From NCBI GenBank assembly GCA_905234985.1, contig CAJOJQ010000018.1, positions 1-64,000 on the forward strand: DNA of 64,000 bases, written 5' to 3'. The notes below the pieces were generated by a model, which was given only the letters and a program-made list of their open reading frames with translations, was not told where the DNA came from and searched no databases. Shown here in pieces: positions 1-64,000 of the stretch. The position numbers were made by a program, and so were the translations under genes. Source of the stretch: an uncultured Christensenellaceae bacterium. GTDB taxonomy: Bacteria; Bacillota; Clostridia; Christensenellales; Aristaeellaceae. How positions within the stretch are numbered: the first letter of the stretch is position 1; each line of letters starts with the position of its first letter.

Positions 1-84
1 TATTCTCAACTTTTCGCCGCTTTGAGCACCTTGGCCGCGCTTACGCACGGAAAATTGGCCGACGCAACCTAATATCGGAGGTTA

Positions 85-3526
<3,442 letters not shown>

Positions 3527-3568
3527 GCAACCGTATCTGTTCACTCTCGCCGATAAGAACACTACAAA
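3527..3568. other. Short spacer after lacZ
   Basis: 42 bp between the lacZ stop and the first heptamer hairpin. No gene or terminator is visible. The rest of the 203-bp gap to the next gene is taken up by the repeat. Confidence 0.5.
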
Positions 3569-3690
3569 AAGAGTTGAGAGTTGAGAGTGGAGAGTTGAGA
3601 TTTATATAGTCGGTCAAACTGAGTACTCCATCTGTTTTAAAACAAAATCCATCTCAACTCTCAACTCTTAACTCTCAACTCTCACTCTGA
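3569..3690. repeat. Heptamer-arm hairpin element A (AGAGTTG class)
   Basis: The left arm (3569-3601) is four tandem units of AGAGTTG (one reads AGAGTGG) ending in GAGAT. The right arm (3651-3690) is the reverse complement, units of CTCAACT starting ATCTC, with one unit diverged. The loop is about 49 nt, AT-rich and without an ORF. The same design recurs at 8291, 40029 and 57923. The AAAACAAAATC run just before the right arm is shared with the 8291 copy. Confidence 0.9.
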
Positions 3691-3729
3691 TTTAAAGTGT
3701 TCTTTATGAAAACAACTGACAAATACAAT

Positions 3730-4245
3730 CTACTTTCTTTGGCGTTCCGGCAGCGTATCCACCGGTTCGCCGTCTCCCGCCGGACGCAGGGTATAGGCCC
3801 GCTCCGGCGGGCTTTCTTTTTCTCTGGTTTTTTCCGGTTCAGCGGTTGGAATGCTTTCAATAGGATGTTCTTCCCGTGCTTCCGTCTTTGCTTCCGATAT
3901 ATCTGTTTCTGGAGTGGGTTCGGGTTGAATTCTATTTCTTTGGCTTTGTTTTTCCAGCCATGCACAGGCCTCAAGGAAAGCGTCGTCTCCCCCATCCCAC
4001 AGCAGCACCCTGTTTCCCTCGGCGATCAGCAAGCCGCCCTCTTTGGGCGCTGTCCAATGGACGTTACCTCCGCTGTCCGCCGTTTCCGTTCCCCATAACC
4101 TGTATTCACCGTCCACCATTGTATACAAAGAACAGGCCGTGCCGGGCCGCAGATTCCGGGCACTCACATCCCGCTGTCCGCCGCTTTCCCTTACGTACCC
4201 CGCCGCGCCGCCCCGGCCCTTCAATAACGCGTAACCGAACGCCAT
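3730..4245 (-). CDS. Hypothetical protein with charged C-terminal tail
   Basis: 171 residues that I do not recognise. Residues 1-95 look like a small beta-rich domain (pattern NLRPGTACSLY, then LWGTETADSGGNVHW). Residues 105-171 are a low-complexity tail rich in Glu, Pro, Thr, Lys and Arg that is probably disordered. There is no signal peptide or membrane segment. The ATG at 4245 has AGAGGTG at good spacing. It is convergent with lacZ and divergent from surE. The folded head and polar tail suggest a scaffold or surface-associated protein, but this is only a guess. Confidence 0.6.
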   Translation of the reverse strand: MAFGYALLKGRGGAAGYVRESGGQRDVSARNLRPGTACSLYTMVDGEYRLWGTETADSGGNVHWTAPKEGGLLIAEGNRVLLWDGGDDAFLEACAWLEKQSQRNRIQPEPTPETDISEAKTEAREEHPIESIPTAEPEKTREKESPPERAYTLRPAGDGEPVDTLPERQRK

Positions 4246-4294
4246 GAAATCACCTCTTTCTTTTCAGAATATGGCATCGAAAGCGCATTCATGC

Positions 4295-4323
4295 TTGCGC
4301 CGGGCGGGTTTTTCCCGTATAAT
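4295..4323 (+). promoter_or_regulatory. Sigma-A promoter of surE
   Basis: TTGCGC (4295-4300), a 17-bp spacer, and a perfect TATAAT (4318-4323), 35 bp upstream of the surE start. Confidence 0.75.
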
Positions 4324-4358
4324 GGTTACGCGAGTACGCACCAAAGGAGGCTTTTTGC

Positions 4359-5132
4359 TTGCACATTCTGATTACCAATGACGACGGCATTTATTCCGTG
4401 GGCCTGAAAGCGCTGGCGGAAGCAGCGATTGCCCGGGGCCACAAGGTCACCATCAGCGCCCCCAGCAGCCAATGCAGCGCCAACAGCCAGCATATCACCC
4501 TGACAGCGCCCCTATTGGCCCATGAAATCAAATGGCCGGGGGCCGAGGCCATTGCCGTTGACGGCACGCCCACGGACTGCGCCCGCATCGCCCCCTTTAT
4601 GGTGGATACGCCCTTTGATTACTGCCTGTCCGGCATCAATAACGGCGAAAACGCGGGCAGCGCCGTGTATTACAGCGGCACGGTGGCCGCCGCCCGGGAG
4701 GCCGCCATGTGCTATATCCCCGCCATGGCCGTTTCCATCATGCCGGGGGCCAATGACGAAATGCGGAAAAACTTAGCGAATATCGCCGTGCGGCTGGCCG
4801 AGCATTTCCAGCACATCCAGCTGCCCCGCTTCACCATCATCAACCTGAACGCCCCCGCCGTCCCGCCTGAGGAACTGAAGCCCATGAAGGTCTGCCCCCT
4901 GTCCCAGACCTATTATCTGGATGGGTACGAAAAGAGGGTCAGTCCCCTGGGCCAGACCTATTTCTGGCTCAAGGCCAACGATACCTCCGGCGTGCCCATG
5001 GAGGAACCCGAACCGGGCAGCGATTATTACTATCTGCGTTCCGGCCACGTCACCTGCACCTTCCTGGGCAACTTCATCGACTACAACGACGGTTTTCGCC
5101 AAAGCATGCAGGATTTTCTAAAGGATATGTGA
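4359..5132 (+). CDS. surE: 5'/3'-nucleotidase SurE
   Basis: A 257-residue survival protein E phosphatase that dephosphorylates nucleoside 5'- and 3'-monophosphates with a divalent metal. The N-terminal ITNDDG motif carries the two metal-binding Asp. SGINNGENAG and YSGTVAAAREA are the family active-site blocks. The length is normal. The start is TTG, chosen because AAAGGAGG (4343-4350) sits 8 nt upstream and the NDDG motif needs to be near the N-terminus. It is first in a likely operon with the RpiR regulator (7-bp gap) and the FAD protein. Confidence 0.95.
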   Translation: MHILITNDDGIYSVGLKALAEAAIARGHKVTISAPSSQCSANSQHITLTAPLLAHEIKWPGAEAIAVDGTPTDCARIAPFMVDTPFDYCLSGINNGENAGSAVYYSGTVAAAREAAMCYIPAMAVSIMPGANDEMRKNLANIAVRLAEHFQHIQLPRFTIINLNAPAVPPEELKPMKVCPLSQTYYLDGYEKRVSPLGQTYFWLKANDTSGVPMEEPEPGSDYYYLRSGHVTCTFLGNFIDYNDGFRQSMQDFLKDM

Positions 5133-5139
5133 GGCTTTC

Positions 5140-6006
5140 ATGGATGACCAGCAAAACCTGGTAGAGCGGCTGAACCTCAGCGGCAAGCGCCTGAGCAAAA
5201 GCCACCGCCGCATCGCCGAATACATCGTGGCCCATTACGACAAGGCCGTGTTTATGACCGCCAACCTGCTGGGCGAACAGGTGGGGGTCAGCGAAAGTAC
5301 GGTGGTGCGCTTTGCCATGGCCCTGGGCTACGAGGGTTATCCCCAAATGCAGCACGCCATGCAGGAATTGGCGCGGCATCGGCTCACCGCCGCCCAGCGG
5401 TTCGATATGAGCGCCGATCTTGCGGAGGAAGACGTGCTGCCCACCGTGATCCGGGCGGACATGCAGAACATCCGCCGCACGGTGGAGCAACTGGACGGCG
5501 GGGAATTTGCCGAAGTGGTGCGCCGCCTTGTGTCCGCCGATACCATTTACGTGCTGGGCCTGCGCTCCGCCGCGCCCCTGGCCCAGTTTTTCAGCTACTA
5601 CCTCCGCTTTATTTTCGACGACGTGCGGGAGGTGGCGGCAGGGACCACCGACGTGTTCCAGTCCATCGCCCGCATCCGCAAAACCGACGTGCTGGTGGGC
5701 ATTTCCTTTCCCCGCTATTCCACCCGCACCCTGGAGGCCATGCGCTTCGCCCACGAAAGCGGGGCCCAGGTGATCGGCCTGACCGACGGCGCCATGAGTC
5801 CCCTGCACAAAGAGGCGGATATCTGCCTTTCCGCCCGCACGGACATGACCTCCTTCGTGGATTCCCTGGTGGCCCCCCTGTCGGTCATCAACGCGCTACT
5901 GGTGGCCCTGGCCCTCAAAAAGCGGGAGGACCTGAACGCGCATCTTGAAAAATTGGAAGGAATTTGGGACGCTTACAGTGTATACATCAACAAGGAAAAC
6001 CAGTGA
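5140..6006 (+). CDS. RpiR/MurR-family transcriptional regulator with SIS domain
   Basis: 288 residues. Residues 1-75 are the RpiR-type helix-turn-helix (LGEQVGVSESTVVRFAMALGY). Residues about 125-255 are a SIS sugar-phosphate-sensing domain (IYVLGLRSAAPLAQFF; DVLVGISFPRYS). Members repress or activate sugar or amino-sugar catabolism in response to a phosphosugar. Here it lies between surE and an FAD oxidoreductase, with no sugar genes adjoining, so the ligand cannot be inferred. It starts 7 bp after surE, and its 3' end overlaps the next gene. Confidence 0.9.
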   Translation: MDDQQNLVERLNLSGKRLSKSHRRIAEYIVAHYDKAVFMTANLLGEQVGVSESTVVRFAMALGYEGYPQMQHAMQELARHRLTAAQRFDMSADLAEEDVLPTVIRADMQNIRRTVEQLDGGEFAEVVRRLVSADTIYVLGLRSAAPLAQFFSYYLRFIFDDVREVAAGTTDVFQSIARIRKTDVLVGISFPRYSTRTLEAMRFAHESGAQVIGLTDGAMSPLHKEADICLSARTDMTSFVDSLVAPLSVINALLVALALKKREDLNAHLEKLEGIWDAYSVYINKENQ

Positions 6007-7246
6007 TATCCTGGTGATCGGCGGCGGCGCGGCGGGCATGACGGCCGCTTTATTTGCCGCAAGAGCGGGCGCGCGCGTGACGCTGCTGGAAAAAAATGAA
6101 AAGCTCGGCAAAAAGGTGTATATCACCGGCAAGGGCCGCTGCAACGTGACCAACGTATGCGAGGATATCCAGGATTTTCTGCGGGAGGTGCCCCGCAATC
6201 CCCGCTTTCTGTACAGCGCCCTGCGCTTGTTTTCCCCTTCGGACATGCTGAGCCTGCTGAACGAACTGGGCTGCGAAACTAAGGTGGAACGGGGACGGCG
6301 TGCTTTTCCCGTGTCCGATCACGCCAGCGACGTGACCAAAGCCCTGGAAAAGGGCCTGCGCCAAGTGGGGGTCAACATTCAATTTCACACGGAGGTCAAG
6401 CGGATATTGGCAGATGAAACGAGCGTTCGTGGCGTGGAGCTGGCCAACGGGCAAACCCTTTCCGCCTCCAAGGTGATCGTGTGTACCGGCGGGGTCAGCT
6501 ATCCGTCCACCGGCTCCACCGGCGACGGCTTCCGCTGGGCCGAAGAAACGGGGCACAAGGTCTCCCCCGCTCGCCCCTCGCTGGTGGGGCTTTGCACCAA
6601 GGAGCGCTGGCCCATGGACTTGCAGGGGCTGACGCTAAAAAACATTTGCCTAACTGGGTATAGCTGTGGTAAAATAATTTATTCAGAGCAGGGTGAATTG
6701 CTGTTCACCCATTTCGGTGTGTCCGGGCCGCTGGTGATCGAATGCTCCTGTCACCTGCCGGACAGCGGACAGTGCGAATTGCTGCTGAATTTAAAGCCAG
6801 GATTGACCAAAGAGCAATTGGATCAGCGATTGACAAGGGAACTTTCCGCCGCCGGGAAAAAGCAGCTTGCCACCGTGATGCAGTCCCTTCTGCCCCAGCG
6901 CTTTGCTGACCTTTTCCCCGCGCTTTGCGGCGTGGACGGCAAAACGCCTTGCAGCCAGGTGACGGGCAAAATGCGTTCTGAAATCGCCGAAAAGCTGCAA
7001 GCCCTGCCCCTCACCGTCACCGGTACGCGGCCCATCGCCGAGGCCATCGTAACGAGAGGCGGAGTGGACGTAAAGGCCCTTTCCCCGAACACCATGGAAA
7101 GCAAAAGTATCCCCGGCCTGTACTTCGCCGGGGAGGTGATCGACGTGGACGCCCACACCGGCGGCTACAACCTGCAAATCGCCTGGAGTACCGGGGCACT
7201 GGCGGGCAAAAGCGCCGCGGAAGCGGTATTGGAGGAAATGTCATGA
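5978..7246 (+). CDS. NAD(P)/FAD-dependent oxidoreductase, HI0933/BaiN family
   Basis: A flavoprotein of about 422 residues. The N-terminal dinucleotide-binding motif ILVIGGGAAGMTAAL and a second FAD motif near the C-terminus (GLYFAGEVIDVDAHTGGYN) are typical of the HI0933-like family, sometimes annotated as aminoacetone oxidase or BaiN. The physiological substrate is unknown for most members. I place the start at GTG 5978, which leaves 9 residues before the beta-strand. A TTG at 5945 is an alternative. Either way it overlaps the end of the RpiR gene, so the two are probably translationally coupled. Confidence 0.88.
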   Translation: MYTSTRKTSDILVIGGGAAGMTAALFAARAGARVTLLEKNEKLGKKVYITGKGRCNVTNVCEDIQDFLREVPRNPRFLYSALRLFSPSDMLSLLNELGCETKVERGRRAFPVSDHASDVTKALEKGLRQVGVNIQFHTEVKRILADETSVRGVELANGQTLSASKVIVCTGGVSYPSTGSTGDGFRWAEETGHKVSPARPSLVGLCTKERWPMDLQGLTLKNICLTGYSCGKIIYSEQGELLFTHFGVSGPLVIECSCHLPDSGQCELLLNLKPGLTKEQLDQRLTRELSAAGKKQLATVMQSLLPQRFADLFPALCGVDGKTPCSQVTGKMRSEIAEKLQALPLTVTGTRPIAEAIVTRGGVDVKALSPNTMESKSIPGLYFAGEVIDVDAHTGGYNLQIAWSTGALAGKSAAEAVLEEMS

Positions 7247-7329
7247 CCGAAACGGGGATCGGATATTGATGCTGAAACAGCATTTGAAAAGTACAAAATC
7301 AAGTAGCATGAACCGGAGGGTTTTCCCGT

Positions 7330-8292
7330 ATGCAGTACATTGTCCTGGACCTGGAATGGAACCAGCCTATCTCCTATCATTCCCCCGCCTACAAAAGCGT
7401 GGGCGGCAAGCTGTTGTTTGAAATGATCCAGATCGGCGCGGTGAAGGTGAACGAGCAGTTACAGGTGGTGGATTCTTTTTCCCAATTGATTCAACCCCAG
7501 CATTACATCCGCCTGCATCCCCGCATTTCCCGCATCACCCACATCACTCAGGACGATCTGGCCGACGCGCCCCAGTTCAACGAGGCGGTGGCCGCCTTCG
7601 CGGCATGGTGCGGCGAGGATTACGCCCTGCTCACCTGGGGCTGCGACGATATTTCCGTGCTGAACCAGAACATGACCTTCTTTCAGTGCGAAACGCGGCT
7701 TTCCAAAATCTACGACGCGCAGAAGCTGTTTTCCGATGTGACGGGCACGCCCAAGGAACGCAAGGGCCTGAAGGCCGCCATGGAAATGATGGAGATCGTG
7801 CCGGATGAAGAAAACATGCCCTTCCACAACGCGGTGAACGACGCTTACTATACCGCCCTGGTGTTCGCCAAGATGCCGGAACCTGAAAAGGTGCTGGAAT
7901 ATCCCCTGACCGCAAGGAAATTGCAGCACTTGGAGCGCACCAAGAAGGAAAGCACCGCCATTCTTCGCATCCGCTCCTCCAAGGACGCTTTGAAGAGTAC
8001 CGCCGCCATGAAGCCCCCCTGCCCCGTCTGCGGCAAGCGCATGGAGGTGCCGGAGGGCTACGTGCGTCAGCGCGGGGACCAGTTTATGGCCCTGGCGGAC
8101 TGTCCCCAGCACGGGCTTGCCTTCGTCAAAATCGCTTTGGGAAAAAATGAGGAAGGAAAGCGGATCATGACCCGCTCTTCTTCCCTGTCCGACGAGCAAA
8201 GCCCCGCCTACGTACACACCAAGCATCTGCAATGGGCGCAGAAAATAGCCATGCAGCAAGGAGAGAGCGGAGAGCTAAAAGCCGGGAATTAA
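7330..8292 (+). CDS. DEDDh 3'-5' exonuclease with C-terminal zinc ribbon
   Basis: 320 residues. The exonuclease fold of DnaQ/RNase T type spans about 1-185. Motif I is DLEWNQ (Asp7, Glu9) and motif III is HNAVNDAYYT (His166, Asp171). It resembles the KapD/ERI1-like group that trims RNA or DNA 3' ends. Residues 231-261 hold CPVCG and a later CPQH, a likely zinc knuckle, which is an uncommon addition. The ATG follows GGAGGG by 8 nt. The TAA stop overlaps the first base of heptamer element B. Confidence 0.85.
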   Translation: MQYIVLDLEWNQPISYHSPAYKSVGGKLLFEMIQIGAVKVNEQLQVVDSFSQLIQPQHYIRLHPRISRITHITQDDLADAPQFNEAVAAFAAWCGEDYALLTWGCDDISVLNQNMTFFQCETRLSKIYDAQKLFSDVTGTPKERKGLKAAMEMMEIVPDEENMPFHNAVNDAYYTALVFAKMPEPEKVLEYPLTARKLQHLERTKKESTAILRIRSSKDALKSTAAMKPPCPVCGKRMEVPEGYVRQRGDQFMALADCPQHGLAFVKIALGKNEEGKRIMTRSSSLSDEQSPAYVHTKHLQWAQKIAMQQGESGELKAGN

Positions 8293-8401
8293 GAGTTGAG
8301 AGTTGAGATATAGATGGTTCATGCATTTTGTTCACTGAATTTACAGAACGACAGTGTAAAACAAAATCAATCTCAACTCTCAACTCTCCGCTCTCAACTC
8401 T
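8291..8401. repeat. Heptamer-arm hairpin element B (AGAGTTG class)
   Basis: The left arm (8291-8309) has two AGAGTTG units and GAGAT. The loop is about 60 nt. The right arm (8370-8401) begins ATCTC and has CTCAACT, CTCAACT, CTCCGCT and CTCAACT. The upstream stop codon TAA (8290-8292) runs into the first unit. The arms are unequal: two units against four. Confidence 0.9.
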
Positions 8402-8454
8402 GAAAAAATCCCTTTCCGGCTCAAATAAACAATTGCCAAAAAGGAGTGCCGTTC

Positions 8455-10116
8455 ATGGAAATCACCATGTTGGGAAAAACCCAGGCCTTTGACGCTCCCC
8501 TGCCCGTGGGCGATATCATCGAGGCCATGGCCCCGGAATACGTCGGCAAAGCCTTGGGCTGCTTTTGCGGCGGTCAGGCGCTGGAGCTGACGCAGACGGT
8601 GGAAAAAAGCTGCGCGCTCCATCCCATCACCTTCCAGAACGAGGAAGGGCGGCGCATGTACGAGCGCTCCCTCCGCTTCGTGCTGCTGCTGGCCATGCAC
8701 CGCGTGCTGCCGGAATCCGACGTGCGCATCGAGCATTCCATCGGCTACGGGGTGTATATGCGCCTGCTGGACCGGGACGCCGATCAAACGACCGTGGATC
8801 GGCTTCAGGGGGAAATGGAAAAGATCGTGGAAGAAGACCTGCCCTTTACCCGGGAAGTTTGGACCCGGGACAGGGCCATTTCCTATTTTCAGAAAATGGA
8901 GCGCCCGGATAAAACGCGGCTGCTGGCCTACCGGCCCTATGATTATTTCCCCATGTATCTGTGCGGCGGCATCGCGGAATACTTTTACGGCGCCATGCTG
9001 CCCTCCACCGGCTGGGTTTCTGACTTTAAGCTCAGGCTGCACGGCACGGGCATGGTGCTGCAAATGCCCTCTCCAGCCGATCCTGATCACCCCGCGCCCT
9101 TTGTGTCCCGACCCAAGATTTTAAGCACCTTCGCCCAGTCCAACCGCTGGTGCGATATTTTGAACGTGCTGAACGCCGCCGACCTGAACGATATGATCAT
9201 CTGCGGGGAGCTGCCCCAGTTCATCCGCGTGAACGAGGCGCTGCACGATCAGTCCATTGGCGAAATCGCCCAGGGCATTTTCCAAAGGAAAGCCAAGGCG
9301 GTGTTTGTGGCGGGTCCCTCCTCCAGCGGAAAAACTACCTTTTCCAACCGGCTGTGCATCCATCTTCGGGTGCTGGGCTTAAAGCCCGTGCTGGTTTCTC
9401 TGGATGATTTCTATTTAGATCGGGACGCGCTGCCCCTGGAAGCCGACGGCCAGCCCGATTTGGAGGCCCTTTCCGCCCTGGACGTGGACCTGCTTCGTAA
9501 GTGTGTGGCGGGGCTTTTGCGGGGAGAAAAGGTGTTGATGCCGCGATTTGATTTCCACCAAAGCAAGCGGTTTTCGGAAATGTATCCCCTGCAATTGTAC
9601 GAGGATCAGATTTTGGTCATGGAGGGCATTCACGGTCTGAATCCCACCCTGCACGAGGGCTTTGATCCGAAGCTGATCAGCAAGGTGTATATCAGCGAGC
9701 TGACCTGCCTGAACCTGGACCATCACAACCGCATCCGCACCACCGACGCCAGGCTCCTGCGCCGCATCGTGCGGGATCACCAATTCCGTTCCACCCCGCC
9801 GGAGGAAACGCTGAACATGTGGAACAGCGTGCGCCGGGGCGAGGAAAAATGGATTTTCCCCTACCAGGAGCAGGCGGATTTCGTGTTCAATTCCGCCCTG
9901 CATTACGAGCTGCCTGTCCTCAAGCGCTACGCTTACGAGTTGCTCAAGGCCATCCCGCCGGAAAACCCGGTGTATTTAAGCTCCCGGCGGCTGCTGAAAA
10001 TCCTCCATTATATTCTGCCCGCGCCGGACGAAGCCATGCCGGATATTCCGCCGCTGTCTCTGCTCCGGGAATTCATCGGCGGGTGTACATTGTATGATTA
10101 TTCAATTGGAAAATAG
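8455..10116 (+). CDS. Uridine kinase-like nucleoside kinase with N-terminal TGS/ThrRS-type domains
   Basis: 553 residues. Residues 1-60 form a TGS domain. Residues about 60-250 resemble the second additional domain of threonyl-tRNA synthetase (EHSIGYGVYMRLL). Residues 280-480 are a phosphoribulokinase/uridine kinase domain with the P-loop GPSSSGKTT (287-295) and LDDFYLDRD. Fusions of this kind are known in Clostridia and other anaerobes. The kinase probably phosphorylates a nucleoside, and the role of the ThrRS-like part is unknown. I chose ATG 8455, with AAGGAG 8 nt upstream, rather than GTG 8446, which sits inside that Shine-Dalgarno sequence. Confidence 0.88.
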   Translation: MEITMLGKTQAFDAPLPVGDIIEAMAPEYVGKALGCFCGGQALELTQTVEKSCALHPITFQNEEGRRMYERSLRFVLLLAMHRVLPESDVRIEHSIGYGVYMRLLDRDADQTTVDRLQGEMEKIVEEDLPFTREVWTRDRAISYFQKMERPDKTRLLAYRPYDYFPMYLCGGIAEYFYGAMLPSTGWVSDFKLRLHGTGMVLQMPSPADPDHPAPFVSRPKILSTFAQSNRWCDILNVLNAADLNDMIICGELPQFIRVNEALHDQSIGEIAQGIFQRKAKAVFVAGPSSSGKTTFSNRLCIHLRVLGLKPVLVSLDDFYLDRDALPLEADGQPDLEALSALDVDLLRKCVAGLLRGEKVLMPRFDFHQSKRFSEMYPLQLYEDQILVMEGIHGLNPTLHEGFDPKLISKVYISELTCLNLDHHNRIRTTDARLLRRIVRDHQFRSTPPEETLNMWNSVRRGEEKWIFPYQEQADFVFNSALHYELPVLKRYAYELLKAIPPENPVYLSSRRLLKILHYILPAPDEAMPDIPPLSLLREFIGGCTLYDYSIGK

Positions 10117-10189
10117 GCCGCTTATCATCGAATATTTTCGCTTGTAACATGTAACCGCGCGCCCTGACCGCCGGAAGGAGCGAGGAAAA

Positions 10190-12694
10190 ATGACGAAGAA
10201 AAACGCGAATGCATGGAGGAAACCAATCCGCGCACTGTTGCTTGCGCTGCTGCTGTCTGCGCTTCTGGGAGCGCCGGCGTCAGCGGCGGCGGCTCATCCC
10301 GTCGATCCCCCGACGATTTCCCTCAAGGGCGGGCGCTATTGGGGCGCTCAAACGGTGGTGATCACCTGCCGTCCGGGCTGGTACGTCAGCTACACCACCG
10401 ACGGATCGGCGCCGATCCGGATGTGGCTCAGCAACGACGGTTATGTTCAGCCGGCCAATCCCACCGGCTCCAGCTCCGTCACCCTCGACATATCGCAAAG
10501 CTGCGTGCTCCGGGCGGCGGCGTATCGGCCGAAAACGGATAACGTTTGTGAATTCAGCGAAGAAGCAGCCCAGTCATATGTCATTTATGAAGACGCTTAT
10601 GCGCCCACCTTCTCTCCGGAGGGGGGCAACGTTAATGATCTGATTGCGCATATAACGATTTCCTGCGCGGAGGGCTGGCAGATCGCCTACGCGATAGAAG
10701 ACGGCAGCCAGGCGGGCACCGCCGAGCTGATCACATACGAATACGGCATGTACAGGCCGGCGGTGAGTTCCATCTACTACCCCATTTTTCATGCCGGCAG
10801 CTCCGTCACCTTGGCGCTGCCCACAGACCCGGCCAGGAGCGTCAAGGCCATCGCATACCAGCAGACAGCCGACGGGCAATACCGCTTCAGCACGATTATG
10901 AAGCGGATGTATCGCTTTGTAGTTCCGCAAGAGACGGCTTCTCAAAACCCACCGGTAGCATTCGTGGACAGCGATGACTTTGTGCTTGAAGAAGGTTACA
11001 CACAGGCGATCGGCGTGAGGCTTTTCATTATGAATCCCAACCCAGAACAGATTGTGATCCAAGGCGCTGAGATAGCGCATGGGGATACCGATCGTTTTTA
11101 TCTGGACAAGACGCCGGGCAAAATCATACTGAACGGGCCCGATAAAGTTGATGGGTATTGTACCATCTATCCCTATTTGGGACTCACGGCAGGAGAACAC
11201 AAGGGGACACTGGATCTATATTATGGTAACGACGTGGTTATGCCTATAGATTTTGTTCTCAATGTCACGGCGGCGAAGCCGATACTCAGCCTCGCGCCCG
11301 GAACCTACGTTGGGCCGCAGCAGGTTTCGCTCTTCACCACGACCCAGAACGAGAGTATCAAATACACCACGGACGGACGCGACCCAACCATTTACGGCAT
11401 GCCCTACGCCGGCCCGATCACTGTTTCCGAATCGACGACCATCAAGGCCTATGCCTATCTGAGTTCGAGCCCTTGGGATTGGAGGTATTTTTCAGTACCC
11501 GCTGAGGCGGCGTACACCATCATCCCGCCGAGCTACACGCTGGAGCTGACAGCCCCGCAATTCGACGAGGCGGCGGCAGGCTACGCCCAGCCGGAGGCGA
11601 AGCCCCTCGCCTTCGTCAGCGCCGGCAACAGCGACGCCACGATCACCTCGGTGGGCTTCCTGGAAGGCGGGGACGCCTTCATCCTGAACAAAACGGACGG
11701 CGCGACCATCGCCGCCGGCTCCACGGACGATACGACCTACACCGTTCAGCCCGCCGCCGGCCTGGAACCCGGCGCCTACAGGGCCATCGTCGCCGCGGCC
11801 TACGACGGCGGCGAGACCGCGGCCGCGGAGCTCAGCTTCACGGTCAATGAGCCGCTGTATTCGATCACCGTGTATGTGAATGAGGACGACCGCGACCTCG
11901 GCGGCGTTACGATCCTCGGCCCGGACCAGGCCCGCGCGGGCAGCCGGGTGAACTTCTCGGCGTGGCTGAATGAAGATTACTACGACGACTATCAGCTGAC
12001 GGACGTGACCGTTAAGGACGCTTCGGGGAATCCCATCGAGGTCGATTATTGGGGCGGATTCGTCATGCCCGCCAGCAGTGTCACAGTGACGCCGGTGTTC
12101 GAGCCGCTGCTGCCCATCGCCATCGAGCTGGGCGACGCGGTAGATATGATGGGCATTCAGACCGACAGCCACGGCTGGGGCGCGGACAACGCCAAAGCCG
12201 CGGCGGGCGAAACGGTGAAGATGGAACCCATGGTCTGCGACGGCGAATACGTCCTCGCCTCCGTGATCGTGACCGCGCAGGACGGAAGCAATGTTCCCTG
12301 TGCGCGCTACAGCGAATACCTCGCGGATGTGGACTTCACCGAAACGGGCTGGCGGTTCGTGATGCCGGACATGCCGGTCACGGTGCGGTTCGCGCTGGTT
12401 CCGGTTTTCGGCGAGGTGAATTTCGTTCTGCCCGACAATCTCGCGATCATCGAAGCCAAAGCCTTTCAGGGCGACGCGCTCATATACGCGGTGGACGCGA
12501 GACATTGCGCCGTGATCGGCGCGGAAGCCTTCAAAAACTGCGTAAACCTTTCTCAGATTCGCCTGTCGTATTTCTGCCAGATCGCCCCCTCCGCGTTCGA
12601 CGGCTGCGGCACGGTGTACGTGTTCGCTCCCTCCGGCGGCCAGACGGAAGCGGCCTGCGCGGCGATCGGGAACTGCGTGTTCGTCGCGGAGTAG
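10190..12694 (+). CDS. Secreted protein with chitobiase C-terminal-like and leucine-rich repeats
   Basis: 834 residues. A signal peptide (charged start, hydrophobic stretch, then APASAAA) ends near residue 31. Three CHB_HEX_C-type domains are visible around 40-110, 137-220 and 365-440, each with an 'ISLKGG...V.IT' opening and the YTTDG(S/R) core. A tail of one or two BspA-type leucine-rich repeats (AFQGDALIYAV, IGAEAFKNCVNLSQI) closes the protein. No sortase or S-layer motif is visible. Probably an extracellular binding or adhesion protein, since I see no catalytic domain. It has its own ribosome binding site (GGAAGGAG). Confidence 0.8.
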   Translation: MTKKNANAWRKPIRALLLALLLSALLGAPASAAAAHPVDPPTISLKGGRYWGAQTVVITCRPGWYVSYTTDGSAPIRMWLSNDGYVQPANPTGSSSVTLDISQSCVLRAAAYRPKTDNVCEFSEEAAQSYVIYEDAYAPTFSPEGGNVNDLIAHITISCAEGWQIAYAIEDGSQAGTAELITYEYGMYRPAVSSIYYPIFHAGSSVTLALPTDPARSVKAIAYQQTADGQYRFSTIMKRMYRFVVPQETASQNPPVAFVDSDDFVLEEGYTQAIGVRLFIMNPNPEQIVIQGAEIAHGDTDRFYLDKTPGKIILNGPDKVDGYCTIYPYLGLTAGEHKGTLDLYYGNDVVMPIDFVLNVTAAKPILSLAPGTYVGPQQVSLFTTTQNESIKYTTDGRDPTIYGMPYAGPITVSESTTIKAYAYLSSSPWDWRYFSVPAEAAYTIIPPSYTLELTAPQFDEAAAGYAQPEAKPLAFVSAGNSDATITSVGFLEGGDAFILNKTDGATIAAGSTDDTTYTVQPAAGLEPGAYRAIVAAAYDGGETAAAELSFTVNEPLYSITVYVNEDDRDLGGVTILGPDQARAGSRVNFSAWLNEDYYDDYQLTDVTVKDASGNPIEVDYWGGFVMPASSVTVTPVFEPLLPIAIELGDAVDMMGIQTDSHGWGADNAKAAAGETVKMEPMVCDGEYVLASVIVTAQDGSNVPCARYSEYLADVDFTETGWRFVMPDMPVTVRFALVPVFGEVNFVLPDNLAIIEAKAFQGDALIYAVDARHCAVIGAEAFKNCVNLSQIRLSYFCQIAPSAFDGCGTVYVFAPSGGQTEAACAAIGNCVFVAE

Positions 12695-12828
12695 TACGCC
12701 GGGCGGACGGTTCCGATGGCATGAAGGAAAGTCATATTGCGGGAAGCAACTTGCCCCCATGCTTCAGACAAGGACTGACAGATTTCATTCTTCATTCCAC
12801 AAAAGTAGAGATTTTCCAATGATATTTT

Positions 12829-12865
12829 ATCGCCTCCCTGCGCACAATAGCCGCGAGGAGGCGAT
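12829..12865 (+). promoter_or_regulatory. Hairpin that buries the ribosome binding site of the spore lipoprotein gene
   Basis: ATCGCCTCC (12829-12837) pairs perfectly with GGAGGCGAT (12857-12865). The 3' strand contains the GGAGG Shine-Dalgarno of the gene starting at 12871, so folding would block translation. Confidence 0.6.
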
Positions 12866-12870
12866 TTGCT

Positions 12871-13425
12871 ATGAAAAAAACGCTGATGTTTCTTATGCTC
12901 ACCCTGCTTTCGGCGGCTCTGCTCACCGGCTGCGCCAGCAACGCGGACACTCTGGCGTCCCCCACGCCCGGCGCGACCAACATGCTGGATAACCTGATGC
13001 CCGGCACGGGCACGGCCACCGCAAACCCCATGACGGATAACGCCACCATGCAGCCGGATGGCACGGCGGCCCCCGCCGCCACCATCGAGGACACGCGGAA
13101 GACCGTTCAGGCCATGGAGGAAGCGCTGGAAAAGCTCAGCGAGGTGGACGACGCTTACGTGATCACCTTGGGCGATACCGCTCTGGTGGGCCTGGAGTTT
13201 GAAAACCAGTACCAGGGCGGAACGGACGACCGCCTGAAAAAGATGGTGCTGGCCCGTTTGCAGACGGTGGATAAGAATATCGCCAAGGTGGCCGTAACCA
13301 GCGACGAACCCATGGTGACCAGCATCGAGGCGCTGACCGAAGCGCTGAAAAGCGCATCGTCCCTGGAGGACGTGAACCGGCGGGCCGAGGACGTGCTGAA
13401 ACAGCTGACGGTTTACGGCGGATGA
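12871..13425 (+). CDS. YhcN/YlaJ-type sporulation lipoprotein
   Basis: 184 residues. A lipoprotein signal sequence ends in the lipobox LLTGC. A disordered Thr/Pro/Asn-rich linker (about 25-70) follows, then the YhcN/YlaJ domain with the signature VDDAYVITLGDTALVGLEF. In Bacillus these are membrane lipoproteins of the forespore or spore. The gene supports a spore-forming host. The stop overlaps the next start (ATGA), so the pair is coupled. Confidence 0.85.
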   Translation: MKKTLMFLMLTLLSAALLTGCASNADTLASPTPGATNMLDNLMPGTGTATANPMTDNATMQPDGTAAPAATIEDTRKTVQAMEEALEKLSEVDDAYVITLGDTALVGLEFENQYQGGTDDRLKKMVLARLQTVDKNIAKVAVTSDEPMVTSIEALTEALKSASSLEDVNRRAEDVLKQLTVYGG

Positions 13426-13853
13426 CCTGTTCTGCTGCCCGCATGCGGCTGCGGCTGCTTTCAGCCGCCCTGGCGATGGTGCTGGGCGGCCTCAAGTGGC
13501 ATGCGGGCGGCGCGGCGGCGGCGCTGCTGCTGTGGCTGGCAATCAGTATCCTGCTGCCCTGCCCCGGGCGTTATCCCTATCCCCGGAAGCGAAAGCTCCG
13601 CGCGCATACGCTGTTCTTTTGCTTTTCGCTCACCGCGTTTTTCATGGTTGGAGCCGCATGGGCCGTCCGCCGTCTTGCCGCGCCCGGCAATTTATCCGAC
13701 ATGTTGTTTTATGTGGGCGCGGTGGGCTTTGCCCTGCCCATAGGAAAAAGAGCGCTCAGCCTGCCCCTTCCCCGCATGCTTGCCTGGGGACTGGGGGCGG
13801 TGCTGTGCGCTCTTTTCCTTGTTTTCCTTATTTTTCAAACGCCACGCATTTGA
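13422..13853 (+). CDS. Small integral membrane protein, unknown function
   Basis: 143 residues with four predicted membrane segments (about 8-25, 30-45, 63-83 and 92-140, the last split by a polar turn) and a basic loop PYPRKRKLRAH. No family recognised. It overlaps the spore lipoprotein gene by 4 bp (ATGA), which suggests a joint role in the spore envelope. Its last 26 bp overlap the convergent GH43 gene. Confidence 0.65.
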   Translation: MTCSAARMRLRLLSAALAMVLGGLKWHAGGAAAALLLWLAISILLPCPGRYPYPRKRKLRAHTLFFCFSLTAFFMVGAAWAVRRLAAPGNLSDMLFYVGAVGFALPIGKRALSLPLPRMLAWGLGAVLCALFLVFLIFQTPRI

Positions 13854-15228
13854 GGGAAGGCTTGCCCGTGCCCCGATAGGTGAGGTACAGGGCCTGTTTG
13901 CCGTCCGGGAAATCAAACCGGGCGGTGTTCTTTTCCCATACGTTGGAGCTGACTACGGGGATTTTCGCCAGCACCGGCCCGTCCCAGGCGGTTTTTACTT
14001 CAAAATCGCCGTGGCAGTAGCAGCGGGTTTCGATGGAAATGCCTTTGACCCCTTCGCAATCGAAGTATTTGAAGCCGATGGTGGCGCCGTCCTGAATGTC
14101 GGCCACAAAGCCCGGCGTTTTGTCGTCGTCCCGACCGTCCTGGGTGATGCGGGGCAAGCCGGGTTCGCCGGAATACAGCACCGGCTTTTCGGTGAACAGA
14201 TGGCAGGCGATATAAGCGGGATATTCCCCTTCGCCTTTCAGCGGACCACCGTTCAGGCCGCAGGAGGTGATCTCCACCTGCTGGATGCGCCCTGCTTCAT
14301 CAAAGAAAATGGGTTCGGCGCAGCCCTGGCGGCTGAACCAGGTGCCGTTGGTCTGGCGGTGATAGAAAATATACCATTGGCCTTCGATTTCCACGATGCT
14401 GCCGTGATTGTTGCCGCCTAAGGCCACGGGCTTATCCGCGGGCTTGTAAGAATCAATATGCAGATCGTTGTTGCTCACGATCACCCCTCCATAGGCGAAC
14501 GGCCCGCGGGGATCCTTGGCGGTGGCGTAGCACAGTTCGTGCATGACGGTGGAGGAATAAACGAAGTAATACGTATCGTTCCGCTTGCGGATGGAGGACG
14601 CCTCAAAGAAAGCGTGGCCCTCAAAGCCCGTGCCCTCCGCGTACTCGCAGCCGGGCACCACGAAAACCGGTTCTTCCTCGATGGTGAGCATATCCGGCCC
14701 CAATACGGTACACATGGACCCGTGGCGGCTCTTGTCGCCCCTGGCGCAGAAGCCGGTATACAGATAGGTTTTGTCCCCTTCGGTCAGCACGCCGGGATCG
14801 AACTGCGGTTCATCCCCCGGCCTGTTCCCCAAGCGCACGCCGTTTTTGTCATGGACGTAGCCTAAGAACCGATACCGGCCCGCGGGAGAATCGCACACGG
14901 CCACGGACACGAAGCCTACCTTATCATAAACGTAATACAGATAATACCGCCCGTCGGGGCCTTTCGTCACATCCGGCGCGTACAGGCACATTTTTCCCGC
15001 CGCGTTGGCGGGATCGCCGTCCCGGGGGAAGATCACGCCCTCGCACCGCCAGTCGGAAAGATTGCTGACCGGGGCGGACCAGCCCATATAATCGCCCATA
15101 CAGAACACATAACCGTTAAAAAAATCGTGGGAGCCGAACACATACACCCGATCGCCGAACACATAGGGTTCCCCGTCGGGAATGTATTCCCAGGAGGGAA
15201 GATAGGGATTGAACGCCTGTTTTTTCAT
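13828..15228 (-). CDS. Glycoside hydrolase family 43, with C-terminal CBM6-like domain
   Basis: 466 residues. A five-bladed beta-propeller enzyme of the arabinofuranosidase / beta-xylosidase family. Likely catalytic residues lie in PYVFGDRVYVFGSHD (base), YAPDVTKGPDG (pKa-tuning Asp) and GHAFFEASS (acid Glu). Residues about 350-466 resemble a family 6 carbohydrate-binding module. There is no signal peptide, so it should act on imported oligosaccharides. ATG 15228 is preferred to the upstream in-frame ATG at 15291 because it has AGAAGG upstream and directly precedes the conserved fold. It is divergent from the GH10 xylanase, its natural upstream supplier. Confidence 0.88.
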   Translation of the reverse strand: MKKQAFNPYLPSWEYIPDGEPYVFGDRVYVFGSHDFFNGYVFCMGDYMGWSAPVSNLSDWRCEGVIFPRDGDPANAAGKMCLYAPDVTKGPDGRYYLYYVYDKVGFVSVAVCDSPAGRYRFLGYVHDKNGVRLGNRPGDEPQFDPGVLTEGDKTYLYTGFCARGDKSRHGSMCTVLGPDMLTIEEEPVFVVPGCEYAEGTGFEGHAFFEASSIRKRNDTYYFVYSSTVMHELCYATAKDPRGPFAYGGVIVSNNDLHIDSYKPADKPVALGGNNHGSIVEIEGQWYIFYHRQTNGTWFSRQGCAEPIFFDEAGRIQQVEITSCGLNGGPLKGEGEYPAYIACHLFTEKPVLYSGEPGLPRITQDGRDDDKTPGFVADIQDGATIGFKYFDCEGVKGISIETRCYCHGDFEVKTAWDGPVLAKIPVVSSNVWEKNTARFDFPDGKQALYLTYRGTGKPSLKCVAFEK

Positions 15229-15407
15229 GCGCGTACCTTCTTTCAGAAATCTGTTCCCTCGCATTTTCCCATACTTCCGCCGGAAAATCAATGTACCGCG
15301 TGCCGAAAAGCAAGAAACACCACTTAGAGCGCATCAAATGAACAGGATTTAGACCATACAGCAAGAAAAAAACTTTCGAGCCTATGAAATGGAGGAAGCT
15401 ATTACCC

Positions 15408-16610
15408 ATGAAGAGAATCGCCGCTGTTTTATCCGTTCTGGCGCTGATGTGTGCCTGCGCGCCCGTACTGGCGGAGGAAACCGCCTATGAACCCCTGTAT
15501 ACCCTGACCGCGCCTTACGGCTTTAAGTTAGGCGCGCCCCTGTCCTACGATCAGACGCGGAATCAAAAGTACCTGAATCTGGTGAAATCCCATTTCAATT
15601 CCATCACCGCCACCAACGAAATGAAAGCCTACTCCCTGCTGAATCTGGAGGCCACCCTGGCCCGGGACGACGGCATGCCCGGCATGAATTACGCGGCTGC
15701 GGACAAGATGGTGAAGTGGGCCATGGAGAACGGCGTCGGCGTGCGCGGCCACGTGCTGGTGTGGGACGCTTACATGACCGATTGGTTCTTCCGGGAGGAC
15801 TACGACAGCAATAAACCCTACGCGGACAGAGAAACCATCAAGGCCCGCACGGAAAGCTACATCACCCAGGTGATCACGCACTTTGAAGAAAAGTTCCCCG
15901 GCGTGGTGTACTGCTGGGACGTGGTGAACGAAGCGGTGGGCGACAATCAGGACGAATACGCGGAGGGCGACGCCCGCCACCTGCGCACCGTTCGCGGCGG
16001 CAGCCCCAACATCTTTCGGGAACTTATGGGCAACAATTATGTCGTCCTGTCTTTCCTGTACGCAAAAAACGCGGTGGAAGCCCTGGGCGCGGACATCAAG
16101 CTGTACTACAACGACTACAACGCTTACTTCGGGGACAAAGCCCAGGCCATCCGCGCCCTGATCGACAGCGTGAACACCTTCGCCCACGACAAAAACGGCA
16201 ATGCCCGCCTGCTCTGCGACGGCGTGGGCATGCAGGGCTATATCGGCGGCTACGGCGTGCAGGAAGGGTGCTTGGAGGACAGCCATGTGGACATGATCCG
16301 GAAGGAAATCCTCAACTACGCCGCCATGGGCCTGGAGGTGCAGATCACCGAAATGGCCGTGCGCAACTTCGATATCACCCAGGCGGACAAGCACGCGGAA
16401 TTCTACACCAAGCTGTTCCGCATGTTCATGGATTTGAACGCTGAAAACGGCAATCCCCTGAAAGCCGTTTCCATCTGGGGCCTCACCGATACCAGCGCGC
16501 CCAAGAGCAATTATGTGTACAAAATGAACAGCCCTTACGGCGGCCTGTTCGATTTGAAGCTGAATCCGAAAAACGCCTTCCAGAAGGTGTACGAGACGCT
16601 CAAACGATAA
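15408..16610 (+). CDS. Secreted endo-1,4-beta-xylanase, glycoside hydrolase family 10
   Basis: 400 residues from ATG 15408 (GGAGGA upstream). A signal peptide of about 24 residues, with a Cys-rich core, ends ACAPVLAEE. The GH10 TIM barrel covers the rest. The acid/base Glu175 is in WDVVNEAVG and the nucleophile Glu315 in VQITEMAV. The substrate-binding motif NEMKAYSL is near the N-terminus. It cleaves xylan outside the cell. It has no carbohydrate-binding module. With the divergent cytoplasmic GH43 it forms a small xylan-use pair. ATG 15384 is an alternative start. Confidence 0.95.
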   Translation: MKRIAAVLSVLALMCACAPVLAEETAYEPLYTLTAPYGFKLGAPLSYDQTRNQKYLNLVKSHFNSITATNEMKAYSLLNLEATLARDDGMPGMNYAAADKMVKWAMENGVGVRGHVLVWDAYMTDWFFREDYDSNKPYADRETIKARTESYITQVITHFEEKFPGVVYCWDVVNEAVGDNQDEYAEGDARHLRTVRGGSPNIFRELMGNNYVVLSFLYAKNAVEALGADIKLYYNDYNAYFGDKAQAIRALIDSVNTFAHDKNGNARLLCDGVGMQGYIGGYGVQEGCLEDSHVDMIRKEILNYAAMGLEVQITEMAVRNFDITQADKHAEFYTKLFRMFMDLNAENGNPLKAVSIWGLTDTSAPKSNYVYKMNSPYGGLFDLKLNPKNAFQKVYETLKR

Positions 16611-16688
16611 AAGTTGATCCATGCGCATATTCTTTCCCTCCCTCATGCATACTATGGAGCATACAGGCAAACATGGAGGGAAAAGGAA

Positions 16689-17447
16689 ATGGAACAGACA
16701 GCGCATATGAACCGGAACGGCTGGAGCCAGGAAGAAACCGATCTGCTGTGGAAGGAGATTCACGAAGCCCTTAACGAAGGCACGCCCCTGCGCGGCGTGT
16801 TTGACCGCACGGGCCAAGCCCTGGGCCGCAAGCCCAACAGCGTAAGAAATTACTACTATATGCAAATGAGAGAAAAGGGCGGCGAGGATTTGAAACGCGC
16901 CGCCCCTTTCGATACTTTTTCCGACGAGGAAATTCACGAATTGCTCCGCAAGGTGCTGTTGGGCCGGGGGAACGGGCGTTCCGTCCGGGCCTGCGTGATG
17001 GAAATGTCCGGCGGCGATCGCAGCCGCATGCTGCGCTACCAGAACAAATACCGGGCGATCTTACGCAAAAAGCCGGATCTGATCGACCAGGTATGCCGGG
17101 AACTCCGCCAGGAAGGGCTGCCCTGCCCGGATGTAAAAGTGACCGTAACGCCCTTGCCCGCGAACGATCCACCCGCCCAGGCCGACCCGGACGTGCAGGC
17201 CATTCTGCGGGCTGCCGCTTCCCTGGCCAGGCGGGCGGGCGACCCCGCGCCGGAAAACGACCGGCTGCGGGTGCAGCGGGATTTGCTTTTGATACAGGTG
17301 GAGGATTTGCAGCTGGCCGCCAAGGCTTTGGTGCAGGACTGCAAGGAGTTTTTGGGCGGCGAAATGGAGGAAAGAAAGCGCAATCTGCCCGCTTTCTGCG
17401 GTATCCTTTCCGAGCATATGGCAAAATTGGAAAACGTGGCCGGATAG
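16689..17447 (+). CDS. Myb/SANT-domain regulator, RsfA-like
   Basis: 252 residues. Residues 10-50 form a Myb-like helix-turn-helix (NGWSQEETDLLWKEI; LGRKPNSVRNYYY), as in the prespore regulator RsfA and related proteins. Residues 190-250 are a predicted coiled coil (RVQRDLLLIQVEDLQ). The start is ATG 16689, 8 nt after GGAGGG, rather than the upstream in-frame ATG at 16614. It is convergent with the ftsH-like gene, the two stops being adjacent (17447/17448). A role in sporulation is inferred from the family and from the spore lipoprotein 3 kb away. Confidence 0.75.
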   Translation: MEQTAHMNRNGWSQEETDLLWKEIHEALNEGTPLRGVFDRTGQALGRKPNSVRNYYYMQMREKGGEDLKRAAPFDTFSDEEIHELLRKVLLGRGNGRSVRACVMEMSGGDRSRMLRYQNKYRAILRKKPDLIDQVCRELRQEGLPCPDVKVTVTPLPANDPPAQADPDVQAILRAAASLARRAGDPAPENDRLRVQRDLLLIQVEDLQLAAKALVQDCKEFLGGEMEERKRNLPAFCGILSEHMAKLENVAG

Positions 17448-19100
17448 CTATTGGGACAGGATTTCCTTCAGGTCGTTTTCCCGCAGAGTTTCCTTGGTCA
17501 GCAGCGCGTGCGCCAGTCTTTCCAGGGCGTCCCTGTGGTCTTTCAGGCAGGCCCGGGCACTGTCCATGGCCTGAATCAGAATCGCGTTTTCGTCTTTGTC
17601 CGGGTCGCCGGTCTCCCCCATGGCGTAATCCTTCGCCATGGCGGCGGCGATTTCCCGGGCTTTTTTTAAATCGTTGGCCGCGCCGGTGGTCACGTTGTCC
17701 CGACCCAGCAGCAGTTCTTCCGCCGCCCGCCCGCCCAAGGCGGCGCAAATCATGGCGATCAGGTCCCGGCGGGTATGGAGCAACTTATCCGGCTGTACGC
17801 TCATGGAATACCCCGCCGCGCCACGGCTGGAGGGAATGACGGTCACGCGGGTGAGCCGGGCGTCCGGCAGCATGCAGTGGGTAATCAGGGCGTGGCCCGC
17901 CTCATGCCATGCGGTCACGCGCTTTTCCGCCTCCGTCATCCGCCTCGGCGCTTCCTCCCCCACGGTCACGCCGCAGAACGCGCTTTCCAGATCGGCTTCT
18001 AAAATGGGGCCGCTGCCCCGACGTGCGGCACGGATGGCCGCTTCGTTGAGCAGCGCTTCCAATTGCGCCCCGGAAAACAGCGCCGTCTGGCCCGCCCAGC
18101 TTTCAAGCGATATATCCCCGTGCAGGGGCTTTTTTCGGGCGTGTACTTCCAATATTTTTAATCGCTGATCGTGATCCGGCAGGCCCACTTCAATGCGCCT
18201 GTCGAACCGCCCTTCCCGAAGCAGGGCAGGGTCCAGGGTATCCAGCCGGTTGGTGGCGGCGAGGACGATGATGCCGTCGCTTTCGGAAAAACCGCTCATT
18301 TCGGTCAGAAGGGCGTTCAGGGTTTGTTCCCGCTCGTCGTTTCCGCTGTCCCGTTTTTTGCCGATGGCGTCAATTTCGTCGATAAAGATCACGCCGCCTC
18401 CCGCCTTCCGCGCTTTGCGAAACAGCTCCCGCACCCGGGACGCGCCCACGCCCACGTACACCTGCACGAAGTCCGCCCCGCTCATGGCGAAAAAAGGGGC
18501 CTTGGCTTCCCCTGCCAGCGCTTTTGCCAGCAGGGTTTTGCCCGTGCCCGGCGGGCCGTAGAGCAGCACGCCCTTGGGGGCGCGGGCGCCGTATGCGGAA
18601 AAGCGTTTGGGTTCCTTCAAAAACGCCGCCAAATCCTTTAGGCTTTGCAGCGTTTCCCCGGAAGCAGCCACGTCCTGAAAGGAAATCTCCGGCGCCTGTT
18701 CGTCCGCCTGTACGGCGGCGTATTTTTTGAGACCCAAAGCGCCTTTCCCTTTCGATTGGGAAAACAGGATAAACGCCCCAAGAGCGATCAGGCCCAGCGC
18801 CCACGCGGGCAAAGCGCTTTCCTGCTCCTTGACGGCGATATCCAAGGCAAGCAGCCGTTCTTTCCCGTCCACGGCCCGAGGATTGGGCGTGCGGATGGCC
18901 GTCCCGTCGGTCAAGGTAGAACTCCAATATTCCCCGTCGGTCAAGGTCACGCTTTCCACCTGGCCGGTCTCCGCCAAAAGCCAAAAATCAGAATAAGAAA
19001 GAATGACCGCCTGCTCTCCCCTGCCCAAAATCAAAAACAGCAGCAGCACAGCCCCCGCCGCCGCAAACGCAGCCGGACCCATCCAGCGCCTGCGCTTCAT
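17448..19100 (-). CDS. ftsH: ATP-dependent zinc metalloprotease, FtsH family (short form)
   Basis: 550 residues. Two membrane segments (about 8-25 and 98-114) flank a small extracytoplasmic domain. An AAA ATPase follows, with Walker A GPPGTGKT (182-189), Walker B VIFIDEIDA and the second region of homology NRLDTLDPALLREGRFD. The zinc site HEAGH is at 399-403. FtsH degrades membrane and soluble regulators. It is shorter than standard FtsH (about 610-650) at the C-terminus and may be a second, specialised copy. The start MKRRRW was chosen because the longer frame to 19772 has no FtsH similarity. Confidence 0.9.
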   Translation of the reverse strand: MKRRRWMGPAAFAAAGAVLLLFLILGRGEQAVILSYSDFWLLAETGQVESVTLTDGEYWSSTLTDGTAIRTPNPRAVDGKERLLALDIAVKEQESALPAWALGLIALGAFILFSQSKGKGALGLKKYAAVQADEQAPEISFQDVAASGETLQSLKDLAAFLKEPKRFSAYGARAPKGVLLYGPPGTGKTLLAKALAGEAKAPFFAMSGADFVQVYVGVGASRVRELFRKARKAGGGVIFIDEIDAIGKKRDSGNDEREQTLNALLTEMSGFSESDGIIVLAATNRLDTLDPALLREGRFDRRIEVGLPDHDQRLKILEVHARKKPLHGDISLESWAGQTALFSGAQLEALLNEAAIRAARRGSGPILEADLESAFCGVTVGEEAPRRMTEAEKRVTAWHEAGHALITHCMLPDARLTRVTVIPSSRGAAGYSMSVQPDKLLHTRRDLIAMICAALGGRAAEELLLGRDNVTTGAANDLKKAREIAAAMAKDYAMGETGDPDKDENAILIQAMDSARACLKDHRDALERLAHALLTKETLRENDLKEILSQ

Positions 19101-19149
19101 GGACGTTTCCCCCGTTTCCGTTCCGTATCGTTCGCTTTCGTATGGGGTC

Positions 19150-19176
19150 ATTATACAGGGGAACAGGGCCAAAATC
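19150..19176 (-). promoter_or_regulatory. Possible promoter of the ftsH-like gene
   Basis: A TATAAT box (ATTATA on the plus strand, 19150-19155) lies 50 bp upstream of the start. No good -35 is seen at 17 bp, so this is tentative. Confidence 0.35.
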
Positions 19177-19274
19177 CATGGTAATATCTTGCTCCCTTCC
19201 AGATAATAACAGATTGAAACGGGCGCGGAATTGGGAAAATGGAAAAAACGATTGTAAACGGGAGGCGGCCCTGC

Positions 19275-21773
19275 GTGAAAAAAGGAATATGGGGACGGGC
19301 TATCCGCCGGATGGACAGGCAGACGAACGGCGAAAGCCTGAAGGATTTGAAAGCCCTGGACGGTATTCGCCGCCGGGGCTTGAAGCGCGGCCTGCTGGCT
19401 GGCTTTCTGATTTTGCTTTTGGGCGGCGCGGCGGCCTTTTATTTCGTGTTCGACGTGGGTTCCTGGCAGCGGCTGGATCTGCAAAAAATCGTGAACCTGC
19501 CCCAGACCGGGGCGATCTACGACCGCAACGGCGACTTTGTTTCCAAAATTCAGTCCACCCAGGATCGGGTGAGCGTACCGCTTTCCAGCGTGCCCAAGGA
19601 CGTGCAGAACGCCTTTTTGGCGGCGGAAGACCTGCGGTTTTACCAGCATTTCGGCATTGATCCCCTGCGCATCTTCGGCGCGCTTCGTTCCAATCTGCGC
19701 TCCGGCGATTACGCGGAAGGGGCCAGCACCATCACCCAGCAGCTGGTGAAGCTGAGCCACCTGAGCGCGCAAAAGACGATTGCGCGGAAATTAGAGGAAA
19801 TGTACTTGGCCCTGCAATTGGAAAGCCAATGCAGCAAAGACGAAATCCTGGAAATGTATCTGAATTTCATTTACTTTGGCCGGGGCGCTTACGGCATCGA
19901 AGCGGCGGCACGGGCTTACTTCGGCATATCCGCCTCCCAACTCTCCGCCGCCCAAGGGGCTGTGCTGGCGGCGGTGATCAAAGCGCCCTCCGCTTACGCG
20001 CCCCATTTGCACCCGGAAGCAAACCGCCAGCGACAGGAATACATTCTGCGCACCATGCGGGAAAACGACATGCTGGACGAGGAAGCGTATCAAAAGGCCC
20101 TTGCCCAGGACGTGACGCCGATTCAGCAAAACGCCCAGAACGTGCGCTACGGCTGGTATGTGGACGCGGTGCTGGACGAGGCGGAAAGCCTGCTTTCCAT
20201 GCAGGCGGAAACGCTGTTAGGGGGCGGCTATCACATTTACACGGCCTTTGACCCGGAACAGCAGGACGTCATCGACGGGCATTTTGAACCGGAAGGCAAT
20301 TTCCCCGCCAACGCTTCCGACGGTACCCGGCCCCAGGCCGCCATGGCTTGCGTGGACGTACACAGCGGCGCGGTGCGGGCCATCGAGGGCGGGCGGGAGT
20401 ATCAGGTGCAAAGGGGCCTGAATCGGGCCACCCAGATGCGCCGCCAACCGGGGTCGTCCCTGAAACCTTTGGCCGTGTACGCTCCCGCCATCGAAAGCCA
20501 CGGGTATATGACCGCCAGCGTACTGAACGATACGCCCCAGAAGTTCGGCAATTATTCTCCCCGCAACAGCGGCAATCTGTATTACGGCAACGTGACCATC
20601 CGCACGGCGCTGAAAAACAGCCTGAACGTGGCGGCGGTGTCTCTGCTCAACAAAATCGGCGTGGCCTCCGCCCGGGATTACCTGCAAAAAACCGGCATCG
20701 AGCTGGACGACCGGGACTGGAACCTGTCTTTGGCCTTAGGGGCCATGACCTACGGCGTGTCCCCCGTGCAGCTGGCGGCGGCCTACGCGCCTTTCGCCAA
20801 CGGCGGCACCTTTTACGCGCCGTACTTCATCGAGCGCATTGAGGACGCGGCGGGCAACGTGATCTACCGGCACGAAGTAAATGGGAACAAAGTGCTGTCC
20901 GCCCAGACGGCCTATCTCATGACCAGCCTGCTGCAAACGGTCACGTCCTCCGGCACCGGGGCGAAATTGAGCGGAGCGGGTACGCCTGTGGCGGGCAAAA
21001 CGGGCACCGTGAACATGACCGGCGGCGGCAACCGGGACATTTGGATGGCCGCCTACAACAGCGACATTTCCACCGCCTTCTGGATGGGCTTTGACAACCC
21101 GGACAGCCAGCACAAGCTGCAAAGCTGGGTGTCCGGCGGCGATTATACCGCCGCCATGGCCACGCGTTTTTTCAAAAGCTATTACGCGGACAAAGAAAAG
21201 CCCGCCTTTCTCAAGGCGGACGGCGTCGTGTGGCTGAATATCGACTTAAAATCCATCGAGTGGGCGGGCGAACCCATGCTCGCCACCAAAAACACGCCCA
21301 AGAGCTACAGCGTTTCGGAGGTGTTTTTATCCTCCAACCGCCCCACCAAGGAGTCCAACGTGTGGAACGCGCCCCGCACGCCCTCGGCCTTCTACGTGAC
21401 CCACAACAACCAGGGAAACCCGGTGCTGGTGATCACGGCGGCGGACGCGGGGATCTATCGCATCCAGCGGGACGCCATCGGGGAATGCATCATCCTGAAC
21501 GAGCTGTACGGCAGCGCGGGCGAAACCCTGTACTACACCGACAAAAAAGCAAAGCTCGGCGTGGAATACACCTACCGAATCATTCCCATTAACGCCGAAT
21601 TGCTGAATAACGGCATCTTGATGGAGGGCAAGCAGGCCGTTCAGGTAGCCAGCGCCAAACCGCCGTCCACCGGAAGCCGGATCTGGGAGGACATTTCCAA
21701 TCTGCTGTTCGGAAAGGCCGCGCTGGACGACAGCGCCGACGCCCTTTCCCTGTTCTGGCAGTCCGGCGATTAA
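19275..21773 (+). CDS. Class A penicillin-binding protein (PBP1a type)
   Basis: 832 residues. A cytoplasmic N-terminus and one membrane anchor (about 40-62) lead into a GT51 glycosyltransferase (AEDLRFYQHFGID; GASTITQQLVK) and a transpeptidase with SxxK (GSSLKPL), SxN (SLN) and AGKTGT. It polymerises and crosslinks peptidoglycan at the outer membrane face. A fibronectin-like tail follows (about 700-830). GTG 19275 is preferred to ATG 19239 because GGGAGG ends 9 nt before it. It is divergent from the ftsH-like gene. Confidence 0.93.
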   Translation: MKKGIWGRAIRRMDRQTNGESLKDLKALDGIRRRGLKRGLLAGFLILLLGGAAAFYFVFDVGSWQRLDLQKIVNLPQTGAIYDRNGDFVSKIQSTQDRVSVPLSSVPKDVQNAFLAAEDLRFYQHFGIDPLRIFGALRSNLRSGDYAEGASTITQQLVKLSHLSAQKTIARKLEEMYLALQLESQCSKDEILEMYLNFIYFGRGAYGIEAAARAYFGISASQLSAAQGAVLAAVIKAPSAYAPHLHPEANRQRQEYILRTMRENDMLDEEAYQKALAQDVTPIQQNAQNVRYGWYVDAVLDEAESLLSMQAETLLGGGYHIYTAFDPEQQDVIDGHFEPEGNFPANASDGTRPQAAMACVDVHSGAVRAIEGGREYQVQRGLNRATQMRRQPGSSLKPLAVYAPAIESHGYMTASVLNDTPQKFGNYSPRNSGNLYYGNVTIRTALKNSLNVAAVSLLNKIGVASARDYLQKTGIELDDRDWNLSLALGAMTYGVSPVQLAAAYAPFANGGTFYAPYFIERIEDAAGNVIYRHEVNGNKVLSAQTAYLMTSLLQTVTSSGTGAKLSGAGTPVAGKTGTVNMTGGGNRDIWMAAYNSDISTAFWMGFDNPDSQHKLQSWVSGGDYTAAMATRFFKSYYADKEKPAFLKADGVVWLNIDLKSIEWAGEPMLATKNTPKSYSVSEVFLSSNRPTKESNVWNAPRTPSAFYVTHNNQGNPVLVITAADAGIYRIQRDAIGECIILNELYGSAGETLYYTDKKAKLGVEYTYRIIPINAELLNNGILMEGKQAVQVASAKPPSTGSRIWEDISNLLFGKAALDDSADALSLFWQSGD

Positions 21774-21835
21774 GCACCGGAAAGTCCCCGCCGCATACCA
21801 TGAAAGGGAGAACAACAGGCAAGGAGGAAGGACAG

Positions 21836-22123
21836 ATGGATCAGGATAAAGTCGCGTCGTCTCCCTTTTCAGCGCTCTCCTATCAGGAGCAGCAGGACCG
21901 GTGGCTGGAATGGCGTTCCCGGCAATTGGATTATCAGCCCGCAAGCGGGAAACAGACCGCAAAACCGCCCGAAGCGCAAAGAGAGGAAGGGCTTCCGCGC
22001 ATGCGGCTGCCCAATATGCGCATCGCGGCCCCCGCGCGGCATCGGGAATTGGACGAGGTTCTTTCCCGGCACCAAAAGGCCCTTCGGCAGGCGGGCGCTT
22101 TCCAGACTACAGCCATTGACTGA
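21836..22123 (+). CDS. Small hypothetical protein
   Basis: 95 residues, polar, rich in Gln, Arg and Ala, with two likely helices (LSYQEQQDRWLEWRSRQL and the C-terminal HRELDEVLSRHQKALRQ). No signal peptide, membrane segment or known family. AGGAGGAAGG precedes the ATG at 21836. It follows the PBP gene by 62 bp and overlaps the 3' end of the convergent traX-like gene by 17 bp. Confidence 0.6.
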   Translation: MDQDKVASSPFSALSYQEQQDRWLEWRSRQLDYQPASGKQTAKPPEAQREEGLPRMRLPNMRIAAPARHRELDEVLSRHQKALRQAGAFQTTAID

Positions 22124-22901
22124 CCGCCCGCGTGATTTCGTCCCAATGGCGGATCACGCCAATCACCAGCAAATGGCCGGGATACGCCGCGTAAGAAACC
22201 CATTTGGGCAGGCGCAGACGGCGGCGCATGGGAATCGCTATCACCGGCAGCGCTAAAATGGCCCAGAACTGGATGCGGGAAAGATCGTTCAGCAGACCGG
22301 AAGCATAGGGCAAAAAAGAAACTTCCTTGAGCAAGGGAACGCCGAACAATTGCGTCAATTGCAGAGAGCCTTGTCCCCAATACAGGCAGAAGGCGGTCAT
22401 GATGACGGCAAGTGACGAACGGCGCTCCCGGCTGAGATATAGCAGCAGGATGAACAGAACACCTTTCCAGCCGTAGTTTTGATTCACATTGATGATGAAG
22501 GCGGTTAAAATCGCCAGCACAGGCCCCCAATACCGGCTGCCTCTCCGGTTTTCCCGAACCGATACGATGGCATTCAAGCCGAAGAGCAGCTCAAAAAACA
22601 CGTTCAGCTCGTACCAACGGTGGTTCATGGCCCAAAAGTAAACCGGCTGGGACAGGATTCCGGCGATCAAAAGCCGCAGGGCGTATTTCCGTATGTTTCG
22701 GGTGTATTCCACGCCGACGCACAGGCACCAGGCGAACAAGGGGAAGGCCATGCGCCCGATAAGACGCAGTTCATAGACCTTTGGGAAAAACGCCGCTCCC
22801 ACGTGATCCACGATCATACAAGCGATGGCAATGAGTTTGATCAGCCCGGTGTTCTCGTTGCCGCCCGTGCGGGGAAGCGTTTCATTTTTTGTCCCATTCA
22901 T
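22107..22901 (-). CDS. TraX-family integral membrane protein
   Basis: 264 residues with about eight membrane segments. The TraX pattern LIKLIAIACMIVDHVG opens the protein and RLIGRMAFPLFAWC follows. TraX of the F plasmid N-acetylates pilin. Chromosomal Clostridia members are of unknown function and resemble membrane acyltransferases. ATG 22901 was chosen (AAGGAAT 9 nt upstream), because the longer frame to 23123 is low-complexity antisense sequence. No conjugation genes are nearby. Confidence 0.82.
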   Translation of the reverse strand: MNGTKNETLPRTGGNENTGLIKLIAIACMIVDHVGAAFFPKVYELRLIGRMAFPLFAWCLCVGVEYTRNIRKYALRLLIAGILSQPVYFWAMNHRWYELNVFFELLFGLNAIVSVRENRRGSRYWGPVLAILTAFIINVNQNYGWKGVLFILLLYLSRERRSSLAVIMTAFCLYWGQGSLQLTQLFGVPLLKEVSFLPYASGLLNDLSRIQFWAILALPVIAIPMRRRLRLPKWVSYAAYPGHLLVIGVIRHWDEITRAVSQWL

Positions 22902-22963
22902 GACACATAAATTCCTTATCAAAAGCATAGGATAGAGCGGATGGAAGAACCTCCATACATTTC

Positions 22964-23013
22964 CTGTCCCGCCCGATGGGCCGCTGAAAAGGCGCGGCCA
23001 CAGGGCGGGACAG
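22964..23013. repeat. Strong nested palindrome between the nitroreductase and traX-like genes
   Basis: An 11-bp outer stem (22964-22974 with 23003-23013, CTGTCCCGCCC) encloses an inner GGCCGC/GCGGCC pairing. A plus-strand T-run follows at 23025-23034. It fills most of the 128-bp gap. It may act as a terminator or be a palindromic repeat. Confidence 0.6.
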
Positions 23014-23029
23014 ACAATTTTGGGTTTTT

Positions 23030-23590
23030 TTAATCTACGTAGGAAATCCGGTCTTCTTTGACTGCGTGGGCGTCCTTGGTATCCGCGGGCACGCCGATGG
23101 CGATGGCGATGACAAAATCCCACCCTTCGGGAAAATGGAGAGCCTGCCGGAACGCGTCGGCCTTTTCCCCGGCGAAAGCGTCCCGGGGCATGCCCAGGAT
23201 CACGCTGCCAAGGCCTAAGCTTTCCGCCGCTAAGGCGATATTTTCCACGGCGATGCCGCCGTCGATGGGTGTGTAGGGGTTATCCGGCATGCCGGAAATG
23301 AAAATCACCGTGGGCGCGTGGTAAAACACATGAAATTTGCTGTCGGCGAACCGGGGACTGCGTTTGTCGGCGCCGCGCTTCATCATCTGTTCCCACACGG
23401 CCCGGTTCATTTCATCCAGCAAGCCCTGATTGCGAACTACGGTAAAATGCCAGGGCTGGCGGTTCACGGCGGAGGGGGATTCTACCGCCGCTTTCAGAAT
23501 AGCGTTCAATTGTTCTTCTGTGATCGGGGTGCTTTCGTAGGCGCGGTGGCTGCGGCGGGCGGAAATCAGGCGCAGGGTCTCGTTGCTCAT
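23030..23590 (-). CDS. Nitroreductase-family FMN oxidoreductase
   Basis: 186 residues. The opening SARRSHRAYESTPITEEQL and SPSAVNRQPWHFTVV are the FMN-binding blocks of the family. IALAAESLGLGSVILGMP is the second conserved block. It reduces nitro compounds, quinones or similar electrophiles with NAD(P)H, and the natural substrate is unknown. The length is typical. AGGAGG lies upstream of ATG 23590. It is divergent from tadA. Confidence 0.9.
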   Translation of the reverse strand: MSNETLRLISARRSHRAYESTPITEEQLNAILKAAVESPSAVNRQPWHFTVVRNQGLLDEMNRAVWEQMMKRGADKRSPRFADSKFHVFYHAPTVIFISGMPDNPYTPIDGGIAVENIALAAESLGLGSVILGMPRDAFAGEKADAFRQALHFPEGWDFVIAIAIGVPADTKDAHAVKEDRISYVD

Positions 23591-23602
23591 AGTTTTTCCT
23601 CC

Positions 23603-23631
23603 TTGCTTTCAAATGGGCGTTATGGTATAGT
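23603..23631 (+). promoter_or_regulatory. Sigma-A promoter of tadA
   Basis: TTGCTT (23603-23608), a 17-bp spacer, and TATAGT (23626-23631) preceded by TGG. It starts 20 bp upstream of the GTG. Confidence 0.65.
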
Positions 23632-23651
23632 TGGGCGGGTGGTGATAGGAA

Positions 23652-24107
23652 GTGCTTAAGCATGAAGCCTTTATGCGGGAAGCGCTGCTGGAAGCGAAAA
23701 AAGACGAAAACGAGGTGCCGGTTGGCGCGGTGGTGGTGTATGACGGGCGCGTGATCGCCCGGGCGCACAACGAACGGGAGGGCAACCGTCCCTTCGCCCA
23801 TGCCGAAATGCTGGCAATGGAACGGGCTTGCCAGGCCCTGGGCGCCCGCCGCCTGCACGGGTGTACCCTGTACGTGACCCTGGAACCCTGCCCCATGTGC
23901 GCCGGAGCGCTGATGATGGCGGAGGTCGAAGCCTGCGTGTTCGGGGCGTACGATCCCCGCCAGGGCTGCTGCGGCAGCGTTTACGCCCTGCCGGAGGACC
24001 CCGCCTTTTTCCATCGCGTGCCCTGCGCCGGAGGCGTGCTGGAGCAGCCCTGCCGGGAAGCCTTAAACGGCTTTTTTCAGAAGAAGCGCTTCCAGACCTC
24101 AGTATAG
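23652..24107 (+). CDS. tadA: tRNA-specific adenosine deaminase TadA
   Basis: 151 residues. Converts A34 to inosine in the tRNA-Arg(ACG) wobble position. The zinc site is complete: His50-Ala-Glu52 (proton shuttle) and Cys80/Cys83 in LEPCPMCAGAL. NEREGNRPFAHAEM is the TadA-type loop. The start is GTG 23652 behind ATAGGAA, the only start that keeps the N-terminal helix. Confidence 0.93.
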   Translation: MLKHEAFMREALLEAKKDENEVPVGAVVVYDGRVIARAHNEREGNRPFAHAEMLAMERACQALGARRLHGCTLYVTLEPCPMCAGALMMAEVEACVFGAYDPRQGCCGSVYALPEDPAFFHRVPCAGGVLEQPCREALNGFFQKKRFQTSV

Positions 24108-24206
24108 CACGTTTTTCTTTTCGTTGGCAAGCGCCGGAAAAACGTAAAAAGAAAAAGAGCAAATCGTGAACAGAGTGTAACATTCGCCCATATACCGGAA
24201 AAACGC

Positions 24207-24235
24207 TTGCGAAACACGCGAACCTGTGCCATAAT
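24207..24235 (+). promoter_or_regulatory. Sigma-A promoter of the foldase gene
   Basis: TTGCGA (24207-24212), a 17-bp spacer, and CATAAT (24230-24235), 50 bp before the ATG. Confidence 0.65.
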
Positions 24236-24284
24236 AGGAACGCGAATGACCCCGTTCCACCGGGGAGAAAAGAGAGGAACCTTT

Positions 24285-25547
24285 ATGATCCGTCATCTGA
24301 ACCGAATTTGGGCGCTGTGCATGGCGCTGGTGCTGGCGCTGGGCTGCTGTGCCGCCGTTGCCGAGGAAACTGCGGAAAACCCCGTGCTGGTCACCATGGA
24401 CGGCGAGGAATACCGCCTTGAAACCATAAAAGACGTGCTGGATCAGCTGGTCAGCGCGGGCTATGCCGCCGAAGATGACTATGAACTGGCCATCGAGTAC
24501 TTTGTGCAGGATAAGACGGTGCAAAGCAAAATCACCGAATGGGGCCTGGATCAGTTTACCGAAGAAGAGCTGGAAGCCTTCCGCAACGAAGCCCACAGCG
24601 AATGGGAAAGCGCCATTGATTCTTACGTGAGCTATTTCCTGACGGAGGACACCGACGAAGCCCGCGCCCAGGTTCGTGAAGAAGGCGCGGCCTATTTCGC
24701 CGCCTACGGGTACAGCGAGGAAGCGTTCGAGGAAAACCTGAAGGTGAACGCGACCTATGACAAGTTAGAGAAGAAGATCCTGGAAGGCAAGGACACGGCA
24801 GTTTCCGAAGAAGCGATCCGCGCCGAATTTGAAGCCACCGCCGCCCAGCATCAGGCCGCCGTGGAAGGCAACGTGGCCCTCTACGAGCTGTACAAGGCTT
24901 ACTACGGCATGGAATTCTGGTATACCCCCGAGGGCTACCGGAGCATCATCCACATCCTGATGAAGGTGGACGACGCGCTTTTGACCGCGTACACCGAAGC
25001 CCAGGCCGCCTATGAGGAAAGCAAAAGCGAAGAAAAACCGGACGGCGACGCCGAAAAGAAGGCCGCTATGGAAACCGCCAAGGCCGCGGTGCTGGCCAGC
25101 AAGCAGGCGGAGATCGACGATATTTACGCCCGTCTGGAAAAGGGTGAAAGCTTTGTGGATCTGATCGCCCAGTACGGCGAAGACACCGGCATGGCCGACC
25201 CCGCCACCCTGGCCGAGGGCTATCTGGTACACAAGGACAGCGTGATCTATGACGCCGCCTTTACCGCCGCCGCGTTCAGCGAAAAAATGCAGAAGCCCGG
25301 CGATTTCTCCGATCCGGTGATCGGCTCCTACGGCATCCACATCCTGTATTACCAGAAGGATATTCCGGGCGGCACGATTGATCTGTCCGAAGAAATCAGC
25401 GCGGAAATCCAGGAGTCCCTTTATACGGAAAAGGTCAATTCCTTCTATAAGGAAGCGCTGGAAGCCTGGAAGGCCGAACATCAAATCGTGTACAACCAGG
25501 AAGCCATCGACGCCCTGACCGCCGTTCAGGAAGCCACTGCGGAATAA
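24285..25547 (+). CDS. Secreted parvulin-type peptidyl-prolyl isomerase (PrsA/SurA-like foldase)
   Basis: 420 residues. A signal peptide of about 27 residues ends CCAAVAEE. An alpha-helical chaperone part (about 30-215) is followed by a PpiC rotamase domain (about 225-375) with the YRSIIHILMKVD and SYGIHILYYQKD motifs. A charged insertion (KSEEKPDGDAEKK) interrupts the domain near 265. It should fold secreted proteins outside the membrane, such as the xylanase or PBP encoded here. Unlike Bacillus PrsA it has no clear lipobox. It has its own promoter and terminator. Confidence 0.85.
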   Translation: MIRHLNRIWALCMALVLALGCCAAVAEETAENPVLVTMDGEEYRLETIKDVLDQLVSAGYAAEDDYELAIEYFVQDKTVQSKITEWGLDQFTEEELEAFRNEAHSEWESAIDSYVSYFLTEDTDEARAQVREEGAAYFAAYGYSEEAFEENLKVNATYDKLEKKILEGKDTAVSEEAIRAEFEATAAQHQAAVEGNVALYELYKAYYGMEFWYTPEGYRSIIHILMKVDDALLTAYTEAQAAYEESKSEEKPDGDAEKKAAMETAKAAVLASKQAEIDDIYARLEKGESFVDLIAQYGEDTGMADPATLAEGYLVHKDSVIYDAAFTAAAFSEKMQKPGDFSDPVIGSYGIHILYYQKDIPGGTIDLSEEISAEIQESLYTEKVNSFYKEALEAWKAEHQIVYNQEAIDALTAVQEATAE

Positions 25548-25555
25548 ACCGTTTG

Positions 25556-25604
25556 CGCAAAGAAAAACGCCTCTGCCGATTGAGCAGGGGCGATTTTCTT
25601 TGCG
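25556..25604. terminator. Bidirectional terminator between the foldase gene and livF
   Basis: A long, nearly symmetrical stem (CGCAAAGAAAA, then CGCC-CTGC, with their complements) with A-runs on the left and T-runs on the right. It can stop transcription from both convergent genes. Confidence 0.8.
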
Positions 25605-25610
25605 GTCGCG

Positions 25611-26330
25611 TCAGGTTGCGCTGCGTTTTTTCCCTAAATAGGCTTCCTTCACCTGGGGATTGTCCAGCAATTCCCTGCCGGTGCCGTGCATGGTGATGTT
25701 GCCCGTTTCCAGCACGTAGGCGGAATCGGCGATGCGCAGGGCGGCGTTGGCGTTCTGCTCCACCAGCAGGATGGTGATGCCTTCCTCGTGCAGGGTCTGG
25801 ATAATGCGGAAAATGTCACGGATCACCAGGGGCGCGAGGCCCAGGGAAGGTTCGTCCATCATCAGCAGCTTGGGCCGCATCATCATGGCGCGGCCCACGG
25901 CCAGCATCTGCTGCTCGCCGCCGGACAGGGTGCCCGCGGGCTGCCAGGAGCGCTCCTTCAAGCGGGGAAACAGCTGATATACATGGTCAATATCGGGATC
26001 CAAATCGTCCTTGCGCAGATACGCGCCGATTTTCAGGTTTTCCAGCACCGTCAGGTTGGGAAACACCCGCCGTCCCTCCGGCACCATGCCGATGCCCTCG
26101 GATACGATTTTTTGGGGGCTTTGGCCGCTGATGACCTGGCCGTCGTAGGTGATGGTGCCGTCCTGGATGGGCACCAGGCCCGAAATGGCCCGCAGGGTGG
26201 TGGATTTGCCCGCACCGTTTGCGCCGATCAGGGTGACGATCTCGCCCTTTTCCACGCTCAGGGAAATGCCCTTGATTGCTTCGATGCCGCCATAGCTGAC
26301 CTTTAAATCCTTGATATACAGCAGGCTCAT
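25611..26330 (-). CDS. livF: Branched-chain amino acid ABC transporter ATPase LivF
   Basis: 239 residues. Walker A GANGAGKST, signature LSGGEQQML, Walker B LLMMDEPSLGLAP. LivF-type opening LYIKDLKVSYGGIEAIKGIS. One of the two ATPases of the HAAT importer. Its start overlaps the livG stop by 4 bp. Last gene of the liv operon. Confidence 0.95.
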   Translation of the reverse strand: MSLLYIKDLKVSYGGIEAIKGISLSVEKGEIVTLIGANGAGKSTTLRAISGLVPIQDGTITYDGQVISGQSPQKIVSEGIGMVPEGRRVFPNLTVLENLKIGAYLRKDDLDPDIDHVYQLFPRLKERSWQPAGTLSGGEQQMLAVGRAMMMRPKLLMMDEPSLGLAPLVIRDIFRIIQTLHEEGITILLVEQNANAALRIADSAYVLETGNITMHGTGRELLDNPQVKEAYLGKKRSAT

Positions 26331-27169
26331 TCGTCATTCCCTCCCAAATAGGCGTCGATGACCTTCTGATCGTTCTGAATCTCCTCCGGCGTGCCCTCGG
26401 CGATCAGCTTGCCGAACTCCACCACATAGATGCGATCCGAAATGCCCATGACCAGATCCATATGATGCTCGATCACGAACACGGTCAAGTCAAAATCCTT
26501 CTTGATCTTCTGGATGAACGCGCCTAACTCCAGCGTTTCCTGGGGATTCATGCCCGCCGCCGGTTCGTCCAGCAAAAGCAATGTGGGTTCCGTGGCAAGC
26601 GCTCGGGCGATTTCCAGGCGGCGCTGCATGCCGTAGGGAAGCGAGGTGGCCTTTTCGTTGGCCATGTCCTTCAGGCCCACGATATCCAGCAGGTCGGTGG
26701 TTTTGATGCGGTTGCGCATTTCCTCCTTGCCGTTCAGGTGAAGGGCGGAGGTGAACACGTTGCTGGTCCTGCGCAGGTGGGTGGCGATGAGTACGTTTTC
26801 AAAGGCCGTCTGGCTCTTAAACAGGCGAATGTTCTGGAAGGTGCGGGCGATGCCCAATTTTGTGATCTTGTCGGGCGTCATCACCACGCGCATGCCGGAA
26901 AACTTATCCGGGTCGGACCCGGCGTACAGGTGCTTCATTTTGCCGGTGGGATGATTGGCGGCGATCACCTTATCATGGAAATACACCGCGCCGTTGGTGG
27001 GCTGGTATACGCCGGTGACGCAGTTGAAGGCCGTGGTTTTTCCCGCGCCGTTGGGGCCGATCAGCGCCACGATCTCCCCCTTGTCCACGTGCATGGAAAA
27101 ATCGTTCACGGCCACCACGCCGCCGAACTGCATCGTAATATTTTCCAGCCGCAGCACGTTTTCGCTCAT
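26327..27169 (-). CDS. livG: Branched-chain amino acid ABC transporter ATPase LivG
   Basis: 280 residues. Walker A GPNGAGKTT, Walker B LLLDEPAAGMNP, and the LivG-typical insertion with IARTFQNIRLF. The second ATPase of the importer. It overlaps livM and livF by 4 bp at each end, so translation is coupled. Confidence 0.95.
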   Translation of the reverse strand: MSENVLRLENITMQFGGVVAVNDFSMHVDKGEIVALIGPNGAGKTTAFNCVTGVYQPTNGAVYFHDKVIAANHPTGKMKHLYAGSDPDKFSGMRVVMTPDKITKLGIARTFQNIRLFKSQTAFENVLIATHLRRTSNVFTSALHLNGKEEMRNRIKTTDLLDIVGLKDMANEKATSLPYGMQRRLEIARALATEPTLLLLDEPAAGMNPQETLELGAFIQKIKKDFDLTVFVIEHHMDLVMGISDRIYVVEFGKLIAEGTPEEIQNDQKVIDAYLGGNDE

Positions 27170-28281
27170 TGCTTCGCCCCCCTTTCGGCTTTACTGTCCG
27201 CGCCCATGTCCCATAGCTCCCTGTCCCCCATGATGCCCCGGCGGAAGAACAGCACCACGATCATGATGATGACGGAGAAGACCACCAGGCGGAAGCCGTT
27301 GCGAAGCAGCGGCACTTCAAAATTGCCGATCATCTGCTTTTCATCCAGGAACCTGAGCCACCATTCGGAGCAGGCAACGAACAGGAAGGAGGACAAAACG
27401 CTGCCCGTAATGGATCCAACGCCGCCGATGACCACGATGAGCAAAATCTCATAGGTCATAGCGGAAGTGAAGCTCTTGGCCTGCACGGTGGTCTGGTACA
27501 TGGCGAGCATGGCCCCGCCCACCCCGGCAAAGAAGGAGGAGATGCAGAAGGCCAGTTGCTTGTGGTGGGCCAGATTGATGCCCATGGCCTCGGCGGCCAC
27601 CTCGTCGTCCCGGATGGCTTTGAAGGCCCGGCCATAGTTGGAGCGGATGAGCATCACGATCAGGAAAATGCACACGCCCGCAATGATGAAGGGGATCAGG
27701 GTGGATAAGTACACGATCACCTTCCCGTTCGCGTCCTTGATGTTGAAATCGTTAAAGCTGGGGAACAGGCGCAGCATGTTGGAGCCGTTGGTCAGGGGGC
27801 CTAAGTTGTTCCACTGGAAGATGGCGCGGATGATCTCGGCAAAGCCCAAGGTGGCGATCGCCAAATAGTCGCTTTTCAGCCGCAGCACGGGCAGGCCGAT
27901 CAGGAAGGCGAAAAACGCCGCCGCAAGGCCGGACAGGATCATGGCGATGACCACGGGCACCGTGAACTGCACCAGGCCGCCGTTAAAATACTGGTAAACC
28001 TGGGCGCGCACGTCCAGCGGAATGGTGAAAATGCCGTACACGTAAGCGCCGATGAGCATAAAGCCCGCCTGGCCCAGGGAGAAAATGCCCGTAAAGCCGT
28101 TGAGCAGGTTCATGGACACGGCCACCAGCGCGTAGGTAGCGCCTTTTTTCAGCACCGTGAACAGCATGGAGGAGGGCGGCATAATCTGCTCTGAGATAAA
28201 CACAGCCGCGTAAATCAGCGCGACCACCACCCAGGTCACAATAAAGGGGCGCTTGGATTGCTCTTTGTTCATTCTGCTCAC
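27166..28281 (-). CDS. livM: Branched-chain amino acid ABC transporter permease LivM
   Basis: 371 residues with about ten membrane segments. Family blocks GFTGIFSLGQAGFMLIGAYVYG and AIRDDEVAAEAMGIN (the coupling helix that docks on the ATPases). It is somewhat longer than usual at the C-terminus, with a polar tail. One base separates it from livH. Confidence 0.93.
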   Translation of the reverse strand: MSRMNKEQSKRPFIVTWVVVALIYAAVFISEQIMPPSSMLFTVLKKGATYALVAVSMNLLNGFTGIFSLGQAGFMLIGAYVYGIFTIPLDVRAQVYQYFNGGLVQFTVPVVIAMILSGLAAAFFAFLIGLPVLRLKSDYLAIATLGFAEIIRAIFQWNNLGPLTNGSNMLRLFPSFNDFNIKDANGKVIVYLSTLIPFIIAGVCIFLIVMLIRSNYGRAFKAIRDDEVAAEAMGINLAHHKQLAFCISSFFAGVGGAMLAMYQTTVQAKSFTSAMTYEILLIVVIGGVGSITGSVLSSFLFVACSEWWLRFLDEKQMIGNFEVPLLRNGFRLVVFSVIIMIVVLFFRRGIMGDRELWDMGADSKAERGAKQ

Positions 28282-28282
28282 C

Positions 28283-29206
28283 TCACACCTTATCCGTGGC
28301 CGCTTCGCCGAACAGACCCGTCGGCTTGACCACCAGAATCACGATCAGCAGCGCGAATGTGAACGCGTCGGAGAAGGTGGCAAGGCCCAGGGGCTTGTCG
28401 ATCAGGCCGGATATGAACAGGATCACGTCCAGGCCCTTGATGATGTTCTCCATGATGCCGATGATGAACGCGCCGATCACCGCCCCGGGAATGGAGCCGA
28501 TGCCGCCGAACACCGCCGCCACGAAGGCTTTCAGGCCCGGCATGGCGCCGGAGGTCTGGATCACGGTGGAATAATTGGTGAAATACAGCACGCTGCCCAC
28601 ACCCGCTAAGAAGGAGCCGATGACGAACGTGGCGGAAATCACGTTGTTGATCTTGATGCCCATGAGCTGGCTGGTTTCAAAATCCTTGCTGACGGCGCGC
28701 ATTGCCATGCCGATTTTGGTTTTGTTGATGAGCGTTACCAGGGCCGCCACCAGAATGATCACCAGGATGGGCGTGATGACCGTGACCAGCTTGGTTTTCG
28801 CCGCGTCAAGCACGATGGTTTCCGAAATCCAGGGAATGGTGGGATACTGCTTGTTCAGGCCGCCGGTGATATACAGCACCAGATTTTGCAGGGTATAGCT
28901 GACGCCGATGGCGGAAATCATTACGCTCATGCGGGGGGCGGAGCGCAGGGGCTTATAGGCGATCCGCTCGATCAGGAAGCCCACAAGCGCCGTAACGATC
29001 AGCACAAGCGGAATGGACAGCCAAAGCGGCACGCCCGCCGCCACGATATACACCATCACGATGCCTGCCACCATGAACACGTCGCCGTGGGCGAAGTTGA
29101 TCAGGCGCAGAATGCCGTAAACCATGGTGTATCCAATGGCGATCAGCGCGTATTGCCCGCCTACGGATATACCGGAAAGCAGGTAAGGGAAAACGGTATC
29201 CCACAC
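28283..29206 (-). CDS. livH: Branched-chain amino acid ABC transporter permease LivH
   Basis: 307 residues with about eight membrane segments. LivH motifs GILRLINFAHGDVFM and MRAVSKDFETSQLMGI. It pairs with LivM to form the channel. It is separated from livK by 112 bp that hold a strong hairpin, so livHMGF is probably expressed below livK. Confidence 0.94.
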   Translation of the reverse strand: MWDTVFPYLLSGISVGGQYALIAIGYTMVYGILRLINFAHGDVFMVAGIVMVYIVAAGVPLWLSIPLVLIVTALVGFLIERIAYKPLRSAPRMSVMISAIGVSYTLQNLVLYITGGLNKQYPTIPWISETIVLDAAKTKLVTVITPILVIILVAALVTLINKTKIGMAMRAVSKDFETSQLMGIKINNVISATFVIGSFLAGVGSVLYFTNYSTVIQTSGAMPGLKAFVAAVFGGIGSIPGAVIGAFIIGIMENIIKGLDVILFISGLIDKPLGLATFSDAFTFALLIVILVVKPTGLFGEAATDKV

Positions 29207-29255
29207 GGTCGGAACACTCCCTTTCGTTCAAACGATACGATTACGATATAGAACC

Positions 29256-29283
29256 GCGGCGGAAGCGAGCCTGCTTCCGCCGC
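29256..29283 (-). terminator. Hairpin between livK and livH
   Basis: A perfect 11-bp GC-rich stem (29256-29266 with 29273-29283) with a 6-nt loop and no T-run. More likely a stabiliser of the livK message or a partial attenuator than a full terminator. Confidence 0.65.
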
Positions 29284-29318
29284 AGAACGCGAATTATCAA
29301 ATGATTCGCAGCACGGTC

Positions 29319-30476
29319 TCAGTCAACCGTCTGTTCGGAAACGAACATCCATTCACCGGTGGCGTTGTCAATGGTCTTGACGAAGGCGGAGGTGCGGATG
29401 GCGTCGCCGTTTTCATCAAAGGCAATGTGACCGGACACGCCGTCGATTTCCACGGAAGGCAGGATTGCCATCACAGCGGCGGAATCAATGGTGCCGGCGG
29501 CCTTCAGCGCTTCCAGCGCCATGTAGTAGCCGTCATAGCCCATCACGGACACGGCCGCGATCATATCGTTGCCGCCGTTGTTGGTCAGGGCTTCGGCGTC
29601 GCTGTTCATCCAGGCCTTGAAGCCCGCGTCGAATTCAGCGTTGGCGCCTTCCTGATAGAAGGTGGTGATGATGATCTTCACGTTGGTGCCGGTAGCGGCC
29701 TGCGCCACCACGTTGCTGTCCAGGGTATCGCCGCCTAAGATGGGGATTTCCAGCCCCTGGCCCGCGGCCTGGGAAATGATCTGGGTGGAGTAGGCAATGG
29801 ACACGGGGCAGAAGAACACGTCCGCGCTGTACATGGCGGCGTTGGTCAGGTAGGAGGTAAAGTCAGAGTTGCCGGTGGGGAAGTCTTCTTTGATGACGGT
29901 GCCACCCAGGGCTTCAAAGGCCTGCTTAAAGTAGGTGATCAGGCCCTGGTCATAGTCGTTGCCCAACTCGCCCAGGCAGTACGCGGTGGTGGCGCCCAGG
30001 GTCTTGGAAGCGTAGTTAGCCAGAACGGTGCCCTGGAAGGGATCCAGGAAGCATACGCGGAAGTAGTGGCTGTTGCCGGCGGTCACCTGAGGATTGGTGC
30101 AGGTCAGGCCGATGGCTGGGATTTTGGCGTCGGCAAAATACTGGGAACCGGCAATGGATACGCCGGAGCCGTAGGAACCCAGCACCACGCTCACGTTTTC
30201 AGAAACCAGCTTCTGCGCGGCAGAGGGGGCCTTGTCGGTGGAGGAGCCGTTGTCCGCCTGGACAAGCTCTACTTTGTATTCCACGCCGCCGATGGTCACG
30301 GTGGGGGTCACAACGTTGGCGTACTGCACGCCCAGGGCTTCCTGCTTGCCGCCCGCGCCGGAGTCGCCGGAGGCGGGTTCATACACGCCGATCTTCACGA
30401 CGGGCATATCGTCCGCCACAGCGAAAACGGGCGCCATCAGCGCGAGGATCATGATCAGAGCCAGAATCTTTTTCAT
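29319..30476 (-). CDS. livK: Branched-chain amino acid ABC transporter substrate-binding protein LivK
   Basis: 385 residues from ATG 30476 (GGAG 9 nt upstream; ATG 30485 is too close to it). A signal peptide ends APVFAVADD. The periplasmic-binding fold of type I opens VVKIGVYEPASGD. The serine-containing ligand loop is in VVLGSYGSGVSIAG, and GLTCTNPQVT is the next conserved site. There is no lipobox, so membrane attachment is unclear. First gene of the operon and probably the most expressed. Confidence 0.92.
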   Translation of the reverse strand: MKKILALIMILALMAPVFAVADDMPVVKIGVYEPASGDSGAGGKQEALGVQYANVVTPTVTIGGVEYKVELVQADNGSSTDKAPSAAQKLVSENVSVVLGSYGSGVSIAGSQYFADAKIPAIGLTCTNPQVTAGNSHYFRVCFLDPFQGTVLANYASKTLGATTAYCLGELGNDYDQGLITYFKQAFEALGGTVIKEDFPTGNSDFTSYLTNAAMYSADVFFCPVSIAYSTQIISQAAGQGLEIPILGGDTLDSNVVAQAATGTNVKIIITTFYQEGANAEFDAGFKAWMNSDAEALTNNGGNDMIAAVSVMGYDGYYMALEALKAAGTIDSAAVMAILPSVEIDGVSGHIAFDENGDAIRTSAFVKTIDNATGEWMFVSEQTVD

Positions 30477-30512
30477 GGGTTTCATCTCCTATTTCTAAGG
30501 TTTTCGCATTGC

Positions 30513-30541
30513 ATCATACAATTTTTTCGGTCATTTTACAA
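30513..30541 (-). promoter_or_regulatory. Promoter of the liv operon
   Basis: Read on the minus strand: TTGTAA (30541-30536), a 17-bp spacer, and TATGAT (30518-30513), 37 bp upstream of the livK ATG. Confidence 0.65.
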
Positions 30542-30609
30542 GTAATTACGAAAAAAAATGCAAATCAGATACAATATGTTCTTTTTCGCGGCGCGATCGG
30601 CGCACGCAA

Positions 30610-30640
30610 AAAGCCGCGGGCGTTTCCGTCGCGCGGCTTT
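30610..30640 (-). terminator. Terminator of the HPr-like gene
   Basis: A 9-bp stem (AAAGCCGCG with CGCGGCTTT) ending in TTTTT on the minus strand, 19 bp after the stop. Confidence 0.75.
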
Positions 30641-30658
30641 GCTGCGCTACATGGCAAA

Positions 30659-30886
30659 TCAGATGGTAAAGGGCTGGATGTCGGCGATCAGATCGTCGCA
30701 GTTATCTTCGTAAACATCCATGGTGATGGGCTTGCTCAGATCCAGGGAGAAAATGCCCAGGATGGACTTTGCGTCTACCACATGGCGGCCGGCCCGCAGG
30801 TCCACTTCATAGGGATACCGGTTCACCGTGTTTACGAAAGTTTTCACTTCCTCGGCAAAGCTGAGCTTGATGGGTACAGAGCGCAT
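30659..30886 (-). CDS. HPr-like protein lacking the phosphoryl-accepting His
   Basis: 75 residues. The second half matches HPr: VDAKSILGIFSLDL contains the Ser46-type regulatory site and the hydrophobic patch that contacts CcpA and enzyme I. The N-terminal active-site block with His15 (HARPA in HPr) is absent, replaced by SFAEEVKTFV. It therefore cannot carry phosphate in the PTS in the normal way. It may be regulatory, like Crh of Bacillus, which also lacks His15. ATG 30886 follows AGGAGGTG. It is a single-gene unit. Confidence 0.8.
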   Translation of the reverse strand: MRSVPIKLSFAEEVKTFVNTVNRYPYEVDLRAGRHVVDAKSILGIFSLDLSKPITMDVYEDNCDDLIADIQPFTI

Positions 30887-30920
30887 GGAAAACGCACCTC
30901 CTCTTTCGATGTCGAATCTT

Positions 30921-30949
30921 ATTTTACCGCAAGTATGGAAAAAAAGCAA
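30921..30949 (-). promoter_or_regulatory. Promoter of the HPr-like gene
   Basis: Minus strand: TTGCTT (30949-30944), a 17-bp spacer, and TAAAAT (30926-30921). Confidence 0.5.
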
Positions 30950-31072
30950 CTGAAATGTTGTAAATGCTGCAATTTTTTATCATTTTACACAGATTGGCGC
31001 GCAAATATCTCGCTGATCTTGAAAAAAAACCGCTCTATGGTTGAGCGGGAAGCTGCCGAAGGAGATCCGTTC

Positions 31073-31101
31073 TTGAAATCAGGCCGGGATTGGCGTATAA
31101 T
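31073..31101 (+). promoter_or_regulatory. Sigma-A promoter of the small acidic protein and kinase genes
   Basis: TTGAAA (31073-31078), a 17-bp spacer, and TATAAT (31096-31101), 40 bp before the ATG. A TTGGAGG site follows. Confidence 0.78.
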
Positions 31102-31141
31102 CAAGATATCTTAAATTAGAAGCAATTGGAGGCGTCAGCAC

Positions 31142-31360
31142 ATGAAAATCACCATTCCCACCGGCTACCGGGCCGATATGGCGGATATTGCGGAGGGCCT
31201 GAACGATCTGATGGCCGACCTGGAGGATATTCGGGACGAAGCGCAGGAGCTGCTGGACGAAAAGGAAAACGACGCGATCCGTCAGGATGTGCGGAAAATG
31301 GACGAAGCCATCAAAAAACTCGCCGAGGCGGCGGATTTGCTGGAGCAGGACGATGAATGA
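31142..31360 (+). CDS. Small acidic coiled-coil protein
   Basis: 72 residues, almost entirely helical after KITIPTGYR, with heptads LNDLMADLEDIRDEAQELL and MDEAIKKLAEAADLL. Strongly acidic. No family recognised. It overlaps the kinase start (ATGAATGA). It may be an accessory or regulatory peptide for the kinase, but only the coupling supports this. Confidence 0.65.
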   Translation: MKITIPTGYRADMADIAEGLNDLMADLEDIRDEAQELLDEKENDAIRQDVRKMDEAIKKLAEAADLLEQDDE

Positions 31361-32207
31361 TTTCAGTGTGACCGTTGTGGGCGGCATGAACCTGGATCTG
31401 CTGGCTACGCCGGACGTGCCGCTGCTTTCCCGGGATTCCACCCCGGGCAAAATCACCCTGCGTCCCGGCGGCGTGGGGCGGAATATCGCCGCAAGGCTGA
31501 CCGAAGCGGGGGCGCGCGTGCGTCTGGTCACCGCCTTAGGCTGCGACGAGCGGGCGGAGATGCTTTCTCGCCTGTGCCGGGAATCGGGCATTGATCTTTC
31601 CCTTTCCGTTGCCACGGACTGCCCCGCCCCCTGCTATCTGTGCATTCACGACGACAAGGGCGATATGGTGCTTGCGGTCAACGATATGTCCGCTATGGAA
31701 CGGCTGACGCCGGAGGCCATGGAAAGCAGGATGGAGGCGCTGAACAAATCCGACGCCTGCGTGCTGGACGCCAACCTCTCCCCCGATACGCTGAAGTATA
31801 TCGCGTCTCACGCCGCCGTCCCCCTGATCCTTGACCCCGTCAGCTGCGCCAAAGCGCCCCGCGTCCTTTCGATCCTCCCCTATCTGACCGCCATCAAGCC
31901 CAACCGCATGGAGGCGGAAGCGCTGACGGGCGAAAGGAACGTCGAAAAGGCGGCGGCGGCGCTGCTCCATGCCGGGGTGAAGCGCGTGTTCATATCCTTA
32001 GGCGCGGAGGGCGTGTATTACGCCGACGCGTCCCAGGCGGGCCATGAACCCGCCCGGCTCCTGCCCACCCTCCCGGCCACCGGGGCGGGCGACGCGCAGT
32101 GCGCCGGGCTTACCCTGTCTCTGCTTTCCGGTATGGACGTAAAAGCCTGCGCCCAGGCCGGTCAGGAGGCCGCTTACCGGGCACTGCTGCAAAGCAAAGA
32201 GGCATAA
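31353..32207 (+). CDS. PfkB-family carbohydrate kinase, pseudouridine kinase-like
   Basis: 284 residues of ribokinase fold. The N-terminal block DSTPGKITLRPGGVGRNIA closely resembles pseudouridine kinases (PsuK), and the C-terminal ATGAGDAQCAG carries the catalytic Asp and anion hole. The PsuG glycosidase that normally accompanies PsuK is not in the window, so the substrate is uncertain; other nucleosides or sugars are possible. ATG 31353 overlaps the end of the upstream coiled-coil gene, so translation is probably coupled. Confidence 0.82.
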   Translation: MNDFSVTVVGGMNLDLLATPDVPLLSRDSTPGKITLRPGGVGRNIAARLTEAGARVRLVTALGCDERAEMLSRLCRESGIDLSLSVATDCPAPCYLCIHDDKGDMVLAVNDMSAMERLTPEAMESRMEALNKSDACVLDANLSPDTLKYIASHAAVPLILDPVSCAKAPRVLSILPYLTAIKPNRMEAEALTGERNVEKAAAALLHAGVKRVFISLGAEGVYYADASQAGHEPARLLPTLPATGAGDAQCAGLTLSLLSGMDVKACAQAGQEAAYRALLQSKEA

Positions 32208-32261
32208 CTGCATACATCTTGGCACTTTTGCAGGATTTTTTTCAAAATTTGAGAAATATAC

Positions 32262-32290
32262 TTGCGTTTATGATAAAAACAGGATATAAT
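32262..32290 (+). promoter_or_regulatory. Sigma-A promoter of the zinc-ribbon transcript
   Basis: TTGCGT (32262-32267), a 17-bp spacer, and TATAAT (32285-32290). The predicted transcript begins near 32297, about 250 nt before the first ATG. Confidence 0.75.
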
Positions 32291-32296
32291 GTTTCC

Positions 32297-32547
32297 CGGT
32301 TGGCTGAATCGGGTCTGTGGTTGCAAGCCGATGCCAGTCGCAGGCAAAACGGTCCACGTAAGCCGAAAAAAATTTCCGGTGAGCATGGTGCGGTCTAGAA
32401 GTAAGCCCGGCCGCGTTTCAAGCGCGAGAGGACGGCGTGAGGGCGCGATTGCGCAGAGCAATGTTCCAGCCGGCGAGTGTGGGGTCAAAAACCAGGTCAG
32501 CCGCAGCCAATCAAATCCACTACATTTATCAGGGGGTCACAGAAACA
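32297..32547 (+). ncRNA. Long structured leader or small RNA before the zinc-ribbon gene
   Basis: About 250 nt between a strong promoter and the ATG at 32548, with no convincing ORF. Several short stems are visible: CCCG/CGGG at 32295-32313, CGCG/GCGCG around 32411-32426, and GCGC/GCGC at 32443-32454. I found no riboswitch, T-box, RNase P, tmRNA or SRP consensus. It could be a cis-acting leader or an independent RNA. Confidence 0.35.
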
Positions 32548-32829
32548 ATGTATCAGGACAAGACGCTGGTGTGCCGTGACTGCGGCAAGGAATTCGTGTT
32601 TACCGCAGGCGAACAGGAATTCTACGCTGAAAAGGGTTTCCAGAACGAACCCACCCGCTGCCGTGAGTGCCGTCAGGCCCACAAGGCGGCCCGCAACAAC
32701 GGCGCTCCCCGCGAAATGCACGACGCCATCTGCGCGAACTGCGGCAAGCCCACCCAGGTGCCCTTCCAGCCCCGGGAAGACCGCCCCGTGTATTGCAGCG
32801 AATGCTTCGCTGCCATGCAGCGCAGGTAA
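32548..32829 (+). CDS. Zinc-ribbon protein with two CxxC modules
   Basis: 93 residues. Module one is LVCRDCGKEF ... RCRECRQAH (four Cys). Module two is AICANCGKPTQVPF ... VYCSECFAAM (four Cys), so two zincs are likely. This resembles the zf-trcl type of small zinc-binding proteins common in Clostridia, whose role (nucleic-acid binding or zinc handling) is not established. AGGGGGT lies 10 nt upstream. A terminator follows. Confidence 0.8.
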   Translation: MYQDKTLVCRDCGKEFVFTAGEQEFYAEKGFQNEPTRCRECRQAHKAARNNGAPREMHDAICANCGKPTQVPFQPREDRPVYCSECFAAMQRR

Positions 32830-32858
32830 GCCCGTCAGGAACCTTCCGGCTCCTGGGA

Positions 32859-32898
32859 AAAAACGACGTAGCCGAGCAGTCGGCTATGCCGTTTTCTT
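32859..32898 (+). terminator. Terminator of the zinc-ribbon gene
   Basis: AAAACG and TAGCCGA pair with TCGGCTA and CGTTTT around a 4-nt loop, ending in TTTTCTT. Confidence 0.8.
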
Positions 32899-32930
32899 AA
32901 CAGGAAATTTAGGAAAATTTTAAAAAACGC

Positions 32931-32959
32931 TTGACAATCTCGCTTTAACCCTGTATACT
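32931..32959 (+). promoter_or_regulatory. Promoter of the infC-rpmI-rplT operon
   Basis: A consensus TTGACA (32931-32936), a 17-bp spacer, and TATACT (32954-32959). Confidence 0.85.
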
Positions 32960-32965
32960 TGTTCC

Positions 32966-33112
32966 GTTTCAAGCAGAAGCTGCCCGCTTCTCTCCGACGC
33001 GAATTCTGTTTTGCGCGGGTACATGGCATTATTTCCGATGGAAGTATGTTCTTGGCGGGTGGTTTCACCCGCCAATTTTTATTGGCTGAACTGATTGGGA
33101 GGTGTATCGACC
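32966..33112 (+). promoter_or_regulatory. Attenuator leader of infC-rpmI-rplT (L20-leader type)
   Basis: About 147 nt of leader. A first hairpin (AGAAGC/GCTTCT, around 32974-32990) is followed by a classic intrinsic terminator: a 10-bp stem 33052-33061 / 33066-33075 with loop GTTT, then TTTTTATT. It lies upstream of infC, so the operon must be controlled by premature termination. In Bacillus the corresponding leader is bound by L20 for feedback. I infer the same here. Confidence 0.8.
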
Positions 33113-33685
33113 ATAGCCGCTGAATTGCTCATCAATGAAGAAATCCGGGATCGTGAAGTTCGCGTGATCGGCGCGGACGGCGCGCAGCTGGGCATCATGC
33201 CCACCCGCAGGGCGCTGGAACTGGCCGAGGAAGCCGAATTGGATCTGGTGAAAATCGTGCCCACCGCCGTGCCCCCCGTCTGCAAGCTGATGGATTACGA
33301 CAAGCACCGCTTTGAGCAGGCCAAGCGCGAAAGAGAAATGCGCAAAAACCAGAAGGAACGCATCGTTTCGCTCAAGGAAGTGCAGCTGTCCGTTACGATC
33401 GAAGAAAACGATGTGGCCGTGAAAGCCAAGAACGCCGTCAAGTTCCTGGAAGGCGGCGACAAGGTGAAGGTCAGCATCCGTTTCCGCGGCCGTCAGATCG
33501 CGCATTCCGATATCGGCATGAAGGTGATGCAGGAATTCGCGGAGCGCGTGAAGGACGTATGCACCGTCGAACGCCGTCCCATGATCGAAGGGCGCAACAT
33601 GATCATGATCTTAGCGCCTAAAGCGGAAAAAGCCAGCAAGGCCGATAAGGCCGCCAAAGCGGCCAAGGAAGCCCAGCAGGCATAA
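33113..33685 (+). CDS. infC: Translation initiation factor IF-3
   Basis: 190 residues. The N-domain (LLINEEIRDREVRVIG; PPVCKLMDYDKHRFEQ) and C-domain (KVKVSIRFRGRQIAHSDIG) are complete, with a Lys/Ala-rich tail. IF-3 checks start codons and keeps 30S subunits free. The start should be ATA at 33113: GGGAGGTG (33098-33105) sits just upstream, and the protein then begins AAELLINEE at the same place as other IF-3 proteins. A TTG at 33095 precedes the Shine-Dalgarno and is unlikely. Rare AUU/AUA starts are the basis of IF-3 autoregulation. Confidence 0.93.
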   Translation: MAAELLINEEIRDREVRVIGADGAQLGIMPTRRALELAEEAELDLVKIVPTAVPPVCKLMDYDKHRFEQAKREREMRKNQKERIVSLKEVQLSVTIEENDVAVKAKNAVKFLEGGDKVKVSIRFRGRQIAHSDIGMKVMQEFAERVKDVCTVERRPMIEGRNMIMILAPKAEKASKADKAAKAAKEAQQA

Positions 33686-33714
33686 TCAAACTTTCCGGAA
33701 GGAGGAATTTTCCC

Positions 33715-33915
33715 ATGCCCAAGCAAAAGACCCATCGCGGCGCCGCGAAGCGCTTTAGCCTGACCAAGACCGGCAAGGTCAAGCACAAGAAAATGAACGC
33801 CAACCATATCCTGAACAAAAAGACCACCAAGCGCATCCGTCATCTGCGCGCGGGCGGCCAGCTTCAGAACAACGCCGAAGCCGCCACCATCCGCAAGCTG
33901 ATCCCCTACAAATAA
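33715..33915 (+). CDS. rpmI: 50S ribosomal protein L35
   Basis: 66 residues, highly basic, with the L35 pattern KQKTHRGAAKRFSLTKTGKVK. GGAGG lies upstream of the ATG. Middle gene of the conserved infC-rpmI-rplT operon. Confidence 0.97.
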   Translation: MPKQKTHRGAAKRFSLTKTGKVKHKKMNANHILNKKTTKRIRHLRAGGQLQNNAEAATIRKLIPYK

Positions 33916-33945
33916 TCCATCGCTGGTATTAAGGAGGAACAATCA

Positions 33946-34296
33946 ATGGCACGTATTAAGAGGGCTGTGAACGCCCATAAGAAACGCCGCAAGGTGTTAA
34001 AGCTGGCGAAGGGTTATTGGGGAGCGAAATCCAAGCAGTACCGTACCGCCAGCGAACAGGTGCGCCGTTCCCTGCGCTACGCCTATGAAGGCCGCAAAAT
34101 GCGCAAGCGGGACTTCCGCCGCCTGTGGATCGTCCGCATCAACGCCGCCGCCCGCCTGAGCGGCATGAGCTATTCCACGTTCATCAACGGCCTGAAGAAG
34201 AAGAACATCGAAGTCAACCGCAAAATGCTGGCTGACCTGGCCGTGAACGACGCCGCCGCCTTCGCCCAGCTGGTTGAGCTGGCCAAGGAAGCGTAA
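33946..34296 (+). CDS. rplT: 50S ribosomal protein L20
   Basis: 116 residues, with [22 protein letters not shown] and [20 protein letters not shown] typical of L20. It is needed early in 50S assembly and is the likely autorepressor acting on the leader at 32966-33112. Confidence 0.97.
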
Positions 34297-34318
34297 GAAA
34301 CGCGGACAAGCATCTATT

Positions 34319-34350
34319 ACGTCCTTTCCATGATGGGAAGGGCGTTTTCA
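34319..34350 (+). terminator. Terminator after rplT
   Basis: An 11-bp stem (34319-34329 with 34335-34345, one mismatch) and TTTTCATTTT. Confidence 0.82.
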
Positions 34351-34375
34351 TTTTATCATTTTCCTTCGTTTAGGC

Positions 34376-34404
34376 TTGCATTTATCAAGCTGTAATGATA
34401 TAAT
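34376..34404 (+). promoter_or_regulatory. Promoter of the ferric-type ABC operon
   Basis: TTGCAT (34376-34381), a 17-bp spacer, and TATAAT (34399-34404). It gives a leader of about 100 nt. No Fur-box-like palindrome is obvious to me. Confidence 0.75.
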
Positions 34405-34512
34405 AAATGGGAAAAAAGAGAAAAACACGGATATGGGTTCTCAAATCATGAAACCTTCTCGCGCTGAGGCGCGGTGAAGATAAAAAAAGTAAATTTTTGG
34501 GAGGTACGATTC

Positions 34513-35655
34513 ATGAAAAAGTTTGCAGCTCTCGTTCTGGCGCTGATCATGGCGCTTTGCGCCGTTCACGCTCTGGCCGACGTGACCGCCGACGTGGAGG
34601 CGGGCCAGGCGATGACGCACGACCAGCTGGTGGAAAAAGCGCTGGCTGAAACCGGCACCTTCGTGGTCTACGGCAATACCAGCCGCATTGCCACCGCCGC
34701 GGAAGATTTCGCCGCGCTGTATAACATCCCCTACGAACCCTCCAATCTGAAGGATCAGGAAATCTACACCAAGCTGCGCAATGAAAACGGCAGCGCCGCA
34801 GCCGATATGGTGATGATCCAGGACGGCGCTCAGCTGGCCGACGCTATTGACGAAGGTCTGGTGATCAATTTCGTACCCGCCTCCATGAAGGATGTGCTGA
34901 GCGAGACCGATCAGCAGCCCGCTCTGGTGCATCAGTACATCAACAAGCTGTTCATCTATAACAACAAGGGCGATAACGTGCCCGCCATCAAGAACGTGTG
35001 GGAACTGACCGCCCCTGAAATGAAGGACAACGTGATCTTCAAGAACCCCGAAACCGAAAAAGTGAACATGAACTTCCTGGTCATGTGTACCAAGCCTGAA
35101 TGGGCCGACAAGCTGGCGGAAGCCTACAAGGCCTGGAAGGGCGAGGAAATCGACCTGGGCAGCTACAAGAACGCCGGTTACAAGTGGGTAGCCGAATTCC
35201 TGGATAACGTCATTTTCGGCAAGTCCGATACCTCCATCGCGGAAGAAGTGAGCCAGGAAACCGCCGCGGGCAAGATCGGCCTGTTCGTGCTGAGCAAGCT
35301 GCGCTCCTCCTCCGTACTCACCGACAACCTGACTGTGGCCCAGTACGACGCCACCGCCAACGGCTATACTGTGGAACCCTTCGCCGGCTTCATGTATCCC
35401 ATGTACACCATGGTGAACACCAAGGCCACCCGGCCATATACCGCCATGCTGTTCATTGAATACCTGATGACCCAGGACGGCTTCAAGCCCTGGGGCAAGA
35501 GCATCGGCGCTTACTCCCCCAATCCCGCCATCACCGTCAACGACGGCGACCTGACCATCGACGTGTGGAAGAACACCCTGGTCATGGAAGACGCGGACTA
35601 CATCCTGGAAAACTTTGAAGTGGAAGACTTCATTTTGCAGCATTGCCAGAAATAA
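34513..35655 (+). CDS. ABC transporter substrate-binding protein, ferric iron/polyamine-like family
   Basis: 380 residues. The signal peptide ends HALADVTAD. The extracellular solute-binding fold of family 1/AfuA type has an N-terminal strand TFVVYGNTSR and a long C-lobe. Genes for a fused permease and an ATPase follow, as in Fbp/Afu ferric importers. The Tyr pair typical of Fe3+ binding is not obvious, so phosphonates, thiamine or other anions remain possible. It starts at ATG 34513 behind GGGAGGT. A terminator-like hairpin after the gene would make it the most abundant component. Confidence 0.82.
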   Translation: MKKFAALVLALIMALCAVHALADVTADVEAGQAMTHDQLVEKALAETGTFVVYGNTSRIATAAEDFAALYNIPYEPSNLKDQEIYTKLRNENGSAAADMVMIQDGAQLADAIDEGLVINFVPASMKDVLSETDQQPALVHQYINKLFIYNNKGDNVPAIKNVWELTAPEMKDNVIFKNPETEKVNMNFLVMCTKPEWADKLAEAYKAWKGEEIDLGSYKNAGYKWVAEFLDNVIFGKSDTSIAEEVSQETAAGKIGLFVLSKLRSSSVLTDNLTVAQYDATANGYTVEPFAGFMYPMYTMVNTKATRPYTAMLFIEYLMTQDGFKPWGKSIGAYSPNPAITVNDGDLTIDVWKNTLVMEDADYILENFEVEDFILQHCQK

Positions 35656-35676
35656 AAGCGCTTAGCGTTTCTTCCC

Positions 35677-35720
35677 CCGGCGGGACGGTTCGCCCGTTCC
35701 GCCGGATGCTTTTTTCATTC
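35677..35720 (+). terminator. Hairpin after the binding-protein gene
   Basis: CCGGCGG (35677-35683) pairs with CCGCCGG (35699-35705), with more pairing inside, then a TTTTTT run. A partial terminator would set the ratio of binding protein to permease. Confidence 0.75.
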
Positions 35721-35749
35721 TTTACTCTTCCCAAAGGGGGAATTCCTGA

Positions 35750-37576
35750 ATGGATCAGGCAAAATCCCAAGATATGAAAATGCGCAGGCTGTGGGGCCGG
35801 GTAAGATCCTGGCTTTCCAGGCCCGCCAACGTGATCCTGCTTACTTTTCTGATCGTGCTGGCGGCGCTGACCCTGTATCCCCTGCTGTCCATGCTGATGG
35901 AAACGTTCACCATCCACGTGGGCCGCGAAGCGAGGGCCGCCAAGGAAGCGGCGGGAACGCTTTCCCTGTACCATTTCCAAAGGCTGTTCGCCACATCGGA
36001 AAATGATTACAGCTGGATCCAGTTTTACCAGCCCTTCCTCAATACCCTGATCGTTTCCCTGTCCGCCTCCGTCATCGCCATCATGTTTGGCGGCACGGTC
36101 GCCTTTTTGGTGACGCGCACCAACCTGAAATACAAGAAATTCGTGTCCGCCGTGTTCACCTTCCCCTACATCATGCCCTCCTGGACGCTGGCGCTGTTCT
36201 GGGAAGCGTTCTTCAAGAACGTGAACATCGGCCTGAAAACCTCCAACGGCATCATGGCCGCCGTGTTCGGCGTGTATATGCCGGAATGGTTCGTGTACGG
36301 GGCCTTCCCCATCGCCCTGGTGCTGGGCCTGCACTACGCGCCCTTCGCCTATATCCTGATCGGCGGCATCCTGCGGAACATGGACGCCAATTTGGAAGAA
36401 GCGGCCACCATCCTGCGCGCCAGTCGTCCCCGCATCATCTGGCGCATCACCCTGCCCATGGTGAAGCCCGCCATGCTGTCCACATTCCTGCTGGTGTTCG
36501 CCAGCTCCATGAGCGCGTATTCCGTGCCCGTGTTCTTAGGATCGCCCGTGCGTTACTACGTGCTGAGTACCAAGATGAAGTCCCTCATGGACAGCTACCC
36601 CGGCCAGGCGTACATCATCGTGGCGGTGATGATCCTGTTCGGCGTTGGCATCCTGCTGCTCAACCAGAAGGTGACCAACAGCCGAAAGCAGTTCACCACC
36701 GTGACCGGCAAATCCGGCCAGATCAGCAAGATCAATTTGGGAAAGGCCAACCGGCCTGTGGCCATCCTGCTGGTAATCATCCTGCTGCTGGTGGCCGTGG
36801 TGCCGCTGATCACCTTCGCCATGGAATCCATCATCGTAAAAGCCGGGGATTACAGCCTGAGCAACATGACATTGGACTTCTGGATCGGCACCAACCTGCA
36901 GGAGCGCCTGGATCAGGGCGACTCCACGGGCATCCTGCTGAATCCCAAGGTGTGGAACGCGCTGGGCTACAGTTTGGGTCTGGCCGTCACCTGCGCCTTT
37001 GTGGCGGGCACCTGCGGCATTCTGGTGGGCTACGGCGTGGCGAAACGCCGGGGCAGCCGGTTCTCCTCCTGGGTCAATTCCCTGTCCTTCTTCCCCTACC
37101 TGATGCCTTCTCTGGCTTTCGGCGCGATTTATCTCGCCATGAGCAGCAAAATCCCGTGGCTTCGGGGCTTCCTGCTGCTTGGGCTGGTGGGTTCGGTGAA
37201 ATACCTGCCCTTCGCGTCCCGCTCCGGCGTGAACGCCATGCTGCAACTGTCCGGCGAAATCGAGGAAGCCGCCGTGATCACCGGCGTGCCCTGGTGGAAG
37301 CGCATGGCGCGGATCATCGTTCCCATTCAAAAATCCAGCTTCTTAAGCGGCTATCTGCTGCCCATGGTTTCCTGCATGCGTGAACTTTCCCTGTTCGTGC
37401 TGCTGGTGCCCACCAGCAATACCATCCTGACCACCATGCTGATGCAGTACTCCGAAAAGGGCTGGGCGCAGTTTGGCAACGCCATCAACCTGCTGATCAT
37501 CATCGTGGTGCTGCTGGTGAACTTCATCGTGAATAAGCTGACGGGCGCTTCCATTGATAAAGGCGTAGGAGGTTAA
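35750..37576 (+). CDS. ABC transporter permease, two fused BPD_transp_1 domains (FbpB type)
   Basis: 608 residues with about 12 membrane segments. Each half has its own coupling motif: EEAATILRASRPRIIWRITLP at about 215 and EEAAVITGVPWWKRMARI at about 505. Both halves of the channel are therefore in one chain, as in FbpB/AfuB. It ends 1 nt before the ATPase start. Confidence 0.92.
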   Translation: MDQAKSQDMKMRRLWGRVRSWLSRPANVILLTFLIVLAALTLYPLLSMLMETFTIHVGREARAAKEAAGTLSLYHFQRLFATSENDYSWIQFYQPFLNTLIVSLSASVIAIMFGGTVAFLVTRTNLKYKKFVSAVFTFPYIMPSWTLALFWEAFFKNVNIGLKTSNGIMAAVFGVYMPEWFVYGAFPIALVLGLHYAPFAYILIGGILRNMDANLEEAATILRASRPRIIWRITLPMVKPAMLSTFLLVFASSMSAYSVPVFLGSPVRYYVLSTKMKSLMDSYPGQAYIIVAVMILFGVGILLLNQKVTNSRKQFTTVTGKSGQISKINLGKANRPVAILLVIILLLVAVVPLITFAMESIIVKAGDYSLSNMTLDFWIGTNLQERLDQGDSTGILLNPKVWNALGYSLGLAVTCAFVAGTCGILVGYGVAKRRGSRFSSWVNSLSFFPYLMPSLAFGAIYLAMSSKIPWLRGFLLLGLVGSVKYLPFASRSGVNAMLQLSGEIEEAAVITGVPWWKRMARIIVPIQKSSFLSGYLLPMVSCMRELSLFVLLVPTSNTILTTMLMQYSEKGWAQFGNAINLLIIIVVLLVNFIVNKLTGASIDKGVGG

Positions 37577-37577
37577 G

Positions 37578-38675
37578 ATGCCGGAGATCATTTTGAAAAA
37601 CGTGACCAAGCGGTTCGGTAAATTTGTTGCGGTGGATCACCTGAACCTGCAGATCCTCAGCAACTCCTTTATCACGCTGCTCGGCCCCTCCGGCTGCGGT
37701 AAAACCACCACCCTGCGCATGATCACCGGCCTGGAAACGCCCACGGAAGGGCAGATTTCCATCGACGGCAAAATCGTGTTCGATTCCGAATTAGGCGTGA
37801 ATCTGCCTCCCAACAAGCGGGACGTGGGCTTTCTGCTCCAGAATTTCGCCCTTTGGCCCCACATGACAGTGTACCAGAACATTGCCTTCGGCCTGGAAAA
37901 CCTGAAATGGAGCAAAAAGCGCATTCAGGAGCGCGTGAAGGAATTGCTCGCCATGCTGCGCATCGAGGAATTGGAAAAGCGCTATCCCAGCGAACTCTCT
38001 GGCGGCCAGCAGCAACGCGTCGCCATCGCCCGTACCCTTGCCCCGCGACCCAAGGTGCTGTTCATGGACGAGCCGCTTTCCAACCTGGATACCAAGCTGC
38101 GCATGGAAATGCGCACCGAGCTGAAGCGCCTGCACCGGGAAACGGACGCCACCTTCGTCTACGTGACCCACGACCAATTGGAGGCCATGACGCTGTCCAC
38201 CATGGTGTGCATCATGGACGGAGGCAAGCTCCAGCAGTACGCGCCGCCGCTGCGGATGTACAACAGCCCCGCCAATCTGTTCGTGGCGGATTTCCTGGGC
38301 AATCCTTCCATGAACTTTGTACAAGGACATCTGGATCAAAGCGGCTTGCTGGACTTTGGCGGCATGAAATGCCAGTTTGAACCCTTCGACGCCGTTACCC
38401 TGACCGATCAGGACGTGGTGGTGGGCATCCGGCCCGAGCATATCTTTATCGGCGATAACGGCGCGCAGGAGGCCACGGTGTATTCCACCCTGCCCTCCGG
38501 CATGGAAACCACCGTGAAGCTGAACGTGAACGGCGTTGCCCTGAACGCCGTCGAGTTCGGCGATTTGGACTACCCCGTGGACAGCAAAGTTCGCTTCTCC
38601 TTCCGCAAAGCGGCGGTGCTGTTTAACAAGGAATCCGGGAAAAGCATCGCCCGGGGCAAGCTGAACCTGCTGTAA
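37578..38675 (+). CDS. ABC transporter ATPase with C-terminal TOBE domain (FbpC/PotA type)
   Basis: 365 residues. Walker A GPSGCGKTT, signature ELSGGQQQRVAIAR, Walker B VLFMDEPLSNLD, switch His in THDQLEAM. Residues about 285-360 are a regulatory TOBE domain. It powers the fused permease upstream (1-nt gap). Substrate as discussed for the binding protein. Confidence 0.93.
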   Translation: MPEIILKNVTKRFGKFVAVDHLNLQILSNSFITLLGPSGCGKTTTLRMITGLETPTEGQISIDGKIVFDSELGVNLPPNKRDVGFLLQNFALWPHMTVYQNIAFGLENLKWSKKRIQERVKELLAMLRIEELEKRYPSELSGGQQQRVAIARTLAPRPKVLFMDEPLSNLDTKLRMEMRTELKRLHRETDATFVYVTHDQLEAMTLSTMVCIMDGGKLQQYAPPLRMYNSPANLFVADFLGNPSMNFVQGHLDQSGLLDFGGMKCQFEPFDAVTLTDQDVVVGIRPEHIFIGDNGAQEATVYSTLPSGMETTVKLNVNGVALNAVEFGDLDYPVDSKVRFSFRKAAVLFNKESGKSIARGKLNLL

Positions 38676-38690
38676 GACACTCCGCCTATG

Positions 38691-38726
38691 AGGAATTGCC
38701 GTACACTCTATGGCAATTCCTTTTTT
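38691..38726 (+). terminator. Terminator of the ferric-type ABC operon
   Basis: A perfect 10-bp stem (AGGAATTGCC with GGCAATTCCT) followed by TTTTT. Confidence 0.88.
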
Positions 38727-38744
38727 GACGTGCCGCTTTCAGAA

Positions 38745-38773
38745 TTGACAAAAGCGCACATATGTTCTATAAT
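38745..38773 (+). promoter_or_regulatory. Consensus promoter of the ruv operon
   Basis: A perfect TTGACA (38745-38750), a 17-bp spacer and a perfect TATAAT (38768-38773), 26 bp before ruvC. Confidence 0.88.
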
Positions 38774-38799
38774 GACAGGGTACAGGAAAGGGGTGCTTT

Positions 38800-39294
38800 A
38801 TGCGCATTTTGGGGATTGATCCCGGCCTTGCCACCATGGGATGGGGCGTGGTGGATACGGAGAAGGGCAAAAACAGCCTGGTTCAGTGCGGCGCGGTAAT
38901 TACCCCGCCGGAAATGCCCATCCAGCGCCGTCTGCACCATATTTTTGTGGGCGTCAAGGAATTGATCGCCGTATATCAGCCCCAGGAAATCGTGTTTGAG
39001 GAACTGTTTTTCGCCAAGAACATCACCACCGCCGTGAACGTATCCGCAGCTCGGGGCGTGGCCCTGTGCGCCTGCGCCGACAGCGGACTGCCCATGTACG
39101 AATACACGCCCATGCAGATCAAGCAGGCGGTGACGGGCTACGGCAGCGCCGATAAAAGGCAGGTGCAGCAGATGGTGAAAATGCTGTTGAACCTGCCCGC
39201 CCTCATCCGCCCGGACGACGCGGCGGACGCCGTGGCCGCCGCCCTGACCCACGCGGCCTCCGGACGGATGAAAGAACAGTTTATCATGAAGTAG
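38800..39294 (+). CDS. ruvC: Holliday junction resolvase RuvC
   Basis: 164 residues. The catalytic acids lie in ILGIDPGLATMGWG (Asp7), VFEELFFAKN (Glu) and PDDAADAVAAALTH (two Asp). It nicks Holliday junctions after RuvAB branch migration. The TAG stop (39292-39294) lies inside the first heptamer of element E. Confidence 0.96.
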   Translation: MRILGIDPGLATMGWGVVDTEKGKNSLVQCGAVITPPEMPIQRRLHHIFVGVKELIAVYQPQEIVFEELFFAKNITTAVNVSAARGVALCACADSGLPMYEYTPMQIKQAVTGYGSADKRQVQQMVKMLLNLPALIRPDDAADAVAAALTHAASGRMKEQFIMK

Positions 39295-39410
39295 GAAGTA
39301 GGAGGTAGAAGGTAGGAGGTTCGATTTTGTCTTCTCCTTTTGAGAAGGCATGCTAATGATTGCCCTATATGCTGACACAGCATAATAACCTCCTACCTCC
39401 TACCTATCCT
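39291..39410. repeat. Heptamer-arm hairpin element E (GTAGGAG class) between ruvC and ruvA
   Basis: The left arm (39291-39320) has four imperfect units, AGTAGGA, AGTAGGA, GGTAGAA and GGTAGGA. The right arm (39388-39410) has CCTCCTA twice and a partial unit. The 67-nt loop contains two perfect small hairpins: CTTCTC/GAGAAG, and TATGCTG/CAGCATA at 39368-39384. Same plan as the AGAGTTG elements but with another 7-mer. Confidence 0.85.
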
Positions 39411-39422
39411 AAAGGAGTTATT

Positions 39423-40025
39423 ATGTACGCATATCTGAACGGTAAAGTGGCCGAAAAAGGACTGAACACCCTGGTGATCGACGTGAACGGCGTGGGGTAC
39501 CTGCTGAACGTGAGCATGAATACCTTGCAGGAGACCCCGCCCGTGGGCGAAAGCATGAAGGCGTATACCGTGCTGTCCGTCAAGGAGGACGCCATGGAGC
39601 TTTTCGGCTTCGCCACCCAGGAAGAAAAACGAATGTTCACCCGGCTGCTGACCATCAGCGGTATCGGACCCAAGGTGGCGCTGAGCATTTTGGGTTCCAT
39701 GCCCCTTCGGGATCTGACCCTTGCCATCGTGACCGGGGACATCACCGCCCTGTCCCGCGCCCCCGGCGTGGGCAAAAAGACGGCCCAGCGCATCGCCCTG
39801 GAACTCAAGGAAAAGGTGGACGAAAGCGATTTCGGGAGCGTTCCCGTATCCGTGGGCAGCATCACCCCCGTGCAGGAGGACGCGGTGCAGGAAGCCCTGG
39901 CCGCCCTGCAAGCCTTGGGCTACACCGCCGCAGAAGCCGCAAAAGCCGTTTCATCCGTGCGCGGGCAGAGCGATTCCGCAAACGAGCTGGTAAGGCTGGC
40001 GCTAAGGAATATGGCGGGGTTTTAA
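39423..40025 (+). CDS. ruvA: Holliday junction branch migration protein RuvA
   Basis: 200 residues. N-terminal OB fold (YAYLNGKVAEKG), two helix-hairpin-helix motifs (LLTISGIGPKVAL; LSRAPGVGKKTAQRIALELK), and a C-terminal RuvB-contact domain. ATG 39423 follows AAAGGAG, which lies directly after the right arm of element E. Confidence 0.96.
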   Translation: MYAYLNGKVAEKGLNTLVIDVNGVGYLLNVSMNTLQETPPVGESMKAYTVLSVKEDAMELFGFATQEEKRMFTRLLTISGIGPKVALSILGSMPLRDLTLAIVTGDITALSRAPGVGKKTAQRIALELKEKVDESDFGSVPVSVGSITPVQEDAVQEALAALQALGYTAAEAAKAVSSVRGQSDSANELVRLALRNMAGF

Positions 40026-40028
40026 AAC

Positions 40029-40152
40029 AGAGTTGAGAGTGGAGAGTGGAGAGTTGAGATTATTTTGTGCAGAAAAAACAATCCTGTCAGATGGTAAACC
40101 AGTATATTAAACGAACTTTATCTCAACTCTCAACTCTAAACTCTCAACTCTC
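40029..40152. repeat. Heptamer-arm hairpin element C (AGAGTTG class) between ruvA and ruvB
   Basis: The left arm (40029-40060) is AGAGTTG, AGAGTGG, AGAGTGG, AGAGTTG, AGAT. The right arm (40120-40152) has CTCAACT, CTCAACT, CTAAACT and CTCAACT. The loop is about 59 nt. It begins 3 nt after the ruvA stop. Confidence 0.92.
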
Positions 40153-40190
40153 CCGAAACGCTTCGGTTTATCAGGTGAGGGAGGATTATC

Positions 40191-41243
40191 ATGCCACAGG
40201 ACGATCGTTTGGTGATGACCGGGATGCGCAGGGAGGACGAGGAACTGGATCAGTCCCTGCGGCCCCACAATCTAAGGGAATACATCGGCCAGGAAAAGGT
40301 GAAAAACAGCCTGCAAATCTATATCAGCGCGGCGCTGAAGCGCCACGACGCCCTGGATCATATGCTGCTGTACGGCCCGCCGGGCTTGGGCAAAACCACC
40401 CTGGCCTGCATCGTGGCCGCCGAGATGGGCCAGAACATCCGGGTCACCTCCGGCCCGGCCATCGAGCGGCCCGGCGATTTGGCCTCCATTTTAACGAACC
40501 TGAACCAGGGGGACGTGCTGTTCATCGACGAAATCCATCGTCTGTCCCGGGCGGTGGAGGAAGTGCTGTATCCCGCCATGGAGGATTACGCCCTGGACAT
40601 CATGATCGGCAAAGGCCCCACAGCCCGGAGCATGCGGCTTGATCTGCCCAAGTTCACCCTGGTGGGGGCCACCACCCGTGCGGGCCGTCTTTCCGCGCCG
40701 CTGCGGGATCGGTTCGGCATCGTGTTCCGGCTGGAAATGTATACGCCCCAGGAACTGGCGAAGATCGTGGCCCGCAGCGCGTCCATCCTGGGCATGCCCT
40801 ACGACGAAAGCGGCATCATGGAAATCGCCCGCCGCAGCCGGGGCACGCCCCGCATCGCCAACCGACTTTTAAAGCGCGTGCGGGACTTTGCCCAGGTGCG
40901 GGCCGACGGCCACATCACCGCCGAGGTGGCCCGGGACAGCCTGAACATGCAGGATGTGGACGCTTTGGGCCTGGACCGGGTGGACCGGGCAGTGCTGTCC
41001 GCCATGACGGATAAGTTCGGCGGCGGCCCCGTGGGCCTGGATACCCTGGCCGCCGTCACCGGCGAGGACGCGGTGACCATCGAGGACGTGTACGAACCGT
41101 ATTTGATGCAGCTGGGCTTCATCATGCGCACGCCCCGGGGCCGGGTCTGCACTCCCCTGGCTTATGAGCATTTAGGCAAAACCGCCCCGGCCAATTTCAG
41201 CGAAAAAGTGCGGGACGCGGAACAGACCAGCCTGCTGGATTAA
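40191..41243 (+). CDS. ruvB: Holliday junction branch migration ATPase RuvB
   Basis: 350 residues. Walker [10 protein letters not shown], Walker [10 protein letters not shown], sensor 1 GATTRAG, and the C-terminal winged helix ([12 protein letters not shown]). A hexameric motor that drives branch migration with RuvA. GGGAGG lies upstream of the ATG. Confidence 0.97.
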
Positions 41244-41253
41244 GGGGAGAAAC

Positions 41254-41742
41254 ATGATTCGTTTAGCGGAAACAAAGGATTTGGACGCGATCGAACAGGT
41301 CTACGCCGCCGCCCGCGCCTTTATGCGGGCTTCCGGCAACATGCTGCAATGGGTGAATGGCTATCCCCAGCGGGCTTTATTGGAAGATGATATGCAAAAG
41401 GGCCGGCTGTTCGTGATCGAGGAAAACGGCGCGGTGCATGGGGCGTTCGCTTTTATTCTTGGCGACGATCCCACCTACGCGAATATCGAGGACGGGCAAT
41501 GGCCCAACGGGAAGCCCTACGGCACCATTCACCGTATCGGCACTGACGGAACCATTCACGGCGCGGTAAAAAGGGCGCTGAAATACGCCCTGCAATTTAC
41601 GGATGAAGTGCGGGCCGATACTCATGCCGACAACAAGCCCATGCAGCACACGTTAAGCAAAAACGGTTTCAAGCGCTGCGGCGTCATTTATTTAGAAAAC
41701 GGCGATCCCCGCATCGCTTATCAATATTCAAAGGAAGCATGA
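41254..41742 (+). CDS. GNAT-family N-acetyltransferase
   Basis: 162 residues. The core strands and the loop IHRIGTDGTIHGAVKRAL resemble the acetyl-CoA-binding region, though the canonical RxxGxG is relaxed here. DTHADNKPMQHTLSKNGFKRCGVIYL is the C-terminal GNAT block. The target is unknown. It lies between ruvB (10-bp gap) and queA (7-bp gap) in the same transcription unit. Confidence 0.85.
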   Translation: MIRLAETKDLDAIEQVYAAARAFMRASGNMLQWVNGYPQRALLEDDMQKGRLFVIEENGAVHGAFAFILGDDPTYANIEDGQWPNGKPYGTIHRIGTDGTIHGAVKRALKYALQFTDEVRADTHADNKPMQHTLSKNGFKRCGVIYLENGDPRIAYQYSKEA

Positions 41743-41749
41743 ACCAGCC

Positions 41750-42814
41750 ATGAAAACTTCGGATTTTTATTATGACCTGCCGGAACGCCTGATTGCCCAA
41801 ACCCCCACGGAACCCCGGGACGCCGCGCGGATGATGGTGATTCACACAGACACAGGCATTAGAGAGGACAAAATCTTCCGCGACCTGCCGGATTATCTGC
41901 GCCCCGGCGACGTGATGGTGATCAATCAAACCAAAGTGATCCCCGCCCGGCTGTTAGGCGAAAAGGAAGAAACAGGCGTGCCGGTGGAAGTGCTGCTGTT
42001 AAAGCGCATTGATAAGGACCGCTGGGAAACCCTGGTGCGCCCCGGACGGCGGCTGAAAAAGGGCGTGACCGTGTCCTTCGGCGGCGGCATCCTGCGGGCT
42101 TTGATCGGCGATACTACCGACGCGGGGGGCCGCGTCGTCACCTTTTTATATGACGGCGTGTTTGAAGAACTGCTGGACAGGCTGGGTGAAATGCCCCTGC
42201 CGCCCTACATTCACGAAAAACTATCCGATCCTACCCAGTACCAGACCATTTATGCCAAGCAGGAGGGCAGCGCCGCCGCCCCCACTGCCGGGCTGCACTT
42301 CACCCCCGAGGTCATGGAGCGGGTGCGGGAAAAGGGCGTCGATATTGTGCCGGTGCTGCTGCACGTGGGCCTTGGCACCTTCCGCCCGGTGAAGGCCGAG
42401 GACGTGAGCGAACACAAAATGCACTCCGAATATTATGAAGTGACCCCCGAAGCGGCGGAAAAGATCAACGCCGCCCGGAAAAACGGCGGTCGCATCGTGT
42501 GTATCGGCACCACCAGCGTGCGCACCCTGGAAACAGCGGCGGATGAAAAGGGTGTGGTGCATCCGGGCATGGGCGAAACCAGCATTTTCATCACCCCCGG
42601 CGTCACCCTCAAAGCAACCGACGTGCTGCTCACCAATTTCCACCTGCCCGAATCCACCCTGCTCATGCTGGTTTCCGCCGTCATGGGCCGGAAACAGGCC
42701 CTTTCCGTGTACCGGGAGGCGGTGGAAAAGGAATACCGCTTCTTCTCCTTCGGGGACTGCATGCTCATTACCCGGGAAGCGTTCGGGCCGTTCCATGTAT
42801 CGGAGGATGCATAG
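41750..42814 (+). CDS. queA: S-adenosylmethionine:tRNA ribosyltransferase-isomerase QueA
   Basis: 354 residues. It forms epoxyqueuosine in tRNA by transferring the ribosyl part of SAM. Family blocks FYYDLPERLIAQTP, GRRLKKGV, AAPTAGLHFTPEV and LLTNFHLPESTLLML are all present. The ruvA-ruvB-queA order is common in bacteria. No tgt is in the window. Confidence 0.96.
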   Translation: MKTSDFYYDLPERLIAQTPTEPRDAARMMVIHTDTGIREDKIFRDLPDYLRPGDVMVINQTKVIPARLLGEKEETGVPVEVLLLKRIDKDRWETLVRPGRRLKKGVTVSFGGGILRALIGDTTDAGGRVVTFLYDGVFEELLDRLGEMPLPPYIHEKLSDPTQYQTIYAKQEGSAAAPTAGLHFTPEVMERVREKGVDIVPVLLHVGLGTFRPVKAEDVSEHKMHSEYYEVTPEAAEKINAARKNGGRIVCIGTTSVRTLETAADEKGVVHPGMGETSIFITPGVTLKATDVLLTNFHLPESTLLMLVSAVMGRKQALSVYREAVEKEYRFFSFGDCMLITREAFGPFHVSEDA

Positions 42815-42821
42815 AAAATTT

Positions 42822-42890
42822 GCGGGGGAAACCGCTCTTTGAAGGCCAAAGAGCGGTTTCTCCCGCACCCCTTTCCGAGAAAGCCACAAG
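42822..42890. repeat. GC-hairpin repeat, copy 1 (GCGGGGGAAACC class)
   Basis: A 19-bp stem with one mismatch (42822-42840 with 42848-42866), a 7-nt loop GAAGGCC, then the tail GCACCCCTTTCCGAGAAAGC. The tail matches the copy at 46931 (GCACCCCCTTCCAAGAAAGC). It lies 7 nt after queA and may also end its transcript. Confidence 0.8.
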
Positions 42891-42906
42891 GTATATATAT
42901 GATATT

Positions 42907-42931
42907 AAGGCTAATGACGGCCTTTTTTATT
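42907..42931 (+). terminator. Weak terminator after queA
   Basis: A 5-bp stem AAGGC/GCCTT with an 8-nt loop, followed by TTTTATTT. Confidence 0.45.
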
Positions 42932-43618
42932 TCAGTTCGCCGCGCCTTCCAGCTTGTATTTCCCGTCCTCGATCACCATGGCCGTCAGGCAGCCGCCCTT
43001 GCCGCAGCCGGTATCAATGCAGATGACGCCGCGTTCCGGCAATTCCGTCCATTCGCCGTAGGGCAGCTTTTCCACGTTTTCCCGGTCTCCCTTGAACCAG
43101 ACGGGCGACTCCAGGGCAATATGGCCCACGATGGTCAGGGGGCCGTCGTACGCGTTCCGCAGGGCGATATGATGATCGTGGATCAGCGTATGCGTGTCGT
43201 TCACTTCCAGCGGGTCCATGAGCAGCCCGGCGTGGACGCACTGGACGCCTTCGCCCCGCCAAAACAGGCGGCAATGCTCCTTGATCCAGGGAACGGCGTC
43301 CTCCATTTTGCCGCCGTGGGCTTTAAAGCTCTTCACAGTATCGCCCCGGCCCACCTTGTCCCACATGAGCTTTTGGGTGAAGGACAGCTTGGGCTGAAGC
43401 AAATAATCCTCGTGGTTGCCGCGCAGGAGAATGAACCTTTCCTCCATTTCATCGGCCAGCCTTTGCGCCGTTTCAAACACGCCGAAGGAATCCGGCCCCC
43501 GGTCGAACAAATCGCCAAGCATGACCAGCGTATCTTCCCTGCCCGGCTCCACTTTTTTCAGCATGGCGTTCAGCGCCGCGCTGCATCCATGCACGTCCCC
43601 GATCACGATGGTTTTCAT
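42932..43618 (-). CDS. Calcineurin-like metallophosphoesterase (PPP-type phosphatase)
   Basis: 228 residues. The metal-site motifs of the PPP family are in order: VIGDVHGC, MLGDLFDRGPDS, LLRGNHED, then VGHIALE and a late CIDTGC. It resembles bacterial Ser/Thr phosphatases and ApaH-like enzymes. The substrate is unknown. It starts within the stop of the ABC exporter gene (ATGA overlap), so the two are coupled. Confidence 0.88.
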   Translation of the reverse strand: MKTIVIGDVHGCSAALNAMLKKVEPGREDTLVMLGDLFDRGPDSFGVFETAQRLADEMEERFILLRGNHEDYLLQPKLSFTQKLMWDKVGRGDTVKSFKAHGGKMEDAVPWIKEHCRLFWRGEGVQCVHAGLLMDPLEVNDTHTLIHDHHIALRNAYDGPLTIVGHIALESPVWFKGDRENVEKLPYGEWTELPERGVICIDTGCGKGGCLTAMVIEDGKYKLEGAAN

Positions 43619-45300
43619 ATTATCGCAGTCCCTTCAATCCGCATCAAATGTCCGTCGGAAATATGAAGCGTGTAATCGCAAATCGCCAGCGCCGCCTGCC
43701 GGTGCGTCACGATGATGCAGGTTTTGTCCCGCATGGCGGAAATGTTTTTCAGCATCTGGGCTTCCGTGATTTCGTCCAGGGCGCTGGTGGATTCGTCCAG
43801 CAGCAGGATGGGCGCTTTGGAAAGCAGCGCCCGGGCCACCGCCACCCGCTGGCCCTGGCCCTCGGACAGGCCCACGCCTCTTTCCCCCAGCACCGCGTCC
43901 AGCCCGATTTCCGCCACCAACTCTTCCAGGCATGCGGCTTTGATCGCCGCGCTGATCTCTTCTTCCGTGGCGTGATCGGTGAACATGGTCAGGTTATCAC
44001 GCAGGGTGCCGGAAAAGAGCATGTTTCCCTGGGGCACGTAGGCGAACAGCTTTCTTGTGCCCCGGCTGGCCGGTACCGAAAGACCGCCCGATACGAAGGT
44101 CACCTGTCCCTCCGTGGGCTTGTAAATGCCCATCAAAAGCTGGAACAGGCTGGTCTTTCCCCCGCCGCTGATGCCCGTCAGGGCCACGAAATTGCCCCGC
44201 CGGATCACGCCGTTCACATTTTGCAGCACGTCCTCCAGGCCGTCGCCGTACCGGAAGCCCACGTTTTCCAGCCGGATTTCGTCGAAGGATTCCAGCGCCG
44301 TGCCCGTCTCCTCGTCCGGCAGGCCCACCACGTCAAGCAGCCTTTCCGCCGAGGCGATCACGCCGTAGATCCGGCTGACCAGGGACACCGCGCTGGCGAT
44401 GGGCGACTGGATGCGGCCCACCAATTGGATCAGGGCGGCCAGAGAACCGTAGGTAAACGAGCCGTGATAGATCTTCACGCAGCCCCACAGGTTGCACACC
44501 AGCCAGGAAATATCGAACATGGCCCCCATGCCGCTGTTCATGGCGATGGAAAGCTTTCCGTTGCGCACTTGCTCCTTTGCCAGATGCTCCCGCCGCTCGT
44601 TCATGGCGGTCAGCGCCCGCTTTTCCGAAGCGGAAGCCTTGACCACCCGAATGTTTTCCACCGTTTCCTGGGTGGAGGCGTGCAGCGCGTCCTCCGCCTG
44701 CTGCATGCGCTTATGGCGTTTCTTCATGGGTTCCCGAAAAACCAGCGAAAAGACCACGCCCAAGCACGACGTAACGATCAAAACGGGAATAAAGCGCCAG
44801 TCCATGGAAATGAGGATGGCCGCCGCGCCGATAAAGGATACTGCCAGTCGAAGGATCATGGGCAGCATGCTCAATATGCCGCCCTTGACCACGGACACGT
44901 CCGAAAAAATACGGTTCACCAGCTCGCCGCTGTGAAAACCCTTTAAAGAAGCGTACTGCTTGCCCAAAATGGCTTCCGTCACCATGCTCTGCATATGCTT
45001 TTGCAGTCCGGCGGAAGCCTTCAAATTGACCGACGAACTCCATATGCCTAAAAACCGCTCCGCCGCGATCAGCGCCACAAGCAAAGCGCCGTACATCCAC
45101 AGGGCGCTGCTGCTGCCGGAAGTGGCACCGTCGATCAGCGCTTTTGTCACCATCGTCACGCCCAAGGACATCAGGGACGTGACCACGCCGATGGCGCTGA
45201 TCAGAACCACCGCCCCGCGTACCGGCCTGCTCCATTTGAAAATCGCCCGCAGCGCCGGGCTGGTGAACATGTTTTTTACTTTTTTCAGGTTCTCCATCAT
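43615..45300 (-). CDS. ABC exporter, fused permease and ATPase
   Basis: 561 residues. Six membrane segments (about 25-310) precede an ATPase domain with Walker A GISGGGKTS and signature GLSEGQGQRVAVARALL. The Walker A has GG where GSGKST is usual. Walker B is ILLLDESTSALDE. It is a homodimer or part of a heterodimer exporting an unknown lipid, drug or peptide. A second in-frame ATG at 45297 is equally plausible. Confidence 0.9.
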   Translation of the reverse strand: MMENLKKVKNMFTSPALRAIFKWSRPVRGAVVLISAIGVVTSLMSLGVTMVTKALIDGATSGSSSALWMYGALLVALIAAERFLGIWSSSVNLKASAGLQKHMQSMVTEAILGKQYASLKGFHSGELVNRIFSDVSVVKGGILSMLPMILRLAVSFIGAAAILISMDWRFIPVLIVTSCLGVVFSLVFREPMKKRHKRMQQAEDALHASTQETVENIRVVKASASEKRALTAMNERREHLAKEQVRNGKLSIAMNSGMGAMFDISWLVCNLWGCVKIYHGSFTYGSLAALIQLVGRIQSPIASAVSLVSRIYGVIASAERLLDVVGLPDEETGTALESFDEIRLENVGFRYGDGLEDVLQNVNGVIRRGNFVALTGISGGGKTSLFQLLMGIYKPTEGQVTFVSGGLSVPASRGTRKLFAYVPQGNMLFSGTLRDNLTMFTDHATEEEISAAIKAACLEELVAEIGLDAVLGERGVGLSEGQGQRVAVARALLSKAPILLLDESTSALDEITEAQMLKNISAMRDKTCIIVTHRQAALAICDYTLHISDGHLMRIEGTAII

Positions 45301-45411
45301 ATTTCCTGTTCCCGTTTTCTTCCATGGTGATGCGGCGCGCGGATCCGCTCTCCCGTAAAGCCCTCCGCCGCGTTTTTATTCTATCATATCCAAAGGGAAA
45401 TCACAAGAAAA
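45301..45411. other. Spacer between gltX and the ABC exporter gene
   Basis: 149 bp in all. It holds the gltX terminator at its right end. The minus strand has a TATGAT box near 45387 but no clear -35. Nothing else is seen. Confidence 0.4.
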
Positions 45412-45439
45412 AAACGGACAGCCCTTAAGCCGTCCGTTT
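45412..45439 (-). terminator. Terminator of gltX
   Basis: An 8-bp stem (AAACGGAC/GTCCGTTT) that runs into seven T on the minus strand, 11 bp after the stop. Confidence 0.82.
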
Positions 45440-45449
45440 GGGAATATGT

Positions 45450-46907
45450 TTACTTGGCTGTCAGTTTATCCATGGATTTGCGCATCCGGTTCAGCGTTTC
45501 GTCCTTGCCCAGCAGGTAGGCGATTTCAAACGCGCCGCCGGGGGTACTTTCCTGGCCGGAAATGGCGATGCGCATGGGCCACAGCACCGCGCCGTTCTTT
45601 TTGCCCCACTCGGGGATTTTCGCCATCACCGCGTCGTGGATGTCCGCTTCCGTCCAGTCGGCAATTCCCTTCAGCACAGGCAGCAAGAGGGGCAGCACTT
45701 CCTTTGCCACGCTCTCGTCGCTCTTTTGCTTCTTGTTGAAGAAAATCGCCGTGTCGTACTCCGGCATATCGGCTAAGAAAGCGATCTTCTCCGGGATGCG
45801 GCTGAAAATGTCCGTGCGGCTCTGCATCAGCTCCGCCAAACGGCGGTAATCCATGCCCTTCCCCGCCAGCGCCTTGTCAAACCAGGGCGTAGCCAGCTCC
45901 AGGTATTTGTCAAAGTCCATTTTCGCCACGTACTGGCTGTTCATCCACTCTAACTTGGTCACGTCGAAAATGCCGGGGGATTTGTTCAGGTGCTTCACGT
46001 CGAAGGCTTCCACCAGTTCGTCCATGGTGAAGAATTCCTGATCGGTGCCGGGGTTCCAGCCCACCAGCGCTAAATAATTGACCAGCGCTTCCTTCAAAAA
46101 GCCCTTGTTGATGAAATCGCTGTAGTAGGCGTCACCGTCCCGCTTGCTCAGCTTGTGCTGGGCGTCCCGCATGACGGTGGTCAGGTGGATATACTGAGGC
46201 ACTTCCCATCCGAAAGCATTATACAGGAAGTTGTATCGGGGGGTGGAACTCAGATACTCCATGCCGCGGATCACGTGGGTGATGCCCATCAGATGATCGT
46301 CAATCACGTTGGCGAAATTGTAGGTGGGCATGCCGTCCTGCTTGATGAGGACCATATCGTCCATACAGTCGCTGTTGGGGAAGCTCATTTCGCCGAACAC
46401 CAGGTCGTTATACGTGGAAGTGCCGTCCGTTGGCGCGTTCATGCGGATCACGTAGGGCACGCCCGCGTCCAATTTGGCCTGCACTTCCTCCTTGGAAAGG
46501 TTCAGGCAGTGCTTGTCGTACTTGAACACCTCGCCCTTAGCTTCCGCCGCCGCCCGGCGCTCGTCGATCTCTTCCTTGGTGCAGAAGCAGTAATACGCCG
46601 CGCCCTTTTCCACCAGTTCCTGGGCGTAGGGCAAGTACAGGCTCTTGCGCTCACTCTGGATATAGGGGCCGAAATCGCCTCCCACGTCCGGGCCCTCGTC
46701 CCAAATGATCCCGCAGTCCCGCAGCGTATCGTAAATCACCTCGGTCGCGCCCGGAACGAACCGCTCCTGGTCGGTATCCTCGATGCGCAGGATGAATTTG
46801 CCGCCGTTCTTCTTGGCGAACAGATATGCGTACAGCGCCGTGCGCACGCCGCCCAAGTGCATGAAGCCCGTGGGCGACGGGGCAAAGCGGGTGCGAACTT
46901 GTGTCAT
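45450..46907 (-). CDS. gltX: Glutamyl-tRNA synthetase
   Basis: 485 residues, class I. The HIGH-type motif is in FAPSPTGFMHLGGVRTAL, the KMSKS-type motif in HKLSKRDGDAYY. It charges tRNA-Glu. Because glnS is also present, it may be discriminating, although Clostridia often keep GatCAB as well. ATG 46907 follows AGGAGG. The longer frame to 46979 runs into a GC-hairpin repeat. Confidence 0.96.
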   Translation of the reverse strand: MTQVRTRFAPSPTGFMHLGGVRTALYAYLFAKKNGGKFILRIEDTDQERFVPGATEVIYDTLRDCGIIWDEGPDVGGDFGPYIQSERKSLYLPYAQELVEKGAAYYCFCTKEEIDERRAAAEAKGEVFKYDKHCLNLSKEEVQAKLDAGVPYVIRMNAPTDGTSTYNDLVFGEMSFPNSDCMDDMVLIKQDGMPTYNFANVIDDHLMGITHVIRGMEYLSSTPRYNFLYNAFGWEVPQYIHLTTVMRDAQHKLSKRDGDAYYSDFINKGFLKEALVNYLALVGWNPGTDQEFFTMDELVEAFDVKHLNKSPGIFDVTKLEWMNSQYVAKMDFDKYLELATPWFDKALAGKGMDYRRLAELMQSRTDIFSRIPEKIAFLADMPEYDTAIFFNKKQKSDESVAKEVLPLLLPVLKGIADWTEADIHDAVMAKIPEWGKKNGAVLWPMRIAISGQESTPGGAFEIAYLLGKDETLNRMRKSMDKLTAK

Positions 46908-46930
46908 AGGAAAACCTCCTTTTGTTTTTT

Positions 46931-46990
46931 GCGGGGGCCAAAGAATGGTTTCCCCCGCACCCCCTTCCAAGAAAGCCATACTGGAAAGAG
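46931..46990. repeat. GC-hairpin repeat, copy 2 (GCGGGGG class)
   Basis: GCGGGGG (46931-46937) pairs with CCCCCGC (46952-46958), and CCA/TGG pairs inside. The tail GCACCCCCTTCCAAGAAAGCC matches copy 1 at 42822. It occupies the gap before gltX. Confidence 0.75.
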
Positions 46991-47002
46991 GATTATGTGT
47001 TC

Positions 47003-47524
47003 TTATACACTTGGAATATCTTCATCGTTCGGATATTCTTCGATGGACAGAATTGCGTTCCGTCCTTTCAAATGAAGATAAGTAATCCTCAAATGCTGGC
47101 CGTTTTGGGTGATTACACCACCATGATTCGCGTTGCGATGATAGTATCCCAGGCCATACGTCCAGTCATAAGTACCGTAATCAAACGTCACACCGTTCAG
47201 TATGAAAGAATCGTTGCCCCGATCCACGGTTTGCAGATTTTCCACATAACCTTCTGCCGTCTGAATCCCAACGGATTCCATTTGCTGTTTGGCCTGCGCG
47301 TAGTGACTCCACCCCAAGACCGCCATCAAGCCGCCGAAGCACACAGCCACTATGCAGATAACCACCGCGATTTTCCAATTGCCGTACGATTTTTGTTCCT
47401 TTTTTCTCCCGGAAAACCAAATCGCAAAAGCACCGATGCAAAACCAGGCGACGACGAACACGCCAGGCAGCGTATAATCCCAGAAGCCACGGACGGTGAA
47501 ATCGTAAGCGTACAGCGTTTTCAA
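47003..47524 (-). CDS. Hypothetical membrane protein, DUF3592-like
   Basis: 173 residues. Two membrane segments (PGVFVVAWFCIGAFAIWF and WKIAVVICIVAVCFGGLMAVL) flank a short basic loop. The remaining 90 residues form a probable extracytoplasmic beta domain (FILNGVTFDYGTYDW). The start is TTG 47524 with AGAGGTGAT upstream. The ATG at 47554 lies inside glnS and has no site. It lies in a row with glnS and gltX, but a link to charging is not apparent. Confidence 0.6.
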   Translation of the reverse strand: MKTLYAYDFTVRGFWDYTLPGVFVVAWFCIGAFAIWFSGRKKEQKSYGNWKIAVVICIVAVCFGGLMAVLGWSHYAQAKQQMESVGIQTAEGYVENLQTVDRGNDSFILNGVTFDYGTYDWTYGLGYYHRNANHGGVITQNGQHLRITYLHLKGRNAILSIEEYPNDEDIPSV

Positions 47525-47531
47525 GGGGAGA

Positions 47532-49223
47532 TCACCTCTGCGGCTTATACCCATCCTTCAAGCTGACAACCCGGTTATAGACGCTCTTTTCTTCCGTGGA
47601 ATCCTTGTCTTTGCAGAAGTAGCCCATGCGCAGGAACTGGAAGGTGTCCCCCACGTTGGCGGAAACCAGCGTATGCTCGCAGTAGCCGCTGACGATCTGC
47701 AAGGAATCGGGGTTCACGAATGCCGTCACGTCCTTCTTGTCCTCGGCGGCGGCGGTGTCCCATTCCTCGGTCATGAGCTGATCGTAGAGCCGGGCCTCGA
47801 AAGCGGCGCAGTCGTTTGCGTCCACCCAATGGATGGTGCCCTTCACCTTGCGGTTGGCCCCTTCGCTGCCGGAACGGGAAGAAAGGTCGATGGAACATTC
47901 GATGTGCTCGATTTCCCCCGCCTCATTCTTCACCACGTTTTCACACTTGATGATATACGCGCCCTTCAGGCGCACTTCACCGTCGGGCTTTAAGCGGAAG
48001 AACTTCTTGGGGGGCACTTCTTCAAAGTCCTCCCGTTCGATCCAGATTTCCTTGCTGATGGTCACTTCCCGCTCGCCCAGTTCGGGATGATCGGGATGGT
48101 TTTCCATGGTCAGGGTGTCCGTCCAATCGTCGGGCACGTTGGTGAACACCACCTTCACGGGGTTCAGCACCGCCATGACCCGGGGCGCGGAATCGCCCAA
48201 AGCGTCCCGCACGCAGGCGTCCAGCATCTGCACGTCCACGGTGGAATCGGCTTTCGCCAAGCCCACCTGTTCAACGAACGCCCGGATGGCGCTGCCGGGA
48301 TAACCCCTGCGGCGCATGGCGGTCAGGGTGGGCATGCGGGGATCGTCCCAGCCGGACACGAACCCTTCCTCCACCAGCCTGCGCAGGTGGCGCTTGCTCA
48401 TGACGGTGCGGGTGATGTTGAGCCGGGCGAATTCGATCTGCCGGGGTCCGAAGTAGCCCTGGCCGTCCCCCGCCCGGAAGCCCGCCTTTTCCACGAACCA
48501 GTCGTACAGGGGCCGGTGATCCTCAAATTCCAGGGAACACAGGGAGAAGGTGATGCCCTCGAAGGCGTCGGACAGGGGATGGGCGAAATCGTACATGGGA
48601 TAGATGCACCAGGTATTGCCCGTGCGCCAGTGCTCCTTATAGAGGATGCGGTACATGGCGGGGTCCCGCATGTTCATGTTGGGGCTTGCCATGTCGATCT
48701 TGGCGCGCAGGATATACCGGCCCTCCGGGAATTCCCCGGCCTTCATGCGCCGAAAGAGATCCAGGCTTTCTTCCCAGGGCCGTTCCCGCCAGGGAGAATT
48801 CTTGCCCGGCGTGGTCAGGGTGCCGCGGTATTCGCGCATTTCCTCGGCGGACAGCTCGTCCACGTAGGCCAGGCCCCGCTTGATGAAATCCTCGGCGATA
48901 TCGTACAGCCGCTGATAATAATCGCTGGCAAAGAACAGGCCGCCCGTCCAATGGAAGCCAAGCCATTCGATGTCCCGCTTGATGGCCTCGGCGTATTCGT
49001 TGTCTTCCTTGGCGGGGTTGGTATCGTCAAAGCGCAGGTTGCACAGGCCGCCGTACTTTTCCGCCGTGCCGAAGTCCGTCACCAGCGCCTTGCAGTGACC
49101 GATGTGGGGATAGCCGTTGGGTTCAGGCGGAAAACGGGTATGCACCTGCTGGGCGCGCCCTTCCCTCAAATCCTGATCTATGGCGTCCCAAATAAAATTG
49201 GTGCGTGCGTTCTCGTTCTCCAT
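47532..49223 (-). CDS. glnS: Glutaminyl-tRNA synthetase
   Basis: 563 residues, class I. PPEPNGYPHIGHCKAL holds the HIGH signature and TVMSKRHLRRL the KMSKS signature. A beta-barrel anticodon domain follows (about 345-560). Direct glutaminylation by GlnRS in a Clostridia-like host implies acquisition or retention of an enzyme many Bacillota lack. AGGAGG lies 8 nt upstream of ATG. Confidence 0.95.
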   Translation of the reverse strand: MENENARTNFIWDAIDQDLREGRAQQVHTRFPPEPNGYPHIGHCKALVTDFGTAEKYGGLCNLRFDDTNPAKEDNEYAEAIKRDIEWLGFHWTGGLFFASDYYQRLYDIAEDFIKRGLAYVDELSAEEMREYRGTLTTPGKNSPWRERPWEESLDLFRRMKAGEFPEGRYILRAKIDMASPNMNMRDPAMYRILYKEHWRTGNTWCIYPMYDFAHPLSDAFEGITFSLCSLEFEDHRPLYDWFVEKAGFRAGDGQGYFGPRQIEFARLNITRTVMSKRHLRRLVEEGFVSGWDDPRMPTLTAMRRRGYPGSAIRAFVEQVGLAKADSTVDVQMLDACVRDALGDSAPRVMAVLNPVKVVFTNVPDDWTDTLTMENHPDHPELGEREVTISKEIWIEREDFEEVPPKKFFRLKPDGEVRLKGAYIIKCENVVKNEAGEIEHIECSIDLSSRSGSEGANRKVKGTIHWVDANDCAAFEARLYDQLMTEEWDTAAAEDKKDVTAFVNPDSLQIVSGYCEHTLVSANVGDTFQFLRMGYFCKDKDSTEEKSVYNRVVSLKDGYKPQR

Positions 49224-49280
49224 ACGCTCAACCTCCTAAAAAAACATACTTCAATTGCGCGTCCAGGTGACGCTTGCAAC

Positions 49281-49309
49281 ATTATATCCAATTAATTCCC
49301 AAAAGGCAA
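49281..49309 (-). promoter_or_regulatory. Promoter of glnS
   Basis: Minus strand: TTGCCT (49309-49304), a 17-bp spacer, and TATAAT (49286-49281). It places the palindrome cluster upstream of the glnS transcript. Confidence 0.75.
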
Positions 49310-49346
49310 GAGAAAACAGGCGCGAAAGTAAACTATTTCAAGAACC

Positions 49347-49400
49347 CTGGGCGCTCCGCGCGCCCAGACCTGCGGCAGGGGATGATCCCCTGCACCCCAC
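49347..49400. repeat. Two adjacent GC-rich hairpins, diverged copy of the GCACCCC repeat
   Basis: CTGGGCGC/GCGCCCAG (49347-49354 with 49360-49367), then GCAGGGG/CCCCTGC (49375-49381 with 49387-49393) followed by ACCCCACCC. The last part resembles the tails of the repeats at 42822 and 46931. Confidence 0.65.
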
Positions 49401-49467
49401 CCGGCGATCAACAAACGAAAAAAATAAACAATATGCGCCTGTCGCAGGAAGATGCGAAAGATAGAGG

Positions 49468-49591
49468 CTTCTGGCCCTCAGAAAGCCAAGATAATTCCCA
49501 GGGAAAGCTCGCTTTCCCATGGGAATTATTCTTCGGCTTTCCCCGGATGCTTTGCATCCGGGCAGGCGGCTTTCAGCCGCCGGGCCAGAAG
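49468..49591. repeat. Multi-branched palindromic structure M1
   Basis: A 10-bp closing stem (49468-49477 CTTCTGGCCC with 49582-49591) encloses three hairpins. Hairpin 1 is 49481-49541: a 7-bp base, a perfect 10-bp ATAATTCCCA stem, and a perfect 8-bp GGGAAAGC stem. Hairpin 2 is a 9-bp CCCGGATGC stem (49542-49550 with 49554-49562). Hairpin 3 is a 7-bp GGCGGCT stem (49565-49571 with 49575-49581). Together they make a four-way junction. Confidence 0.75.
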
Positions 49592-49659
49592 TATAACGGC
49601 AACAGGCATGACCGTGTTTTCAAGCAGCAGCGGGAAGATGTAATTTTGCCGTATCAAGT

Positions 49660-49794
49660 AATATCCGCAAGGGTGAGGTCAGGGACGAAGCCCTGACATC
49701 CGCCAGTGGCGGATATCATGTCAGGGCTGAGATCAGGCGAAAAGGAGCAATCTCCCCTTGAAGGGGAGTTGCGACTATTGAGCCTGCGGATATT
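49660..49794. repeat. Multi-branched palindromic structure M2 with alternative pairing
   Basis: A 10-bp closing stem AATATCCGCA (49660-49669) with TGCGGATATT (49785-49794). Inside, CCCTGAC (49691-49697) can pair either with GTCAGGG at 49678-49684 or, extended by two bases, with ATGTCAGGG at 49718-49726. ATCCGCC/GGCGGAT (49698-49714) and CTCCCC/GGGGAG (49752-49768) form further hairpins. Confidence 0.7.
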
Positions 49795-49806
49795 CAATCC
49801 CCTGGT

Positions 49807-49840
49807 GGAGGTTTGGAGGCAAAGCCTCCAAGAAACCTCC
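49807..49840 (-). terminator. Hairpin after the permease-GGDEF gene
   Basis: GGAGGTTT/AAACCTCC plus GGAGGC/GCCTCC with an AAA loop, 5 bp beyond the stop. There is no T-run, so it is either a weak terminator or another palindromic repeat. Confidence 0.5.
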
Positions 49841-49844
49841 TTTG

Positions 49845-52800
49845 TTATTTCTTTCCTGATTTCAGAATGTTCTTATTCTCGTACATATTTTGATCGGCGC
49901 GCTCGTACACGGCGGCTACGCAGTCGTCGTGATCGAATTTCGCCATGCCGCAGGCGATCACGATGCCGCCGCCGCGGAGGGCTTTGGCGTTATGATCGTT
50001 CACTTTGCCGATCAATTCTTCGATGCTCAAGTAGTCGCTGCCCTGGGAAACGACCGCGAACTCGTCGCCGCCCACCCGGAAGACGGGGCTGTGCTTAAAG
50101 ATGTTGCAGATGAACTTGCACGCGTCGCGCAGGTACTGGTCGCCCGCCTGGTGGCCTTCGGTATCGTTGACCTTTTTCAGATCGTTCACGTCCAGCACGA
50201 TCACGGCAAATTCCGGCTGGGTCTTTTCAGCGATATGGCGGTTGATTTTTTCCTCCGCTTCCAGGAAAGCGTGCTTGTTCTTGACGCCTGTCAGGGCGTC
50301 GATGTTAGCCAGGCTCTTGGCCTGGGCCAGACGGCGGGCGTATTCCTCCTCCTGCCGTACGGAGGAATCCACGTCGTTGATGCCCACGATCAGGCGAGCA
50401 CCTTCTTTTTCTTCAACCATGGCGGCCTTGATCTGCACATAGTTCAGTTTATCCCCCAGTTTCAGGCGATAGCTCAGGGAGAAGATGCCGCTGCGTTCGA
50501 TGGCCGAAAGCACGCCCTCCCGGGTGAACAGGGAACAGAATCTGCCCACGTCCTCCGGGCAGACGAACTGACCGCTCAAATCGCGCATCACGGTGAAAAA
50601 ATCCTCGCCCTCCTGGGGCAGGCCAAAGCCGTCATCCATCGAAGCCGCGCTGTACTGGCGGTAGCGGCCCGTTTCCGGGGCCACGATAAAGGCGCACATC
50701 AAATCGCCGGACAGGGCGTTCAGGCGGGAGTAAGCGATGCGCTCCTCCTCCATGCGTTCCGCCTCGCGCTGCTGCTTCACCTGCTCGTCCACATCGGACA
50801 CGCCGATCACGATGAACCGGTGGTCGTCCTCCATGTGGGAAACCTTCATGGTCACATAGGTGGGCTTGCCGTTCAGCAATCGGCGGTAGGTCATGATGAA
50901 GGACTTGCCGCGCTCCAGGGCGGCCAGCAGCGTATCCTTGGACATGGCCTGCACAAAGGCCGCCCGGTCATCGGCAAAGATCAATTGATCGGCGCTTTCC
51001 CTGCACTTTTCAAAGAAATCGCTGCCCCGGGATCGCTCGTTCAGCATGCCGTTTTCCGCGCCCGTGGCGTATTCGATGTATTCCTCGGTTTCAAGGTTCA
51101 CATAGAACAGATCGGTATAGCCCCGGGCCAGGGCCTGGGCAATGCGGGTATAAACCAGTCCGGCGCTGCGGGCCTTTTCGTAGGCTTCCTTAGTGGATAC
51201 GTTCTCCTTCTGCATGCGCACCTTGTCCGTGATATCCTCGCACATGCCCAGCAGGCACAGCCGCCCGGTATCGTCCATATATTTCAGCTTGGTGGTCTGG
51301 AACTGCTTCTGATTGCCCGCCGCGTCGGGCACGTCCTCAAAGAATACGTAAGGATGATCCATGGAAAGGGCCATACGGTCGTCCTCCACAAAGTGCCGGG
51401 CCGTTTCCGCGTCAAAAATCTCCGCGTCGGTCAGGCCCACCACGCCCTCCGGGTTCGCCTTATGGGCGTACTCCGCGAAGGCCTGGTTGCAGGCCAGGTA
51501 AGCCCCCGTTTCCGCGTCCTTGGAAAAGCTCATGGCGGGCATATTGTTCAGCAGCGCGGTGATGGACGCTTTCAGCTCGGCGATCTTCCGCGCCGCTTCC
51601 GCCTCCGCCTCCGCCGCTGTCAGCTTTTCCCCAAGCACACGGGTATCCTTATAGTTGTTCAGCATGATGGCCATGGAGATGACGAACAGACCCAAAGATA
51701 CAATGGTATACAGGGTGTTCGTTTTGGTGACCTGATCCGCCTGTTCCTGAAGATAGGTTTCCCGCTCCTCAACGGCGCGCTCTTCCGTATCGTGTTCGGG
51801 ATGGCTCTGGTGATATTCAAAGATGCGCTGCACAGCCGTATCGGCGGCGTTTTCCGTGGCCCTGGAAACCCACATCATGGAGGCGAACAGCATAAGCACC
51901 AGCAGGATCACCCACACGACCATGCGCTGCTGGCCGTAGCTCCGCTGCCGGTCCCGCCGGATAAGCGCCCGGAAATAAACGAGGCCCAGCACCGCCCACA
52001 CGATGAACAGCACGTAGGATTCCGTTTCCATGGCGTGGAAGGGAAGCAGGCCGGGGATCAGCAGCAGCAGCAGAAAGACGCCCATGAGTACAAGGCCCAA
52101 AATGCCGGTATACCGCTCCCGTTTGACGGCGTTATCCCTGGCGTGCTTGTAAACCGCATGGGAGATCATGCCGTAAATCAGGGTCGCGCCCAAGGTGGTC
52201 ACGTCCACGATCCAGCCGATGGCGGTGCGGCCCAAGAAGGGGATCAGCACGGAAAGCGCCACAATGGCGTAAATGGCGTTTTGGGGAATGCCGCGATCGT
52301 TGAGCTTCGCCAGGGGCTTGGGCGCTTCGCCCTCCCGGCCCGCCGCGTACAGCAGGCGGCTCACCGCCAGCATGTTGCCGATGAGGCTAGTCAAAATCAC
52401 GCCGAACAGGGCCAGCATCAGCACAGTCACGCCCGCCTGCCCCAAATAATGGTCGGCGGCGTAGAACGCGGGCACGGCTTTAACGCCTTCCAGGTTGCCC
52501 ATATCCTGAATGTAGGCGAGCCAGCTTTCGTATTCGGGAGGATAAGCGGAAACGGAGAGCAGGGAAACGAACAAATACAGCAGGGTGGTGATCACCACGG
52601 ACCAAATCAAAATCCGGCGCACCCGTTTCACCGGGAAATCGTATTCCTCGGAAAAATGGGATACGTTTTCAAACCCGATGAACGCCCAGGGCGAAATGGC
52701 GGCGATGCGCACGATCTGAGCAAAGGCGCTGGAGCCTTCGTTATACAGGGGGGAATAGCTGAACGCGCTTTCATGCCGGAAAAGGGCGATGAGGGCGCAG

Positions 52801-53351
52801 ACGGTAAAGCCTAAGGTAAACACCCCGGCGGCAGCCACCATGATGCGGTTGGGCAAACGGGAGGAGCGGGAACACAGCAGGCCGATGAGCGCCACCGCGC
52901 AGATGGAAAGCAGCGCCTCCCCGAACCACACTTCATAGCCGAAAATGCGGTAATGGAAACCGAAGTGGAAGGCGCCGCCTAAGAAAAACCGGGCGAACAG
53001 CGGCAGGGAGGTGATGTTGGCCCACAGAATCGCCAAATACGTCAGCAGCACGAACCAGGCCGCCAGAAATCCCAGATCCTTTCCCCCGACGCGCTTTTCA
53101 AAGGTGTAAATGCCGCCCGCGTCCTGCGAATTGCGGATCATATACTGCAAATTCCACGTGATCACCAAAATGACCGCCATGCCCAGTAGCATGCCGAAGG
53201 CCGTGCCCAGCACGCCGGATTTTTGCAGATACGTGTTGCAGGTGACGATGAAGGACCCCCAGCCGATGCTGGTGCCGATGGAAAAAGCCCATATGCCCAG
53301 CGGCGTAAAGCCGGGACGAAGGGCCTGCTGTTCTTTAGGATTTTGGCTCAT
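49845..53351 (-). CDS. Amino-acid permease fused to PAS domains and a GGDEF diguanylate cyclase
   Basis: 1168 residues. Residues 10-465 form a complete APC-superfamily permease with about 12 membrane segments (FTPLGIWAFSIGTSIGWGSF; ISPWAFIGFENVSHFSEEYD). A further pair of segments (about 477-496 and 547-564) encloses a polar external loop. A helix (575-600) leads into a PAS domain (about 596-710), two PAS-like domains (740-860, 885-1000) and a GGDEF domain (1010-1165). The GGDEF signature is intact at 1094-1098 (RVGGDEFAV), so it should make cyclic di-GMP. No RxxD inhibitory site precedes it. The permease may act as the sensor, transporter or both. Next to the EAL protein upstream. Confidence 0.9.
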   Translation of the reverse strand: MSQNPKEQQALRPGFTPLGIWAFSIGTSIGWGSFIVTCNTYLQKSGVLGTAFGMLLGMAVILVITWNLQYMIRNSQDAGGIYTFEKRVGGKDLGFLAAWFVLLTYLAILWANITSLPLFARFFLGGAFHFGFHYRIFGYEVWFGEALLSICAVALIGLLCSRSSRLPNRIMVAAAGVFTLGFTVCALIALFRHESAFSYSPLYNEGSSAFAQIVRIAAISPWAFIGFENVSHFSEEYDFPVKRVRRILIWSVVITTLLYLFVSLLSVSAYPPEYESWLAYIQDMGNLEGVKAVPAFYAADHYLGQAGVTVLMLALFGVILTSLIGNMLAVSRLLYAAGREGEAPKPLAKLNDRGIPQNAIYAIVALSVLIPFLGRTAIGWIVDVTTLGATLIYGMISHAVYKHARDNAVKRERYTGILGLVLMGVFLLLLLIPGLLPFHAMETESYVLFIVWAVLGLVYFRALIRRDRQRSYGQQRMVVWVILLVLMLFASMMWVSRATENAADTAVQRIFEYHQSHPEHDTEERAVEERETYLQEQADQVTKTNTLYTIVSLGLFVISMAIMLNNYKDTRVLGEKLTAAEAEAEAARKIAELKASITALLNNMPAMSFSKDAETGAYLACNQAFAEYAHKANPEGVVGLTDAEIFDAETARHFVEDDRMALSMDHPYVFFEDVPDAAGNQKQFQTTKLKYMDDTGRLCLLGMCEDITDKVRMQKENVSTKEAYEKARSAGLVYTRIAQALARGYTDLFYVNLETEEYIEYATGAENGMLNERSRGSDFFEKCRESADQLIFADDRAAFVQAMSKDTLLAALERGKSFIMTYRRLLNGKPTYVTMKVSHMEDDHRFIVIGVSDVDEQVKQQREAERMEEERIAYSRLNALSGDLMCAFIVAPETGRYRQYSAASMDDGFGLPQEGEDFFTVMRDLSGQFVCPEDVGRFCSLFTREGVLSAIERSGIFSLSYRLKLGDKLNYVQIKAAMVEEKEGARLIVGINDVDSSVRQEEEYARRLAQAKSLANIDALTGVKNKHAFLEAEEKINRHIAEKTQPEFAVIVLDVNDLKKVNDTEGHQAGDQYLRDACKFICNIFKHSPVFRVGGDEFAVVSQGSDYLSIEELIGKVNDHNAKALRGGGIVIACGMAKFDHDDCVAAVYERADQNMYENKNILKSGKK

Positions 53352-53359
53352 CGTTTCTA

Positions 53360-53368
53360 CCCCCCCCC
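53360..53368 (-). promoter_or_regulatory. G9 tract at the ribosome binding site of the permease-GGDEF gene
   Basis: Nine consecutive G on the coding strand, ending 8 nt before the ATG, provide the only Shine-Dalgarno-like sequence. Next to it is the palindrome AAAAAATTTTTT (53369-53380). Confidence 0.6.
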
Positions 53369-53431
53369 AAAAAATTTTTTGGCGTTCTCAAGAGGGATTT
53401 TTTGCGTCCATCAACGGGTGTTTTTGATCAG

Positions 53432-53556
53432 AAAGTGAAAAGTGGAGAGTGAAAAGTGGAAATCTAAATAGCCGTGATAACTGCCGTCAGACAGGCGCTG
53501 ACAATTCAAATTTTCACTTTCCACTTTTCACTTTTCACTTTTTTCGTCCTCATTCC
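53432..53556. repeat. Heptamer-arm hairpin element F (AGTGAAA class)
   Basis: The left arm (53432-53463) is AGTGAAA, AGTGGAG, AGTGAAA, AGTGGAA. The right arm (53508-53543) is made of TTTCACT and TTCCACT units. The loop is about 44 nt. A further pair of 7-mers, AATGAGG on the minus strand, lies between the right arm and the stop of the EAL gene and contains that stop (TGA). Confidence 0.85.
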
Positions 53557-56463
53557 TCATTCGCTTAACGGCTGCGTGTTCCGGATAAACAGGTTTTCAA
53601 AGTCCGCGGCATGGAGCGGGCGGGAGAAGTAATAGCCCTGCACGATGGCGCAGCCTAACTTTTTGAGCAGCTGCATTTGCGTTTCGGTTTCCACGCCCTC
53701 GGCCACCACGGGGATTTTCAGTTTGTTGGCGATGCCGATGATCAGCGACACGAGCTGCACGTCCTTTTCGTCATGCTCGATATTCTGGATAAAGGCTTTA
53801 TCCATTTTCAGCACGTCGATGGGCATGGCGGACAGCATGTTCAGGGAGGAATAGCCGGTGCCGAAATCGTCCATTTCCACCACGTAGCCCTTTTTGCGCA
53901 GCCCCTCCACCACCTGGATCACCTGCTCCGCGTTTTCGGTATAGGCGGATTCGGTCACTTCCAGCTTGAGGTCGCTGTGGTTCAGGCCGTTCAGGATCAG
54001 AATTTTGTCCAGCGTTTGTTCCAGGGCGGGGTCGAACACGTCCACCCGTGACAGGTTCACCGAAACGGGGATCGTTACGCCGTACTGCTCCTGCCAACGC
54101 ATGACCTGCCGGGCCGCCTCGCCCCACACGTATTTATCCACTTCGCTGATCTTTCCGTTCCTCTCAAACAGGGGAATGAATTCGTCCGGGGCGATCATGC
54201 CCAATTCGGGATGACGCCACCGCACCAGCGCCTCCGCGCTGACCAGCTTGGGCGGATTGACCTGAATATCGTATTTAGGCTGATAATAGACCTCAAACTC
54301 GTAGCCGTTCAGCGCCCGCTTTAAATCGTTCACCAGCCGCTGTTCGTGCATTTCGCGCTGTCGGATCTTTTCGTCAAACACGATCAGATGCTCTTTATAG
54401 TGGCCCCTGGCCATGCTGCACGCCGTGCGGGCCATATCGAACTGCTGAACGGGGTCCGTTTTTCCCTGCCACGGCATCACGCCCATGCGGAGCTGGATAT
54501 TGGCGTTGGGGGCCAATTCGTCCAGCTTTTGCTGGAGGCGGTCAAAAATGCGGGTATATTCCTCCTGGTGGCGGCAGTAGATATCGAACCGATCCGCCTC
54601 GAACCTGCCCGCGATGCCCCCTGTTTCTTTTGAAACAGCATTGATCTCTCTGCCCAGCAAACGGAGCACCTGATCGCCGAAATCCCGCCCGTTCAGGGCG
54701 TTGATGGAATGGAACTGCTCAATATTCAGCACGATGGCGTCCATGGGCGTATCCGGATGCTCGCGGAACATGCGGCCGGCGTATTGGAAGAAAAAGCCGC
54801 GGTTGTACAGGCCGGTCATTTCGTCGGTTTCCGTGGCGGAAATCAGTTTTTTGGCCTTCCGAACCGCCCGCATGTTCTGGATCAGCAAGAACAGGATCAC
54901 CAGCACCACCACGAACACAATGCTCATCACGGTGGAAAGGTTGTCCACGATCACGTCCGTGAAGGACAGCTTGGAATCCTCGGTGATGTAGTAGGTCAGG
55001 GCGGAATTGATGGCGGAATCCGGCACCAGCTCCACGGTTTTCGTCAGGATGGAAAACAGCTCCGTCTGCCCCTTGCGGATGGCGAAGCAGTAATCCATGC
55101 CCACGCCGGTGGACAGATTGGTGAGGCGGTAGCGTTCGCACTGCCGGGCAATGTTGTTGTAGCGGTAATTGCTCACCAGCACGCAGTCCGCCACGCCCTC
55201 GGCCACGGCCTTCAGGCATTCGTCGGTGTTGGCGTAATACACCTTCCGCCAGCCGGGAAAATGCTCAGCCAGGAAAGCGTCATAATTGGGATTGCCCTGA
55301 TTGACCGCCACGATCACATGATCCCGCTTGCGGAAGATGCTCTGATCCGACAGGCGCACCACCGCGTATACCTCCGAATTGACCACGGGGGGCGAAATGA
55401 CCGCGCCCAGCTGTTCCCCGTCGTAGCCGCTTAGGTTGGCCGGGAACACGCAGTCCACTTCCCCGCGCCTTAAGGCCTCCATGGCGGCGGAGGCGGTGGG
55501 ATAGCAGACGGCCTCAAAATTCAATTGTACGTTGGCGATGCAGGTGGAGGCGTATTTCAAATAATCCTTGATAGCCCCGGTCAGCTCGCCCGTTTCCTGA
55601 TCCCGGGCGCAGAAGGCCAAATAATTGTCCTGATAACCCACCCGGATGGCGCCGTGCAGGGAAAGCCAATTGACCTCGTTGTTTGTGAGGAACGCGTTGG
55701 CCCCCGACCGCCGGATAAACCGTTCGTACAGCTGCTGATTGTAGTAGCGGTTTTCCTCCTGAATGCGGCTCATGCCCATATTCAGGTCGGCCAAAAGGTC
55801 GGGGCGGGTTTTGCTCACGGCGAAATAGAAATCGGAGGAACCCACCTTGCACACCGGCACCGCCCGGGAGGGATCCACAAAGGAATCCACCGTCACGTAA
55901 GCGTCCAGCTCGCCGCTTTCCATCATTTGCAGCGATTCGTCCTCGGAGCATACCACCTCGACCAGCTCCGCCTGGATGCCGTTGGCCTGCGCCCAGTCCC
56001 GGAAGAAATCAACCTGGATGCTGCTCTTGTTCGCGCCGATCTTTTTCCCGTTCAGGGAGGAAGGGACCCCCGGCGTGATGCCTTCCTTGCCGGGCGCGAT
56101 GAACACATAGTATTCCTCCGTTCCCATGGGCAGGTCGGGGAAAAACATCAGCTCCGCCCGCTCCGGGGTGTAGGAAACGTCGCTCATCATGTCGATATCG
56201 CCCCGGATGAGCATCTGCATCAGCTCCGCCCAGCTGCCGTGTACGTACTCGTAGCTCCAGCCGGTATAGGCGGACAGCTTCAGCTGATACTCATAGGCGT
56301 AGCCTGTGCGGCGGCCGGACTGGTCCATCATGTTGTAGGAGGATTCGTACCACCCTACCCGGACCGCCTTTGTTTCCTCCGCCGCCGCCGAGACGCCTGC
56401 GAAGCAACATACCATAATCAGCGCGAGCAAAACGCACTTTAGCCGCGTTGACATTTTTTTCAT
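53557..56463 (-). CDS. Cyclic di-GMP phosphodiesterase with two periplasmic solute-binding domains and degenerate GGDEF
   Basis: 968 residues. A signal peptide/anchor ends VSAAAEE. Two SBP_bac_3 amino-acid-binding domains lie at about 30-255 and 265-485. A membrane segment (about 505-525) leads to a GGDEF domain whose signature is EADRF (622-626), so it is not a cyclase. The EAL domain has all key residues: SAEALVRW (EAL 744-746), NLS, EVTES, DDFGTGYSS, KMDK, EGVET, QGYYF. It should cleave cyclic di-GMP in response to an external ligand, probably an amino acid. The start at 56463 follows AGGAG. The permease-GGDEF gene lies 205 bp downstream. Confidence 0.92.
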   Translation of the reverse strand: MKKMSTRLKCVLLALIMVCCFAGVSAAAEETKAVRVGWYESSYNMMDQSGRRTGYAYEYQLKLSAYTGWSYEYVHGSWAELMQMLIRGDIDMMSDVSYTPERAELMFFPDLPMGTEEYYVFIAPGKEGITPGVPSSLNGKKIGANKSSIQVDFFRDWAQANGIQAELVEVVCSEDESLQMMESGELDAYVTVDSFVDPSRAVPVCKVGSSDFYFAVSKTRPDLLADLNMGMSRIQEENRYYNQQLYERFIRRSGANAFLTNNEVNWLSLHGAIRVGYQDNYLAFCARDQETGELTGAIKDYLKYASTCIANVQLNFEAVCYPTASAAMEALRRGEVDCVFPANLSGYDGEQLGAVISPPVVNSEVYAVVRLSDQSIFRKRDHVIVAVNQGNPNYDAFLAEHFPGWRKVYYANTDECLKAVAEGVADCVLVSNYRYNNIARQCERYRLTNLSTGVGMDYCFAIRKGQTELFSILTKTVELVPDSAINSALTYYITEDSKLSFTDVIVDNLSTVMSIVFVVVLVILFLLIQNMRAVRKAKKLISATETDEMTGLYNRGFFFQYAGRMFREHPDTPMDAIVLNIEQFHSINALNGRDFGDQVLRLLGREINAVSKETGGIAGRFEADRFDIYCRHQEEYTRIFDRLQQKLDELAPNANIQLRMGVMPWQGKTDPVQQFDMARTACSMARGHYKEHLIVFDEKIRQREMHEQRLVNDLKRALNGYEFEVYYQPKYDIQVNPPKLVSAEALVRWRHPELGMIAPDEFIPLFERNGKISEVDKYVWGEAARQVMRWQEQYGVTIPVSVNLSRVDVFDPALEQTLDKILILNGLNHSDLKLEVTESAYTENAEQVIQVVEGLRKKGYVVEMDDFGTGYSSLNMLSAMPIDVLKMDKAFIQNIEHDEKDVQLVSLIIGIANKLKIPVVAEGVETETQMQLLKKLGCAIVQGYYFSRPLHAADFENLFIRNTQPLSE

Positions 56464-56550
56464 ATTATGTATCACTCCTGACCGCACGGAATTCTTCCGG
56501 GCAAGGATGCTTGGAAATTATATCCTGCGTGTGTAAACCATGACGCATAC

Positions 56551-56579
56551 ATTATAGCGGAAAACAGCGCATTACACAA
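56551..56579 (-). promoter_or_regulatory. Promoter of the EAL phosphodiesterase gene
   Basis: Minus strand: TTGTGT (56579-56574), a 17-bp spacer, and TATAAT (56556-56551). Confidence 0.72.
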
Positions 56580-56681
56580 GAAGTTTTTGCAATTTCCGCG
56601 AAAGAAAATGCTGGCAAATGATGGATTGACAACGCTTCGGCGGCGGAAGTGTTCTGAAATTGTATTTACCCGCCGCGTTTA

Positions 56682-56710
56682 TTGACATCCGATCAAGCGG
56701 TGATTATAAT
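56682..56710 (+). promoter_or_regulatory. Consensus promoter of ABC operon 1
   Basis: A perfect TTGACA (56682-56687), a 17-bp spacer and TATAAT (56705-56710). It gives a leader of about 260 nt before the binding-protein gene. Confidence 0.85.
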
Positions 56711-56747
56711 GGGTCGCGTGATTTGGAAGAAAGGCGGTGGGTACGGC

Positions 56748-56891
56748 ATGAAGCAGACTTTCGTTCGGCAGTCCTGTACCCCGCGTGCCGCCGTGTGCGG
56801 TATGTCTTCTTTCTTTGCCTTTAACAGCGCGGCGCGATTTACCGACGGCCTGCGCTTTTTCTTTTATTTTTTTTCCCACCCGCGTCTGTGA
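56748..56891 (+). CDS. Candidate phenylalanine-rich leader peptide
   Basis: A 47-codon frame inside the operon leader: ATG 56748, TGA 56889. It carries ten Phe and one Tyr, clustered as SSFFAF and RFFFYFF, the second run directly before the stop. This is the layout of pheL-type attenuation. A weak Shine-Dalgarno-like GGCGGTGGG precedes the ATG. Part of the Phe run overlaps a T-rich stretch that follows a possible hairpin, so it may instead be the tail of a terminator. Confidence 0.4.
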   Translation: MKQTFVRQSCTPRAAVCGMSSFFAFNSAARFTDGLRFFFYFFSHPRL

Positions 56892-56918
56892 GAGATACGC
56901 CTGCGTTCATGAAGGCGG

Positions 56919-56949
56919 CTCTTTCAGAGGAAGGGGCCGCCTTTTTGAT
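56919..56949 (+). terminator. Terminator hairpin in the leader of ABC operon 1
   Basis: AAGGCGGC pairs with GCCGCCTT and is followed by TTTT, between the leader peptide and the binding-protein gene. It is in the position of an attenuator. A GCCGCC at about 56789 could compete for its left arm. Confidence 0.7.
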
Positions 56950-56975
56950 AAATATTTTTTAGGAGGAAAACTATC

Positions 56976-57914
56976 ATGAAGAAAATCATCGCTCTCCTGC
57001 TCGCCGCAATGCTTTGCCTGGGAACCTGCGCCGTGGCGGAAGAAACCTATCGCGTGGGCATTTGCCAGCTGGTGCAGCACGTGGCGCTGGACGCCGCCAC
57101 CCAGGGCTTCATGGACGCTTTGAAGGCCAAGCTCGGCGACGCCGTCACCTTCGACGTGCAGAACGCTTCCGGCGAATCCAACAACTGCACCACCATTGTG
57201 AACACCTTTGTTTCCAATAGCGTGGATCTGATCATGGCTAACGCCACTCCCGCCCTCCAGGCCGCCGTGGCCGCCACCGAAGATATTCCGATCCTGGGCA
57301 CCAGCGTGACGGACTACGCCACCGCCCTGGATATCGACAATTGGAACGGCGCGACGGGTTCCAACGTGTCCGGCACCTCTGACCTGGCTCCCCTGGAACA
57401 GCAGGCCGCCATGCTGCACGAGCTGTTCCCCGACGCCAAGAAGGTGGGCCTGCTCTACTGCTCCGCCGAACCCAACTCCAAGTATCAGGCGGACGTGATC
57501 ACCAAGTATCTCAACGATCTGGGCTATACCTGCGTTGAATTCACCTTCGCCGATTCCAACGACGTGGCTTCCGTGGCCCAGAACGCCTGCGACGGCTGCG
57601 ACGTGATCTATATCCCCACCGACAACACCGCCGCTTCCTGCACCGAAGCCATCCGCAACGTGGTGGAACCCGCGAAAAAGCCCGTCATTGCCGGTGAAGA
57701 GGGCCTGTGCGCCGGGTGCGGCGTGGCGACCCTGTCCATCAGCTACTACGATTTGGGCTACGCCACCGGCGAAATGGCCTACGAAGTGCTGGTGAACAAA
57801 GCGGACATCGCCACCATGGCCGTGCGCTTCGCCCCCAACGTGACCAAGGAATACAACGCCGAGCTGTGCGAGCTGCTGGGCATTGAGATTCCCGAGGATT
57901 ACGTAGCCATTTAA
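56976..57914 (+). CDS. ABC transporter substrate-binding protein, TrpX/ABC_sub_bind family (system 1)
   Basis: 312 residues. The signal peptide ends CAVAEETYR. The binding fold opens VGICQLVQHVALDAATQGFMDAL, typical of TrpX-like proteins (family PF04392), some of which bind tryptophan or other aromatic amino acids. The rest (NASGESNNC; DVIYIPTDNTAA; ISYYDLGYATGEMA) matches. First gene of a three-gene importer. Leader features suggest control by an aromatic amino acid. Confidence 0.9.
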   Translation: MKKIIALLLAAMLCLGTCAVAEETYRVGICQLVQHVALDAATQGFMDALKAKLGDAVTFDVQNASGESNNCTTIVNTFVSNSVDLIMANATPALQAAVAATEDIPILGTSVTDYATALDIDNWNGATGSNVSGTSDLAPLEQQAAMLHELFPDAKKVGLLYCSAEPNSKYQADVITKYLNDLGYTCVEFTFADSNDVASVAQNACDGCDVIYIPTDNTAASCTEAIRNVVEPAKKPVIAGEEGLCAGCGVATLSISYYDLGYATGEMAYEVLVNKADIATMAVRFAPNVTKEYNAELCELLGIEIPEDYVAI

Positions 57915-57922
57915 GGGACAAT

Positions 57923-58037
57923 GAGAGTTGAGAGTTCAGAGTTGAGAGTTGAGATGAAATAGTGAATAAGACATTCGGGCTTACCGTCTGTTTCTCAAAT
58001 ATTGATCTCAACTCCCAACTCTCAACTCTAAACTCTC
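57923..58037. repeat. Heptamer-arm hairpin element D (AGAGTTG class)
   Basis: The left arm (57923-57955) has four units (AGAGTTG with one AGAGTTC). The right arm (58004-58037) has CTCAACT, CCCAACT, CTCAACT and CTAAACT. The loop is about 48 nt. It lies 8 nt after the binding-protein stop, between two genes of one operon. Confidence 0.9.
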
Positions 58038-58121
58038 CTGATTCAACGTTTCCAGTGTATCTGGATGAAAAGAAAGGGGTGCGCACCGTCCGCCCCTTCC
58101 GGTTTTGTTTGGAGGTTTTTT

Positions 58122-59048
58122 ATGAACCTGACCGCTCTTTTTAACGCAATGCCCGGCGCTATCGCCCAGGGGCTGATTTGGGGCGTCATGGCTATCGGCG
58201 TGTACATCACCTATAAGGTGCTGGACCTGGCTGACCTGACCGTGGACGGCAGCATGGCGACCGGCGGCGCGGTGTGCGTGATGCTCATGCTGAACGGCGT
58301 GAACGTGTGGATCGCCCTGCTGTGCGCCATCGTTGCGGGCATGCTGGCGGGCCTGCTGACCGGCGTGTTTCACACCGCCATGGGCATCCCGCCCATCCTG
58401 GCCGGTATTCTGACCCAGCTGTCTCTGTATTCCATCAACCTTGCCATTATGGGCTTCAAGGCCAACCAGGGCATCAACGTGTCCAAGTACGATTTGATCG
58501 TGAGCCAGCGCAACGTGCGGCTGGCGGATCTGAGCAACCCCATTTTCGTCGCGGTGCTGTTCCTGGCGGCTGTCATCGGCATCCTGTACTGGTTCTTCGG
58601 CACGGAGTCAGGCAGCTCCCTGCGGGCCACCGGCGCCAATGAGGCCATGTCCCGCGCCCAGGGCATCAACACAAAAAAGGCGAAAATCCTTGGCCTCATG
58701 ATCTCCAACGGCATCGTGGCCCTCTCCTCCGCCATGTTGGCCCACTATCAGGGCTTCGTGGACGTGAATATGGGGCGCGGAGCCATCGTGATCGGCCTGG
58801 CCGCCGTGATCATCAGCGAGGTGATTTTCGGCAAGCTGTTCGTCAATTTTGCTTTGAAGCTCACCGGGGTGGCCCTCGGCGCGGTGATTTACTACATCGT
58901 GATTCAAATCGTGCTGTGGCTTGGGCTGAACACCAATCTCCTCAAGCTGCTCTCCGCGCTGATCGTGGCCGTATTCCTGGCCATCCCGTACTGGAAGGCC
59001 GCCGTCGCCGCCAGGAACGCCGGAAAGAGAGGGCAGGAGCATGCTTGA
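58122..59048 (+). CDS. ABC transporter permease, TrpY-like (system 1)
   Basis: 308 residues with about nine membrane segments. LADLTVDGSMATGGAV and LRATGANEAMSRAQGIN are hallmark blocks of this permease group, related to LivH/RbsC. ATG 58122 follows GGAGG. It overlaps the ATPase start by 8 bp. Confidence 0.9.
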   Translation: MNLTALFNAMPGAIAQGLIWGVMAIGVYITYKVLDLADLTVDGSMATGGAVCVMLMLNGVNVWIALLCAIVAGMLAGLLTGVFHTAMGIPPILAGILTQLSLYSINLAIMGFKANQGINVSKYDLIVSQRNVRLADLSNPIFVAVLFLAAVIGILYWFFGTESGSSLRATGANEAMSRAQGINTKKAKILGLMISNGIVALSSAMLAHYQGFVDVNMGRGAIVIGLAAVIISEVIFGKLFVNFALKLTGVALGAVIYYIVIQIVLWLGLNTNLLKLLSALIVAVFLAIPYWKAAVAARNAGKRGQEHA

Positions 59049-59835
59049 TTTAAAGAACGTCCGGAAAACCTTCAACACCAAAACCATTGATGAAAAAATT
59101 GCCCTGGACGGGGTGAATCTGCACATTGACGACGGCGATTTCGTCACCGTGATCGGCGGCAACGGCGCGGGAAAATCCACCATGCTCAACGCCATCGCGG
59201 GGGTGTGGACGCTGGATACCGGCAGCATCGTGATCGACGGGACCGATATAACCCACCTGCCCGAATACCGCAGGGCCGCTTTCTTGGGCCGGGTTTTCCA
59301 GGATCCCCGGTTCGGTACGGCCGCCACCATGCAAATCGAGGAAAATCTTGCCCTGGCCGCCCGCCGGGGCGAAAAGCGCACCTTGAAACCCGGCATCACC
59401 CGGGAAGAAAGAAACGCCTACCGGGAAAAGCTGGCCATCTTGGGGCTGGGCCTGGAAAACCGGATGACAGCGAAGGTGGGCCTTTTGTCCGGCGGCCAAA
59501 GACAGGCTTTGACGCTGCTCATGGCGACGCTGAAAAAGCCGAAGCTGCTGCTCCTGGACGAGCATACCGCCGCTCTGGATCCCCGGACCGCCGCCAAGGT
59601 GCTGGAAATTACGGAAAAGATCGTGACGGAAAACAAGCTGATGACCCTCATGGTCACGCATAACATGCGGGACGCCATTCGCTTCGGCAACCGCCTGATT
59701 ATGATGAACGGCGGAAAAATCATCCTGGATATTGCCGGGGAAGAAAAAAAGCGCCTGACCATCGAAATGCTCATGGACGCTTTCGCCAAAACCAGCGGCG
59801 AAGAATTCGCCAACGACCGCATTTTGCTTTCCTGA
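59041..59835 (+). CDS. ABC transporter ATPase, TrpZ-like (system 1)
   Basis: 264 residues. Walker A GGNGAGKST, signature LLSGGQRQALTLLM, Walker B LLLLDEHTAALDP. The EHTAALDP form is typical of this transporter group. It forms the motor of system 1. Confidence 0.92.
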   Translation: MLDLKNVRKTFNTKTIDEKIALDGVNLHIDDGDFVTVIGGNGAGKSTMLNAIAGVWTLDTGSIVIDGTDITHLPEYRRAAFLGRVFQDPRFGTAATMQIEENLALAARRGEKRTLKPGITREERNAYREKLAILGLGLENRMTAKVGLLSGGQRQALTLLMATLKKPKLLLLDEHTAALDPRTAAKVLEITEKIVTENKLMTLMVTHNMRDAIRFGNRLIMMNGGKIILDIAGEEKKRLTIEMLMDAFAKTSGEEFANDRILLS

Positions 59836-59845
59836 ATGTCCCGAT

Positions 59846-59902
59846 GGATAAAACGAACCCGCGATCTGACATTACGTCGAATCGTGGGTTCGTTCTTTAT
59901 CC
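59846..59902. terminator. Long hairpin after ABC operon 1
   Basis: GGATAAA-ACGAACCC-GCGAT (59846-59865) pairs with ATCGT-GGGTTCGT-TTTATCC (59881-59902) with a 2-nt bulge. The right arm is T-rich. Probably the operon terminator, 11 bp after the stop. Confidence 0.65.
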
Positions 59903-59948
59903 CGTATTTGTTCGAGGATGGCTTATCAACGTTGTCAGGGAGAGGACT

Positions 59949-60055
59949 GTAGGGGCGGATAATATCCGCCCGCGATTGCCGGATGTCACGAACGCCGGAA
60001 AAAAACAGCAAACGCATCATGCTGCGCGAGACGGGCGGATATTATCCGCCCCTAC
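59949..60055. repeat. 107-bp element bounded by perfect 24-bp inverted repeats
   Basis: 59949-59972 and 60032-60055 are exact reverse complements over 24 bp. Each arm is itself a hairpin (GGCGGAT / ATCCGCC with a 3-nt loop). The 59-bp centre has no ORF. It resembles a miniature inverted-repeat element. It lies exactly where two convergent operons meet. Confidence 0.85.
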
Positions 60056-60105
60056 GGTTCCTGCGCTTCGCGGTTTTGTTCTTACCAGCAGAACCGGAAG
60101 AAACA

Positions 60106-60909
60106 TTACCCGTTTTTTTGCAGCAGCATGCGGTCGTTGTCCAGGGCCTTGTGGCGGCTGTCGGAATAGAGGCGCAGCAAGTCGTCCACGGTGGTGTGCG
60201 CCCGTTCCTCGCCGGAGAAATCGAACAGAATTTGTCCCGCGTCCATCATGATGGTGCGGCTGCCGATGGCAAGGGCCTGGGCCATGTTGTGGGTGATCAT
60301 GAGGGTGGTCAGGTGATGCTGCTTCACCGTGCGCTGGGTGATTTCCATCACCTTATCGGCGGTGGCGGGGTCCAGGGCGGCGGTGTGTTCGTCCAGCAAA
60401 AGGAGCTTGGGCGGCACGATGGTACACATGAGCAGGGTGACGGCCTGGCGCTGGCCGCCGGACAGCATGCCCACCTTGGTTTTCATCCGGTCCTCCAGAT
60501 TCATGCCGAACTCAGCGATCTTTTCCCGGAATAGGGCCACCTGCTTGCGGGAAGGGGCGAAGCTCAGGGGCTTTGCGGTGGCCCGGGAGTAGGCAAGACT
60601 CAAATTTTCCTCAATGGTCATGTGGGGCGCGGTGCCCTTCATGGGGTCCTGAAATACCCGGCCAATGTTCAGCGCTCTTTTGTGTTCTTTCAAAAAGGTA
60701 ATATCCCGCTTATCCAGGAGAATGCGGCCCTCGTTCAGCAGGAAGGTGCCGCAGATGGCGTTGAACAGGGTGGATTTGCCCGCGCCGTTGGAGCCGATGA
60801 TGGTGACGAATTCCCCGGGGTCCAGGTGCAGGTTTACATGATTCAGGGCGGTATGCTCGATGGGCGTGCCCTTTTCAAAGACCTTTACAGCGTTCTGAAT
60901 ATCAAGCAT
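60106..60909 (-). CDS. ABC transporter ATPase, TrpZ-like (system 2)
   Basis: 267 residues. Walker A GSNGAGKST, signature MLSGGQRQAVTLLM, Walker B LLLLDEHTAALDP. It is a clear paralogue of the system 1 ATPase, most similar around the signature and Walker B. It overlaps the permease gene by 8 bp, as in system 1. Confidence 0.92.
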   Translation of the reverse strand: MLDIQNAVKVFEKGTPIEHTALNHVNLHLDPGEFVTIIGSNGAGKSTLFNAICGTFLLNEGRILLDKRDITFLKEHKRALNIGRVFQDPMKGTAPHMTIEENLSLAYSRATAKPLSFAPSRKQVALFREKIAEFGMNLEDRMKTKVGMLSGGQRQAVTLLMCTIVPPKLLLLDEHTAALDPATADKVMEITQRTVKQHHLTTLMITHNMAQALAIGSRTIMMDAGQILFDFSGEERAHTTVDDLLRLYSDSRHKALDNDRMLLQKNG

Positions 60910-61795
60910 GGGCTTTCCCTCCCTGCTTCTGCCGGGCTTCCTTCAGGTTCTGCCGTAGCGCCGGAATCGCCAAGGCCAGCGCCACGATCACCGCCGATAC
61001 CAGCTTCAGCATATACGCGGGCAGGGGGCTGTAACGGGTCGCCAGGGCGATGATATAGCGGTATACCAGAGAACCCACGATAGCGGAAATGAAGCCCAGG
61101 GTCACGCTACGCTTGCCGAAAATGGCTTCCCCGATGATCACGGAGGCCAGACCCACCACCAGAATACCGGTGCTGGAAGAAACGTCGGCGTAGCCCTGAT
61201 ACTGGGCGATCAGCGCGCCGGACAGGGCCACCAGGGCGTTGGAAACGGAGAAGGACAGGATCTTGCAGGCGTTCACGTTGATGGAGGAGGCCCGCACCAT
61301 GTCCTCGTTGTCGCCCACGGCCCGGATGCACATGCCAATATGGGTGTGGAAAAACAGAATGATCAGCGCCAGGAACAGCAGCGCCATCACGATGGGCAGC
61401 ACGGTCATGGCGTCGTTTTTGCTAAGAAATGGGATGAGCTTGAACAGCGTGACCGCCCGCACCAGCGACAAATTGGGCGCTCCGCCCAGCACCGCCAAAT
61501 TGATGGAATACAGCCCGCTCATGGTGATGATGCCGGACAAAATGGGATGAATGCGGAAGCGGGTCTGCAAAAGCCCCGTCACGCTTCCCGCCAGCGCCCC
61601 TGCCGCCATAGCGGCGAAAATCGCCAGCACCGGATGCCCGGCGGCGGTCACAGCGGCAGAAACGGACAGACCGAAGGCAAAGCTGCCTTCGGTGGTCAGG
61701 TCCGGTATGGACAGGATGCGGAAGCTGATATAAATTCCCAGCGCTAAGACGCCGTACAGCAGACCCAATTGCAGGGAACCGATCAACAATTTCAT
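60902..61795 (-). CDS. ABC transporter permease, TrpY-like (system 2)
   Basis: 297 residues with about nine membrane segments. IPDLTTEGSFAFGLSV and IRAVGDNEDMVRASSIN correspond to the two hallmark blocks in system 1. 26 bp separate it from the binding-protein gene. Confidence 0.9.
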   Translation of the reverse strand: MKLLIGSLQLGLLYGVLALGIYISFRILSIPDLTTEGSFAFGLSVSAAVTAAGHPVLAIFAAMAAGALAGSVTGLLQTRFRIHPILSGIITMSGLYSINLAVLGGAPNLSLVRAVTLFKLIPFLSKNDAMTVLPIVMALLFLALIILFFHTHIGMCIRAVGDNEDMVRASSINVNACKILSFSVSNALVALSGALIAQYQGYADVSSSTGILVVGLASVIIGEAIFGKRSVTLGFISAIVGSLVYRYIIALATRYSPLPAYMLKLVSAVIVALALAIPALRQNLKEARQKQGGKAHA

Positions 61796-61821
61796 AGGCG
61801 CTCACCCCTCGGAATGTCTTT

Positions 61822-62802
61822 TTACTTCGCGGGCAGATACTGCACTTCGCCCGCCAGCACCTCCTCGGGCAGGGTAAGATTCAGGGCGGCCAGCGTGTCG
61901 CTGTTGACGGACACGATATTGGCGGGGATCACGATGGCGGGGATTTCGGCCACGGGGGTGCCCTTCAATACCTTGTCCACGATGGCGGCGGTCTCGACGC
62001 CGATGAACTCGTCGCTCATGGCCAGGGTAGCCAGGCAGCCGGACAGCACGGTGGTGGCGGAGCAGCAGTAGGTGGGCACGCCTTCCTCGATGCACAATTC
62101 GACCAGGCTATCCACACCAGCCTGCACCACGGAGTCGTTGGCGACGAAGATCACGTCCGCGCCCTGATCCAGCACGGCCTGGGTGGCGGTCTGCACCTCG
62201 CCGGAATTGGCGACGGTCTTTTCAATGAATTTGAAGCCGTTGGCGGTCAAAAATTCCTTGGCGTTGTTCATGGCGTTCACGGCGTTCACTTCGCTGGTGG
62301 AATAGACCAAACCGAAGGTTTTCACATCGGGGGTGATTTTCAGGCCCAAGCTGATGATGTCCCCGGCGGGAATGGCGTTGGAGGTGCCGGTGGAATTCTT
62401 GTCGGGCGTGTCCAGGGCGCTCATGACCCCGGCGGGCACCGGCGCGGCCACGGAGCAGAATACGTTGGGCGTTTCGGATTCAAGGCCCACGAAGGCCTGG
62501 GTGGGCGGGGTTGCGACGGTGACGACTACGTCATAGGAGCCGTCGTCCATGTTCTGGCAAATGGTCTGCAAATTGGTGGCGTCGCCCTGGGCGCACTGGT
62601 AATCAATGGTCAGGTTTTCCCCTTCCACATAGCCCAAATCATGCAGCCCTTTGATCACGCCGTTTTTCATATCCACGAAAGCGCCGTTTTCGACCATCAG
62701 CACGATGCCGATCTTGTATTGTTTCTTATCTTCCGCCGCCGCGCCGAATACGCAGCACAGCACCAGGGACAGGGCGACCAATACGGATACCAGCTTCTTC
62801 AT
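61822..62802 (-). CDS. ABC transporter substrate-binding protein, TrpX/ABC_sub_bind family (system 2)
   Basis: 326 residues. The signal peptide ends CVFGAAAEDKK. The opening YKIGIVLMVENGAFVDMKNGVIKGL has the TrpX-like pattern, but the ligand region differs from system 1, so a different substrate is likely. It begins 13 bp after the stop of the dehydrogenase gene, so the two are co-transcribed. Confidence 0.9.
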   Translation of the reverse strand: MKKLVSVLVALSLVLCCVFGAAAEDKKQYKIGIVLMVENGAFVDMKNGVIKGLHDLGYVEGENLTIDYQCAQGDATNLQTICQNMDDGSYDVVVTVATPPTQAFVGLESETPNVFCSVAAPVPAGVMSALDTPDKNSTGTSNAIPAGDIISLGLKITPDVKTFGLVYSTSEVNAVNAMNNAKEFLTANGFKFIEKTVANSGEVQTATQAVLDQGADVIFVANDSVVQAGVDSLVELCIEEGVPTYCCSATTVLSGCLATLAMSDEFIGVETAAIVDKVLKGTPVAEIPAIVIPANIVSVNSDTLAALNLTLPEEVLAGEVQYLPAK

Positions 62803-62815
62803 GTTCGTTTCCTCC

Positions 62816-63919
62816 TTAATTCTTCGTGTTCATATCTTGCAGCTTCCGGAACGCGCCGGACAGCAGATCAAGCGTGATGGGGTAAGGGTTGTGGGCGATA
62901 TCGGGCATGGACAGCACCTTGGGCAACACCCTTTCCAGGTCCTTTTCCGTGACCCCGATGTCTTCAAGTTTCGTAGGCAGGCCCACGGAACGGTTAAAAG
63001 CGTACATCTTTTGAAACATGTCCTCCTGCCCGTCCGCCAGCAGCAGGATCAGCACGCCGAAGCCCACTACCTCGCCGTGAAGATGATCCCGTTCCACGTG
63101 CAGCTCCGGGAAAGCGGTCAGGGCGTAGAATACGGCGTGGGCAAGGCCTGTGTTGTAGTCGATGATCCGATCTGCCGTCAGCAGGATGGAGGCAATGGCC
63201 GTGGTGACGATGATCGTCAAAATCACCTGGGTCAGTTCCTCGGTGGCTTTCTTTTCCCGGTGATCGCGGAAGGCCTTTTCCCCGTATTGCAGCAGCGGTT
63301 CCAGGCAGGATCGGCTGACGCTGACGCCCAGGGCGTGATAGTAGGCCAGGTCGTCTCGCCTGCTGGACACGGTGGATTCAAAGAACTTGGCGTAGGTGTC
63401 GCCCAGCCCGGCCCACAAGTACCGCTCGGGCGCGGATGCGATCACCTCCGTATCAATAAAGGTATGGCAGGGCGGCCCCGGCAGGAAGCAGGGGGCGGCG
63501 AAGCTGCCGTCCGGGTGGTACAGGATGGCCACCGCCGTGCAGGCGGCGCAGGTGGAAGCGATGGTGGGGAAAGCGTACACGGGCTTATGGATGCGGAAGC
63601 CAAGGGCCTTGCAGGTGTCCAGGGCCTTGCCGCCGCCCACGGCGAAAATCATATCTGCCTTCTGCACAGCGTCCTTTTCGGAAAGCGCCCTGATGTTTTC
63701 CTCCGACGCTTCCCCGCCGTACCAGAGAAAGTCCAGGATGGAAACGTGGCCCTCTGCGGCCTTTTCCAGCTTGCCGCGAAGGGCGGCTGTGCCTTTCTTT
63801 CCGCCGATCACCACGGCTGTTTGCCCGGCGGGGCAGATTTCCCGAATCTTTTCCAGGGCCTTTTCCCCCACCGTCCAGGATGGAAGCCGAAGGGAATAGT
63901 CCGGCATGGACTTTATCAC
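62816..63919 (-). CDS. Iron-containing/glycerol dehydrogenase-family oxidoreductase
   Basis: 367 residues of the GldA/dehydroquinate-synthase-like fold. NAD binding is by MIFAVGGGKALDTCK. The metal ligands are the Asp in WAGLGDTYAKFFE and the His in LAHAVFYALT and HLHGEVVGFG. The exact alcohol or ketone is unknown. The start is GTG 63919 behind GAGGTGG, overlapping the previous gene's stop; ATG 63907 is an alternative. Its co-transcription with system 2 suggests it acts on the imported compound. Confidence 0.85.
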   Translation of the reverse strand: MIKSMPDYSLRLPSWTVGEKALEKIREICPAGQTAVVIGGKKGTAALRGKLEKAAEGHVSILDFLWYGGEASEENIRALSEKDAVQKADMIFAVGGGKALDTCKALGFRIHKPVYAFPTIASTCAACTAVAILYHPDGSFAAPCFLPGPPCHTFIDTEVIASAPERYLWAGLGDTYAKFFESTVSSRRDDLAYYHALGVSVSRSCLEPLLQYGEKAFRDHREKKATEELTQVILTIIVTTAIASILLTADRIIDYNTGLAHAVFYALTAFPELHVERDHLHGEVVGFGVLILLLADGQEDMFQKMYAFNRSVGLPTKLEDIGVTEKDLERVLPKVLSMPDIAHNPYPITLDLLSGAFRKLQDMNTKN

Positions 63920-64000
63920 GTTTCGTCCACCTCGCAGTCAAAGGAGGCGATGGTTTCCACAAAGGGATTGTACCGCTTCCCGATTTCCTGATGCAGCGGA
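63916..64000 (-). CDS. Partial gene, C-terminal 27 codons
   Basis: Frame ending EVDET before TGA at 63918-63916, cut by the window edge. It is read into the dehydrogenase by a 4-bp GTGA overlap, so it is the upstream gene of the same operon. Too short to identify. Confidence 0.6.
   Translation of the reverse strand, partial: PLHQEIGKRYNPFVETIASFDCEVDET

Follow-up and report, generated by a model that had tools for sequence, protein, structure and literature searches.

The window, a stretch of 64,000 nucleotides, carries on its reverse strand a single open frame of 1168 codons with an ATG start (49845-53351); an earlier note on this DNA had read the same uninterrupted frame. The gene, which probably comes from a ruminant-gut bacterium, encodes a permease-to-cyclase fusion. 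Its parts and the adjoining upstream gene are as follows.

49845..53351 (-): whole fusion gene, 1168 aa, stop codon counted in the span; orthologues in other genomes
51960..53321 (-): APC (AA_permease_2) permease, residues 11-464, TM1-TM12 (Pfam E 2.1e-28; in Foldseek the sensor model matches AdiC, LATs and GkApcT)
51660..51923 (-): TM13, TM14 and the acidic helical hairpin between them on the outside, residues 477-564, proposed dimeric transducer (hydropathy, charge, AF2 helices)
51546..51659 (-): unbroken cytoplasmic signalling helix, residues 565-602 (AF2; constant TM14-to-PAS spacing)
51219..51551 (-): PAS_4 domain, residues 601-711 (Pfam E 1.6e-8)
50766..51188 (-): PAS-like unit 2, residues 722-862 (AF2 secondary structure; no Pfam match)
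50352..50756 (-): PAS-like unit 3, residues 866-1000 (AF2 secondary structure; no Pfam match)
49857..50336 (-): GGDEF diguanylate cyclase domain, residues 1006-1165 (Pfam E 2.1e-22; motif 1094-1098 intact)
53557..56487 (-): adjoining upstream gene, 205 bp away on the same strand; SBP_bac_3 in two stretches, TM, degenerate GGDEF (RFEADRF) and an intact EAL motif

The N-terminal part matches Pfam AA_permease_2 (PF13520) at residues 18-454, covering model positions 4-422 of 427, and its score of 99.8 bits against a curated cut-off of 27 places it in the APC family. A hydropathy scan is compatible with 12 core TMs followed by TM13 (477-495) and TM14 (546-564). As the scan returned 15 windows, with certain helices caught twice by overlapping windows, the TM count leans on the AF2 helices as well. 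The AF2 model of the full chain has a mean pLDDT of 81.4 and a pTM of 0.54, hence the placement of domains in the whole-chain model is unreliable. It predicts helix breaks at 29-30 and 225-226, consistent with the broken TM1 and TM6 of a LeuT fold. Beyond the permease the model has helices at 476-516 and 524-602, and ahead of the GGDEF domain three units of mixed alpha/beta structure. Foldseek aligns the sensor model to AdiC with an E of 2.3e-12 and a TM-score of 0.81 by target length. The full 12-segment APC permease proposed earlier is thereby confirmed by Pfam, hydropathy and AF2 together, as is the extra membrane pair with its outside loop; this loop (496-545) is acidic, with 12 D/E vs 5 K/R, and the charge pattern places it outside. 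No SSF (SLC5/SSS) match was found for the protein by Pfam at E up to 1, where AA_permease families were reported, and Pfam likewise found no Amt domain. The linker has no Pfam match in a search that may not have included a STAC model.

The C-terminal output is a GGDEF domain and not a histidine kinase, with Pfam matches for PAS_4 at 601-711 and GGDEF at 1015-1161. The motif check bears out the intact GGDEF at 1094-1098, and D1054, N1062-D1063 and D1071 are present at the positions which, after PleD, we take to be those of the metal- and GTP-binding residues. FKHS occupies what is presumably, again after PleD, the place of the RxxD I-site. Three PAS-type domains had been claimed; the first is the PAS_4 domain, while units 2 and 3 are called PAS-like solely on their predicted secondary structure.

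The first five orthologues listed, all full-length and from separate assemblies, share 92, 85, 71, 72 and 70% identity with the protein, and dN/dS is below 0.4 in every segment for the 3 orthologues tested, with values of 0.10–0.16 in the permease. Judged from these sequences, purifying selection acts on permease and cyclase alike. The orthologues and the dN/dS values rule out an assembly accident, and the orthologues exclude the frameshift or misassembly at the permease/PAS junction that the earlier note had named as fatal to its reading. Spread by plasmid or phage was also considered and rejected, with a single distant hit per collection that was confined to the permease (24.8% and 25.6% identity, at query 20-470 and 20-471).

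The fusion belongs to a family in which one permease is joined to many outputs. Three of the four AA_permease_2 matches in this genome sit in signalling fusions, and the output of one paralogue (L039) is HisKA-HATPase-REC-REC. Of 107 distinct frames with a permease, 83 have both the TM pair and an output, and 5 further frames bear an output with no TM pair detected. The outputs of the 83 comprise GGDEF, PAS-GGDEF, GGDEF(-REC-GGDEF)-EAL, HK and PAS-HK types, divided into 31 HK, 38 GGDEF, 12 GGDEF+EAL and 2 EAL-only forms. The GGDEF motif is intact in 52 of 53 cases, the sole exception being a cut-off frame. A tree built from 63 fused permeases, 60 of them labelled, shows 11 output changes against a minimum of 2. 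An AU test rejects a single clade for the HK forms (p-AU 3.7e-5), with the caveat that the test presumes a pre-named group and a quick tree had been seen earlier. This rejection indicates that outputs have been exchanged on a conserved sensor. In genes adjoining relatives, a PAS-PAS-PAS-GGDEF half resembling that of the window protein is found on multi-TM or SBP_bac_3 sensors. As the same permease module is joined to different signalling enzymes, the permease is probably the sensor, and the comparison of sequences supports its role as the part through which the signal enters the protein.

The region between sensor and output is of regular length. TM14-to-PAS spacing is 44 residues in all 44 rows with the PAS landmark motif (of 49 rows, the other 5 being the same by eye), and TM14-to-HK spacing is 38 residues in 6/6 rows. 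TM14-to-GGDEF spacing is 28, 31, 35 or 45 in 28/28 rows, equal to 0 or 3 modulo 7; with four distinct lengths this would arise by chance in ~8% of cases by our own estimate, and the pattern is suggestive only. The TM pair is present throughout the family alignment, though conservation of the hairpin is poor. Distant permease-kinases (L058, L059, L153-L155) have no detected TM pair, hence it is not essential for permease signalling in general.

The ligand site of the permease is strongly conserved. G30-W31-G32, W222, A223, G226, E228, H232, E236, Y259 and R332 are invariant in 57/57 aligned sensors, conserving the GWG of TM1 and the WAFIGFE of TM6, and several of these positions align with ligand-site and gate residues of GkApcT. 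H232 is found in all 57 aligned sensors versus N or Q in 6 unfused relatives, of which two, from a single genome, are nearly identical. The GkApcT residue aligned with H232 is Thr241, which according to PMC5803215 contacts Arg327 on the cytoplasmic side. The same source states that coupled transport in GkApcT needs Lys191 and Glu115. In MAFFT alignments, no equivalent of the TM5 lysine or of the TM3 glutamate was found in any of the 57 sensors, 6 unfused relatives or 6 far permease-kinases. Loss of the TM5 lysine was thus rejected as a receptor-only marker, and the absence of both residues cannot decide between receptor and transceptor as the unfused relatives also lack them.

It is rather likely that the protein is a receptor-type diguanylate cyclase with a complete APC (LeuT-fold) sensor, in which a ligand gates the APC fold and thereby acts on an enzyme that works as a dimer. 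An amino-acid-like ligand would sit in the canonical APC pocket, flanked by TM1 and TM6 with their helix breaks, and the resulting gating shift of TM1/TM6b would be passed to the added TM13-hairpin-TM14 pair. In a dimer these pairs may form a four-helix transducer, as in ordinary two-TM receptors. The signal would then travel down the unbroken helix 565-602 through the PAS units to the two GGDEF domains, and a shift in how these pair would change cyclic di-GMP synthesis. In this scheme we infer the class of ligand, the formation of a dimer, what the TM pair does, in which direction the output changes and whether the permease still transports. What was computed here is the fusion and its conservation, the integrity of the ligand-site and cyclase motifs, and the output exchange. 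The same sensor would drive histidine kinases and GGDEF/EAL enzymes in the paralogues. The earlier suggestion of a transceptor cyclase, in which transport or ligand occupancy sets synthesis, is upheld in part, namely for the permease as input module, by the multiple outputs, their exchange and the invariant ligand-site elements. More broadly, and more tentatively, the APC fold in these gut Clostridia may be a general plug-in membrane receptor on an SLC7-type fold, probably non-transporting and with its own TM-hairpin transducer, freely swapped among cyclic di-GMP cyclases, phosphodiesterases and histidine kinases.

An unlikely alternative is that the permease imports a substrate which then binds the cytoplasmic PAS, as proposed for CbrA and histidine. 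For this role the window protein offers a PAS domain and the two PAS-like units, and according to PMC7096432 and PMC13022988 the PAS of CbrA may bind histidine. However, in 36 of the 83 TM-pair fusions the first catalytic domain has no PAS ahead of it. PAS therefore cannot serve as the input throughout, and it was rejected as the family-wide sensor. The missing Lys191 and Glu115 equivalents also count against import, although the unfused relatives share this absence. Somewhat less probable still is a fusion without coupling, in which transporter and cyclase share a polypeptide and a membrane and work independently. CbrA gives a precedent, as its transport is unchanged after removal of the kinase domains and the kinase still functions when the SLC5 part is missing (PMC7096432); hence fusion alone does not prove coupling. 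Against independence stand the exchange of several outputs on one sensor, the constant linker lengths and the predominance of fusions among the AA_permease_2 matches of this genome.

Regulation in the reverse direction, with cyclic di-GMP or PAS ligands gating the permease, would fit any tight coupling but is very improbable. The outputs resemble complete enzymes (intact GGDEF motifs; HisKA, HATPase, REC) and not binding domains, and several different enzymes would need to regulate one permease. A chimeric assembly or pseudogene is scarcely credible; the genome is a draft of 97 contigs, yet the same architecture occurs in other assemblies and the permease is under low dN/dS.

CrbS is reportedly a transporter-kinase fusion. 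Like CrbS, CbrA and MxtR have a LeuT-fold transporter domain as the N-terminal part of a signalling protein, and these two also carry PAS. All three differ from the window family in having an SLC5 (SSS) domain rather than APC (AA_permease_2), a STAC linker rather than a TM hairpin and, as far as the available sources extend, kinase outputs only rather than exchanged GGDEF, EAL and HK. The SLC5-STAC sensor kinase features of CbrA and MxtR are described in PMC13022988 and PMC7918813, and the former states that CbrA binds and transports histidine. The ammonium sensor kinase Ks-Amt5 similarly re-uses a transporter fold as the receptor on a signalling enzyme, with transport lost (PMC5764959), but it is of the Amt family, trimeric and with an HK output. 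With transporter-kinase fusions already known (CbrA, CrbS, Ks-Amt5) and fusions so common in this genome, the earlier claim that such a protein is unusual must be qualified. Searches of an open-access library brought up no description of an APC-GGDEF fusion.

GkApcT, AdiC, BasC and the LATs (APC/SLC7) share the fold of the window permease; the glycines in TM1 of GkApcT are conserved in kind, as are its aromatic and acidic positions in TM6. However, identity is ~14–19% in Foldseek alignments, the TM5 lysine and TM3 glutamate of GkApcT are absent, and the window family adds the TM pair and a signalling output. Yeast Ssy1 is an amino-acid permease used as an amino-acid receptor. It and Gap1 are eukaryotic, and neither is known to have an enzyme in the same chain. 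Gap1 is likewise a permease that serves as an amino-acid receptor (cited in PMC11109136). The 5TMR receptors described there also use a fold common to transporters, with interchangeable GGDEF, EAL, PAS and HK outputs, but theirs is the S-component fold of ECF transporters rather than a LeuT-fold permease.

For CbrA the sensor structure has been solved, yet it is still open whether the transporter part drives signalling at all, by binding or by transport (PMC13022988). In the present family one permease sensor occurs in nature with swapped outputs, among them short PAS-less cyclases of ~745 residues, which makes this question testable through a simple cyclic di-GMP readout.

The SBP3-EAL gene also lies upstream of the two nearest orthologues (L040/L065, L041/L066). 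Judging by its domains, this solute-binding-domain EAL protein is probably an opposing phosphodiesterase, which in the window would be paired with the cyclase. Counting against the proposed reading, PilZ was not found in the genome (control search positive in 5/14 genomes), nor was flagellin (control positive in 4/14). A search for the c-di-GMP-I riboswitch gave no match in the genome and its control none anywhere, and is hence uninformative. The genome has 47 GGDEF matches, and the fusion suggests how a GGDEF-rich gut bacterium may read amino-acid supply.

As the earlier note had read it, the fusion gene is a single uninterrupted frame; it begins with an ATG. Its features are listed below, with the three Pfam matches all above their curated cut-offs.

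49845-53351, minus strand: fusion gene, 1168 codons
Residues 18-454: AA_permease_2 (Pfam, E 2.1e-28)
Residues 477-495: TM13 (hydropathy and AlphaFold2 helices)
Residues 546-564: TM14 (hydropathy and AlphaFold2 helices)
Residues 601-711: PAS_4 (Pfam, E 1.6e-8)
Residues 1015-1161: GGDEF (Pfam, E 2.1e-22)

The proposed APC permease is complete, with 12 core TM segments in the combined hydropathy scan and AlphaFold2 (AF2) helices. The additional membrane pair was likewise recovered; its 50-residue loop is acidic (12 D/E vs 5 K/R) and predicted by the positive-inside pattern to lie outside, with the cyclase inside. Of the three proposed PAS-type domains only the first is recognised by Pfam, whereas units 722-862 and 866-1000 have no match in the Pfam scan and are PAS-like in predicted secondary structure alone. 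The GGDEF domain is present as described, with FKHS at what we take, from PleD, to be the RxxD product-inhibition site. Whole-chain AF2 on a 46-row alignment (mean pLDDT 81.4, pTM 0.54) gives a model whose domains are credible but whose relative domain placement is not. Its predicted helices after the permease (476-516 and 524-602) form a protruding hairpin, then an unbroken 79-residue helix that recrosses the membrane and enters the first PAS. Foldseek matches of the sensor-only model (pLDDT 85.6, pTM 0.84) are AdiC, y+LAT1, GkApcT, BasC, and ApcT.

The frameshift or misassembly that the earlier note wanted checked, and a fusion artefact generally, are ruled out by orthologues of identical architecture in other assemblies (92, 85, 71, 72, and 70% identity) and by low dN/dS. 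Against three orthologues this is 0.10 to 0.16 for the permease and 0.13 to 0.19 for the GGDEF domain, the top segment being the third PAS-like unit at 0.37. A nine-G run just before the start codon (53352-53370), outside the frame, may be prone to slippage or sensitive to assembly.

The window's own genome contains four AA_permease_2 matches, three within long signalling frames, namely the fusion gene itself and two paralogues:

L038: permease-TM pair-GGDEF-REC-GGDEF-EAL
L039: permease-TM pair-HisKA-HATPase-REC-REC

Species genomes were scanned from a seed pattern, a search that reaches close relatives only and yielded at least 76 loci. Many come from ruminant gut, and the titles of all the records read uncultured or MAG. 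Profile searches scoring just 3-4 candidates per genome matched 76 of 300 genomes of the same family (E<=1e-90), 11 of 396 of the order (1e-60), and 7 of 398 of the phylum (1e-90), while the window's sensor alone matched 14 of 60 relatives (1e-40); all these counts take in the window's own genome and unfused matches. Four of the five distant long-frame members of the phylum search were read by Pfam, and all four are a permease followed by HATPase_c (one below the Pfam cut-off), with the profile match ending ahead of the TM pair. The remaining order and phylum matches are of unfused length. A CheB-type methylesterase gene adjoins distant permease-kinases (L153:8422-9519, L155:5477-6601).

Seeds for single-sequence phmmer, taken from the window protein as well as from its neighbour and paralogues, were used to classify 113 permease-bearing frames, or 107 once identical sequences were dropped. 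Among those with the TM pair, 38 have GGDEF output (22 after PAS, 16 direct), 31 HK (25 after PAS, 6 direct), 12 GGDEF+EAL, and 2 only EAL, with no output seen in 7, several of them broken off by contig ends or frame breaks. Frames without a detected TM pair comprise 3 GGDEF, 2 HK, and 12 unfused permeases and fragments with no output. Pfam and seeds agree on catalytic outputs in nine scanned members and L109; the seeds overlooked an extra GGDEF in L113 and detected PAS units in L043 that Pfam did not. Of 53 distinct frames joining permease and GGDEF, 52 retain an intact GGDEF motif.

A careful tree of 63 fused permeases, with bootstrap not fully settled, requires 11 output-type changes, against a possible minimum of 2 and a shuffled mean of 26.3. 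Starred branches alone require at least 6 (GGDEF), 5 (GGDEF+EAL), and 2 (HK) changes. HK monophyly (23 HK forms vs 37 others) is rejected with p-AU 3.7e-5, the grouping having been picked after a quick tree was seen. This rejection and the tree of at least 11 changes show that the output has been swapped repeatedly beneath a conserved permease. In the quick tree of 70 permease domains, where several unfused rows are long branches, one change separates unfused from fused (support 83, not starred).

Repeated output swaps are expected if the permease provides the input and are the strongest evidence in the analysis. The earlier note's idea is right in kind, its proposal that transport sets cyclic di-GMP synthesis being a hypothesis. 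The window protein is probably an APC-fold receptor, whose permease would gate a dimeric GGDEF cyclase. Substrate import followed by PAS sensing would account for the window protein as well, but it fails for members without PAS ahead of the enzyme, and we consider it unlikely. A fusion without coupling draws support from CbrA, an SLC5-STAC protein whose kinase functions without the transporter part (PMC7096432); it appears less likely still.

From the TM14 landmark F556, the PAS landmark lies 44 residues away in 44 of 49 rows, that is, wherever the motif is found (the other five are alike by eye), and the HK SHExRTP motif 38 residues away in 6 of 6. The GGDEF DxLTG landmark follows after 28, 31, 35, or 45 residues (7, 3, 16, and 2 rows, respectively, of 28), each leaving a remainder of 0 or 3 on division by 7. 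This fits a helical register, but the number of distinct lengths, four, is small. As no TM pair was detected in the distant permease-kinases and the outside hairpin is poorly conserved, the pair cannot be the sole coupling route.

The ligand site was compared by MAFFT alignment of 57 sensors, six far permease-kinases, six unfused permeases, and GkApcT; 58 sensors of <80% mutual identity were picked from 85 with complete permease and TM pair, and one with a stop codon was removed. TM1 G30-W31-G32, TM6 W222, A223, G226, E228, H232, and E236, TM7 Y259, and TM8 R332 are invariant in all 57. Several align with ligand-binding or gate residues of GkApcT, given in PMC5803215 as Thr43, Gly44, Phe231, Ala232, Asp237, Thr241-Arg327, and Tyr268. 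N326 (48/57) aligns with Met321, which governs side-chain selectivity there (PMC5803215). H232 is also present in 4/6 far kinases and is N or Q in 6/6 unfused relatives. In contrast, the Lys191 position is V/T/I/L/A (TM5 register maybe one residue off) and the Glu115 position T/I/V/A/S in 57/57 sensors. Lys191Ala in GkApcT keeps ligand binding and loses transport (PMC5803215), and the absence of both residues would count against a simple proton-coupled transporter. However, they are missing from the unfused relatives as well, and transport in this family may therefore follow a different route.

SLC5-STAC kinases, Amt kinases, and S-component-fold receptors are known transporter-related receptors, and Amt domains fused to GGDEF are mentioned in reviews. 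As a search of open-access literature found no paper linking an APC permease with GGDEF, the fusion is a further variant among transporter-derived receptors.

The neighbouring gene also concerns cyclic di-GMP:

205 bp upstream of the fusion gene, same strand: 976 aa, SBP_bac_3 (two stretches), degenerate GGDEF (RFEADRF), EAL with intact motif

Most simply, it would be a phosphodiesterase sensing an outside small molecule and opposing the cyclase. An SBP3-EAL gene also lies upstream of the two nearest orthologues (L040/L065, L041/L066) and downstream in L085 and L099; none occurs in the available flanks of several other PAS-GGDEF members. Among 82 distinct family frames (neighbours on the same strand, >=200 aa, within 400 bp, sufficient flank), the raw rates for a GGDEF/EAL gene are 18/28 HK, 8/29 GGDEF, and 1/8 EAL forms upstream and 3/26, 8/34, and 4/11 downstream. 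All 18 genes upstream of HK forms encode PAS-PAS-PAS-GGDEF, resembling the window protein's cytoplasmic half; 6 have an SBP3 N-terminus, and four inspected others have approximately six or seven N-terminal hydrophobic segments. The window's genome has 47 GGDEF matches, and its search found neither PilZ nor flagellin.

An inverted repeat between both cyclic di-GMP genes (53432-53541) has arms of heptamer runs (AAAAGTG-like) and is probably a small dispersed element. Similar plus/minus pairs, mostly ~50-100 bp apart, occur on many contigs of this genome; a backwards-pattern control matches about equally often and is uninformative, the motif being nearly identical when reversed. At 56976-62802 are two same-type ABC operons (ABC_sub_bind, BPD_transp_2, ABC_tran), oriented opposite to each other.

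Downstream of the fusion gene (45450-49223), two genes encode class I (E and Q) tRNA synthetases whose domains point to the GluRS and GlnRS types. Six loci from genomes labelled Chloroflexi, Sutterella, Atopobiaceae, or Coriobacteriaceae (L111, L113, L116, L118, L125, L127) have sensors 60-72% identical to the window's and GluRS just 37-41%, compared with GluRS of 53% for L070 and L091 and 96% for L065. This contrast would reflect either cross-phylum transfer or misbinned contigs. It is absent from L133 and L136 (Atopobiaceae), with 42% sensors and 39-40% GluRS.
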